Positions 1 through 38,268 of a stretch of DNA of 38,268 nt are shown piece after piece. Each line of letters opens with the position of its first letter. Position 1 is the first letter of the stretch. The stretch spans positions 1-38,268 of the forward strand of contig PNMC01000008.1 of assembly GCA_013823365.1 (NCBI GenBank), read 5' to 3'. The position numbers and the translations under genes are program-made. This DNA is from Parvibaculum sp. (lineage in GTDB: Bacteria > Pseudomonadota > Alphaproteobacteria > Parvibaculales > Parvibaculaceae). A model generated the notes under the pieces. That model had not been told where the DNA came from. It saw nothing but the letters and a program-made list of their open reading frames with translations, and ran no database searches.

Positions 1-1
1 T

Positions 2-418
2 GCGCCCTTCATGTCGCGCCATCCGAGCGAGTACGGCAACCTGCTGCGCGACCTCATCGCCGAGCACAAGGTGTCATGCTGGCTCGTCAACACGGGCTGG
101 ACCGGCGGCGTCTACGGCACGGGCAACCGCATGCCGATCAAGGCGACGCGCGCGCTGCTCGCGGCCGCGCTCGACGGCTCGCTCAACAATGTCGAGTTCC
201 GCACCGATCCGAATTTCGGCTTCGAGGTACCGGTGAGCGTGCCGGGCGTGGACGACAAGATCCTCAACCCGCGCGAGACCTGGGCCGACAAGGCCGCCTA
301 TGACGCGCAGGCGCAGAAGCTCGTGAAGATGTTCATCGACAATTTCGCGAAGTTCGAAGCGCATGTGGACCCGGATGTGCGTGCCGCCGCGCCTGCGCCC
401 GCCCGCGCCGCCGAATAA
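2..418 (+). CDS. pckA: phosphoenolpyruvate carboxykinase (ATP), C-terminal fragment
   Basis: This is the last ~139 residues of ATP-dependent PEP carboxykinase, which turns oxaloacetate plus ATP into PEP at the entry to gluconeogenesis. The reading frame is open at the left edge, so the gene is cut by the window and is not truncated in the genome. Visible family landmarks are [19 protein letters not shown], then [18 protein letters not shown] and the I(K)[14 protein letters not shown] segment, then [12 protein letters not shown] and [14 protein letters not shown] near the end. The tail ends in an Ala/Pro-rich stretch. A strong hairpin terminator follows 22 bases after the stop. The assignment rests on several consecutive conserved blocks and is secure. 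Confidence 0.95.
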
Positions 419-440
419 TTCTTCGTCAGCGACGAAGAAG

Positions 441-471
441 AAAAGCCCGGAGGGAAACCTCCGGGCTTTTT
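441..471. terminator. bidirectional intrinsic terminator (copy 1 of a repeated terminator)
   Basis: Stem GCCCGGAGG (445-453), GAAA tetraloop (454-457), CCTCCGGGC (458-466), flanked by AAAA on the left and TTTTT on the right. It serves both pckA and the convergent WYL gene, whose TGA overlaps the T tract. An almost identical element lies at 2055-2084. Confidence 0.9.
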
Positions 472-1196
472 CATTTACCGTGCGGCAGAGCAGCGGGCTC
501 GCTGTAGCCTTGCTCGGTCGGGCGGGCGACGAAATCCTCGATGGTCTTGCCCTTCTCGTCCTTGAATATGTCGTCCGTGACCGTGAGCCTGCCGATCCGC
601 TCGATGCGGAAGGTGCGGAAATCGCGCCGCGTCTCGCACCAGGCGGCGAGCATCCAGAAAGGGCCGAAAAAGGCGATGGCAAGCGGGCGCACCGTTCGCT
701 TCGTCCGGTCGCCCGACAGCGCCTCATACTCGATCGCCAGTTTGCGCCGCTCGCGAATGGCGCCGCGAATGGGCGTGAGATGCCGGCTGTAGCCATCCTT
801 CGGGGAGGTGCGGCCCGACGCGACCGTGACGTTCGGCGCTTCTGCCAGACGGCGGAGCCTTTCGGGCAGGACGGCGCCGATCTTCGCCACCGCATCGTCG
901 GCGGCGCGGGTGAAGGCGGCATCGCCCCAGGCACGAACCATGCGCGCGCCGAAGACCAGCGCCTCGATCTCGTCTTCCGTGAACATGAGAGGCGGCAGTT
1001 CATAGCCCGAGCGCAGCATATAGCCGAGGCCCGCCTCGCCCTCTATGGGGACACGGCTTGCCTGAAGATCCGCCACGTCGCGGTACACCGTGCGGACGGA
1101 CACCTCCAGCCGTTCCGCCAGTTCCTGCGCCGTGACGGCGCGGCGGTGGCGGCGGAGATAGTCGATAATGTCGAAAAGTCGGTCGGCGCGGCGCAT
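471..1196 (-). CDS. YafY/DeoR-type transcriptional regulator with WYL domain
   Basis: A 241-residue regulator. Residues ~1-60 form a winged HTH (RRADRLFDIIDYLRRHR, then QELAERLEVSVRTVYRDVADL). The C-terminal half is a WYL sensory domain, seen in RKLAIEYEALSGDRTKRTVRPLAI and the WMLAAWCETRRDFRTFRIERIG block. The ATG at 1196 is chosen because AAGGAG lies 7 bases upstream; the in-frame ATG at 1211 has no comparable site. It is divergent from a glutathione S-transferase gene across a 114-base region that holds TGTCAGTA repeats, so it probably controls that gene and itself. WYL domains often bind small ligands or nucleic acid; the ligand here is unknown. Confidence 0.88.
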   Translation of the reverse strand: MRRADRLFDIIDYLRRHRRAVTAQELAERLEVSVRTVYRDVADLQASRVPIEGEAGLGYMLRSGYELPPLMFTEDEIEALVFGARMVRAWGDAAFTRAADDAVAKIGAVLPERLRRLAEAPNVTVASGRTSPKDGYSRHLTPIRGAIRERRKLAIEYEALSGDRTKRTVRPLAIAFFGPFWMLAAWCETRRDFRTFRIERIGRLTVTDDIFKDEKGKTIEDFVARPTEQGYSEPAALPHGK

Positions 1197-1237
1197 CGCA
1201 GTCTCCTTCATGTCTTTCCGACGCTCGCACAAGCCTG

Positions 1238-1269
1238 CTGACGGCATGCTGTCAGTAGCCTGTCAGTAT
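1238..1269. promoter_or_regulatory. putative operator between WYL regulator and GST gene
   Basis: An imperfect palindrome CTGACGGCATGCTGTCAG (1238-1255) is followed by a further half-site. TGTCAGTA occurs at 1250-1257 and again at 1261-1268, 11 bases apart, so on the same face of the helix. A TATAAC that could be a -10 box overlaps its right edge (1267-1272), 39 bases before the GST start. Placement between divergent genes suggests autoregulation and repression by the WYL protein. The site is seen directly; the binding protein is inferred. Confidence 0.6.
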
Positions 1270-1310
1270 AACCGGTTCCGTCACCACAGCGAGACCGAAG
1301 GAGCCCGCTC

Positions 1311-2051
1311 ATGATCCGCCTTCACATCTTCCCGGCGAGCCTGCGCGGCACGCCCAATCCCAGCCCTTTCTGCATCAAGCTCGAAACCGTGTTGCGGCTT
1401 GCGAGCGTGCCGCATGAGATCGTCTACGCCACCAACCCCGCCAAGGCGCCGAAGGGCAAGCTTCCCTTCATCGAACTCGAGGGCGAGCGAATCGGCGATT
1501 CCGCGCTCATTCTCGAAAGGCTGAGGGAGAGACTCGGCATCGATCTCGACAGGGAGCTCAGCGACAGCGAGCGTGCGCAGTCGCATATGATCCAGCGGAT
1601 GCTGGACGAGCGGCTCTACTGGGTTCTCGTCCATAGCCGCTGGATCGAGGAGGCGAACTGGCCCGTGGTGCAGAAAGGCTTTTTCGGCGGCATGCCCTTT
1701 CCGCTTTCACGCATCGTCTCCGCCGTGGCGCGGCGGCAGGTGCGGGCGGCGCTGCATGCACAGGGAACGGGCCGCCACAGCGCAGAAGAAATCTATGAGC
1801 TGGGGGCCGCCGACCTTGCTGCACTCGCGGCGCTGCTCGGCGAGCGCGAATTCTTTTTCGCCAATACGCCATCGGTGGCAGACGCTGCCTGCTTCGCCTA
1901 TCTCGTCAGCATTCTCGGCCCCGATCTCGACAGCCCGCTGAAGGAGGCCGCCCTTCGCCACGCCAATCTCGTGCGCCACATGGAGCGTATGCATGCGCTT
2001 TATGCTGCCACACGGCAAAGGCGGCAGATCGCGCTGACGCTTGCCGCATGA
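1311..2051 (+). CDS. glutathione S-transferase family protein (FAXC/metaxin-like N-terminus)
   Basis: A 246-residue cytosolic GST-fold protein. The N-terminal thioredoxin-like domain contains NPSPFCIKLETVLRLASVPHE and the cis-Pro segment GKLPFIELEGERIGDSALILERL, which form the glutathione-site framework. The C-terminal helical domain carries FFFANTPSVADAACFAYLV, the usual N-capping box region. The Cys in SPFC could be the catalytic residue, as in omega/beta-type GSTs, but the substrate cannot be predicted. AAGGAG 7 bases upstream supports the ATG. It is divergent from the WYL regulator and is followed 3 bases after the stop by a perfect-stem terminator. Confidence 0.88.
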   Translation: MIRLHIFPASLRGTPNPSPFCIKLETVLRLASVPHEIVYATNPAKAPKGKLPFIELEGERIGDSALILERLRERLGIDLDRELSDSERAQSHMIQRMLDERLYWVLVHSRWIEEANWPVVQKGFFGGMPFPLSRIVSAVARRQVRAALHAQGTGRHSAEEIYELGAADLAALAALLGEREFFFANTPSVADAACFAYLVSILGPDLDSPLKEAALRHANLVRHMERMHALYAATRQRRQIALTLAA

Positions 2052-2054
2052 AGC

Positions 2055-2084
2055 GAAAGCCCGGAGGGAGACCTCCGGGCTTTC
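2055..2084. terminator. bidirectional intrinsic terminator (copy 2 of a repeated terminator)
   Basis: A perfect 13-bp stem GAAAGCCCGGAGG (2055-2067), loop GAGA, CCTCCGGGCTTTC (2072-2084). It lies between the convergent GST gene and the small 91-residue gene. Stem and downstream TCATTT match the element at 441-476 except for the tetraloop (GAGA for GAAA) and single flanking bases. Confidence 0.85.
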
Positions 2085-2093
2085 TCATTTGCG

Positions 2094-2369
2094 TTATTTC
2101 TTGTGCGTCTGGTGACCATCGCCGGCATGGGTGCCGGTCCAGGAGGGCGGGTCCGAAGCCGGGAAACTCTCCTCGATCGTTTCGTCCACACCCTCTTCCT
2201 CGCGCGCGCGCTCTTTCTCGGCCTTCCTCGCCTTTTTCTCGGCGCGCTTTGCATCCTCTTCCGGGGAGACGCCACCGCTTGTCCAAGCGGGCGCATCGCT
2301 CGTCGGAAAGGATTCCTTCGAGGCTTCGGTTACCAGGCTCTGCTTTTTCTCGTCAGCTTTGGCAGGCAA
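2094..2369 (-). CDS. small hydrophilic protein with two ESFP(T/A)SD(A/P)P motifs
   Basis: A 91-residue, highly charged protein. Two copies of one motif, KESFPTSDAPAWTSG (residues ~18-32) and EESFPASDPPSWTGT (~66-80), flank a Lys/Glu/Arg-rich linker that is probably helical. There is no signal peptide or membrane segment. The motif is common in short uncharacterised proteobacterial proteins; no function is known to me. The start codon is TTG, supported by a near-perfect AAGGAGG 5 bases upstream and the lack of a suitable ATG. It lies 61 bases downstream of polA on the same strand, with a hairpin in between, so it may be expressed separately. Confidence 0.75.
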   Translation of the reverse strand: MPAKADEKKQSLVTEASKESFPTSDAPAWTSGGVSPEEDAKRAEKKARKAEKERAREEEGVDETIEESFPASDPPSWTGTHAGDGHQTHKK

Positions 2370-2404
2370 ATCAACCTCCTTGGGCTATCCGAGTAAAAAC
2401 GCAT

Positions 2405-2422
2405 GGAACCTGTCTGGGTTCC
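2405..2422 (-). terminator. hairpin after polA, weak terminator or attenuator
   Basis: GGAACC-tgtctg-GGTTCC forms a 6-bp stem with a 6-base loop just after the polA stop. Read on the minus strand, a TTTTT run follows 5 bases after the stem. The stem is short and the T run is offset, so termination is probably partial. Confidence 0.4.
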
Positions 2423-2430
2423 CTTGGCTC

Positions 2431-5361
2431 CTAATGCGCCTCGTCCCAGTTTTTCGCGGCCCGCGCATCGACGTCGAGCGGTACGGACAGCGAGACAGCA
2501 GGCGCGGCGGCGCCGGACATGACGCTCGCCACGAGTTTCGCCGTCTTCTCCGCCTGCTTTTCCGGCACTTCGAAGATCAGCTCGTCATGCACCTGCAGGA
2601 GCATACGGGCAGCGAGCTTCGCCCTCGCAATTTCGCCGGGCATGCGGATCATGGCGCGGCGGATGATATCGGCCGCCGAGCCCTGTATGGGAGCGTTGAT
2701 CGCGGCGCGCTCCATGAAGCTCTTTTCCGCCGGGTTCTTCGAATTGATGGCGGGGAGATGGATGCGGCGGCCGAAGATCGTCTCCACATAACCGTTCTTG
2801 TGGGCGAAGTCCTTGGTATCGTCCATATAAGCGCGGATGCCGGGAAAGCGCTTGAAATAGCGGTCGATATATTCGCCTGCCTCGCCGCGAGAAATGCCGA
2901 GCTGATTGGCAAGACCGAAGGCCGAGATGCCGTAGATGATGCCGAAATTGATCGCCTTGGCGCGGCGGCGCACGGCAGGGTCCATGCCCTCGATCGGCGT
3001 GTTGAACATTTCCGATGCCGTCATCGCGTGAATGTCGAGGCCTTCGGCGAATGCCTTTTTCAGCGCCTCGATATCCGCGATGTGGGCGAGGAGGCGCAGT
3101 TCGATCTGGCTGTAGTCGGCGGAGATGAGAAGATTGCCGGGCTCGGCGACAAAGGCCGTTCTGATCTTGCGGCCGTCCTCGGTCCGGACCGGAATGTTCT
3201 GCAGATTGGGATCGGTGGAGGCGAGACGACCGGTCGAGGTCGAAGCGAGCGAATAGCAGGTGTGGACACGGCCCGTGTCCTTGTCGATGAATTCGGGCAG
3301 CGCATCCGTGTAGGTGCTTTTCAGTTTGGAAAGACCGCGCCAGTCCAGCACGCGCTGCGGCAGGTCGTGGCCCTGCGCGGCGAGCATTTCGAGCGTATCG
3401 GCATCGGTCGACCAGGCACCGGTCTTGGTCTTGCGGCCGCCCGCAAGGCTCTGCTTGTCGAAGAGAATTTCGCCGAGCTGCTTGGGTGAACCGATATTGA
3501 AGCGCTCGCCGGCGAGTTCGTAAATCTCTTCCTCATACTGCGCCATTTTCTGCGCGAAGCCGGAGGAGAGCCGCGCGAGCACCGCCTTGTCGACCTTCAC
3601 GCCCGCACGCTCCATATCGGCAAGCACCGGCACGAGCGGGCGCTCCAGCGTTTCGTAAACCGTCATGCGATGTTCGGCGACGAGGCGCGGCTTCAATATG
3701 TGCCAAAGGCGAAGCGTGACATCGGCATCTTCCGCCGCATAGGCGGTGGCGCGGTCGATGGGCACCTGATCGAAGGTGATCTGCGCCTTGCCCTTGCCTG
3801 CCACTTCCGAAAAGGGGATCGGCTTGTGGCCGAGATGAAGCTCGGAGAGTTCGTCCATGCCGTGGCCATGCACGCCCGCATCGAGCGCATAGGACATGAG
3901 CATGGTGTCGTCGAGCGCCTGAAGCGCGATGCCATGCTGACGGAAGACCAGCATGTCGAATTTGAGATTCTGACCGATCTTCAGGATCGAGGGATCTTCA
4001 AGCAGGGGCTTCAGCGCGGCAATCGCGTCTTTCAGCGGAATCTGCGGCTCCTTCGCGGCATCGGCGAAGTCGAGCCCGCCGCCCGCGCCATGCTGCAGCG
4101 GGATGTAGCAGGCCTCGCCCGGCACCAGCGCCATCGACACGCCGACGAGGCGCGCCTGCATGGGAAAGAGCGAATCCGTTTCGGTGTCGACTGCAAGATA
4201 GCCCTGCTCCCGCGCGCGGGCGATCCATTCATTCAGCACATTGATTTCGGTGACCGTGCTGTAGGCTGCCTTTGCGAAATCGGCGTCTATTCCCTTCGAT
4301 GTCGCACCGGGGAGGCCGCCCTTCGCCGTGCGGCTGACGGATTGCTTGTCCTTCTTTTCGTCCTTCGCCGTGCCTTCGTCTTGCGGCGGGTGCGCGCCCG
4401 TCGCGGCTATCGCATCGACATCGATATTGTAACGCTCGCCGACACGGCGCGTCAGGGTGGAGAATTCCATATCCTTGAAGAAGCCTATCAGCGTTTCGGG
4501 GTCGGGGTCTCGGACGCCCATCGCATCCAGCGGCTCTTCGATGGGGACATTATTGTCGAGCTCGACGAGGCGGCGCGAAATGCGCGCCTGTTCGGCAAAT
4601 TCGATGAGGTTTTCGCGGCGCTTGTTCTGCTTGATCTCGGAGGCGCGGGCGAGCAGCGTTTCGAGATCGCCATATTCCTCGATCAGCTGTGCTGCCGTCT
4701 TGATGCCGATGCCGGGAACGCCCGGCACATTGTCGGTGCTGTCGCCTGCGAGTGCCTGCACGTCCACGACCTTTTCAGGCGGCACGCCGAATTTCTCGAT
4801 CACCTCGGCGCGAGCGATGGTCTTCAGCTTCATCGTGTCGAGCATGTCGACCTGCCCGTTCACGAGCTGCATCAGATCCTTGTCGGAGGAAACGATGGTG
4901 ACGCGCGCACCGGCCTCCGCAGCGAGGCGGGCATAGGTTGCGATGAGATCGTCCGCCTCATAGCCGAGCTTCTCGATGCAGGGCACGCCGAAGGCGCGTG
5001 TGGCATCGCGCACCAGCGCGAATTGCGGGCGCAGATCTTCCGGCGGCTCGACGCGGTTCGCCTTGTAGGCCGGATAGATATCGTTCCTGAAGGTCTTCGA
5101 GGAGGCGTCGAAGATGACGGCGAGATGCGTGGGCTCGAACTCGTCCTTCGTATCCTCGATGAGCTTGTAGAGCATGTTGCAGAAACCGGCCACCGCGCCC
5201 ACGGGGAGCCCGTCCGACTTGCGCGTGAGGGGCGGGAGCGCGTGATAGGCGCGGAAGATGTAGCCCGAGCCGTCCACCAGGAAGAGATGATCGCCCTTCT
5301 TGAGCGGTTTTCCTTCCGCTGCCTTGGCCGATGCTGGTTTTTGCGCCTTGCCGCTTGCCAC
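2431..5361 (-). CDS. polA: DNA polymerase I
   Basis: A 976-residue DNA polymerase I for Okazaki-fragment maturation and repair synthesis. The N-terminal 5'-nuclease domain is intact (HLFLVDGSGYIFRAYHAL, VIFDASSKTFRND, YEADDLIATYA, the SSDKDLMQLV block and the GVPGIGIKTA helix-hairpin-helix). The 3'-5' exonuclease keeps its metal ligands: DTET at D392/E394, NLKFD, and YAAEDAD. Polymerase motif A is DYSQIELRLLAH (D749), motif B is RRRAKAINFGIIYG, and motif C is VHDE (D926). It therefore looks proofreading-competent. An Asp/Lys-rich linker near residues 325-350 separates the nuclease domains. The start is GTG. It is divergent from the ABC ATPase gene across 103 bases. Confidence 0.97.
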   Translation of the reverse strand: MASGKAQKPASAKAAEGKPLKKGDHLFLVDGSGYIFRAYHALPPLTRKSDGLPVGAVAGFCNMLYKLIEDTKDEFEPTHLAVIFDASSKTFRNDIYPAYKANRVEPPEDLRPQFALVRDATRAFGVPCIEKLGYEADDLIATYARLAAEAGARVTIVSSDKDLMQLVNGQVDMLDTMKLKTIARAEVIEKFGVPPEKVVDVQALAGDSTDNVPGVPGIGIKTAAQLIEEYGDLETLLARASEIKQNKRRENLIEFAEQARISRRLVELDNNVPIEEPLDAMGVRDPDPETLIGFFKDMEFSTLTRRVGERYNIDVDAIAATGAHPPQDEGTAKDEKKDKQSVSRTAKGGLPGATSKGIDADFAKAAYSTVTEINVLNEWIARAREQGYLAVDTETDSLFPMQARLVGVSMALVPGEACYIPLQHGAGGGLDFADAAKEPQIPLKDAIAALKPLLEDPSILKIGQNLKFDMLVFRQHGIALQALDDTMLMSYALDAGVHGHGMDELSELHLGHKPIPFSEVAGKGKAQITFDQVPIDRATAYAAEDADVTLRLWHILKPRLVAEHRMTVYETLERPLVPVLADMERAGVKVDKAVLARLSSGFAQKMAQYEEEIYELAGERFNIGSPKQLGEILFDKQSLAGGRKTKTGAWSTDADTLEMLAAQGHDLPQRVLDWRGLSKLKSTYTDALPEFIDKDTGRVHTCYSLASTSTGRLASTDPNLQNIPVRTEDGRKIRTAFVAEPGNLLISADYSQIELRLLAHIADIEALKKAFAEGLDIHAMTASEMFNTPIEGMDPAVRRRAKAINFGIIYGISAFGLANQLGISRGEAGEYIDRYFKRFPGIRAYMDDTKDFAHKNGYVETIFGRRIHLPAINSKNPAEKSFMERAAINAPIQGSAADIIRRAMIRMPGEIARAKLAARMLLQVHDELIFEVPEKQAEKTAKLVASVMSGAAAPAVSLSVPLDVDARAAKNWDEAH

Positions 5362-5464
5362 GCGCCTCGCCTTTCCTATCTATCGGGGGTCTTCTATATT
5401 GCCCTGCCTCACGGGGGCGCACTATAGCGCCCCGAATGGTCCCCGCCAAAAGAAGAGCCCGCTC

Positions 5465-6466
5465 ATGGCCCATTCGCTTGCCGATACCGAAAACAGCTAT
5501 GAAGAGCGCATACCGGGGGAGCCTGCACCGCGTGCGGAGGGGGCCTACGCGATCGAAGCTCGGGCACTGCGCAAGGTCTATCGGGCAAGCGGCAGCCAGC
5601 CCGCCAAGGAGGCGCTGAAGGGCATCGATCTCGCGGTGCCGCGGGGCTCGATCTTCGCGCTGCTCGGGCCGAACGGGGCGGGCAAATCCACCTTCATCAA
5701 TATTCTCGCGGGCCTCGTCACCAAGACATCGGGCTCGGCCTCGATCTGGGGCTTCGATATCGACGTCAATCCGCGTCAGGCGCGCGCCTCAATCGGCGTG
5801 GTGCCGCAGGAGCTCAATATCGACCCCTTCTTCACGCCGGCAGAGGCGATGGAGATGCAGGCGGGGCTTTACGGCGTGCCGAAGCGCGAGCGGCGGACCA
5901 TGGAAATCCTGAAAGCCATGGGACTCGACGACAAGGCGGACGCCTATGCCCGCACGCTTTCGGGCGGGATGCGGCGGCGGCTCCTCGTCGCCAAGGCGAT
6001 GGTGCACAATCCGCCGGTGCTCATTCTCGACGAGCCGACGGCGGGCGTCGATATCGAACTCCGCCGCCAGCTCTGGGGCTATGTGAAGAGCCTGCATGAG
6101 CGCGGTACGACCATTGTGCTCACCACGCATTACCTCGAGGAAGCGGAAGCGCTTTGCGACACGATCGCGATCATCGACCGGGGCGAACTCGTTGCCTGCG
6201 AGCCGAAAGAGAAGCTTCTCGCGCGGATCAGCGACAAGAAGCTGATCGTGCGGCCGGCAACGCCCGCAAGCGTGCTGCCTGCGGCGCTCGAGGGGATGAA
6301 GGCCGAGCTTCGCGCGGATGGCTCCATCGCCGTCCAGTATAATCCGGCGGAGACGAGCGCCATGACCATTCTTGCTGCGCTCAATGCAGGCGGAATGGAA
6401 ATCGCCGACATATCGACGGTCGAATCCGACCTCGAGGATGTCTTCCTGCAGCTTACATCCAAGTAG
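5465..6466 (+). CDS. ABC-2 type transporter ATP-binding protein
   Basis: A 333-residue ABC ATPase. Walker A GPNGAGKS is at 68-75, the Q-loop VVPQELN follows, the signature LSGGMRRRL starts at 165, Walker B VLILDEPTAGVD starts at 185, and the switch His is in TTHYLEEAE. The DrrA/NatA-like organisation and the ~90-residue C-terminal extension (degenerate DVFLQLTSK end) suggest a drug, lipid or polysaccharide exporter. The ATG at 5465 is preferred because upstream in-frame codons run into the polA promoter region and lack family similarity. No ABC-2 permease is adjacent: the next gene is on the other strand, 3 bases away. Confidence 0.92.
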   Translation: MAHSLADTENSYEERIPGEPAPRAEGAYAIEARALRKVYRASGSQPAKEALKGIDLAVPRGSIFALLGPNGAGKSTFINILAGLVTKTSGSASIWGFDIDVNPRQARASIGVVPQELNIDPFFTPAEAMEMQAGLYGVPKRERRTMEILKAMGLDDKADAYARTLSGGMRRRLLVAKAMVHNPPVLILDEPTAGVDIELRRQLWGYVKSLHERGTTIVLTTHYLEEAEALCDTIAIIDRGELVACEPKEKLLARISDKKLIVRPATPASVLPAALEGMKAELRADGSIAVQYNPAETSAMTILAALNAGGMEIADISTVESDLEDVFLQLTSK

Positions 6467-6469
6467 GGC

Positions 6470-7009
6470 TCAGGCGGAGGCGCGCTTCACGAGTTCGCCC
6501 ATCACCATGTCGACCGTGCCTGTGCCGGTGGTCAGCGGCATCAGGGCCGCTTCGACTTCCGTAAGGGGATGGGCCTGCGAAAAGACGGCGCGGCCATGGA
6601 GCCGCAGGGGCCGGCGCAACTGGCAGACAATGCCGAGAAGCCGGCCAATGGCCGCGGCCGGCTTGCCGGCGAAGGCGCCTTCGAGCGTCGCGCCCGTAAA
6701 ATCGCGCGCAAAGAGCTCATTCAGCGCCGTGCCCATCAGCCGGACGCGAAAATCGCCAATGGCATGCGCGGGCGGCACGACATCCACGAGAAAGAGCGAC
6801 GGCAGGTGGCTCACTATCTCGGCAGGGCTCACATCCATGCGCGCCGGAAAAGGCCTGCCCGCGCGCTTGCGCTCCCAATAGGCGTGTATTTCGCGCAACC
6901 GCGCATCCTGGAAGGAGAGAAGCGGGTCGATAAACAGATCGAGTGGCGCAAGCCGCAATGGCTCTGACATGGAACCCGGAACTTTCGGTGCCCTGGCCGA
7001 ACGGGCCAT
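6470..7009 (-). CDS. PAS-domain protein (PAS_5-like)
   Basis: A ~179-residue protein dominated by one PAS-like domain of the type found in alphaproteobacteria as a stand-alone protein: LREIHAYWERKRAGRPFPARMDVSPAEI, LPSLFLVDVV, FRVRLMGTALNELFARDFTG, then a C-terminal beta hairpin. No output domain or membrane segment is visible, so the role is unknown, possibly sensing through a partner. Start choice is uncertain: ATG at 7009 (MARSARAPK) or ATG at 6970 (MSEPLRLAP, 166 residues); neither has a good ribosome-binding site. A TTG further upstream lies inside the terminator stem of the neighbouring gene and is unlikely. It converges on the ABC ATPase with a 3-base gap and no terminator. Confidence 0.75.
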   Translation of the reverse strand: MARSARAPKVPGSMSEPLRLAPLDLFIDPLLSFQDARLREIHAYWERKRAGRPFPARMDVSPAEIVSHLPSLFLVDVVPPAHAIGDFRVRLMGTALNELFARDFTGATLEGAFAGKPAAAIGRLLGIVCQLRRPLRLHGRAVFSQAHPLTEVEAALMPLTTGTGTVDMVMGELVKRASA

Positions 7010-7073
7010 GGTCCTTAACTGAGGCTCCTTCCTATATGCCAAAACGGGACAAGCGCCAAGCGGCGTAAAAGAC

Positions 7074-7112
7074 AACGGCCCCCTCCAGCCACCCGCGCCG
7101 GAGAGAGCCGTT
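7074..7112 (-). terminator. intrinsic terminator of the DUF1302 gene
   Basis: Arms AACGGCCCCCTCC (7074-7086) and GGAGAGAGCCGTT (7100-7112) pair over 13 positions, with two wobble pairs in the RNA. Read on the minus strand it is followed by TTGTCTTTTA. It sits 19 bases after the DUF1302 stop. Confidence 0.8.
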
Positions 7113-7131
7113 GCCTTCGGAGGGGCCTCCC

Positions 7132-9129
7132 TCAGAAAGCGTAGGATGCCGTGAGGCTCACGAAATCCTTGTCGAAAGAACCGTTCCGGTACTTGGCACC
7201 GAAGTTATTCGTGTAGTCGAGCGACAGGGTATAAGAGTCGAGATAGCTCGCGCCCAGACCAAGCGTGACCGCCTTCTTTCCCTCGACGAATCCCGGGCCG
7301 ATGGGACCAGCGGAGTAACCGTCCACGTCATGGCTCCATATGATGCGCGGGCTCAGCGTGAAGGGCGTGTCGAAGGCATTGTTATATTCCATCTGGGCAA
7401 GCAACCTGTAGCCCCAAGAGAAGGTCGAGGCATAGACCGGATCGATGGAGCAGCCGCCAAGACGAATGCAATTGTCACCAAACGTCGCGGCCATGCCCGG
7501 AGCCACATGCGTCTCACCGGAACGGGGAATGGCGAAACGATTGCCCTTGGCATCCGGCAGATACTGAAAGCCGACATTGGCGACAAGGATGAGAAGATTG
7601 CCGTCAAGCATATTCACGATCGGGTCCGAGGGCGTGAGCGTGCTCAGCGTGTAGATCTGGCCATGCAGCGCCTCGGTCCGGCGGAAGCCGGGAATGGTGG
7701 AGCCCTGCGCTACCGGCGCCCCCTGATAGTAGGCGGGCTCGCCCGGGCCCGGCGTGTAGCCGAAGTTCGCGGCATCCGCACCGAGAATTTCGTTGCTGTC
7801 GAGCTGGAACGGCATGTTCGGGAAGAAGGCGAGCTCGCCGGAGAGAGCCGTCGCATCGCCGATGATCGGGATGGTGGTGTTGAAGCTCCAGCCGAACATG
7901 TCGATATCTTCCGGGAACTGAACGATAAGATTCTTACTGCTCCCGGCCGAGTCGGCAAAGATTGCCTCACCGAATGACACAGGCCTGCCGAAATCATCCT
8001 CGATTGCCGGCGTCGCACCCGTACAGCCGGGACCGGCAAGCGAGCCCGAAGCACCGGGATTACAGAAAGCCTGAAGGAGGATTGCAGTTCCAGAGGGTGT
8101 GGAGGCTGTCGTCGTGCCAATGGGGAGCTTGCTGTGGAAGTTCATATAGTAGGCAGAAAGCTCCGTGCCCTTGTTGAGCCAGTCTGCATAATAACGGAGC
8201 GCAAAGCCGAACTGGCCGGCATCGCGGGCTTCCTCGTCCCCGCCGCGCGGAATGAAGGCCAGCGGGCGGTAGCTTGTCCCGTTGCCGAAATTGTAGACTT
8301 CACCGCCCGAGAGCACATAGCGGCAGCCGGCTGCAGCCGCATCCGAAGGCGAGAAGAAGCTGCCGCAGGCGGGCAGCACCGAACGCTCCCATTCGAAGAC
8401 ATATTGCGCCTCGAAGGTGAGGTTGGCCGGCAGGCCGATGCTCGCGAAAATCGAGTTCTGGGGAAGGAAGACTTCCTTCAGCTCCACGCCGGGGCGGACA
8501 AGCGCCGAGACGTCGAGCGGCAGATAGGCGGAGACGCCGCCCGGAATGAACAGACTCTCACCCCAGTTGACCGCCTGGCGACCAATGCGCAGCGAGACCG
8601 GCAGATCGGCGACGACGAAGTTCGTGTAAGCAAAAGCGTCGAGCAGGTCGATCGAGCGGGCCTGAAGATTATGCGCATCGTCACCGCGGAATTCGTCCTC
8701 AAGGGGACGGCGCTGCGGCCAAGGTGCCGCCACAGGGCCGTAGCGGCCGCCGCCGCGGCCAAGAACCTTGTCACCGACATAATCGTAGAAAGCGCGGGCA
8801 CGGACGAAGAGACCATACATGTCCCATTTCACATCCGCCTCGGAGATGATCTTCACAGGCGCCGCAATGAAATCGCCGCGTTCGACATTGACGTTACCGT
8901 CATCCGCATTTACGTCGTAATCGGTGCCGCCCGGCCCGTAACAACCGCCGTTGTAGACGGAGATGAACTCGCAGCCCTGTTTCGACACCCGCATGCTGGC
9001 GCCGGCGGAAACCGTGGTCGCGACGTCCAGGGAAACGTCACCAAACTGATACTGCATGGCCTGGCCCATCCCGGGCCACCCCAGCAATACGATCGACACA
9101 AGCGCCGAACCTAGCACCCGAAATTTCAT
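7132..9129 (-). CDS. DUF1302 family outer-membrane beta-barrel protein
   Basis: A 665-residue exported protein. A signal peptide (MKFRVLGSALVSIVLLGWPGMGQA) precedes DVSLDVATTVSAGASMR, the typical DUF1302 opening. Family blocks include DAFAYTNF, LRIGRQAVNWGESLFIPGGVSA, FEAQYVFEW and LRYYADWLNKGTELSAYYMNFHSKLP. Alternating hydrophobic strands and the terminal aromatic SYAF point to an outer-membrane barrel. DUF1302 proteins are often found with lipid, steroid or hydrocarbon catabolism genes, here the nearby P450 operon, but the substrate is unknown. It has a GGGAGGAG ribosome-binding site. A Gly/Leu-rich lipoprotein gene ends 48 bases upstream on the same strand, so the two are probably co-transcribed. 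The usual DUF1329 partner is absent. Confidence 0.88.
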   Translation of the reverse strand: MKFRVLGSALVSIVLLGWPGMGQAMQYQFGDVSLDVATTVSAGASMRVSKQGCEFISVYNGGCYGPGGTDYDVNADDGNVNVERGDFIAAPVKIISEADVKWDMYGLFVRARAFYDYVGDKVLGRGGGRYGPVAAPWPQRRPLEDEFRGDDAHNLQARSIDLLDAFAYTNFVVADLPVSLRIGRQAVNWGESLFIPGGVSAYLPLDVSALVRPGVELKEVFLPQNSIFASIGLPANLTFEAQYVFEWERSVLPACGSFFSPSDAAAAGCRYVLSGGEVYNFGNGTSYRPLAFIPRGGDEEARDAGQFGFALRYYADWLNKGTELSAYYMNFHSKLPIGTTTASTPSGTAILLQAFCNPGASGSLAGPGCTGATPAIEDDFGRPVSFGEAIFADSAGSSKNLIVQFPEDIDMFGWSFNTTIPIIGDATALSGELAFFPNMPFQLDSNEILGADAANFGYTPGPGEPAYYQGAPVAQGSTIPGFRRTEALHGQIYTLSTLTPSDPIVNMLDGNLLILVANVGFQYLPDAKGNRFAIPRSGETHVAPGMAATFGDNCIRLGGCSIDPVYASTFSWGYRLLAQMEYNNAFDTPFTLSPRIIWSHDVDGYSAGPIGPGFVEGKKAVTLGLGASYLDSYTLSLDYTNNFGAKYRNGSFDKDFVSLTASYAF

Positions 9130-9177
9130 CTTCCCGCTCCTCCCTCGAGATATCCCTTTCGCGCCGCGACGCGATCC

Positions 9178-10038
9178 TTAAGGCATCACACCAACCAGAA
9201 TGTCGGACACTGTTCCCAGCGGCAGAGCCGCATCCGCCGCGCCGGCCGTTCCCCCAAGCACCAGCGGGAAGACAACATCGACTGCCGTCGTTCCGTTGGG
9301 CAGCAGCGGGGTTGCCAGAATCTGGGCGGCCACCGTAGCGGTCGGCAGGAGAATTGGATTCAGCTGATCGAGCGGAAGGTCGGGCAGCGGGATACCGCCC
9401 ACCGGGCTGTCATCGCCTCCCGCGCCAAGCAGACCGAGAACGATCGGCCCCAATACAGGTGCGAGCGCGTTCAGATTTCCCTGAGAGGCATCGGACTGCG
9501 CGCCGACGATGATGTTTGCGAGAAGATCGCCGACCGGTGCAAGCGGCGCGGCATCCTCCGGCGCCAGACTTCCGAGCGGTGCGTCGTTCCCGCCGGCAAG
9601 CAGAACGGGAACCGCGCCATCCTTCGTTCCGAGAAGCATGCCGGTAATGTCGTGGCCGAGAAGATCCTGCCCGAGACCGCCATCGCCGGAGACGCCGAGC
9701 TGCGGTACCGAGGTAGCGATCATGTCCAGGGCATCCGTCAGCGGGGAAAGCGTGCCTTCGGGGATTGGGCTTTCGGCCGGCAGGTTGCCGGCGAGCGGGC
9801 CATCGCTGCCGCCACCGAGCGTCGCCCCGACAAGTCCGCCGCTGCCGAGGAGAGGCGTCAGAATGTCCGTGCCGAGAAGCTCTTCGGAGGCGCCTCCCGA
9901 CCCGGACACGCCGAGCGGCATAGCGCCGAATGCCGATGCGGAGCCGGAAGAACCTTTCACCAGGGATGACGGCGTTCCGCTGCCACCTGAGCAGCCGACC
10001 AGAGCACCCGCAGCAAGCAGAACCAGAATCGTACGCAT
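9178..10038 (-). CDS. Gly/Leu-rich repeat lipoprotein 1
   Basis: A 286-residue predicted lipoprotein. The ATG at 10038 follows GGGAGGAG and opens a short signal peptide with lipobox LVGC (Cys16); Ser at +2 predicts the outer membrane. The mature chain is low in charge and rich in Gly, Leu, Pro and Ala. It contains PLGVSGSGGASEELLGTDI and later QLGVSGDGGLGQDLLGHDI, two copies of a motif also seen in the proteins at 10515-11324 and 29576-30643, plus APLAPVGDLLANI. Database entries of this kind are often called collagen-like, but there is no regular Gly-X-Y triplet here. Function unknown; a surface structural or adhesive role is inference. It is upstream of DUF1302 in an apparent two-gene operon. 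Confidence 0.8.
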   Translation of the reverse strand: MRTILVLLAAGALVGCSGGSGTPSSLVKGSSGSASAFGAMPLGVSGSGGASEELLGTDILTPLLGSGGLVGATLGGGSDGPLAGNLPAESPIPEGTLSPLTDALDMIATSVPQLGVSGDGGLGQDLLGHDITGMLLGTKDGAVPVLLAGGNDAPLGSLAPEDAAPLAPVGDLLANIIVGAQSDASQGNLNALAPVLGPIVLGLLGAGGDDSPVGGIPLPDLPLDQLNPILLPTATVAAQILATPLLPNGTTAVDVVFPLVLGGTAGAADAALPLGTVSDILVGVMP

Positions 10039-10102
10039 GATTTTCTCCTCCCGTGTGAACCTGCCTAGCAAATCCGGGAGAAGTGACGGTGTAGAGAAAT
10101 GT

Positions 10103-10135
10103 ACCGATATGTTCGGTCCAGCGGGCGACCGATAT
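10103..10135. promoter_or_regulatory. direct repeat upstream of lipoprotein 1
   Basis: ACCGATAT occurs at 10103-10110 and 10128-10135, 25 bases apart, 65-97 bases upstream of the lipoprotein 1 start codon. Spaced direct repeats suit an activator such as the AraC-type protein encoded nearby, but no binding is shown. Confidence 0.35.
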
Positions 10136-10294
10136 TTATCCGTATACGAATGGCGGGACGCCGCACAGGGGCCGGATTCCGCCGATTTGACGCAGCGCAG
10201 CTATGTAATTCTTTGTAATCCCGTTGGACTTGGCTGGAGAGCCGTTGCAATGATCCCGCCCGAGAACAGAGATCGTCGGCGATGCCGGGCTCTG

Positions 10295-10439
10295 CAGCGT
10301 TTTCCCGCTGTCATTCGATTTCGACGGTTCTCCTCGATCCCGATACAGCATCCCTCACCAGGGAAAACCCTGTCAGGCAAGCGTCTCCTGACGATGTCCG
10401 GCGCCCGTCACTCACCGGTGGCGGGCGCCGTTCGTTTTT
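10295..10439 (+). ncRNA. candidate structured small RNA ending in an intrinsic terminator
   Basis: Within the 425-base space between lipoprotein 1 and the terminator of lipoprotein 2, the plus strand holds four consecutive hairpins: CAGCG-ttttcc-CGCTG (10295-10310), CAGGG-aaaa-CCCTG (10359-10372), GTCAGG-N9-CCTGAC (10372-10392) and CGGCGCCCG-N14-CGGGCGCCG (10399-10430). The last is followed by TTCGTTTTT. GTTTTCCC of the first loop region is complementary to GGGAAAAC of the second. No plus-strand gene precedes this terminator, so it must end an unannotated transcript. The 5' end and promoter are not clear. It matches no family I recognise. Confidence 0.45.
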
Positions 10440-10463
10440 CAAGCCGTCTTCCTTCGCAAACAA

Positions 10464-10491
10464 AAAGGGCAGCGCCGAAGCGCTGCCCTTT
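10464..10491 (-). terminator. intrinsic terminator of lipoprotein 2
   Basis: A perfect 12-bp stem AAAGGGCAGCGC / GCGCTGCCCTTT. On the minus strand the loop reads TTCG, closed by C-G (a stable UUCG tetraloop), and the stem runs into TTTTTG. It lies 23 bases after the lipoprotein 2 stop. Confidence 0.9.
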
Positions 10492-10514
10492 GTGCCGGTG
10501 AAGCTCGATCACGC

Positions 10515-11324
10515 TCAGGGCGTGGGGAGACCGCCGGCGAGACCGCCGAGAAGGCCTGTCACCGGCGCGAGGGGATCGCCACCGCCGCCGCCAAGGCCGC
10601 CGAGGAGGTCCGTCACCGGGGCCAGCGGATTGTCACCGCCGCCGCCCGGAAGGCCGGGGAGGCCGCCGCCAAGGAGATCCGTGACCGGAGCGAGCGGATT
10701 GTCGCCGCCGCCCGGAAGACCGGGAAGACCACCGCCGAGCAGACCCTCGACGAGGTCCGTGACCGGCGCGAGCGGGCTGTCGCCGCCACCGCCACCGGGA
10801 AGGCCGGGAAGGCCGCCGCCCAGCAGACCGCCGAGCAAGCCACCTTCACCTCCCGCCAAGAGACCCGGGACCGTGCCCGTCTCACCGAGCAGCATGCCGG
10901 TCACATCCTGACCGAGAAGGCTCTCGCCGAGACCGCCTTCGCCCGAGACGCCGAGCGCGGGAAGCTGATCGGTGACCATATCAAGGGGAATGGCTTCCAG
11001 TCCGGCGATGACCGGCGCGAGCGCCTCACCCACCGGCGCGAGGCCTTCCGTCAGTTCGGCCGGCAGAACACCGCCAACTGCGCCTTCGCCACCGCCGCCG
11101 AGCACGCCCTCTGTCCCGAGCAGCGGGTCGACAAGTCCCGCCAGGCCGAGCGCTTCCGTGACGCCGCCTTCACCCGTCACGCCGAGCGACGTGATCGTTG
11201 AGCCGCCTCCGCCGCCACCGCCGCCGGGGCCCGGACCACCAAACACCGCATCGTCCGACGAGCAAGCAGCCACAAGCAGCAATGCACTTGCCGCTGCCGC
11301 AATCTTCAATCCATTCATCACCAT
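10515..11324 (-). CDS. Gly/Leu-rich repeat lipoprotein 2 (LAPVT tandem repeats)
   Basis: A 269-residue predicted lipoprotein. The signal peptide ends in LVAAC (Cys21) followed by Ser-Ser, then a poly-Gly spacer. The middle carries SLGVTGEGGVTEALGLAGLV and ALGVSGEGGLGESLLGQDV, the family motif shared with the proteins at 9178 and 29576. The C-terminal ~110 residues are four degenerate tandem units of the form (D/N)(S/N/D)PLAPVT(D/G)L..GLLGGGLPGLPGGGG, visible as DNA repeats with GT(C/G)ACCGG at 10558, 10612, 10681 and 10759. The start is ATG with GGGAAGGA upstream; ATG at 11318 is an alternative. The AraC-type gene ends 56 bases upstream on the same strand, so read-through is possible. Function unknown. 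Confidence 0.8.
   Translation of the reverse strand: MVMNGLKIAAAASALLLVAACSSDDAVFGGPGPGGGGGGGGSTITSLGVTGEGGVTEALGLAGLVDPLLGTEGVLGGGGEGAVGGVLPAELTEGLAPVGEALAPVIAGLEAIPLDMVTDQLPALGVSGEGGLGESLLGQDVTGMLLGETGTVPGLLAGGEGGLLGGLLGGGLPGLPGGGGGDSPLAPVTDLVEGLLGGGLPGLPGGGDNPLAPVTDLLGGGLPGLPGGGGDNPLAPVTDLLGGLGGGGGDPLAPVTGLLGGLAGGLPTP
10540..10815. repeat. degenerate coding tandem repeats in lipoprotein 2
   Basis: About four copies of a GC-rich unit containing ACCGG.GC.AGCGG.TTGTC.CCGCC, at spacings of roughly 54, 69 and 78 bases, all multiples of three. Copy number is therefore free to vary without a frameshift. Confidence 0.7.
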
Positions 11325-11380
11325 CAGCCTATCCTTCCCTCGCAGGTTGAACTGGGGGGCAGACTAGGCCGCTTTACTGA

Positions 11381-12415
11381 TTAACGGTGTTGAAGCATGT
11401 GCGATTGCGTGAGTGTTTGTTCAGTAGACGGGGAATCCGCCGTCCCGTTTCGGGGCAGTGCGGAGCGATAGGCGCTTGGCGAACAGCCGTAGCGCTTGCG
11501 GAAAGCGCGGCGAAAATTCGCGACGTCGTCGAAGCCCAGAAGCGACGCGACATCGGCGATGCCGAGCGGTGTGTCGCGAAGATATTCCCGCGCGAGATAA
11601 GCACGCACATCGTCCACGATGCCACGATAGGACATGCCCTCCGATGCAAGGCGGCGGCGCAATGTGCGCTCGCTCATGTTCAGCCGTCTCGCCGCTTCGA
11701 CCATGCCGGGGAAGCGGCCGTGGGCGGCGAGGATCATCCGGCGGAGCTCTCCCGCGATGCCGTTCTCGGCATTCATGTCGCGCAGCAGCCTCTCGCATTG
11801 CCTGCGATACATTTCCGCCATCGGAATATTCGCTGCGGAAAGCGGCATATCCACCCGGTCGTTCGGCCCGACAAAGCGGTTTACCGGATGGTTGAAGGAG
11901 ACCTCGACGCCGAGATATTTGCGGTAGGCCTCCGCAGGCATCGCTGCCGGATAGGCAAGTTCAAGCCGGCAGCTTTCCGGAAGCGGACCGATGAGCTGGC
12001 GCAGCGCGGCGAGAACGCCGGCAAAGAACAGTTCGACGAGAAAATGCGGCGCGCCCGCCACCTCGAAAGGCGGCTCGAAAGTGAGAACCGCGTTGCCGCC
12101 GGCGAAGGAGAGCTGAATCCTCCCCTTCGTGCCCTGCAGGGGACTGTACTGGATCATCAGACTTGCCGCCTGGCGCAATGTCCGGCTGCTGAGAATCGCA
12201 TGTCCGAGAAGGCCGTGTGTGCCAAGATGCATGCGGGAGCCGAGCTTCAATGCAATCTCGGGATCCCTCGTCTGCGAAACGAGCGCTTCCGCCATGCCGC
12301 GAAAGGCGCTCTCCGTGATGGGGCCGACGCGCGGCAGCGGAAATCTCGCCGGATCGTGTCCGTTTTCCCTCAGCATCGCCGCGAAGATTTCGACATATCC
12401 GGGTTCGATACGCAT
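11381..12415 (-). CDS. AraC-family transcriptional regulator (Arabinose_bd + HTH_18)
   Basis: A 344-residue regulator. Residues ~15-200 resemble the arabinose-binding-like sensory domain of OruR/ArgR-type AraC proteins (GMAEALVSQTRDPEIALKLGSRMHLGTHGLLGHAI, LVELFFAGVLAALRQL). The C-terminal ~95 residues form a double HTH: VEAARRLNMSERTLRRRLASEGMSYRGI and IADVASLLGFDDVANFRRAFRKRYGCSPSAYR. It is divergent from the PF10118 hydrolase-P450 operon (120 bases between), which is its likeliest target; the downstream lipoprotein 2 gene is a second possibility. Members of this type often respond to lipid- or steroid-like effectors, but the ligand is unknown here. Confidence 0.9.
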   Translation of the reverse strand: MRIEPGYVEIFAAMLRENGHDPARFPLPRVGPITESAFRGMAEALVSQTRDPEIALKLGSRMHLGTHGLLGHAILSSRTLRQAASLMIQYSPLQGTKGRIQLSFAGGNAVLTFEPPFEVAGAPHFLVELFFAGVLAALRQLIGPLPESCRLELAYPAAMPAEAYRKYLGVEVSFNHPVNRFVGPNDRVDMPLSAANIPMAEMYRRQCERLLRDMNAENGIAGELRRMILAAHGRFPGMVEAARRLNMSERTLRRRLASEGMSYRGIVDDVRAYLAREYLRDTPLGIADVASLLGFDDVANFRRAFRKRYGCSPSAYRSALPRNGTADSPSTEQTLTQSHMLQHR

Positions 12416-12535
12416 GGCTGTCCGATTGTGACCCCTGGCTTGGCCGGAAATGACCTCCTCTGCGGCGGCAGAATGACTATTTAAGGCTCAGATGAGCGCC
12501 AATCCTGCGCCAGCGTCTTGAACGAGGAGGCAAAA

Positions 12536-13384
12536 ATGCACGGTTCCACTGCATCGCGCACGCCGCAAAATGTCGAAATTGTGCCGCGTAACCGGCATTT
12601 CAACATCGAGGATGTGCTGAAAACGGAGTGGCACAGCAATGACCGCTTCAAGACGGCATTCTTCGACGCCATGTCGATCCTCTTTCCGCTGGGAGAGCAG
12701 TTCTTCATCGACAGCGTGAAGGCCTTTCGCGGCAAGTTCGACGATCCCGAACTGGAGCGGCGCATCCGCGGCTTCATGGCGCAGGAGGCGATCCACCGCC
12801 GCGAGCACCAGCACTATAACGAGGCGCTCTGCCGCGCGCGCGGCGTTTCGATCGAGAAGATGGAGCGGGCCGTCTTTGTCCGTCAGAAGTTCGCACGGCG
12901 CTATCTGTCGCCGATGCAGCAGCTTGCGGGAACGGTCGCGTTCGAACATCTGACCGCGATTCTCGCCGATGCGCTTTTCCGCAACCCGGAGGCACTTGAA
13001 GGCGCCGATCCGGACATGGCGGAGATGTGGCGCTGGCACGCGCTCGAAGAGACGGAGCACAAGGCAGTCGCCTATGACGTCTATGTCGCGGTCGGCGGAC
13101 AGACATGGCGCCGCCGCGTGGTGATGGCGCTGGTGACGCTCGAGTTTGCCCAGCATGTGGTGCGCAATATGCGTCTTCTGCTGCGGGACTATGAGGGCTC
13201 GCGTTTCAAACTGTGGCGCGACGGCCTGAAGTTCCTCTTCGGCAAACGCGGTGCGATGCGCGGCGTCATGCGGCCCTACCTCGATTTCTACAAGAGAGAT
13301 TTCCACCCCTGGGACCACGACAACCGCGAACTCGTCTCCTCCGTAATGGCGGAGTTCGGCGGCGCGACCGTCAATCCGATCTGA
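12536..13384 (+). CDS. PF10118 predicted metal-dependent hydrolase
   Basis: A 282-residue all-alpha protein of the predicted metal-dependent hydrolase family PF10118. Putative metal ligands appear in two helical motifs, FMAQEAIHRREHQHYN and WRWHALEETEHKAVAYDVY, like those of ferritin-like di-iron proteins. The opening VPRNRHFNIEDVLKTEWHSND and FDAMSILFPLGEQFF are typical of the family. No reaction is established. The ATG at 12536 follows GAGGAGG by 5 bases. The stop is 17 bases before the P450 start, so the two form an operon, which suggests joint action on a hydrophobic substrate (inference). Confidence 0.88.
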   Translation: MHGSTASRTPQNVEIVPRNRHFNIEDVLKTEWHSNDRFKTAFFDAMSILFPLGEQFFIDSVKAFRGKFDDPELERRIRGFMAQEAIHRREHQHYNEALCRARGVSIEKMERAVFVRQKFARRYLSPMQQLAGTVAFEHLTAILADALFRNPEALEGADPDMAEMWRWHALEETEHKAVAYDVYVAVGGQTWRRRVVMALVTLEFAQHVVRNMRLLLRDYEGSRFKLWRDGLKFLFGKRGAMRGVMRPYLDFYKRDFHPWDHDNRELVSSVMAEFGGATVNPI

Positions 13385-13401
13385 CGAAGGGAGCGGGCGG
13401 A

Positions 13402-14808
13402 ATGAGCATCGCTGCAGATGGACCTTTTGGTGCGGACGTTTGTCCGGCGCGGCCGACACCGCCAACCGCCACGCCGAATCTGATTACGATGCTCCTGAAG
13501 CCCGGCGGTCTATCGAACCTGATCGCCTCCTTTCCGGCCTTCTGGTACAAGGCACGTCATTGCGAGTTTCAGGTCGGGTTCACGCGCAACGGGCGCGGGG
13601 TTCTCGTCAACGACCCCGAGGCCATCAAACGCGTTCTGGTGAGCGAGGCGGAGCATTTTCCGAAAGAGGAAAACCAGCTTGCGGTTCTGAAGCCGCTTCT
13701 CGGCAACGGGCTTCTGACGGCGGACGGCAAGGTATGGCGGCGCAACCGCAAGCTTGCGGCGCCCGTCTTCCAGCATTCGAGCATCAAGGATTTCGCGCCT
13801 CTTTTCACGCGTGCCGCCGAGCGCTCGGTATCTTTGTCGCTGCAGGGCGAGGGCCCGGTTTCGATCGACCGGGAGATGACCCGGCTCACCCTGCAGATCA
13901 TCGGCGAAGCCGTGCTCGATGCCGATCTCGATGACGGCACCGAGAATATTTCGGACGCGGTGACGCGGACGCTCGACAAATTCCCCATGATCTTTCTGGC
14001 CACCGCCTTCCTGCCCGGCCAGGTGCGCGACCGTGTCGTGGAAAGGATCGTCTCGCCGACGCGCCGGCAGCTCGAGCCCTATGCAAGACGCATCGTCGCG
14101 CAGGCGGACCGGCAGGGCAGCGAGACATCGCTGATCGCCCGGCTCATGGGCGCCGCGAAGCGGGACGATGGCGAAGGCCTGAGCGCGGCGCAGGTACGCG
14201 ATGAGGTCGCGACTTTCCTGCTGGCGGGACATGAGACCACGGCGACCACGCTGAGCTGGGCCTGGTATCTGCTCACGCTGCATCCGGAGTGGCAGGAGCG
14301 GCTGCATGATGAGGTCCGCGACGTGGCGGGCGACAGGCCGCTGACGGCGGCGGACGTACCTTCGCTGGTACTGACGCGCGCCGTCGTCGACGAGACGCTG
14401 CGTCTCTATCCGGTCGTCGCCAATCTCATGCGGCGCTCCGACAGGGAAGTTCAGCTTCTGGATGACCTGACCATACCGGCGGGGACGACCGTTCTCATCT
14501 CGCCCTGGCTGATACACCGGCATGAAAGATATTGGCGCGACCCGCACCGATTCGATCCGATGCGCTTCCTCGGCGAGGAAGCCGCCGCCCGGCCGCGCCA
14601 TTGCTATCTGCCCTTCGGCGGCGGCCCGCGCATTTGCATCGGGGCGGGCTTCGCCATCATGGAGGCCGTTCTCATCCTCGCCACCTATATGCAGAAGGCG
14701 CGGGTCCGCGTTCTCAATGCCGATCGGGTGATGCCGCAGGCTCGCATCGTGCTCCGGCCCAATACTTCGCTTGAGGCGCTGGTTACCCCGCGGCTTTCCG
14801 TAGGATAA
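13402..14808 (+). CDS. cytochrome P450
   Basis: A 468-residue soluble bacterial P450. The I-helix oxygen-binding motif AGHETT is at 275-280, the K-helix ExxR is E331-TL-R334, the PERF-like segment DPHRFDPMRF follows, and the heme loop FGGGPRICIG places the thiolate ligand at Cys412. No N-terminal membrane anchor is present. The ATG at 13402 is preceded by a GGGAGCGGGCGGA purine tract. The class resembles CYP4/CYP102-like fatty-acid or alkane hydroxylases in its ETLRLYP and motif spacing, but the substrate cannot be read from sequence. No ferredoxin or reductase gene is adjacent, so electrons must come from a partner elsewhere. Confidence 0.95.
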   Translation: MSIAADGPFGADVCPARPTPPTATPNLITMLLKPGGLSNLIASFPAFWYKARHCEFQVGFTRNGRGVLVNDPEAIKRVLVSEAEHFPKEENQLAVLKPLLGNGLLTADGKVWRRNRKLAAPVFQHSSIKDFAPLFTRAAERSVSLSLQGEGPVSIDREMTRLTLQIIGEAVLDADLDDGTENISDAVTRTLDKFPMIFLATAFLPGQVRDRVVERIVSPTRRQLEPYARRIVAQADRQGSETSLIARLMGAAKRDDGEGLSAAQVRDEVATFLLAGHETTATTLSWAWYLLTLHPEWQERLHDEVRDVAGDRPLTAADVPSLVLTRAVVDETLRLYPVVANLMRRSDREVQLLDDLTIPAGTTVLISPWLIHRHERYWRDPHRFDPMRFLGEEAAARPRHCYLPFGGGPRICIGAGFAIMEAVLILATYMQKARVRVLNADRVMPQARIVLRPNTSLEALVTPRLSVG

Positions 14809-14853
14809 ATTCAGCACGCTCACACTGCTCGACGAAAGACGACAACATTAGAT

Positions 14854-14874
14854 CAAGTTGCTTGAGTCAACTTG
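14854..14874. promoter_or_regulatory. inverted repeat downstream of P450, possible operator
   Basis: CAAGTTG-cttgagt-CAACTTG is a 7-bp inverted repeat with a 7-base spacer. No T run follows, so it is more likely a protein-binding site upstream of the Rap1a-like gene (66 bases before its start) than a terminator. Confidence 0.45.
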
Positions 14875-14939
14875 CTAGATTCCTTCCCGGAACCAGCCGC
14901 ACCGGTCCTTGTCGGCTGGATGTTCAAGGGAGGTCAGGA

Positions 14940-15350
14940 ATGAGCAAGACGACACATTTTTCCATCTTCGCAGCTCTCGGGGCGGTGGCGCTTTTTCTGG
15001 CGAGCCCGGCCGACGCGGCGCGCAGCTACTCGATCCAGACCGGCGCTGACCTTGCCGAGGTTTGCGCGGCACCCGCCGATGCCAATGCCATCACCGACGG
15101 GGAACGGCATCGGCTCAATATCTGCGGCTCATATATTCAGGGTTTTCTCGGACATTATGCCATGGCGCGGAGCAAGATGAGCGAGCCGGATTTCTGCCTG
15201 CCGCCTGAAGGCGTGGCGGCGGATCGCGTGCGGCTTCTCCTCCTGGCTTTGCTCGAACAGAAGCCGCAAATCAGGGATTTGCCCGCCAATGTCGATCTCG
15301 CGACGAGTCTTGCCTGGGGTTATCCCTGCAACGGGGCGGGCGCCCGCTAG
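14940..15350 (+). CDS. Rap1a/Tai-like exported protein
   Basis: A 136-residue secreted or periplasmic protein. A signal peptide with cleavage near ADA-A (residues 24-27) leaves a ~110-residue domain with four Cys, in the contexts EVC, NIC, DFC and YPC, enough for two disulfides. The pattern CGSYIQGFLGHY, FCLPPEGV and LARxLAW..PC resembles the Rap1a/Tai family, first known as immunity proteins against type VI amidase effectors but widespread without them. No effector or T6SS gene is nearby, so an immunity role is not supported here. GGGAGGTCAGGA precedes the ATG. It converges on a short gene at 15360. Confidence 0.75.
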   Translation: MSKTTHFSIFAALGAVALFLASPADAARSYSIQTGADLAEVCAAPADANAITDGERHRLNICGSYIQGFLGHYAMARSKMSEPDFCLPPEGVAADRVRLLLLALLEQKPQIRDLPANVDLATSLAWGYPCNGAGAR

Positions 15351-15359
15351 ACGCCCCAC

Positions 15360-15500
15360 CTAGTTGCGGACGGGCATGCCCGGTTCGCAGCGCTTGCGCC
15401 ATTCGGAGAGGAGGGCCACAAGCAAGTGTCTGAGTTCGTGATCGCTGAGGCTTTCGACGGCTTCCGACAGGTCCGCCGTGCGGTCGTCAACGGCGCTCAT
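15360..15500 (-). CDS. hypothetical 46-residue protein
   Basis: A short, acidic-to-mixed helical protein (MSAVDDRTADLSEAVESLSD, then HELRHLLVALLSEWRKRC). ATG at 15500 is preferred because GGGAG lies 6 bases upstream; an ATG at 15533 would add 11 residues with a weaker site. A predicted amphipathic helix covers ELRHLLVALLSEWRKR. I recognise no family. The stop is 9 bases from the convergent Rap1a-like gene. It could still be a chance frame, as its length is near the noise limit. Confidence 0.45.
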   Translation of the reverse strand: MSAVDDRTADLSEAVESLSDHELRHLLVALLSEWRKRCEPGMPVRN

Positions 15501-15533
15501 ACCGCTCTCCCGGAGGTTGCATTCATGGTTCAT

Positions 15534-15877
15534 GACCCGGCCCTCGATTGAGACGGTGCGTATCACCGCCAGAGACCACTCGACCTTGCAGGCAAAAGGC
15601 TGAGCCTTGAAGTGGAAAACTGTATCGATTGGTAAACGCCAAGGCGGCGGAAAACCGCCAAATAAAAGCGGAGCGGCGCTACGCACCGGGAAGCACTGAT
15701 TCGCCTGTGTGAGCCGAGGTTCAAAAAACCGGCCCTGCGACGCAGTCAAAACCAAGGAGAAAGCGGCTTTATTGTTATAGAGTTCTTTAAAGTCCGAAGG
15801 GCTAGACTTGCGCCGGGGAGAAGTGGAAAGGCAAGCGCCGCGGGGCTTTTGCGATGCTATCCGGAGGAGGGAACAAG
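15534..15877. other. 344-base gap upstream of the response regulator
   Basis: No convincing gene. It contains a small GGCGG-aaaa-CCGCC hairpin (15646-15659) and an AT-rich patch (15769-15793, TTATTGTTATAG then TTCTTTAAAG) unlike its surroundings, which probably includes the promoter of the response regulator. GGAGGAGGG just before 15878 is that gene's ribosome-binding site. Confidence 0.5.
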
Positions 15878-16654
15878 ATGGCGATTGCGAGCGAACATAA
15901 CGGGGCAACTTCCACGAGCGGTGCGCATGCGGCGTCACTTCTGCTTGTGGATGACGATCCTGACATTCGGGAAGAACTCTCGGCCTATCTCACCGCCAAT
16001 GGCATGAAAGTGGCGGCGGCCGGCGATGCCGACAGCGCGCTCAAGGCCTTTTCCGAGGGAAGCTTCGATCTCGTCATTCTCGATCTGCTGCTCGGCCGCG
16101 ACAACGGCTTCGACATCTTGCGCGAGATTCGCCAGACCCATACGACGCCCTGCATCATGGTGACGGGCCAGGGCGAGCCGACCGACAAGGTCGTCGGGCT
16201 CGAACTCGGCGCGGACGACTATGTGGTGAAGCCCGTCAATATGCGCGAGCTCGTGGCGCGCATCCGGGCCCTGTTGCGGCGGAGTGGCCATTCGGGCGGC
16301 TCCGGCGGCCGGAATGGCCGCCACGAGGCGGATGAACGGGAAGATGCGGGCACGCGCTGGAAGTTCGACCCGCACCGGCGCCGCCTTTCCGCGCCGGACG
16401 GTGAGCCCGTTCCGCTGACCACGGCGGAGTGCGACCTGCTGATCGAGCTCGTCGCGCATGAAGGCAATCCGCAGACGCGCGAGGAGCTTTGCCGCCGTGT
16501 TTTCAACCGGCAGTGGCAACCCTATGACCGCAGCCTCGACAGCATTGTCGTGAAACTGCGGCGCAAGCTCGAGCCCAATCCCGATCATCCGATGGTGATC
16601 AAGACCATTCGCGGCAAAGGCTATCTCTTCACGGGATTTCCGAGCGGGGAGTAA
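15878..16654 (+). CDS. OmpR-family response regulator
   Basis: A 258-residue two-component regulator. The receiver domain holds the acidic pair at D25-D27, phospho-acceptor D69 (VILDLLL), T96 and K118 (YVVKPVN). A Gly/Ser/Arg-rich linker near residues 130-155 leads to a winged-helix DNA-binding domain (LTTAECDLLIELVAH, REELCRRVFNRQW, YDRSLDSIVVKLRRKLEPNP, IKTIRGKGYLF). The ATG at 15878 has GGAGGAGGG upstream. It converges with a histidine kinase gene 9 bases away; that kinase, at the end of the Tad operon, is its probable partner, and Tad pilus promoters are plausible targets (inference). Confidence 0.93.
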   Translation: MAIASEHNGATSTSGAHAASLLLVDDDPDIREELSAYLTANGMKVAAAGDADSALKAFSEGSFDLVILDLLLGRDNGFDILREIRQTHTTPCIMVTGQGEPTDKVVGLELGADDYVVKPVNMRELVARIRALLRRSGHSGGSGGRNGRHEADEREDAGTRWKFDPHRRRLSAPDGEPVPLTTAECDLLIELVAHEGNPQTREELCRRVFNRQWQPYDRSLDSIVVKLRRKLEPNPDHPMVIKTIRGKGYLFTGFPSGE

Positions 16655-16663
16655 GCACCTGCT

Positions 16664-18784
16664 CTAGCGGGGGAGATAGACGGCGACATAGCCGCCATGT
16701 GCGTGATTGCCCGGCTCGATGCGCCCGCCGCTTTCGCGGAGGATCGTGTCGCAGATGGCAAGGCCGAGCCCCGTGCCCTGCTCCGCCGATTTGGTGGTGA
16801 AGAAGGGTTCGAGCACGCGGTCGAGAATTTCAGGCCGGAAGCCGGGTCCGCTGTCTTCGACGCGGATAACGGCCATGCCTTCTTCCTCAGACGCGGGCGT
16901 CGCGACGATCCGGACGAGGGCCTCTCCCCGCTCGCGCGGCGTGCCCATTCCCGAGATCGCATCGGCGGCGTTCTGCAAAAGATTGACGATCACCTGTTCG
17001 AGCTGCAGCCGGTCCGCCTGGACGGTCAGGCCCTGCGCAATCTCTCTTTCGAGGCGGACGCCCGCGCGCAAAAGGACATGGTTCATGATCGCCTCGACGC
17101 CGTCGATCAGATCGCCGAGGTCTACCGGCTCGATGTCGCCCGCGCTCTTGCGGCCGAAGCGGCGCATCCTGTCGATCACGTCGCTCGCACGGTCCACCTG
17201 GGCGAGGATGCGCGCCACCTTGGCGGCGATGGCGTCCGCATCGAATTGCGGGGCGGAAAGAATGAATTCGAGATTTTGCACGGCGAGCGAAATCGTGTTG
17301 AGCGGCTGACGGAGCTCATGGGCGATGCTCGCCGACATCTGGCCGAGCGCCGCCATCTTGGCCGTCTGCGCCACCTGCGCCTGTTCTTCGCGCAGCAACA
17401 ATGCCTGACGCAGAAGCAGGGTGAACCTGTCGGCGAAATCGAGATCGGCGGGAGCAAAGCCATCGCGCCTTGAGGCACAGAGGAGATAGGCGCTGCCGCC
17501 CTGCAGCGGCAGGGAAAGGGCCGCGAGATGGCGACCCTCAAGCGCGAAGGCGCGAAGGAGCCGTGCACCATCGTCGTCCGAGCCGCTGAACAGATGGGTT
17601 GCACCTTGCCCGACACAGGAGGAAAGGAATGCGAGGGCATCGTCTGCGGCCCGCGTGACCTCGCGCCTTGCCGGCACCAGGTAGCGTGGCGTGCCATCGA
17701 GCCCGCGCTCGATCACACATGCCTCGCCGCCGCCAAGGCAATCGGCGATGAGGGCGACGAGTTCGGCGAGCCTCTCTCCCGACGCATGCCGGGCGAGGAG
17801 AAGGCGAAGCCCTTGCAGCATGGCTTCGGCTTCACGGCGCTGCCGCTCTTCCCGCAGCCTCGAATCCTTCACCTGCAGCAGCATGGACGCCGTCTCGCTT
17901 GCGGCGGATTTTCCCGTTTCTGCCGGAACGATGCTGAATGTGCCGAGCCAGCGGCTCTTGTCCCCATGCCTGCCGCGCGCAGCGGAAACATAGAGCACTT
18001 CGCCCGGACGAAGCGCTCTGGCCAATGCATCGCCAGGCTGGACGCGCATATGGCGGATGCGGCTTCGCTCCTCAAGGCGATGAAGCAGACTGTGGCCGCT
18101 CGCGCCGATGCGTAAGGCGCCGAGCTTCATTCCCTCCAGAGCGCTCGCAACGTCATTGCGCCGGCCTGGAACATGACGGCAGTGAAGGATCGCATCGTCC
18201 GAGGCTTCCCACGCAATATCGGCGCCGAGATCGAGCCAGGTGCGCGTCGTTTCGAGCGCTTCGCCTGCATGGCGGCGGCCGAGTGCCTGCGCCTTGAGCG
18301 TCCTGATCCTCGATGCGGCGGCCGCGCCGGCATCTGCCATGGCGCGGGCGAGATGCACTGCCTCCGACTCGGCGGCCTCCAGAAGGACTGCCATACGCGT
18401 GCCGGTTTCACGGCCGATCGCTTCGTCGGACAGGAGACCGCGCAGCGTGGCGCGGGTTGTAACGAGCCCCGGCTTCGACTGGGCGGCATCGGCGAACCAG
18501 GCGAGAAAGGCCGGGCCCTCTTCAACCGTCAGGCCGCCTTGCGCCGATTGCCAAAGTACGAGCGGGCGCCCGCCAGGCGACAGGGCGATTTCGCAGATGG
18601 CCGCGCGCATGGCGACGGAGGACAGGAAAATTTGCGAGGCGCGATCGAGCGCCGTCCGAAGCGCATCGTCCGTATCGGCCTCGAGCAGCGACAAGGCGAT
18701 GGCCGCAAAGGCATCGAGCAGGGGCGTATCGCCGCCTTCCTCGCCCTGCCAGCCGAGGCTTTGCGATGCGTGCGGCTCGGCCAT
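16664..18784 (-). CDS. cytoplasmic sensor histidine kinase linked to the Tad operon
   Basis: A 706-residue kinase without transmembrane segments. The first ~440 residues are sensory and probably include two GAF-like regions (LLEADTDDALRTALDRASQIF, and LAELVALIADCLGGGEACVIERG). DHp: MAALGQMSASIAHELRQPLN with phospho-acceptor His489. Catalytic domain: N-box QVIVNLLQNAADAI, G1 VEDSGPGF, F-box EPFFTTK, G2 GTGLGLAI. The ATG lies 2 bases after the tadE stop, so it is translationally coupled as the last gene of the pilus operon. It faces the OmpR-type regulator at 16654. A soluble kinase bound to pilus genes suggests an intracellular cue controls piliation. Confidence 0.92.
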   Translation of the reverse strand: MAEPHASQSLGWQGEEGGDTPLLDAFAAIALSLLEADTDDALRTALDRASQIFLSSVAMRAAICEIALSPGGRPLVLWQSAQGGLTVEEGPAFLAWFADAAQSKPGLVTTRATLRGLLSDEAIGRETGTRMAVLLEAAESEAVHLARAMADAGAAAASRIRTLKAQALGRRHAGEALETTRTWLDLGADIAWEASDDAILHCRHVPGRRNDVASALEGMKLGALRIGASGHSLLHRLEERSRIRHMRVQPGDALARALRPGEVLYVSAARGRHGDKSRWLGTFSIVPAETGKSAASETASMLLQVKDSRLREERQRREAEAMLQGLRLLLARHASGERLAELVALIADCLGGGEACVIERGLDGTPRYLVPARREVTRAADDALAFLSSCVGQGATHLFSGSDDDGARLLRAFALEGRHLAALSLPLQGGSAYLLCASRRDGFAPADLDFADRFTLLLRQALLLREEQAQVAQTAKMAALGQMSASIAHELRQPLNTISLAVQNLEFILSAPQFDADAIAAKVARILAQVDRASDVIDRMRRFGRKSAGDIEPVDLGDLIDGVEAIMNHVLLRAGVRLEREIAQGLTVQADRLQLEQVIVNLLQNAADAISGMGTPRERGEALVRIVATPASEEEGMAVIRVEDSGPGFRPEILDRVLEPFFTTKSAEQGTGLGLAICDTILRESGGRIEPGNHAHGGYVAVYLPR

Positions 18785-18786
18785 GC

Positions 18787-19290
18787 TCAGCCGCCCGGAT
18801 CGGCGACGACAAAAGTCGTGCTCACGCGGATCGTTTCCGGCGGCGCGGGAACGAAGGGCAGGAAGGAGAAGCGGCCGCCCGTATCGTAGTCGATGGCGAT
18901 ATCGCCAGCCCGTCCCGCGCCCGTGTCCCGCCAGACCGGATCCAGAACGTTGACATTCTCCCAGCGCAACAGCGGCGAATAGGATTCGACGGCTTCGCGG
19001 ATCGCCGCCTCAGCATAGTCCCTGCGCTGATCATCGCCGAGGCCCATGACCGCTGCGCGCCCGCCTTCCGCCACGGCATAGGAAAGCGCAATGCGCGCGG
19101 CGAAGTGGAAGCCATAGGACATGATGCCGAAAAGAATGGCGAAGAAGACGGCGGCAATGAAAGCGAACTCGATGGCGACCGAGCCCCGCTCATCGCGGAG
19201 AAGGCGCGCGCGCGGGGAGACCCGCCCTTTCGGACGAGCCCCCCGCAGCTTCCATTGCATGCGCCGCGACATCGCGCTTCTCAGCCTCAT
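18787..19290 (-). CDS. tadE: TadE-like pseudopilin
   Basis: A 167-residue minor pilin-like protein. After a basic N-terminus, DERGSVAIEFAFIAAVFFAILFGIMSYG is the TadE signature: a prepilin-type G-(S) site with Glu at +5 and a hydrophobic helix, followed by a periplasmic domain. Its ATG overlaps the flp stop (ATGA), so translation is coupled. Cleavage would need a prepilin peptidase, which is not in this window. Internal ATGs at 19272 and 19260 are alternatives. The kinase gene follows 2 bases after its stop. Confidence 0.9.
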   Translation of the reverse strand: MRLRSAMSRRMQWKLRGARPKGRVSPRARLLRDERGSVAIEFAFIAAVFFAILFGIMSYGFHFAARIALSYAVAEGGRAAVMGLGDDQRRDYAEAAIREAVESYSPLLRWENVNVLDPVWRDTGAGRAGDIAIDYDTGGRFSFLPFVPAPPETIRVSTTFVVADPGG

Positions 19291-19487
19291 TCAGGGACCG
19301 CAGTGGACAGCCCTTCATTGACGCCCTCGAATACCGACTGGAGGCTTCCGCCGATGCCGCCCGGCCCGACGAATTCCCACAAGCCGATCGCGATACCCGC
19401 AGCAAGAAGACCATACTCCACGGCCGAGATACCGCTCTCGTCCTTCGCAAAACGGCGCATGAACGCCGCAAGTTTCGACTCAGACAT
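19287..19487 (-). CDS. flp: Flp/Fap-type major pilin
   Basis: A 66-residue Flp prepilin. A charged leader (MSESKLAAFMRRFAKDESG) ends at the cleavage Gly, followed by ISAVEYGLLAAGIAIGLW, the conserved hydrophobic segment with the GxxxxEY motif. The ATG at 19487 is supported by GGAG 7 bases upstream; TTG at 19505 and ATG at 19499 have poor sites. In most Tad loci flp is first in the operon; here it is ninth, behind a strong intergenic hairpin that may raise its mRNA level. It is the only Flp gene seen. Confidence 0.92.
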   Translation of the reverse strand: MSESKLAAFMRRFAKDESGISAVEYGLLAAGIAIGLWEFVGPGGIGGSLQSVFEGVNEGLSTAVPE

Positions 19488-19563
19488 CACTTTCTCCATC
19501 TTCAAAGCCGTTTCCGGCTGTTTACGAACCCCTGGCGAGATTCGCCTCCCCTGGCCTCTTGAT

Positions 19564-19597
19564 CCCGCAATGCCCGAAACTTACCGGGCGTTGCGGG
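19564..19597. promoter_or_regulatory. intra-operon hairpin upstream of flp
   Basis: CCCGCAATGCCCG (19564-19576) and CGGGCGTTGCGGG (19585-19597) form a 13-bp stem with one mismatch and an 8-base loop, 77 bases before the flp ATG. No T run follows on the minus strand, so it is not a classical terminator. It could be an mRNA processing or stability element. Confidence 0.65.
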
Positions 19598-19618
19598 GTA
19601 TGCGCGACGCTCCGCTTG

Positions 19619-19855
19619 TCAGCGGTTCGTCGCCGATCCCGTTTCCATCGGTTTGCCGATGTTATCGAGATAATTCTCATAGATCCTGTCCGCCTCTTCC
19701 GCCTGCATGGGCGGCGTTTTTCCGTCCGCGGCGTATTGCGCATCGAGCACGGCGCGGGCGCGGGACTCGACAATGCCCTCATCCGGCGACTCGCAAGCGG
19801 CGAGCATCAACAGTGGAAGCAGGGCCAGCACCGGCGCCGGCTTGAAAGGCTTCAT
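19619..19855 (-). CDS. small lipoprotein of the Tad operon
   Basis: A 78-residue predicted lipoprotein. Signal peptide MKPFKPAPVLALLPLLMLAAC gives lipid Cys21 followed by Glu-Ser. The ~57-residue mature part (ESRARAVLDAQYAADG, EEADRIYENYLDNIGKPM) is polar and probably helical. Its ATG overlaps the tadD stop (TGATG), with GGAGG 7 bases upstream inside tadD. It sits where some Tad loci carry small accessory proteins between tadD and pilin genes. It is too small and unlike CpaD to be that protein. A role as an outer-membrane pilotin or secretin helper is a guess from position. Confidence 0.78.
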   Translation of the reverse strand: MKPFKPAPVLALLPLLMLAACESPDEGIVESRARAVLDAQYAADGKTPPMQAEEADRIYENYLDNIGKPMETGSATNR

Positions 19856-20562
19856 CACATTTCCTCCCTTGCATCGTCATGGGCGGCATGGCGCGCAACC
19901 CAGTCGACAGCAAATTTCTGCACTTCCGCGCGCTCGTCCGCCGTCTGGATACCGGCAAGAAGACGGCGCGCCTCGCTTTCCTTGCCGGAAAGCAGCAGCG
20001 CGATCACGAGATTGTTGCGGATCGACACGGAGGCGGGATCGAGTTCCTGCGCCTGACGAAGGTTGAACTCCGCCTCGGCGATATTCGTGCCGAGCGACAG
20101 CTGCGCGTAACCGAGATTGTTCAGGAATTCCGGGCTCGACGGGCGGAGCGCGACAGCCTGCCGGAAATGAGAGACGGCGGCGGCCCAATTGCCCTCAGCC
20201 GCGCTCGTGCGGCCGAGACCGCTATGCCCTTCCGGCGCCAGAGGTCCGCGCGTCAGCTCGGAGAAGGCGCTGGCGGCGGCATCATATTGTCCGGTGCCGA
20301 GAAGCGCTTCGCCATAAAGCTGCTGGAAGAAGGGCGTCTTGCGCTCGTTCACCGCATATTGGTCGAGATAGGCAAGCGCCGCGCGATACCGCCCCTGCTC
20401 GAGCAGTCCGTTCACGACGTTGAGATAGAGATGCGATTTCGACTGCGCATCGAGCGTGCCGACATCGCTCGCGCGCGGTGCAAGGGACGACACCGGCTCG
20501 AAGCCATATTCCGCGCAGCCGCCGAGCAACATGCAGCAGAGAAAGATGCCGACGGGCTTCAT
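19855..20562 (-). CDS. tadD: TadD, TPR lipoprotein
   Basis: A 235-residue lipoprotein with lipobox LGGC (Cys16). The rest is tetratricopeptide repeats: YLNVVNGLLEQGRYRAALAYLDQ, LYGEALLGTGQYDAAASAF, GLGRTSAAEGNWAAAVSHFRQAVALRPSSPEFLNNLGYAQ and a last unit to DPASVSIRNNLVIALLLSGK. TadD is the periplasmic or outer-membrane assembly factor of Tad pili. Its ATG overlaps the tadC stop (ATGA), so it is translated in step with the platform genes. Confidence 0.9.
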   Translation of the reverse strand: MKPVGIFLCCMLLGGCAEYGFEPVSSLAPRASDVGTLDAQSKSHLYLNVVNGLLEQGRYRAALAYLDQYAVNERKTPFFQQLYGEALLGTGQYDAAASAFSELTRGPLAPEGHSGLGRTSAAEGNWAAAVSHFRQAVALRPSSPEFLNNLGYAQLSLGTNIAEAEFNLRQAQELDPASVSIRNNLVIALLLSGKESEARRLLAGIQTADERAEVQKFAVDWVARHAAHDDAREEM

Positions 20563-21500
20563 GATCCGCCTCCCCGATTTCCCAGCCGTTCGCCAGCGGT
20601 CTGCAACGCACCCTGAAGGTTAACGACCGCCGGGCCTGCTAGTATGACAAGCAAGACGGGCATAAAAAAGAGAATCATGACCAGCGTGAGATGCGGCGCC
20701 TTGCGGCCCACCTGCTCGCGCACCGTCGCCATGCGCTTGTCCGTCAGGTCGGCGGCAAAGCGGCGAAGCGTCGTGCCGAGTTCGCCGCCCTGATAAAGCG
20801 CCTGCGAGATCGTGGCGGCGAGGTCCTTGCCCTCGTCGATGCCAAGGCGCTGGCCCAATCTCTCAAGAGCGGCGTCATAGGGCATGCCCGCATCGATATC
20901 GGCGATGTGGCGGCGCAGCACGGCGCCGGTGACGGGAGAGGTGTCGCCGGTGACGCTCGCGACATAGCGCATGCACTGGTCGATACTGACGCCCGCATCG
21001 AGCGCCATGAGCATGATATCGAGAACGGGCGGCAGTTCGCGGCGGATCGCATTTGCACGGCGATCCACATAGATTTTCAGTCCGATCACCGCGTAGCGAT
21101 AGAAGAGGTAGCCGAAGATCAAGGCAATCAGGACATCCTGCGGGCGCAGGCCGGTGCCGCCATAGCGGAAGGCAAGGAAGGCGAAGACCACGAAGCCGGC
21201 GAGCAGCGCGCGCAGCGCGACGAAGACATAGAGCGAAGAGGTCTGGAAAAACCCAGCCTGAAGCACCAGCGCCCGCAATTCGCGATTGATGCGCGCACCT
21301 TCTATCCGCCGGCCGAGCCGCTCGAGAAAGCCGAGAGTCTTGTCGAGCAGCGTGCCCTGATCGCCGTCCGAAAGGAACAGGCGCGACAGGCGCGATGTCA
21401 CTTCCTGCCGCCGCACGAAGGACAGCACGGATGCGGCCATGACCGCGCCGCCCGTTGCGAGCGCGGTAAGTGCCACCATCCATGTCAGCGTCTCGATCAA
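20559..21500 (-). CDS. tadC: TadC, inner-membrane platform protein
   Basis: A 313-residue type II secretion F-like protein. Hydrophobic segments lie near residues 5-28, 90-112, 120-140 and 280-300. The T2SSF core runs ELPPVLDIMLMALDAGVSIDQCMRYVA to ISQALYQGGELGTTLRRFAADLTDKRM. The start is TTG at 21500, supported by GGAGGAAGG upstream; the first ATG (21479) lacks a ribosome-binding site. With TadB it forms the platform that couples the CpaF motor to pilin. Confidence 0.92.
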   Translation of the reverse strand: MIETLTWMVALTALATGGAVMAASVLSFVRRQEVTSRLSRLFLSDGDQGTLLDKTLGFLERLGRRIEGARINRELRALVLQAGFFQTSSLYVFVALRALLAGFVVFAFLAFRYGGTGLRPQDVLIALIFGYLFYRYAVIGLKIYVDRRANAIRRELPPVLDIMLMALDAGVSIDQCMRYVASVTGDTSPVTGAVLRRHIADIDAGMPYDAALERLGQRLGIDEGKDLAATISQALYQGGELGTTLRRFAADLTDKRMATVREQVGRKAPHLTLVMILFFMPVLLVILAGPAVVNLQGALQTAGERLGNRGGGS

Positions 21501-21519
21501 AGCCGTCCTTCCTCCAAGT

Positions 21520-22446
21520 CTAGTAGCCGGTCGAGCCGACCACCTTGCGCATCAGGAATGCGCCGATGAGCTGCGAGACTGCGCAGTAGACAAGCAGGCT
21601 CCGCCCGGCCGGCTCGTCGATGAACCAGCGCATGTAGTCCGGGCTCTGCGACATGACGACGGCAGAGACCAGAATCGGCAAGATGCCGAGCACCCAGGCG
21701 CTTGCCCTGATCTGCGAGGTGTTCACCCGCACCTCTCTCATCAAGGCAGCGCGGCGGCGCATATTCTCGATCAGATTGGCGAGGATGGCGGTGAGCGCGC
21801 CGCCGAAGCGCAGATTGGTTTCGATCGCTGCACCGAAAAGGCGGAGTTCGTAGATATCCACCTCGCGGGCGAGCTGGTTCACGCTTTCGCCGACACTCGC
21901 GCCATTCGCTATGCGCCGCATCGTCGGCTGGAAGAACTCCACGACGACGGGCGGCGAGGATTGCGTTGCCCGCGCGAGCGCCACCGACAGGCTGTTGCCG
22001 ACCACGAGGAGTTGCCGCACGCGGTCGAAATAGCCGAGCATTGCATCGGAGAGCGCATCCATCCGCTTGCGGGCTCTGTAATCGACAATGGCGACCGCGA
22101 CCAGAACGACGCTCATCAGGAAAAGGGCGGCGACAAAGATGCCGAAGACGAAGGCCGAGGCCAGCGTGAGCGAGAGCAGAAAGATGAGAATGGCGAAGAA
22201 GCGGTCTTCCGAGAGTTCGAGTCCTGCCTGATAGAGGCGGGTGCGAGCCGATTGGGGGAGCAGGCCGCGCAGATCGGGCCAGTGCCTCAGAGAGAGGCGC
22301 GGACGGCCGGCCTGCGTTGCCGGCATGATGAGGTGCTGCAGGCGATCCTGAACATCACGCTGCCTGCGTCCCTGCCAGAGCAGCAGGAAGGCGCAGAGGG
22401 CCGTCGCGAGACAGGCCAGCGAGAGAATCAGAAGCGAAAACTGCAT
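21520..22446 (-). CDS. tadB: TadB, inner-membrane platform protein
   Basis: A 308-residue T2SSF-family protein. An N-terminal membrane segment (SLLILSLACLATALCAFLLL) is followed by paired segments near 85-120 and C-terminal ones near 245-300. The core has QLLVVGNSLSVALARA, IANGASVGESVNQLAREVDIYELRLFGAAI and FGGALTAILANLIENMRRR. ATG with GGGAGGGAGGAA upstream. It follows cpaF by 15 bases. Confidence 0.92.
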   Translation of the reverse strand: MQFSLLILSLACLATALCAFLLLWQGRRQRDVQDRLQHLIMPATQAGRPRLSLRHWPDLRGLLPQSARTRLYQAGLELSEDRFFAILIFLLSLTLASAFVFGIFVAALFLMSVVLVAVAIVDYRARKRMDALSDAMLGYFDRVRQLLVVGNSLSVALARATQSSPPVVVEFFQPTMRRIANGASVGESVNQLAREVDIYELRLFGAAIETNLRFGGALTAILANLIENMRRRAALMREVRVNTSQIRASAWVLGILPILVSAVVMSQSPDYMRWFIDEPAGRSLLVYCAVSQLIGAFLMRKVVGSTGY

Positions 22447-22461
22447 CGTGTTCCTCCCTCC

Positions 22462-23688
22462 CTAAAGGCTGCGCCGTTCCTCGGCCTCGCCGGCGGCGAA
22501 GACCTCCCGAAGGGCATAGGTTGCACCCTCCATGCCCACCACCTCGCAGACCGAGAGGATTTTCCGCTTCCCGTCCGGCTGACGCGCGAGATGAACCACG
22601 ATATCGATGGCGCCGGAGATGAAGCGCCGCACCGCCTGAAGATCGGCGGAGAAGCCATGCAGACCGATCAGCATTTCGAGGCGCTCCAGCGCATCGCGCG
22701 GGCCGTTCGCATGGAGCGTCGCCATGGAGCCGTCATGGCCGGTGCCCATGGCCTGCAGCATTTCGATCGCCTCGCTCGACCGCACCTCGCCCAGAATGAT
22801 GCGATCGGGCCGCATGCGAAGGACGTTGCGGATGAGGTCGCGGGCGGTCACGTCGCCTGCGCCATCGGGCGAGGCGGGCCGTGTCTCTAGGCGGACGACA
22901 TGGGCTTGCTGAAGGCGAAGCTCGGCCGCGTCCTCGATCGTCACCAGGCGCTCCTTCGCGCCGATGTAGGAACTCAGCACGTTGAGCAGCGTCGTCTTGC
23001 CGGAGCCTGTGCCGCCGCAGATCAGCATGTTCTTCTTGCCGCGCACCGCCGATGAGAGATAGCGCAGCATGTCGGACGTCATGGTGCCGTTGCGCACCAT
23101 GTCGTCGCCGGCGAGCGGAATCTGCTTGAACTTGCGGATGGAAAGGATGGGCCCGTCGAGCGCAACCGGCGGAATGATGACGTTCACGCGCGAGCCATCC
23201 GGCAGGCGGCCATCGACATAAGGCGTGCTCTCGTCCACGCGGCGGCCGATGGGGCTGACGATGCGCTGGATCACGTTCATCAGATGGGCCGTGTCGCGGA
23301 AGCGGGTCTGGACGGCTTCGAGTTCGCCGCCGCGCTCGACATAGATGGCGGCCGGCCCGTTGACGACCACATCGTCGACGGACGGATCCTTGAGCAGGGG
23401 CTCGAGGGGACCGAAACCGACGATCTCGTTCTGCACATCCTCGATGAGTTGTGCCCGCTCGCGCATGTTGAGCGCGATGCCGCGCGAGAGAAGCACGACC
23501 GAGATGGCACGCGCAATCTCGTCCTGCAGGGCGGCGAGAGGCATGGTCTCGCCCTCGACATCCTGCCGGTCCAGATATTCGAGCGTGAGGTCGAAGACGC
23601 GGAACTTCATTTCCTGATAGCTGTCGGAAATGCCGATATCCGAGACGGCGTTCTGCGATCCGACCATATAGGGCTGCATGTTCCTCAT
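22462..23688 (-). CDS. cpaF: CpaF/TadA pilus-assembly ATPase
   Basis: A 408-residue secretion ATPase of the Tad subfamily. The N1/N2 region ends in [22 protein letters not shown]; the Walker [10 protein letters not shown] starts near residue 225, the Asp box is [11 protein letters not shown], Walker B is RIILGEVR and the His box is [13 protein letters not shown]. It powers pilus extension and, in Tad systems, retraction. Its ATG overlaps the cpaE stop (ATGA). It is slightly shorter than many CpaF proteins because the N-terminal extension is brief. Confidence 0.95.
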
Positions 23689-24881
23689 GAGAGCACCGCC
23701 CTGATCCTGCGCGTCAGTTCCTTCAGGCCCTGGGGCGCGCGTGCTTCATCTTCGATGTAGGGCACGAGATTGAGTGCCTGGAGGTGCCGGGACAATTCAC
23801 GCGCATAAGGCGTGCTCGCGGCAAGGGCCAGCGGCTCGCCGCGATTCACGGCTTCGGCGAGGTCGCGCCACCGCACCGGCAGTTCGAGCGCGCGCGCCGC
23901 GCCCACGGCATCGCGAATGCCTGCGGGGTTCGGGGCCATACCTGCTGCGAACTCGTGGACGACAAGGATCGGCTCGTCGCGGCCGCCGCGCACCGTGCGC
24001 ACGAGCCGCAGGAGCTCGGCCGCCGCCTTGATGGAGGTGAAGCGCTGGTTGCAGGGGAGGAAGAGCAACGCCCCTTCTTCCGGGAGGCTCAGAATCTCTT
24101 CCTGGCGCGAAAAGGGGCCGCAGGAGACGATCACCACGTCATAAAGCGAACGGCAGATTTCGAGCAGCGCGCGCAGGTCGTGAATGTCGACAACCCAGCC
24201 CTCGGCATCGCCATGAAGGGCGAGAGGAAGCACATAGAGACCGGAGCGCGGGCAGCGCGCCAATGCCGAATCGAGCAACGCACGATCTAGGCGCGTCATT
24301 TCCTTCACGGCGTCCTTGACCCGGAAGGTCATATCGAGGCCGAGCGCGATCGCCGCGTTGCTGGCGGGAAGGCCGAGATCGACCAGAAGGACGCCTTCCT
24401 GCGGCCGGGCCGCGGCGATCATCGTTGCCATGTTGATCGCGAGATCGTCGTCACCGTCGCTCGATGCCGGGCTCAGCGCCATGACGAGATTCGAAAGCGA
24501 GGCTCCGCGGAAACGGCTTTCGGCGATGCGCTGGGAAACGGCGTTGCGGAAATCGTCGGGTGCCGCATCGCGGTCGATGAAATCCTGCGCGCCGGCGCGC
24601 ATGGCGGTGAGAATGAGCTGTGCGCCCATCTCGTTGCCGATCACGATCAGGGGAAGGCCGGAAAACCAGCCGCGCAGGGTCGACAGCCGTTCAAAGGCGG
24701 TGCGCGCACCCATATGCACTTCCGCATCGGCAAGCACGCATTCCGGCCGGAACTGCTCGGCGATCTCGACCACATTGCCTGCGGCGGGGTCTGCAACCAT
24801 CACGGTGGCATCGCTCTCCAGCGCGCGTTTCACGCGGGCTGCGAGCGTGCTGTCACCTGAGACGAGGAGGACGCGGTGCAT
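23685..24881 (-). CDS. cpaE: CpaE/TadZ-like localisation protein with degenerate P-loop
   Basis: A 398-residue protein. Residues 1-125 are an atypical receiver domain (VLLVSGDSTLAARVKRAL, LPLIVIGNEM, AMRAGAQDFIDRDA). The rest is a MinD/ParA-like ATPase fold with VLLVDLGLPASNAAIALGL and IVSCGPFSRQEEIL. At the P-loop, where CpaE usually has a GGVGATTxA-type sequence, this protein reads ALSPASSDGDDDLAINMATM, with no Lys or Gly-rich loop. It may localise the pilus without ATP cycling. It starts 4 bases after cpaC. No cpaD gene lies between them, as found in many alphaproteobacteria. Confidence 0.88.
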   Translation of the reverse strand: MHRVLLVSGDSTLAARVKRALESDATVMVADPAAGNVVEIAEQFRPECVLADAEVHMGARTAFERLSTLRGWFSGLPLIVIGNEMGAQLILTAMRAGAQDFIDRDAAPDDFRNAVSQRIAESRFRGASLSNLVMALSPASSDGDDDLAINMATMIAAARPQEGVLLVDLGLPASNAAIALGLDMTFRVKDAVKEMTRLDRALLDSALARCPRSGLYVLPLALHGDAEGWVVDIHDLRALLEICRSLYDVVIVSCGPFSRQEEILSLPEEGALLFLPCNQRFTSIKAAAELLRLVRTVRGGRDEPILVVHEFAAGMAPNPAGIRDAVGAARALELPVRWRDLAEAVNRGEPLALAASTPYARELSRHLQALNLVPYIEDEARAPQGLKELTRRIRAVLS

Positions 24882-24885
24882 GCCG

Positions 24886-26295
24886 TTACCTCATCAGACC
24901 GTGACGGACAATGTGGTCTTCCAGCGTGTCCACATTGAGCAGGTTCTTGCCGAGATTGGTGTCGTAGCGCTGGCCTTCGCCCGGGAGCTTCGGCACCTGC
25001 CCCGGCTCCATCGGCGAGACGAGGCGCGGCGTCGCCACGATGATGAGTTCCTGCCGCTCGCGCGAATTCTGCGTCCGCTTGAAGAAGGAACCAATGATCG
25101 GCAGCTCGCCAATGCCGGGAATCCGGTCCTCGATATTTCCCGAGGCGCTGTACATGAGGCCGGCGAGCACGAAGCTCTGGCCGTCGCCGAGTTCGATCGT
25201 GGTGCGTGTCGAGCGGGTGCGGAGCGCGGGAACGCGGAAGCCCTGTACGACAAGCGCATTGGTGTAGTCGAGCTCGCTCACCTCCGGATTGACCTTGAGG
25301 ATGATGCGTTCGTCGTCGAGGACGGTTGCGGCAACGCCGAGCTGAACGCCGAAGCGCTTGTATTCGATGGTAACGGTGCCGTTGCCCGAGCCCGATTGGG
25401 GAACGGGGATCGGCACCTCGCCGCCTGCGAGAAACTCCGCATCCTCACCGCTGCGGACGAGCAGGGTCGGCTCGGCCAGAAGCTGCGCCAGATTGGCATT
25501 GCTCAAGGCGCTGATGACGCCGAGGAGATCGCTGCCCGGCCAGGCGAGGAAGAGATTGAAGGCCTGGCTCAGCGGCAGGCTCGTATCGGGATCGAGACCG
25601 GTGCCCGGCGTATAGCCGAAGCTCGTCGAGGAATTGGGGCCGATGGCCGCGAACTGGAAATTATTGTCGAGGCTCTGGAAGTTGAGGCCGAGCGCCTTGA
25701 GCGTGCTGGTCGAGACGGCGGCGAAACGCACTTCCACGGCGACCATACGGCGGTCGGCGACCTGCATCGTGTCTTTCACATCCGCGCCGATATGGGAGCG
25801 CGCGAGATTGACGGCCTTCTGCCTGTCTTCGAGGCTCTGGACTTCGCCCTGCAGCATGACGCCTTGACCGGTTTCCACCGCTCTTACGCCCTTGAGCGAG
25901 GGTTCGCGCGCGAGTTCGTTGCGGAAGCCGGTGAGATCCGCACCGACGACAACACGCCAGGACTGGCTGACGCCATTGGTGAGCCAGACCGAGAGATCGG
26001 AGGTGCCGCCCTTCTGGCCGAGCAGGCGCAATTCGCGCGAGGAGACGACCGTCACATCGACGACCGAGGGATTGGACACGGCAATGCGGTCGACCGGCGC
26101 ATCAAGCCTCAAAACGCGCTGACCGCCCGAGGGAATATCGAGCGTGCGGCTTTCGGCCGGCGCCGCGGGCAGCAGCAAAGAAAGGCAGGAGGCCAGAAGG
26201 AAAGCAATGCCGAACGGCCGGGCGCGCCGCCGCGCCCTGCCGATAAACGGCGCCTTCCTTGTTATTGTCCCTGCCATGTCGCCCGCCTCGCCCAT
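24886..26295 (-). CDS. cpaC: CpaC/RcpA outer-membrane secretin
   Basis: A 469-residue secretin. A basic N-terminus and hydrophobic segment (GIAFLLASCLSLLLPAAPA) form a signal peptide cleaved near residue 47. A pilus-secretin N domain follows (RVLRLDAPVDRIAVSNPSVV), then a BON-like region (GVMLQGEVQSLEDRQKAVNLA). The secretin core has EPTLLVRSGEDAEFLAGGE and the end VLAGLMYS, IPGIGELPIIGSFFKR, ELIIVATPRLV. ATG at 26295 is chosen for its GGGGAGAGG site; a TTG 30 bases upstream overlaps the cpaB stop and ATG 26277 is weaker. Confidence 0.93.
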   Translation of the reverse strand: MGEAGDMAGTITRKAPFIGRARRRARPFGIAFLLASCLSLLLPAAPAESRTLDIPSGGQRVLRLDAPVDRIAVSNPSVVDVTVVSSRELRLLGQKGGTSDLSVWLTNGVSQSWRVVVGADLTGFRNELAREPSLKGVRAVETGQGVMLQGEVQSLEDRQKAVNLARSHIGADVKDTMQVADRRMVAVEVRFAAVSTSTLKALGLNFQSLDNNFQFAAIGPNSSTSFGYTPGTGLDPDTSLPLSQAFNLFLAWPGSDLLGVISALSNANLAQLLAEPTLLVRSGEDAEFLAGGEVPIPVPQSGSGNGTVTIEYKRFGVQLGVAATVLDDERIILKVNPEVSELDYTNALVVQGFRVPALRTRSTRTTIELGDGQSFVLAGLMYSASGNIEDRIPGIGELPIIGSFFKRTQNSRERQELIIVATPRLVSPMEPGQVPKLPGEGQRYDTNLGKNLLNVDTLEDHIVRHGLMR

Positions 26296-26321
26296 ATCCC
26301 TCTCCCCGCTCCCAGCCTTGC

Positions 26322-27206
26322 TCAACGCGGTGTGACCACCGTCGTCTGGTTCGCCCCCGAATAGATCGTGACCCGGTGGCCCGAAGGCGCGCCGGCCGCC
26401 TGTTCTTCGCCGGGCCTTTCGGAAACCGGCGCCGCGCCCGGCTGCAGATCGTCCAGCGCCACGATCTCGGCGGGCGCCACTTCCCGGTCGCCCGGATTGC
26501 GGATGGCGAGCGTCACCTGCCCGAGCCTTCCCGCGAGCGCGAGCCGTGCAAGGGCGGCAGGCGGGGCCGCCAGCGTCACCGTGCGCGCCGACCCTTGAGG
26601 TCCGCCATCGCGCGGCGAGAGCTCGGGGCCCACCGCCAGCACCTGCATGTCCTGCAGGAGCAGCGCGCTCTTGCTCTGGTCTTCCCGCTGCTGGCCCATG
26701 CCCTGCTGGCCGTAAACCGCGCCGGGCAAGGTCACGAAAACGTCCACCCGGTCGCCCGCCTGAAGGAAACCGCCGACAATGTCTTCTTCCGCGACGCGGA
26801 TGGCGAAGGCCCGTTCGCCTTCGGGCACGAGCGCGGCGATGCCGGCGGAGGCCGGATCGGCGCTCAGATTGCCGTTGAAAATGATCTGCGAGGCGCGGAT
26901 ATCGGAGGTCGCCACGCGGCCTGTGATGAGCGACCGGTCGGAGAAAGAACCGGGAGGTGCTGCACCTTCCATGCGCCGGACGGCGATGTCCTCTGCCAGA
27001 ATCACCCGCCCGCGGGGCACATCCCGTACCGCCACGAGCACATCCGACATCGGTCTGTCTTCGGAAATCGCGGTTGCGGGCGGGGACTGCGCTTCGTCAC
27101 GCGACGAAAGATTGAGCCAGATCAGGACCAGTGCCACGGCGATAAGGCCAAGGCCCAGAACGACCAGCGCTCCGGGATTCTGCTGAATCCGCTGCGCGAA
27201 ACTCAT
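26322..27206 (-). CDS. cpaB: CpaB/RcpC pilus assembly protein
   Basis: A 294-residue inner-membrane-anchored periplasmic protein. One N-terminal membrane helix (LVVLGLGLIAVALVLIWL) precedes an SAF domain (DVLVAVRDVPRGRVILAEDI) and the RcpC/CpaB domain (FAIRVAEEDIVGGFLQAGDRVDVFVTLP). It is the first gene of the Tad operon, with GGGGAGGAGGGAAA upstream of the ATG and a long divergent intergenic region behind it. Confidence 0.92.
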   Translation of the reverse strand: MSFAQRIQQNPGALVVLGLGLIAVALVLIWLNLSSRDEAQSPPATAISEDRPMSDVLVAVRDVPRGRVILAEDIAVRRMEGAAPPGSFSDRSLITGRVATSDIRASQIIFNGNLSADPASAGIAALVPEGERAFAIRVAEEDIVGGFLQAGDRVDVFVTLPGAVYGQQGMGQQREDQSKSALLLQDMQVLAVGPELSPRDGGPQGSARTVTLAAPPAALARLALAGRLGQVTLAIRNPGDREVAPAEIVALDDLQPGAAPVSERPGEEQAAGAPSGHRVTIYSGANQTTVVTPR

Positions 27207-27823
27207 TCTCTTTCCCTCCTCCCCAGACCGGCTCTACCTGCCTGCCCGTTCTGGCGCGTCCAGTCCCGTGTGCGCCACTCGCCTCTCATCCGCCGGATCT
27301 CTCCCATCCGAAGGATCATTCTACCGACCAAAACAGTCAACAATTTGCTAAAAGGAGTGTCCCATCTGTGCCCTTTTACGGAAACTTCGATTTTTACTTG
27401 AATTCGGACCAATGAAGAGCGCGGAGCTTCACTCCACATTCTATATTCGCCGGATCGATAGTTCAACATTGTTGACCTATTCTGCCCGGAAATCGCCGCA
27501 AGAGAGGGAAACGGGGGCGCCATTGTCTTAGCTGCTCCGCAAGAGAATACGAGATACGCAACCAGACTGAGGCAGGACGCTCCGTGAGTTCCCCAAATTC
27601 CCAGCCAGCTCGGGAAAACTAGGGCACGGAAGCGGCTGTGTGTGCGAGATATCGAACAGAAATGTGTCCCTTTTGCGCCCGGCAAGTGGCGACAATTCAC
27701 ACATTGCTCGACAAACGGGTACCGATTACTCCCGTGTTACTCAAATTAAGTACAGTACTCGTCTTTATTGATGCCCTCCTCGCTGTACCATCAGCCTAGG
27801 GAATATCCGGTGAGGGAGGGAGC
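27207..27823. promoter_or_regulatory. 617-base divergent regulatory region between the Tad operon and tpsB-like gene
   Basis: No gene is supported. Palindromes are TCAACA-T-TGTTGA (27463-27475) and AGTAC-A-GTACT (27749-27759). GTCAACAAT occurs on the plus strand at 27336-27344 and again inside the first palindrome on the minus strand. TGTGCCCTTTT (27367-27377) and TGTGTCCCTTTT (27663-27674) resemble a site at 30731-30741. The stretch is less GC-rich than its neighbours, as expected for promoters. Regulator identity is unknown; the OmpR-type protein at 15878 is a candidate. Confidence 0.6.
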
Positions 27824-29500
27824 ATGTTCCGTAGCAAGAGCATTTTTCTGGCGGCCGTTTCGACGCTTGCCCTGACATGCCATCCGGCACTCGCGCAGAG
27901 CGTGGGTCCGCAAAACCTGCCTTCACCGGGAACGGTTCTCGCGCCGCCGCCGCCCGCGCCCGATCTCGAACGGCGTGAAACGCCAAGGCTGCGCGAGGAG
28001 CTCGGCCTGCCGGACGGCACGGAGCGCGTGCTCGACTTCAAGATATCGAATGTGCGCATCGCGGGCGCGAACGCCGTCGATCCGCAGCTGCTGGCCGTTC
28101 CGTTCGCCGACCTTCTCAACCGCCCGGTCACGGCAGGGGAACTGCGCGCGGCACTCGACCGCGTCAATGCGATCTATGCGGAAGAGGGCTATGCGCTCGG
28201 CCGCGCCTATATTCCCGTACAGGTCGTCCAGGGCGGCACGCTGATCGTGCGGGTCGTCGAAGGCTTTATCGGTGAAATCCGGATCACGGCGGAAGATGCC
28301 GCCGTGCGGCGCATGGTGGAAGAGTTCAGCCGCCGGATCGTCGCGGAGAAGCCGCTGCGGCAGGCGACGCTCGAGCGCTATCTTCTGCTTATCAGCGACA
28401 TTCCGGGCGTCACGCTGGACGGGCGGCTTCAGTCCATGGACATCTATTCGGGCGCCGCCGTGCTGGCGCTCGACGTGACCAGCCAGAAGCTCGCGGCGTC
28501 GACCGCCGTCGACAACCGGGCCAATCTCGATTCCGCGCCGTTCCAGGCTTACCTGACTGGATTCGTCAACAATATCTTCGGCTATGGCGACCAGTTCTCG
28601 CTGACGGTGCTTGCCACGCCGGAGATCGACAAGCAGCAATATTTCCGCGGGGCCTTCTCGACCTTTATCGGTACGGACGGGCTCAGGGCATCCGGCGGGT
28701 TTGCCTATGCGAGCTCGCAGCAGCCCGATCTTCCCGCCGGTATCGAACTCGTCAGCACCAGCCGGCAGGCGGATTTCCTGCTCAGCTACCCGATCATCCG
28801 CGCGACGCGGGAAACGCTGAATGCATTTTTCGGCTTCTATTACACGGATGCGGAAAATTCGCTGAACGGCTTCACCTTCAGCAAGGATGCCATCCGCGCT
28901 GCACATATCGGGGCGAGCTACGCCTCGCAGCTCGGCGAGGCCGCCACGATGGCAGCGCATATGCGCGTCACGCAGGGCTTCTCGCTCTTCGGCGCGGGGC
29001 CCGAAAACATGGCTCACTCCCGCCTCGGGGCGACGCCCAATTTCACCAAGCTGCAGGCCGGTGCAACCCTCAACTATGCGGCGACGGAGCGGCTTCTGCT
29101 GACGTTGCGCACGGAAGGCCAGTACAGTCCGGATTCGCTCTACAGCTCGGAAGAGATCGCCTTTGGCGGCACCCGCTTCGCGCGCGGCTACAACAATTCG
29201 GAAATCAGCGGCGACAGCGGCCTCGGCGCATCGATCCAGGCGAGCTACCGCTTCGAGAGCGAGATGTTCGGCGGCTGGTCGATCACGCCCTACACTTTCC
29301 TCGATCATGCCTATGTCTGGAACACGCCGGTCGACCAGCAGGGCGACGCGCGGCTCTTCTCGACGGGTATCGGCGTGACGCTTTCGAACCGGCGCTGGCT
29401 GTCGCTCGGTCTCGAGCTCGACAAGCCCATCAACCGGACGCCGCTTTCGCAGAACGACAAGGATCCGCGCCTCTTCGTCTCCTTCGAAATCCGCTTCTGA
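27824..29500 (+). CDS. TpsB/FhaC-family outer-membrane transporter
   Basis: A 558-residue two-partner-secretion type transporter. The signal peptide ends HPALA-Q (residue 24). A Pro-rich linker (PPPPAPDLER) leads to two POTRA regions (FKISNVRIAGANAVDPQLL; LIVRVVEGFIGEIRI and RRIVAEKPLRQATLERYLLLISDIPGV), then a 16-strand barrel with GGTRFARGYNNSEISGDSG, the FhaC L6 motif with Ala-Arg-Gly-Tyr in place of VRGY. It ends in Phe. No TpsA exoprotein with a TPS domain is adjacent; the neighbours are the Tad operon (divergent) and lipoprotein 3 (convergent). The substrate is unknown. Confidence 0.9.
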   Translation: MFRSKSIFLAAVSTLALTCHPALAQSVGPQNLPSPGTVLAPPPPAPDLERRETPRLREELGLPDGTERVLDFKISNVRIAGANAVDPQLLAVPFADLLNRPVTAGELRAALDRVNAIYAEEGYALGRAYIPVQVVQGGTLIVRVVEGFIGEIRITAEDAAVRRMVEEFSRRIVAEKPLRQATLERYLLLISDIPGVTLDGRLQSMDIYSGAAVLALDVTSQKLAASTAVDNRANLDSAPFQAYLTGFVNNIFGYGDQFSLTVLATPEIDKQQYFRGAFSTFIGTDGLRASGGFAYASSQQPDLPAGIELVSTSRQADFLLSYPIIRATRETLNAFFGFYYTDAENSLNGFTFSKDAIRAAHIGASYASQLGEAATMAAHMRVTQGFSLFGAGPENMAHSRLGATPNFTKLQAGATLNYAATERLLLTLRTEGQYSPDSLYSSEEIAFGGTRFARGYNNSEISGDSGLGASIQASYRFESEMFGGWSITPYTFLDHAYVWNTPVDQQGDARLFSTGIGVTLSNRRWLSLGLELDKPINRTPLSQNDKDPRLFVSFEIRF

Positions 29501-29520
29501 AGGGACACGGCTCAAAAAGA

Positions 29521-29548
29521 AAGGCCCGGCTTGCGCCGGGCCTTTTGC
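29521..29548. terminator. bidirectional intrinsic terminator
   Basis: AAGGCCCGGC-ttgc-GCCGGGCCTT: a 10-bp stem with a 4-base loop, A-rich on the left and TTTT on the right. It separates the convergent TpsB-like and lipoprotein 3 genes. Confidence 0.9.
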
Positions 29549-29575
29549 CTTGTGAGGCCTATCGAGGGAGGAAGC

Positions 29576-30643
29576 TCAACGCCCGCCGAGAAGACCGCCA
29601 AGGAGAGGGAGGCTGCCGAGCGAGCCCGTGACCGGGCCGAGGGCATCGCCCAGAACAGGGACGGAGGACAAGGCGCCGCCCGTCCCACCGTCGCCCGAGG
29701 CGGCAGCGGGCGTGCCCAGCACATTGCCCACCACGGGAACCGAAGAGAGAGCGCCATGCGCGGGCGCTGCGATACCACCCACCACGTTGTTTCCCCCCGT
29801 CAGAAGCGCATTCAGCCCCGGCAATGCCGGTCCGAGGGCGCCGTCCCCCGCCAGCGGCGAAGGCTGACTGCCCGCCACCACCCCGAGAAGTCCCGTCACG
29901 GCCGAGCCGACCGGTGCAAGCGGCGGCTCCCCTGCGGGTATGAGATTGCCGAGCAGGCCGCCATTGCCGCCGCCCAGCGGATTTTCCGTTCCGACAAGAT
30001 TGCCGACGAGATCGATTCCGAGAAGATCGTGGACGAGACCGCCAGCGCCGGTGACGCCGAGGGCGGGCACCTGGGAAAGGCCCTCGGTCACGGTGGAGAG
30101 CGGCAGGGCCGCGGCAACGGGCTGGGCGACCGGCGCGAGCGCGCCCTGACCGTCCAGCAGCGCGCCCAGAAGCCCGTCATTACCGCCTGCCAGCGTCGCG
30201 CCGAGCACACCGCTCGTGTCGATCGCGCCGCCGAGAATGTCGCCGCCCGTCAGATCCGCAAGGAGGCCGCCATCGCCGAGAAGCCCGAGGCCCGTCACGT
30301 TCGCATCCGGATCGCCGGCGAGCGCACCCGCGGCGGAGGGGACGAGGCCCGGCCCGCCTTGCGAGCCGAGAAGCGCGGTGACGAGATTGCCCTCGCCAAG
30401 CGCGGCATCGAGGAGCCCGCCCACGGGATCTGCGCCAAGCACATTCTCGAGCGCGCCGCCGCCGCCGGTGACGCCGAGACCGCCGCTGCCCGTTCCCGCG
30501 CCGCCCGGTCCACCCGGAGAGGCAATGCTGCTGACAAATGTACTGCTGCGGCCGCCGCCCACTTCCGAGGACATGGCGATCTTGTCCGTGCACCCGGCAA
30601 GGCCGAGGAAAACCGCCGACAAAACCAGTATTCGTCCCGACAT
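29576..30643 (-). CDS. Gly/Leu-rich repeat lipoprotein 3
   Basis: A 355-residue predicted lipoprotein, paralogous to those at 9178 and 10515. The ATG at 30643 follows GGAGGGAG; lipobox LAGC (Cys18) with Thr at +2. Family motifs: GLGVTGGGGALENVLGADPV, GLGLLGDGGLLADLTGGDIL and ALGVTGAGGLVHDLLGIDLV, so three copies rather than two, with PLAPVGSAVTGLLGVV and repeated LSSVPV(V/L)G(N/D)(V/A)LG near the C-terminus. It is nearly uncharged. It converges on the TpsB-like gene and is divergent from the TadG-like gene, so it lies within the pilus region. Function unknown; a surface role is inferred. Confidence 0.8.
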   Translation of the reverse strand: MSGRILVLSAVFLGLAGCTDKIAMSSEVGGGRSSTFVSSIASPGGPGGAGTGSGGLGVTGGGGALENVLGADPVGGLLDAALGEGNLVTALLGSQGGPGLVPSAAGALAGDPDANVTGLGLLGDGGLLADLTGGDILGGAIDTSGVLGATLAGGNDGLLGALLDGQGALAPVAQPVAAALPLSTVTEGLSQVPALGVTGAGGLVHDLLGIDLVGNLVGTENPLGGGNGGLLGNLIPAGEPPLAPVGSAVTGLLGVVAGSQPSPLAGDGALGPALPGLNALLTGGNNVVGGIAAPAHGALSSVPVVGNVLGTPAAASGDGGTGGALSSVPVLGDALGPVTGSLGSLPLLGGLLGGR

Positions 30644-30891
30644 TCGCTCCCTCCACTCCGTCCTGCGCGGCCCTTCAGGCCTCCTCCGTCCTCCTTTTCT
30701 AGACGAGCACCGGGCAAGCGGGTGTAGGCTTGTGTCCCTTTGTGTGCGCGAGTTTGAGAGATCGTGTGTATTGGCGTTCATGGTGCGTGTGCGGAAGATT
30801 TTCGGTTAATCATCCGCTAAGATGTGAGCGGCTTAGATGCGATGGCGGCCGGAGGAGAGCCGCCCGGCAGCGACCGGCCTTGGAGGAGGGC

Positions 30892-32634
30892 ATGCTGCAA
30901 GCGACGAAATCATGGATGCTGCGCTTTGCGCGAAATGACGCCGGCGTCATTTCGGTGATGGGCGCGATGGCGCTCATGCTGGCGCTCGCCGTTACCATGA
31001 TCGTGGTCGATACCGGGGCGATGCTGAGCGCGAAACGCAGCCAGCAGGCGGCGACGGATGCCGCTGCGCTCGGCGCGGTGCGGCAACTCGACAATGCGCA
31101 GGCCACCGCCGAAGAAATTTTGTTCACCCTCAACTCCTTCGACAGTAACGCGTCGACGGCGACGGCGAGGCCGGTCTATTTCGTCGCCGATCCCTCGCGG
31201 GCGCCGGACCAGCGCTATTTCGAGATCGGCGAGACGGCGAGCGACGGCACGCTAGTGGACATGTCGAATGTCAATGCGGTGCGCGTGACGATGCTGGGCG
31301 AATCGCCGACCTATTTCGCGCGGCTCTTCGGCTTCGACGAGATGACGCGGATCGAAACCTTCGCGGTGGCCGCCTTCACCAAGCATGTGTCCTTTTCGGC
31401 GGGCACGCGGCTTGCCTCGCTCGAGGCCGGCATTGCCAACCAGGTTCTCGGCGGGCTTCTCGGCACAACGCTCAACCTCTCGCTGATCGATTACAACGCG
31501 CTGGCGGACACGACGATCGATGCGCTGAGCTTTCTCGATGCGCTGGCGATCCGCGCGGGGCTCGAAGCCGGCTCCGACACGTATGGCGACCTGCTCGGCA
31601 CGACGGTCACGGCAGGACAACTGCTCGATGCCGCGATCGAGGTGCTAAACGGCGAAACGGCGGAGGGCAATCCATCGGTGGCAAAGGTCGCGCTGCAATC
31701 GGCGCTCGCACCCGTGCAGAACGGTTCCATTCCCGTCGACCGGATTCTAGGTGCGACGCCTTATTCGGACCGGGTGATCGGATCGGTTCAAACCATTCCC
31801 GGCAGCACCATTCCCATCGGGGTTCTCGACCTGCTGACGGGAACGGCGACCCTTCTCGGCGAGGGAAAGGCCGTCGGCTTCGGCACCAATGTCAATATCG
31901 GCTCGCTCGCGTCCGTCAACGGCACGATCCGCGTCGGGGCGCCCATGGCGCATATGGCGGTGGGCAAGGTGGGCGACAGCGTGGAGACATCGCAGGTGGA
32001 GGTGCAGATTACTGCGGTAATCAACACGGGCATTGCGAACCTCGTGAATTCACAAATCAGCCTGCCGATCTATATTGAAACTGCCTCCGGACTTGCGACC
32101 GTGGGCGATATTCCCTGTGCGCCGGGCAGCACTGTAGTGGGGCTTCGAGCGCAAACGGGAGCCGTCTTGGCACGATATGGGACCGCGACGGACACTCAGC
32201 CTCACATAGCCACGATCCAAGCCCAACTTATCCCCTTCATTGGGCCCGTTGTCCAAGTACTCAACGTGCGCGCAACGGGAGAGGTGTCGATAGGACAAGG
32301 CGGTGAGCAATATGCGAACTTCACGCAGTCCGACATCGACAACAAGACGGTTCGCAGCGTTTCATCGGGACCATCGGTCTTGGCGGGGCTCGGCAATGCC
32401 CTGGACCCCCAGCTGCAGGTATTGCCAGGATTCGGGCTGATCTCCGACGTTCTCGATATTATCGGTGACTTGGTCAGCGGTGTCACCACGTCGCTGGTTA
32501 CAGCAATCGTTGGCGTGCTTACGCCTCTCGATACAGTGCTCGACACCGTCCTCGCCGCGGTCGGCATCAAGCTCGGCGCGATGGACATGATCGTGCACGG
32601 GGCCAAATGCCATGCGCCGGTGCTTGTGCGCTGA
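30892..32634 (+). CDS. tadG: TadG-like pilus-associated protein
   Basis: A 580-residue protein. Residues ~10-60 match the Tad_N/TadG start: RNDAGVISVMGAMALMLALAVTMIVVDTGAML, a type II membrane anchor, then AKRSQQAATDAAALGAVRQLD. The remaining ~500 residues are predicted periplasmic and end in a Leu/Val/Gly-rich segment with Cys at PCAPG and KCHAPV. No von Willebrand A motif (DxSxS) is visible, unlike many TadG proteins. ATG has GGAGGAGGG upstream. It lies on the other strand and 3.7 kb from the Tad operon. Codon use changes between about 32050 and 32540 (ATA, CGA, TTG, CAA, GTA), suggesting a replaced segment. Confidence 0.82.
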   Translation: MLQATKSWMLRFARNDAGVISVMGAMALMLALAVTMIVVDTGAMLSAKRSQQAATDAAALGAVRQLDNAQATAEEILFTLNSFDSNASTATARPVYFVADPSRAPDQRYFEIGETASDGTLVDMSNVNAVRVTMLGESPTYFARLFGFDEMTRIETFAVAAFTKHVSFSAGTRLASLEAGIANQVLGGLLGTTLNLSLIDYNALADTTIDALSFLDALAIRAGLEAGSDTYGDLLGTTVTAGQLLDAAIEVLNGETAEGNPSVAKVALQSALAPVQNGSIPVDRILGATPYSDRVIGSVQTIPGSTIPIGVLDLLTGTATLLGEGKAVGFGTNVNIGSLASVNGTIRVGAPMAHMAVGKVGDSVETSQVEVQITAVINTGIANLVNSQISLPIYIETASGLATVGDIPCAPGSTVVGLRAQTGAVLARYGTATDTQPHIATIQAQLIPFIGPVVQVLNVRATGEVSIGQGGEQYANFTQSDIDNKTVRSVSSGPSVLAGLGNALDPQLQVLPGFGLISDVLDIIGDLVSGVTTSLVTAIVGVLTPLDTVLDTVLAAVGIKLGAMDMIVHGAKCHAPVLVR

Positions 32635-32724
32635 GGTCACGGAATTCCTCAAATCGGTTCACACGATGACACGGTACCGGCACAGATTTCCGCGCAGAAT
32701 GCGGCATGAAGCGAGGCGGAGAGC

Positions 32725-33123
32725 ATGCGGGCGCTGATCTATGACGATGACGAGGATCTGGCGGAGGAATGCGCGGAGGCGCTGGCGCTGCGCGGCCATG
32801 AGGTGCGCACGCGGCGCGGCGAGACGGACTTCCCCGCGCTCATCGCCGCGTTCGCCCCCGACCTGATCCTGCTCGATGTGCATATGCCGGAGTTCAACGG
32901 CATCGAGGCGCTTCTCGTGCTCGCCGAGGCGCCGCGAAAGACCGCGATCTCCGTCATCATGATGTCGGGCGCGCGGGACGGGCTTCTCGATGCGGGTCTC
33001 TCGCTCGGGCGCGCCCATGGCATCCGCCTTCTCGGCACGCTCGACAAGCCCTTCGCCTTTGGCGATCTCGACCGGCTGCTTGCGAAACTCCCGCAAGAGG
33101 TGCCTCTGCCCTCCGGCAGATAG
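32725..33123 (+). CDS. single-domain response regulator (CheY-like) 1
   Basis: A 132-residue stand-alone receiver. Acidic cluster D7-D9 (IYDDDED), phospho-acceptor D51 (LILLDVHMPEFNG), S81 (MMSGA) and K108 (LDKPF) are all present, so it should be phosphorylatable. There is no output domain. GGCGGAGAGC precedes the ATG. It is 90 bases after tadG and precedes a second receiver gene, which suggests a phosphorelay or protein-protein output linked to the pilus region (inference). Confidence 0.88.
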   Translation: MRALIYDDDEDLAEECAEALALRGHEVRTRRGETDFPALIAAFAPDLILLDVHMPEFNGIEALLVLAEAPRKTAISVIMMSGARDGLLDAGLSLGRAHGIRLLGTLDKPFAFGDLDRLLAKLPQEVPLPSGR

Positions 33124-33252
33124 CTCACACACAAAACTCGACGTTCCGGTCCCGCCTGGAGACACGCCGGTTTACCTGCGGTTAAGCCGCTTCGCGTTTG
33201 ATCGGAGGCATGGCGGCGCTTCGTGCCGCAGGATGGCCATACGAGGATGAAG

Positions 33253-33627
33253 ATGCGCGCCAGCGTGCTTGTCGCCGACGACGATCCCGCCCAGTTGCAG
33301 GAAATGGCGGAGTTTCTCCGCAGCCGCGGCTTCGACGTGGTCGAAGCGGGGGACGGACATGAAGCGATCGAGATGATCACGCGGTCGCGGCCGCGCATCC
33401 TGATGCTCGATGTGAACATGCCGGGCTGGGACGGCGTGCGCGTGGCGGAGGCAGCGCGCGGGCTCGACCACAAGGTCGTCACCATTCTGATGACGGCGGA
33501 AGCGGACAAATACAATTATGCGAGCCTTGCCGATTGCGGCGCCGTCGCCGTGTTCCGCAAGCCCGTGCCTGTCGCCGAGATCACCGGCTTCCTGCACAGC
33601 ACGCTCGGCCGCAGCGACGCCGCCTGA
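33253..33627 (+). CDS. single-domain response regulator (CheY-like) 2
   Basis: A 124-residue receiver with D9-D11 (VADDDPAQ), phospho-acceptor D53 (ILMLDVNMPGWDG), T81 (LMTAEAD) and K103 (FRKPV). ATG at 33253 is preferred since GAGG lies 6 bases upstream; ATG at 33247 would add two residues. It shares only moderate similarity with receiver 1, so it is not a recent duplicate. The convergent zinc-ribbon gene ends 11 bases beyond its stop. Confidence 0.87.
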   Translation: MRASVLVADDDPAQLQEMAEFLRSRGFDVVEAGDGHEAIEMITRSRPRILMLDVNMPGWDGVRVAEAARGLDHKVVTILMTAEADKYNYASLADCGAVAVFRKPVPVAEITGFLHSTLGRSDAA

Positions 33628-33638
33628 GCGGCTGGCGC

Positions 33639-34127
33639 TCAGCCCCTGTCGGGGCGGCGCGCGAGATCGCGCAGAAGCTCTTCGAGTCTTGCCATCATCT
33701 CCGGCGCATCCCGCTTCATCGCCTCAAGGCGGCGCAGCATGCTCTTTGCCGTGAGAAAGGCGACATCGTAACGCCGGCTTATCTGCGAGGCCGTCAGCGG
33801 GCGGTTCATGATGTAGATCGTGTGGAAGAGGCGGACCCAGACGGAGACCGGCAGGCGCGAGCGATGCAGATGCGTGCCCGAGGTCGCGCTGTACTGGCAG
33901 CTCCGGCAGGCCTTGCAGGTCCAGAGGCCCGGACGCGTCTTCAACCGGCTGGCGGCATGTTTCGCGCCGCAATTCGGGCAGACGGGACCGTCCGGCCAGC
34001 GCGCCTTCTCGAAAATGTCGCGGCAGGCCTCATGCGATTCCAGAATCTCGACCACCGGCCTGTGACGTTCCACTTGAGTCGGCCAGCCGCCTTCCTGGCG
34101 GCGTTCCGCATAGGCTTCGTGAACCAT
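33639..34127 (-). CDS. IS1595-type transposase zinc-ribbon/HTH protein without catalytic domain
   Basis: A 162-residue protein equal to the N-terminal part of IS1595-family transposases: CRDIFEKARWPDGPVCPNCG, then RLKTRPGLWTCKACRSCQYSATSGTHLHRSRLP (a CxxC...CxxC ribbon), then VWVRLFHTIYIMNRPLTASQISRRYDVAFLTAKSMLRRLEAM (HTH). The ISXO2-like DDE domain that should follow is missing: the frame closes after ~20 more residues and the next gene's stop is 11 bases away, so no remnant can be hidden. It is either a decayed IS end or a domesticated DNA-binding protein. The frame is intact and codon use matches the neighbours, which favours domestication. Confidence 0.8.
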   Translation of the reverse strand: MVHEAYAERRQEGGWPTQVERHRPVVEILESHEACRDIFEKARWPDGPVCPNCGAKHAASRLKTRPGLWTCKACRSCQYSATSGTHLHRSRLPVSVWVRLFHTIYIMNRPLTASQISRRYDVAFLTAKSMLRRLEAMKRDAPEMMARLEELLRDLARRPDRG

Positions 34128-34797
<670 letters not shown>

Positions 34798-34858
34798 TCA
34801 TCCATAAAAGTGACGAGACCATTGCCGGTTGCGGCGAGGGGGCGGTTTCGAGGTCGCG

Positions 34859-35386
34859 CTATTCGGCGCGGGGCTCGTTGTTCTCAATAACCTGCCGGTA
34901 GGCGGCGAGGTCGAGAAAGGCTTCGGCTTCGGCCACGGCGCCGGCCTCCATCCGGAATATCCAGACGAACCGATTATTATAGGGCGCACCGGCATTCGTG
35001 ATGGCCGAGGCGTCGAAACGGATGATGACGTGGTCGCCCGACGCCCAGATATGGTGCAGATCGGGCTTCAGCGGCGTTGCGAGGCGGCTGACAAGCGGAT
35101 GCGCCGCGCGCTCCATGAATTCCTCGATCCCGGTATAGGTGCCGGCCACCGGACCCGACCCGTGGATCGTCCAGCGGATATCGGGCGCCAGGAGATCGAA
35201 GACGCTGGCGCTCCCCTCCGCCCAGCCGTCGAAGGCCTCGCGGACGATGAGATGGTTCCGGGCTTCCGCCTCCGCAGTGTTCATTGCAGTCCCCGCCTGA
35301 ACCGGGGCGATCGCCCCTGCGAGGAGGAGGACGAATGGCAGGCGGCGGGCAAATGCCCGCTTCAGGGCCGTGGCAGCAAAGCTCAT
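34859..35386 (-). CDS. NTF2-like/SnoaL-fold exported protein
   Basis: A 175-residue protein. The N-terminal signal peptide (RRLPFVLLLAGAIAPVQA, cleavage near residue 31) precedes an NTF2-like domain: NHLIVREAFDGWAEGSASVFDLLAPDIRWTIHGSGPVAGTYTG, then HHIWASGDHVIIRFDAS and FVWIFRMEAGAVAEAEAFLDLAAYRQV. This fold covers ketosteroid-isomerase-like enzymes and ligand binders; the reaction is unknown. An internal ATG at 35284 (MNTAEAEARNH) would give a cytosolic version. It lies 39 bases downstream of the SDR gene on the same strand and is probably co-transcribed with it. Confidence 0.82.
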   Translation of the reverse strand: MSFAATALKRAFARRLPFVLLLAGAIAPVQAGTAMNTAEAEARNHLIVREAFDGWAEGSASVFDLLAPDIRWTIHGSGPVAGTYTGIEEFMERAAHPLVSRLATPLKPDLHHIWASGDHVIIRFDASAITNAGAPYNNRFVWIFRMEAGAVAEAEAFLDLAAYRQVIENNEPRAE

Positions 35387-35425
35387 GGGGCTATTCCTTT
35401 CCCGAAAACTTGACCGGCATCCAGA

Positions 35426-36148
35426 TCAATTGGCCGAGGCTGTCGGCCGAATGGTGATTTCGCTGGTGTCGACATTGTCCGGCGCCTCGATCAATTGCCG
35501 CACGGCGCGTGCAATGTCGGATGGTTGCAGCGCGACTGCGCGATAGGCTTCCATCGCCGCCACGGTTTCTTCATGGGTGATGGTCGAGGCAAGCTCGCTC
35601 TCCACCACGCCGGGATTGACGCAGGTGACGCGGATATTCCGGCTTTCCTGACGCAGCCCCTCCGAGATCGCCCGGACCGCGAATTTGGTCGCGCAATAGA
35701 CGGCGCCGGTAGGTACGACCGACAAAGCGCCGATCGACCCGATATTGACGATCTGCCCGCTGCCTTGCGCTTCCATGACGGGCAGCACGGCGCCGATGCC
35801 CCAGAGCACGCCCTTGATGTTCACATCCACCATGCGCTCCCACTCATCCTGCTTGCCCGCGGCGAGCGGCGAGAGCGGCATGACGCCGGCATTGTTGATC
35901 AGAACGTCGATGCGGCCCCAGGTTTCGATCGCGGTGGAGGCGAAAGCCGCCATGGAGTTGCGGTCGGTGACGTCCAGGGCACGGACCTCGGCTGTGCCGC
36001 CCGCGGCGCGGATTTCCGAGGCAATGGCCTCGACCCGCTCGACGCGGCGGGCGCCGAGCAGCAGTTTCGCGCCTGCCGCGCCCAGTTCCCTTGCGATGCC
36101 TTCGCCGATACCGCTGGAGGCACCCGTGACCAAAACGACCTTGTCCAT
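35426..36148 (-). CDS. short-chain dehydrogenase/reductase
   Basis: A 240-residue classical SDR oxidoreductase. Cofactor motif TGASSGIG near residue 8, with GARR after beta-2 suggesting NADP(H) preference; NNAG near 85; catalytic Ser in NIGSIGALS and the YCATK Tyr/Lys pair; then NPG. Substrate unknown (family acts on alcohols, ketones, sugars and steroids). AAGGAAC precedes the ATG. It is divergent from a LysR-type regulator across 100 bases that contain TAAC-N6-GTTA, so that regulator is its likely controller. Confidence 0.93.
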   Translation of the reverse strand: MDKVVLVTGASSGIGEGIARELGAAGAKLLLGARRVERVEAIASEIRAAGGTAEVRALDVTDRNSMAAFASTAIETWGRIDVLINNAGVMPLSPLAAGKQDEWERMVDVNIKGVLWGIGAVLPVMEAQGSGQIVNIGSIGALSVVPTGAVYCATKFAVRAISEGLRQESRNIRVTCVNPGVVESELASTITHEETVAAMEAYRAVALQPSDIARAVRQLIEAPDNVDTSEITIRPTASAN

Positions 36149-36221
36149 GTTCCTTCACTCCTCTGGTTGGTGTGGGAAGAAGGTGGACGATCCTCATTGT
36201 TGCCGGTATCCGTTATGTCTT

Positions 36222-36235
36222 TAACTGACTGGTTA
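36222..36235. promoter_or_regulatory. putative LysR operator
   Basis: TAAC-tgactg-GTTA inverted repeat in the SDR/LysR divergent region, 14 bases before the LysR start. The position suits autorepression and divergent control. Confidence 0.5.
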
Positions 36236-36248
36236 GTGTGGGTTGACA

Positions 36249-37136
36249 ATGAATATCGACCTCAACCTGTTGCCGCTGTTTCTGGCCGTCGCGGAAGAAC
36301 CCAATTTTCGTGCCGCCGCGGACCGGCTGGGCGTGACCCGGTCTGCCGTGAGCCAGGGGATAAGGCGGCTGGAAGACGCGTTCGGCACCATGCTGGTCAT
36401 GCGCACGACGCGTTCCGTACGGCTTACGGAAGCGGGTGAAAGGCTGCGCGATGCCCTGTCGCGGCCCTTCCTCGACATCAATGCGGCGCTTGAAAGCGTG
36501 GCGGCGGAGGACGCGCCAAGAGGACACCTGCGGATCGCGGTCACGTCGATTGCGGAGCAATTCCTGTCGGGGCCGCTCATCGCCTCCTTTGCGGCGGCCA
36601 ACCCCGGGGTGACCCTCGATGTCACCGTCACCGATGAGGAGTTCGACATCGTCGCGGCGGGCTATGACGCGGGCGTGCGGCTCGGCGAGGTCATCGAACA
36701 GGACATGATTGCGATACCGGTCACCGGCGATCAGCGGGAGATGGCCGTGGCCTCGCCTGCCTATATCGCCATCCATGGCACACCGGCCCATCCGCGCGAC
36801 CTCGTTCATCACCGATGCATCGGCTGGCGCCCTGCCCCGAATGTCGCGCCCTATCGATGGGAGTTCGAAGAGAACGGCGTTCCCTTCGACGTGGCGGTCG
36901 AGCCGCAGATCACCACCAACGACCTGCGGCTGATGCTGCGCACGGCGCTTGCAGGAGGCGGGATCACTTTCGCGCCCGAGGAAACCTTCCGGCCCTATGT
37001 GGAAGACGGCCGGCTTGTTTCGCTGCTTGAGGATTTTCTGCCGCCATTCCCGGGATTTTCGCTCTATTTCCCGCAGCGGAGAAATATGGCGCCCAAGATG
37101 CGCGCGCTCATCGAGCATATCAGGCAATGGAGATGA
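36249..37136 (+). CDS. LysR-family transcriptional regulator
   Basis: A 295-residue LysR protein. The N-terminal winged HTH is LLPLFLAVAEEPNFRAAADRLGVTRSAVSQGIRRLEDAFG and TRSVRLTEAGERL; the C-terminal periplasmic-binding-like effector domain starts at GHLRIAVTSIAEQFLSGPLIASFAAANPGVTLD. It belongs to the CrgA/aldehyde-quinone type by its YDAGVRLGEVIEQDMIAIPV and MAVASPAYIAIHGTPAHPRDLVHHRCIGWR blocks, which often govern adjacent dehydrogenases. ATG at 36249; a TTG 6 bases upstream is less likely. Confidence 0.93.
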   Translation: MNIDLNLLPLFLAVAEEPNFRAAADRLGVTRSAVSQGIRRLEDAFGTMLVMRTTRSVRLTEAGERLRDALSRPFLDINAALESVAAEDAPRGHLRIAVTSIAEQFLSGPLIASFAAANPGVTLDVTVTDEEFDIVAAGYDAGVRLGEVIEQDMIAIPVTGDQREMAVASPAYIAIHGTPAHPRDLVHHRCIGWRPAPNVAPYRWEFEENGVPFDVAVEPQITTNDLRLMLRTALAGGGITFAPEETFRPYVEDGRLVSLLEDFLPPFPGFSLYFPQRRNMAPKMRALIEHIRQWR

Positions 37137-37158
37137 AGGGTCGCAGTTGCCTTCCTGT

Positions 37159-37183
37159 CAGCCGCCTATAGCCTAGGCGGCTG
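37159..37183. other. perfect 10-bp hairpin between LysR and DUF454 genes
   Basis: CAGCCGCCTA-tagcc-TAGGCGGCTG with no T run on either strand. It ends 15 bases before the DUF454 start codon, so it could affect translation initiation of that gene or mark a 3' end for the LysR mRNA. Confidence 0.6.
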
Positions 37184-37198
37184 CGTTGCGGAGTTCCG

Positions 37199-37552
37199 AT
37201 GTCCAGGATGCTCTATCTCATTGCCGGCTTCATTGCGCTCGGGCTTGGCGGGCTCGGCGTGCTGCTGCCGCTATTGCCGACGGTGCCCTTCATCATTCTC
37301 GCGGCCTTCTGCTTTGCGCGCAGCAATGAGGCGCTGGAGCGGTGGCTGGTCGAGCATCCGGCTTTCGGCGTCCATATCCGGGCCTGGCGGGAGCGCGGCG
37401 CTATCTCCCGCAAGGGCAAGCAGGCGGCGCTTGCGGCCTTCGCGGTCAGCGCCGTTGTGTCGCTGCTCTTCGCGCCGATGCCCTGGGCGCTTGCGCCCCT
37501 TGCTGCGGCTGCGATCGGCGGAAGCTGGATCTGGACGCGGCCGGAAGCCTGA
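37199..37552 (+). CDS. DUF454/YbaN-family inner-membrane protein
   Basis: A 117-residue membrane protein. Two hydrophobic regions, LYLIAGFIALGLGGLGVLLPLLPTVPFIILAAFCFARS (residues ~5-42) and the C-terminal AALAAFAVSAVVSLLFAPMPWALAPLAAAAIGGSWIW (~77-112), flank a basic loop with WLVEHPAFGVHIRAWRERGAISRKGK, the family's characteristic block. Function unknown; E. coli YbaN is a member. GGAG lies 5 bases before the ATG. Confidence 0.88.
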   Translation: MSRMLYLIAGFIALGLGGLGVLLPLLPTVPFIILAAFCFARSNEALERWLVEHPAFGVHIRAWRERGAISRKGKQAALAAFAVSAVVSLLFAPMPWALAPLAAAAIGGSWIWTRPEA

Positions 37553-37564
37553 CCCACAAAAGCG

Positions 37565-37593
37565 AAACGCCGCCCGCGTTGCCGGGGCGGCGT
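37565..37593. terminator. bidirectional intrinsic terminator
   Basis: AACGCCGCCC / GGGCGGCGTT, a 10-bp stem with a 9-base loop between the convergent DUF454 and aldehyde dehydrogenase genes. On the minus strand it is followed by TCGCTTTTG. Confidence 0.75.
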
Positions 37594-37617
37594 TCACAGC
37601 TGCGGCCGCTCTGCCGC

Positions 37618-38268
37618 CTACTTCGCCATGTTGATGATCTTCAGCTGCGTGAATTCGGCGAGACCTTCCTCGCCGAGCTCCGAACCGAGGCCGGAGAGAC
37701 GCGCGCCGCCGAAGGGAATGTTCGGTGCGAGATCGGCATGCTTGTTGATCCAGACGCTGCCGCTGTCGAGCTTCGTCGCGAGTTCATAGGCCTTGTTCTT
37801 GTCGTTCGACCAGATGGAACCGCCAAGGCCGTAAGGCGAGGCATTGGCACGGGCAACGGCGTCTTCGGGGTCCGAATATTTGATGACGGGCAGCACGGGG
37901 CCGAACTGTTCCTCATCGACAAGGCGTGTGCCGTCCGAAATGTCGCGGACGATGGTCGGGCGGATGAAATAGCCCTTCTCGTCCGGCACGTCGCCGCCGG
38001 CGATGACCTTCCCGGTCTTCTTCGCGTCGTCGATCAGTTCCTTCACCTTCTCGAACTGCATCCGGTTCTGGAGCGGCCCGAGCTGCGTGCCCTGCTTCAA
38101 GCCGTCGCCGATGATCGTGTTGTTGGCGATGGCGGCGAGTTCGTCGCACATCTCGTCATAGATTTTCTCGTGCACATAGAGCCGCTTCATGGCGATGCAG
38201 ACCTGGCCCGAATTCTGGAAGGCGCTCTGGAAGAGCTTGGGCGCCGCTTCCTTCGGATTCACGTCGTC
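37618..38268 (-). CDS. aldehyde dehydrogenase family protein, C-terminal part
   Basis: The last ~216 residues of an NAD(P)-dependent aldehyde dehydrogenase; the gene continues past the right edge (the frame stays open with DDVNPKEAAP). The catalytic Cys is in FQNSGQVCIAMKR; further landmarks are LGPLQN, GYFIRPTIV, EEQFGPVLPVIKY (the Glu-Phe-Gly-Pro cofactor motif), NASPYGLGGSIWS and GSVWINKH, then PFGGARLSGLGSELGEEGL. These place it in the main ALDH superfamily near betaine/aldehyde-type enzymes. Exact substrate cannot be fixed from this part. Confidence 0.93.
   Translation of the reverse strand, partial: DDVNPKEAAPKLFQSAFQNSGQVCIAMKRLYVHEKIYDEMCDELAAIANNTIIGDGLKQGTQLGPLQNRMQFEKVKELIDDAKKTGKVIAGGDVPDEKGYFIRPTIVRDISDGTRLVDEEQFGPVLPVIKYSDPEDAVARANASPYGLGGSIWSNDKNKAYELATKLDSGSVWINKHADLAPNIPFGGARLSGLGSELGEEGLAEFTQLKIINMAK

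Follow-up and report, generated by a model that had tools for sequence, protein, structure and literature searches.

The window, a 38,268-nucleotide stretch of a Parvibaculum genome, carries on its minus strand, from 27206 to 16664, a row of eleven ORFs without internal stops, which reads cpaB-cpaC-cpaE-cpaF-tadB-tadC-tadD-lipoprotein-flp-tadE-histidine kinase, at the coordinates first noted. We term this locus Tad-2. The Pfam matches in the row are RcpC/CpaB, secretin, T2SSE, two T2SSF, TPR, Flp_Fap, TadE, HisKA and HATPase_c; together with NCBIfam they identify the following parts of a Tad pilus: the RcpC/CpaB protein (26322..27206; PF16976, 1.5e-27; TIGR03177, 9.7e-53, over its cut-off); the CpaC/RcpA secretin (24886..26325; PF00263, 3.1e-42; PF13629, 4.6e-20), whose start codon, a doubtful TTG, is uncertain, the called starts lying further downstream in the analysed relatives; CpaE/TadZ with a receiver-like N-terminus (23685..24881; PF00072, 3.7e-07); the CpaF/TadA ATPase with an intact Walker A (22462..23688; PF00437, 2.3e-61); the TadB (21520..22446; PF00482, 4.8e-08) and TadC (20559..21500; PF00482, 8.9e-17) platform; and TadD (19855..20562; TPR_19, 1.2e-15), a TPR lipoprotein with a lipobox-like LLGGC read from the sequence, which is possibly the pilotin of the secretin.

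The next gene encodes a 79-aa lipoprotein (19619..19858) with no Pfam or NCBIfam match. An HMM that we built for it matches in 12/12 genus loci and also in the related loci L101-L103; by these matches it is a marker of the Tad-2 lineage. It is followed by the flp pilin gene (19287..19487; PF04964, 3.2e-11; cleavage motif G/ISAVEY), for which a 66-aa form from the ATG at 19487 was chosen from the sequence and its relatives, the tadE pseudopilin gene (18787..19290; PF07811, 2.5e-10; motif G/SVAIEF) and finally the histidine kinase gene (16664..18784; 706 aa). In all 12 genus loci the operon includes both Flp and TadE, each with a G/XXXXE(Y/F) cleavage motif. Profiles that we built for cpaA and cpaD gave no match in the window or in any of the 11 related stretches. 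Rfam at the gathering threshold likewise gave none over 12000-33000.

Junctions of the row and the gap before flp

Nine junctions are tight, ranging from -4 to +19: overlaps of four bases join cpaB/cpaC (with the doubtful TTG start), cpaE/cpaF, tadC/tadD, tadD/lipoprotein and flp/tadE, and short gaps separate cpaC/cpaE (+4), cpaF/tadB (+15), tadB/tadC (+19) and tadE/kinase (+2). To this extent the sequence-only reading, in which overlaps or short gaps hold the whole row together, stands; the exception is the lipoprotein-flp junction, where 113 bp separate the lipoprotein gene from the first TTG and 131 bp from the ATG at 19487, the likelier start. The gap recurs in all 12 genomes, measuring 135 bp in G002 and 181-247 bp in the ten others, and a GCCG-GAAA-CGGC hairpin precedes the flp ribosome site in 7/12 of the aligned sequences. 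Since a gap of 131-247 bp ahead of flp is conserved, flp may have its own promoter, for which 19488..19618 (minus strand) is the candidate region, and it may be transcribed separately.

Two further claims of that reading fared less well. A single transcript is not borne out in view of the conserved gap before flp, and the scans of the region were without power: there was 1 promoter-like site against 2.1 expected and 13 terminator-like sites against 12.3 expected. Translational coupling of tadE and the kinase is likewise not sustained: the gap ranges over 2-43 bp in the 12 genomes, with 2 bp in this genome and 26-43 bp in three others.

The terminal kinase, the regulator and the flanking genes

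The kinase has HisKA (480-549) and HATPase (591-698) domains by Pfam; its His, N and G motifs are invariant in 12/12 genomes, and its core resembles solved kinases (VIA-align Z about 20). No transmembrane segment is seen in its 706 residues. AF2 models and Foldseek delineate a GAF-like region at 20-180, a PAS-like region at 186-290 and a second GAF-like region at 336-470. As VIA-align was applied mainly to the core, residues 481-706, these sensor domains are assigned solely via the AF2 models and weak Foldseek matches: the best match of the N-terminal model is DhaR(N), which we take to be a GAF-PAS protein, at a weak TM of 0.26, and none of the 12 N-terminal rows has a sensor domain above the Pfam cut-off. 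The protein looks like a soluble kinase with a GAF/PAS-type sensor. Bacteriophytochromes rank high in its Foldseek lists, with TM-scores of 0.19-0.37; at such low scores a phytochrome assignment is unsupported. Among the genes of the locus the kinase diverges fastest, with a dN/dS of 0.18 and identities of 41-73%.

Convergent with the kinase lies an OmpR-type response regulator (15878..16654, plus strand; PF00072, 4.1e-29; PF00486, 1.4e-19), for which the start at 15878, after GGAGGAGGG, is preferred over 15854. It is found in exactly the same 12 of the 27 genus genomes as the kinase, and the two genes are adjacent in all 12. From this adjacency and co-inheritance, both of which are common to the whole locus, we infer that the two form an orthodox two-component pair. 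Divergent from the regulator is a 57-aa ORF (15360..15533, minus strand), which recurs in 11/11 related stretches with a dN/dS of 0.037 and is by this conservation probably a gene. The regulator and this ORF were both absent from the sequence-only reading.

Alignment further picked out, post hoc, a candidate regulatory or promoter element, GAAAACTGTA (15615..15624, plus strand), lying where the 57-aa ORF and the regulator gene diverge, and a similar candidate, GAGTACTGTA (27751..27760, minus strand), located upstream of tpsB in the stretch that divides it from cpaB. The pattern GARWACTGTA, itself post hoc, has two exact sites in the 38 kb; with up to one mismatch it has five, against 0.98 expected, a count reached in 0/100 shuffles, and a loosened ACTGTA-like pattern, also post hoc, matches 7/9 tpsB sites. 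A blind motif search of the regions upstream of the regulator, cpaB/tpsB and lipoprotein-flp in nine genomes gave no pair clearly above shuffles.

On the other side of the row, divergent from cpaB, a TpsB-type (ShlB/FhaC) outer-membrane transporter (27824..29500, plus strand; PF03865, 7.5e-28; PF08479, 4.6e-14) adjoins the operon in 9/9 stretches reaching that far. Beyond it lie X401 (29576..30781, minus strand), a Gly/Leu-rich lipoprotein-like protein with no Pfam or NCBIfam match, and a TadG-like protein (30730..32634, plus strand; PF09977, 4.4e-07; PF13400, 2.3e-05), both syntenic in 9/9. The start codon of the TadG-like gene is uncertain, and its called form overlaps X401. Synteny also takes in the flanking P450, Metal_hydrol and Rap1a genes. 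A search of this genome for the TPS exoprotein domain PF05860 returned no match, with controls equally silent.

Conservation and the second Tad locus

The kinase is present in 12/27 genus genomes, all with an identical gene order: the full cpaB-to-kinase row is visible in nine, and in the other three the contig ends inside the operon, with all visible genes in order. The compact operon with its terminal kinase and the ninth position of flp, both first seen in this single sequence, are thus general to the kinase-bearing genomes. The kinase-regulator pair is inherited only together with the operon. Relative to G002, dN/dS is 0.05-0.18 for the eleven Tad-2 genes and 0.04 for the regulator.

The same genome has, on contig C15, a classical, complete-looking Tad locus (Tad-1) with cpaA, cpaD, flp, two tadE and tadG. 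The reported absence of cpaA and CpaD is therefore correct for Tad-2 but not for the genome, where the suggested search for cpaA finds it in this locus. In CpaF and CpaC trees (100/99 and 100/100) Tad-2 groups with four loci of other families, apart from Tad-1. Its genes are intact and under purifying selection, and its lineage is separate from that of Tad-1. An A24 peptidase occurs in 12/12 Tad-2 genomes, and in all of them inside Tad-1; additional A24 loci (L095 and L100) have no Tad genes. In nine of the 12 the Tad-1 peptidase is the only one found, and hence it probably matures the Tad-2 pilin too.

The class survey gave 102 genomes whose CpaF matched at 1e-110, three of them of the same family; regions were read for eight matches outside the family, namely G120 and seven that have the Tad row of the best-ranked match. 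In four related loci from two other families, kinase and receiver genes lie beside the Tad genes. Three of these, from f41, have the kinase on the opposite strand, which shows that its co-transcription is not general, and our flp HMM found no flp in L101-L103.

Interpretation of the locus and known systems

We consider it reasonably probable, from the genes and their conservation, that Tad-2 is a functional second Tad (type IVc) pilus locus governed by its own two-component system. Under such a scheme, CpaA from Tad-1 would mature the Tad-2 pilin and TadE, while TadD and the small lipoprotein would replace CpaD at the secretin. Through its GAF/PAS domains the cytosolic kinase would sense an internal ligand or redox signal, and it would phosphorylate the convergent regulator, which would switch cpaB-to-kinase and perhaps also flp, tpsB and its own gene. 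As the row of pilus genes ends with the kinase, transcribing it would raise the level of the kinase, which would amount to autoregulation, either activating or as a brake.

The sequence-only reading had itself raised the prospect of a second complete Tad locus that would mark this one as a relic. Such a locus does exist on C15, and a decaying duplicate of it could have fallen silent for want of cpaA and cpaD; but Tad-2 has no stops, persists in 12/27 genus genomes and has a CpaF only 47% identical to its paralogue and of another clade, and passages of PMC10934763 describe P. aeruginosa as assembling Flp pili without a CpaD homologue. With the separate clade in the trees and dN/dS of 0.05-0.18, the relic is rejected as an account of Tad-2, and we leave it a very slight probability. 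A somewhat more serious contender, though still unlikely, is that the pilus operon is real and the kinase a co-transcribed passenger with non-pilus signalling, perhaps together with the neighbouring regulator and with tpsB or genes of lipid metabolism as its targets. Since synteny extends to P450, Metal_hydrol and Rap1a genes on the flanks, linkage alone could reflect inheritance of the neighbourhood, and the faster divergence of the kinase points the same way. Set against this are the tadE-kinase spacing, which stays within 2-43 bp in 12/12 genomes, the recurrence of kinase and receiver genes next to this Tad lineage in two other families (four loci), and two known precedents, Pseudomonas PprAB and Pectobacterium.

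The receiver-like domain of CpaE (TadZ) offers the kinase a different target, through which it would act directly on assembly or polar placement and not, or not only, on transcription. The N-terminus of CpaE matches Response_reg just above the cut-off (TadZ_N solely below it); 10/10 aligned Tad-2 rows and the four related loci keep Asp52 at the phospho-acceptor position, at which Tad-1 CpaE has Glu; and the deviant Walker A is not recognisable in alignments of the Tad-2 rows. However, the Tad-2 CpaE has other residues in place of the conserved receiver Lys and Thr/Ser and only part of the acidic pair, and a canonical regulator adjoins the kinase in 12/12 genomes, which makes such a route improbable. 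The specific version in which placement or assembly would be phospho-controlled through CpaE, and the OmpR-type regulator would add a second output at the level of transcription, we also regard as a long shot. That the Tad-2 machine and TpsB instead form an apparatus for secretion or adhesin display would accord with the TpsB and X401 genes beside the operon and with the lack of an HMM-detectable flp in L101-L103; the Flp and TadE with cleavage motifs in all 12 genus loci render it highly improbable.

Our preferred reading, a functional second pilus locus with its own two-component system, bears on Tad systems in two ways: Tad-2 belongs to a coherent lineage without its own prepilin peptidase or CpaD, whose loci carry kinase/receiver genes in three families or more; and two Tad systems per cell on one peptidase would, if true, give a simple example of maturation shared between systems. 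There is also a possible link to physiology. According to passages of PMC3368416, the type strain, P. lavamentivorans DS-1, needs a solid surface for growth at high surfactant concentration, and the authors presume that it protects itself by forming a biofilm. Tad-2 is a candidate factor behind this surface requirement. Our searches of the open-licence PMC literature turned up no paper that treats a Tad pilus of Parvibaculum and none linking Tad-2 to DS-1 surface growth.

Classical loci, namely Caulobacter cpa, Agrobacterium ctp and Tad-1, have CpaB, CpaC, CpaE, CpaF, TadB, TadC, Flp and TadE in common with Tad-2, as well as the order cpaB-C-E-F-tadB-tadC, which is that of Caulobacter cpa and Agrobacterium ctp and was read here in Tad-1. 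Tad-2 differs from them in lacking cpaA and cpaD, in the ninth position of flp, in the extra 79-aa lipoprotein, in the terminal kinase and in its separate clade. In P. aeruginosa the peptidase FppA lies in the flp-rcp-tad locus, and PprB is NarL-type. According to passages of PMC3510237, PprAB activates that locus, which resembles Tad-2 in encoding a kinase and a response regulator of its own. It has five transcription units, whereas in Tad-2 the kinase gene closes the pilus operon and the convergent regulator is of the OmpR type. The second Tad cluster of Sinorhizobium meliloti, flp-2 on pSymA, is described in passages of PMC10934763 as incomplete, without cpaD, and still contributing to pili; it lacks the secretin cpaC and keeps cpaA, the reverse of Tad-2. 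In Pectobacterium an OmpR/BaeS-type pair, ECA0785-ECA0786, flanks the flp/tad cluster (together five predicted operons), and passages of PMC3767616 report lower rcpA, rcpB, tadA and flp expression in a mutant of the OmpR-type regulator. An OmpR-type regulator adjoins the Tad genes in Tad-2 too, but the Tad-2 kinase sits inside the Tad row. By analogy, the best reading is that Tad-2 resembles the Pseudomonas PprAB and Pectobacterium systems, but with the kinase as the last gene of the pilus operon.

An eleven-gene row closed by a histidine kinase

Tad-2 occupies positions 27206 to 16664 of the minus strand of the window as eleven open reading frames, each with zero internal stops, which bears out the sequence-only reading of a Tad row ending in a histidine kinase (16664-18784). 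Pfam supports the gene names with two exceptions: the 79-aa lipoprotein, for which the search gave zero matches, and CpaE, with a receiver domain match barely above the cut-off and a TadZ_N match below it. The overlaps or short gaps proposed to hold the row together are found at every junction (4-bp overlaps or 2-19 bp gaps) but that between the lipoprotein gene and flp, where the gap measures 113 bp if flp begins at a TTG and 131 bp if it begins, as is likelier, with the ATG at 19487. It is 135 bp in the related genome G002 and 181-247 bp in 10 other related genomes. Since this gap is long in all related genomes, flp, the pilin gene, may have a start or processing separate from the rest of the operon. 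A GCCG-GAAA-CGGC hairpin (within 19488-19618, minus strand) lies directly 5' of the flp ribosome site in 7/12 genomes; one paired flanking change distinguishes the window from others.

The kinase has clear HisKA and HATPase matches in Pfam, with catalytic residues invariant in 12/12 sequences. Its AF2 model (mean pLDDT 74, pTM 0.35) predicts two α/β domains, a coiled coil, a third α/β domain and the kinase core, the last matching solved kinases with a Z of about 20; the model has no membrane helix, in agreement with the proposed solubility. The top match of the N-terminal model (mean pLDDT 78) is the N-terminal region of DhaR, at a TM-score of only 0.26, and the kinase from a further family, f41, shows a GAF match within the region aligned to the Tad-2 kinase: hence, we call the predicted sensor domains GAF-, PAS- and GAF-like.

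Conservation and relatives of Tad-2

The full-length kinase is present in 12/27 genomes of the genus (own included), and in the other 11 it is 42-73% identical to that of the window; the 10 other genomes of the family and 24 of the class yielded kinase-domain similarity at most and no full-length kinase. The sensor part as sole query matched 12/40 genomes of the order, all within the genus. Every one of the ten full-length kinase loci in the named collection comes from a record labelled Parvibaculum, Parvibaculaceae, Rhodobiaceae or uncultured Alphaproteobacteria, including P. indicum DSM 25305 and P. sedimenti HXT-9; judged by these relatives, the window belongs to Parvibaculum. The common gene order is MetHyd, P450, Rap1a, regulator, kinase, tadE, flp, lipoprotein, tadD, tadC, tadB, cpaF, cpaE, cpaC, cpaB; the whole row to cpaB, followed by TpsB, X401 and TadG, is seen in 9/12 stretches (window counted), and 3/12 stop at contig ends before the full row. 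A second, complete-looking Tad locus, which might have marked Tad-2 as a relic, does exist on contig C15 (Tad-1), but the intact reading frames of Tad-2, its conservation in the genus and low dN/dS against G002, from 0.050 (cpaF) to 0.181 (kinase), make a relic very unlikely.

Among 289 sampled genomes of the class, the nearest CpaF beyond the genus comes from three f41 genomes (60% identity), then G067 (52%), the rest lying at about 45-55%. Eight loci beyond the family were read. Each of the three f41 loci shows the row cpaB-C-E-F-tadB-C-tadD-lipoprotein, no HMM match to cpaA or cpaD, and kinase and receiver genes alongside, the kinase on the opposite strand; in G067, kinase and receiver frames separate flp from cpaB and share their strand. 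Tad-2 joins these four loci, apart from Tad-1, in trees of CpaF (31 rows; 100/99) and CpaC (29 rows; 100/100), for which the tool warned of long branches meeting, that of locus L104 among them. Judged from sequence, Tad-2 is an intact Tad locus, under selection and inherited separately, and it includes a kinase-regulator pair.

The Parvibaculum Tad-2 CpaE/TadZ (23685-24881, minus strand) has no recognisable deviant Walker A motif, an SSDGDDD-like stretch standing in its place, and keeps a receiver-type Asp52 in 10/10 rows; Tad-1 CpaE shows the reverse of both traits. The Metal_hydrol, cytochrome P450 and Rap1a-domain genes beside the regulator (12518-15350, plus strand) keep their place in every stretch reaching them. 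At the other end, the ShlB/FhaC-type TpsB (27824-29500, plus strand) adjoins the operon in 9/9 stretches with no TpsA-like gene next to it; a PF05860 search for the TpsA side was uninformative, its controls being silent too. X401 (29576-30781, minus strand), a Gly/Leu-rich lipoprotein-like protein with neither a Pfam nor an NCBIfam match, is syntenic in 9/9, and a weakly similar stretch lies near the related locus L101.

The classical locus and the prepilin peptidase

HMMs for CpaA and CpaD built in this analysis found no match in the window or in 11/11 related Tad-2 stretches. Their proposed absence thus stands for the Tad-2 locus but not for the genome (a draft assembly of 482 contigs totalling 3,355,601 bases, with 88.9% completeness, in which the window is contig C8), where both lie on C15: Tad-1 comprises two tadE-like genes, a TadG-like gene, a Crp-type regulator, flp, cpaA, cpaB, cpaC, cpaD, cpaE, cpaF, tadB and tadC. 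An A24 peptidase occurs in 12/12 kinase-bearing genomes, exactly one in 9 of them, and each of the 11 other genomes has one inside a classical Tad locus of the same gene order, as far as stretch or contig ends allow in G015 and G004. With the peptidase inside Tad-1 and no CpaA match at Tad-2, we therefore infer that the Tad-1 CpaA serves both. The absence of CpaD at Tad-2 need not matter, because Flp pilus assembly in P. aeruginosa does without this protein, as PMC10934763 states.

G006 has a third Tad locus (L098, 6089-15700) with its own cpaA, cpaB-F and tadB/C, which clusters in trees with another family's locus; in G004 and G016, the additional peptidase loci (L095, L100) show no Tad genes. 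A free-standing secretin N-terminal domain protein (T2SS-T3SS_pil_N; L010, 3835-4470, minus strand) adjoins the classical locus, and all 11 further genomes that were read keep it. Outside both loci there is a third, solitary Flp pilin gene (contig C16, 22636-22755, plus strand; L013), downstream of genes which we take to be argJ-like and mutT-like.

The convergent regulator and a putative regulatory loop

The OmpR-type regulator (15878-16654, plus strand) is convergent with the kinase, their ends lying 9 bp apart. Both occur in the identical 12/27 genome set, the regulator being better conserved (71-96% identity vs 41-73%), with a dN/dS of 0.040 against G002. Between it and Rap1a, and divergent from it, lies an unreported 57-aa ORF (15360-15533, minus strand), found in 11/11 related stretches, with a dN/dS of 0.037, a motif around SLSDxELRxLLVALLSEWR and no family match above the cut-off. 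A short element, GAAAACTGTA / GAGTACTGTA, is located upstream of this ORF and of TpsB; its count is post hoc, because the element was first noticed in alignments, and a blind motif search did not recover it.

By analogy with known systems, the kinase-regulator pair would control Tad-2 transcription; as the kinase is the last gene, transcription of the operon would set its level and thereby close the loop. Tad pili whose locus includes a two-component system are already known, and Tad-2 is an interesting rather than a surprising variant. New are the kinase as terminal pilus gene, the lineage without the peptidase and a possible connection, open to testing, with the way P. lavamentivorans DS-1 depends on a surface to grow in surfactant (PMC3368416). 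The known systems behind the proposed control of Tad-2 are PprAB, which governs Tad transcription in P. aeruginosa (PMC3510237), and a flanking regulator with this role in Pectobacterium (PMC3767616).
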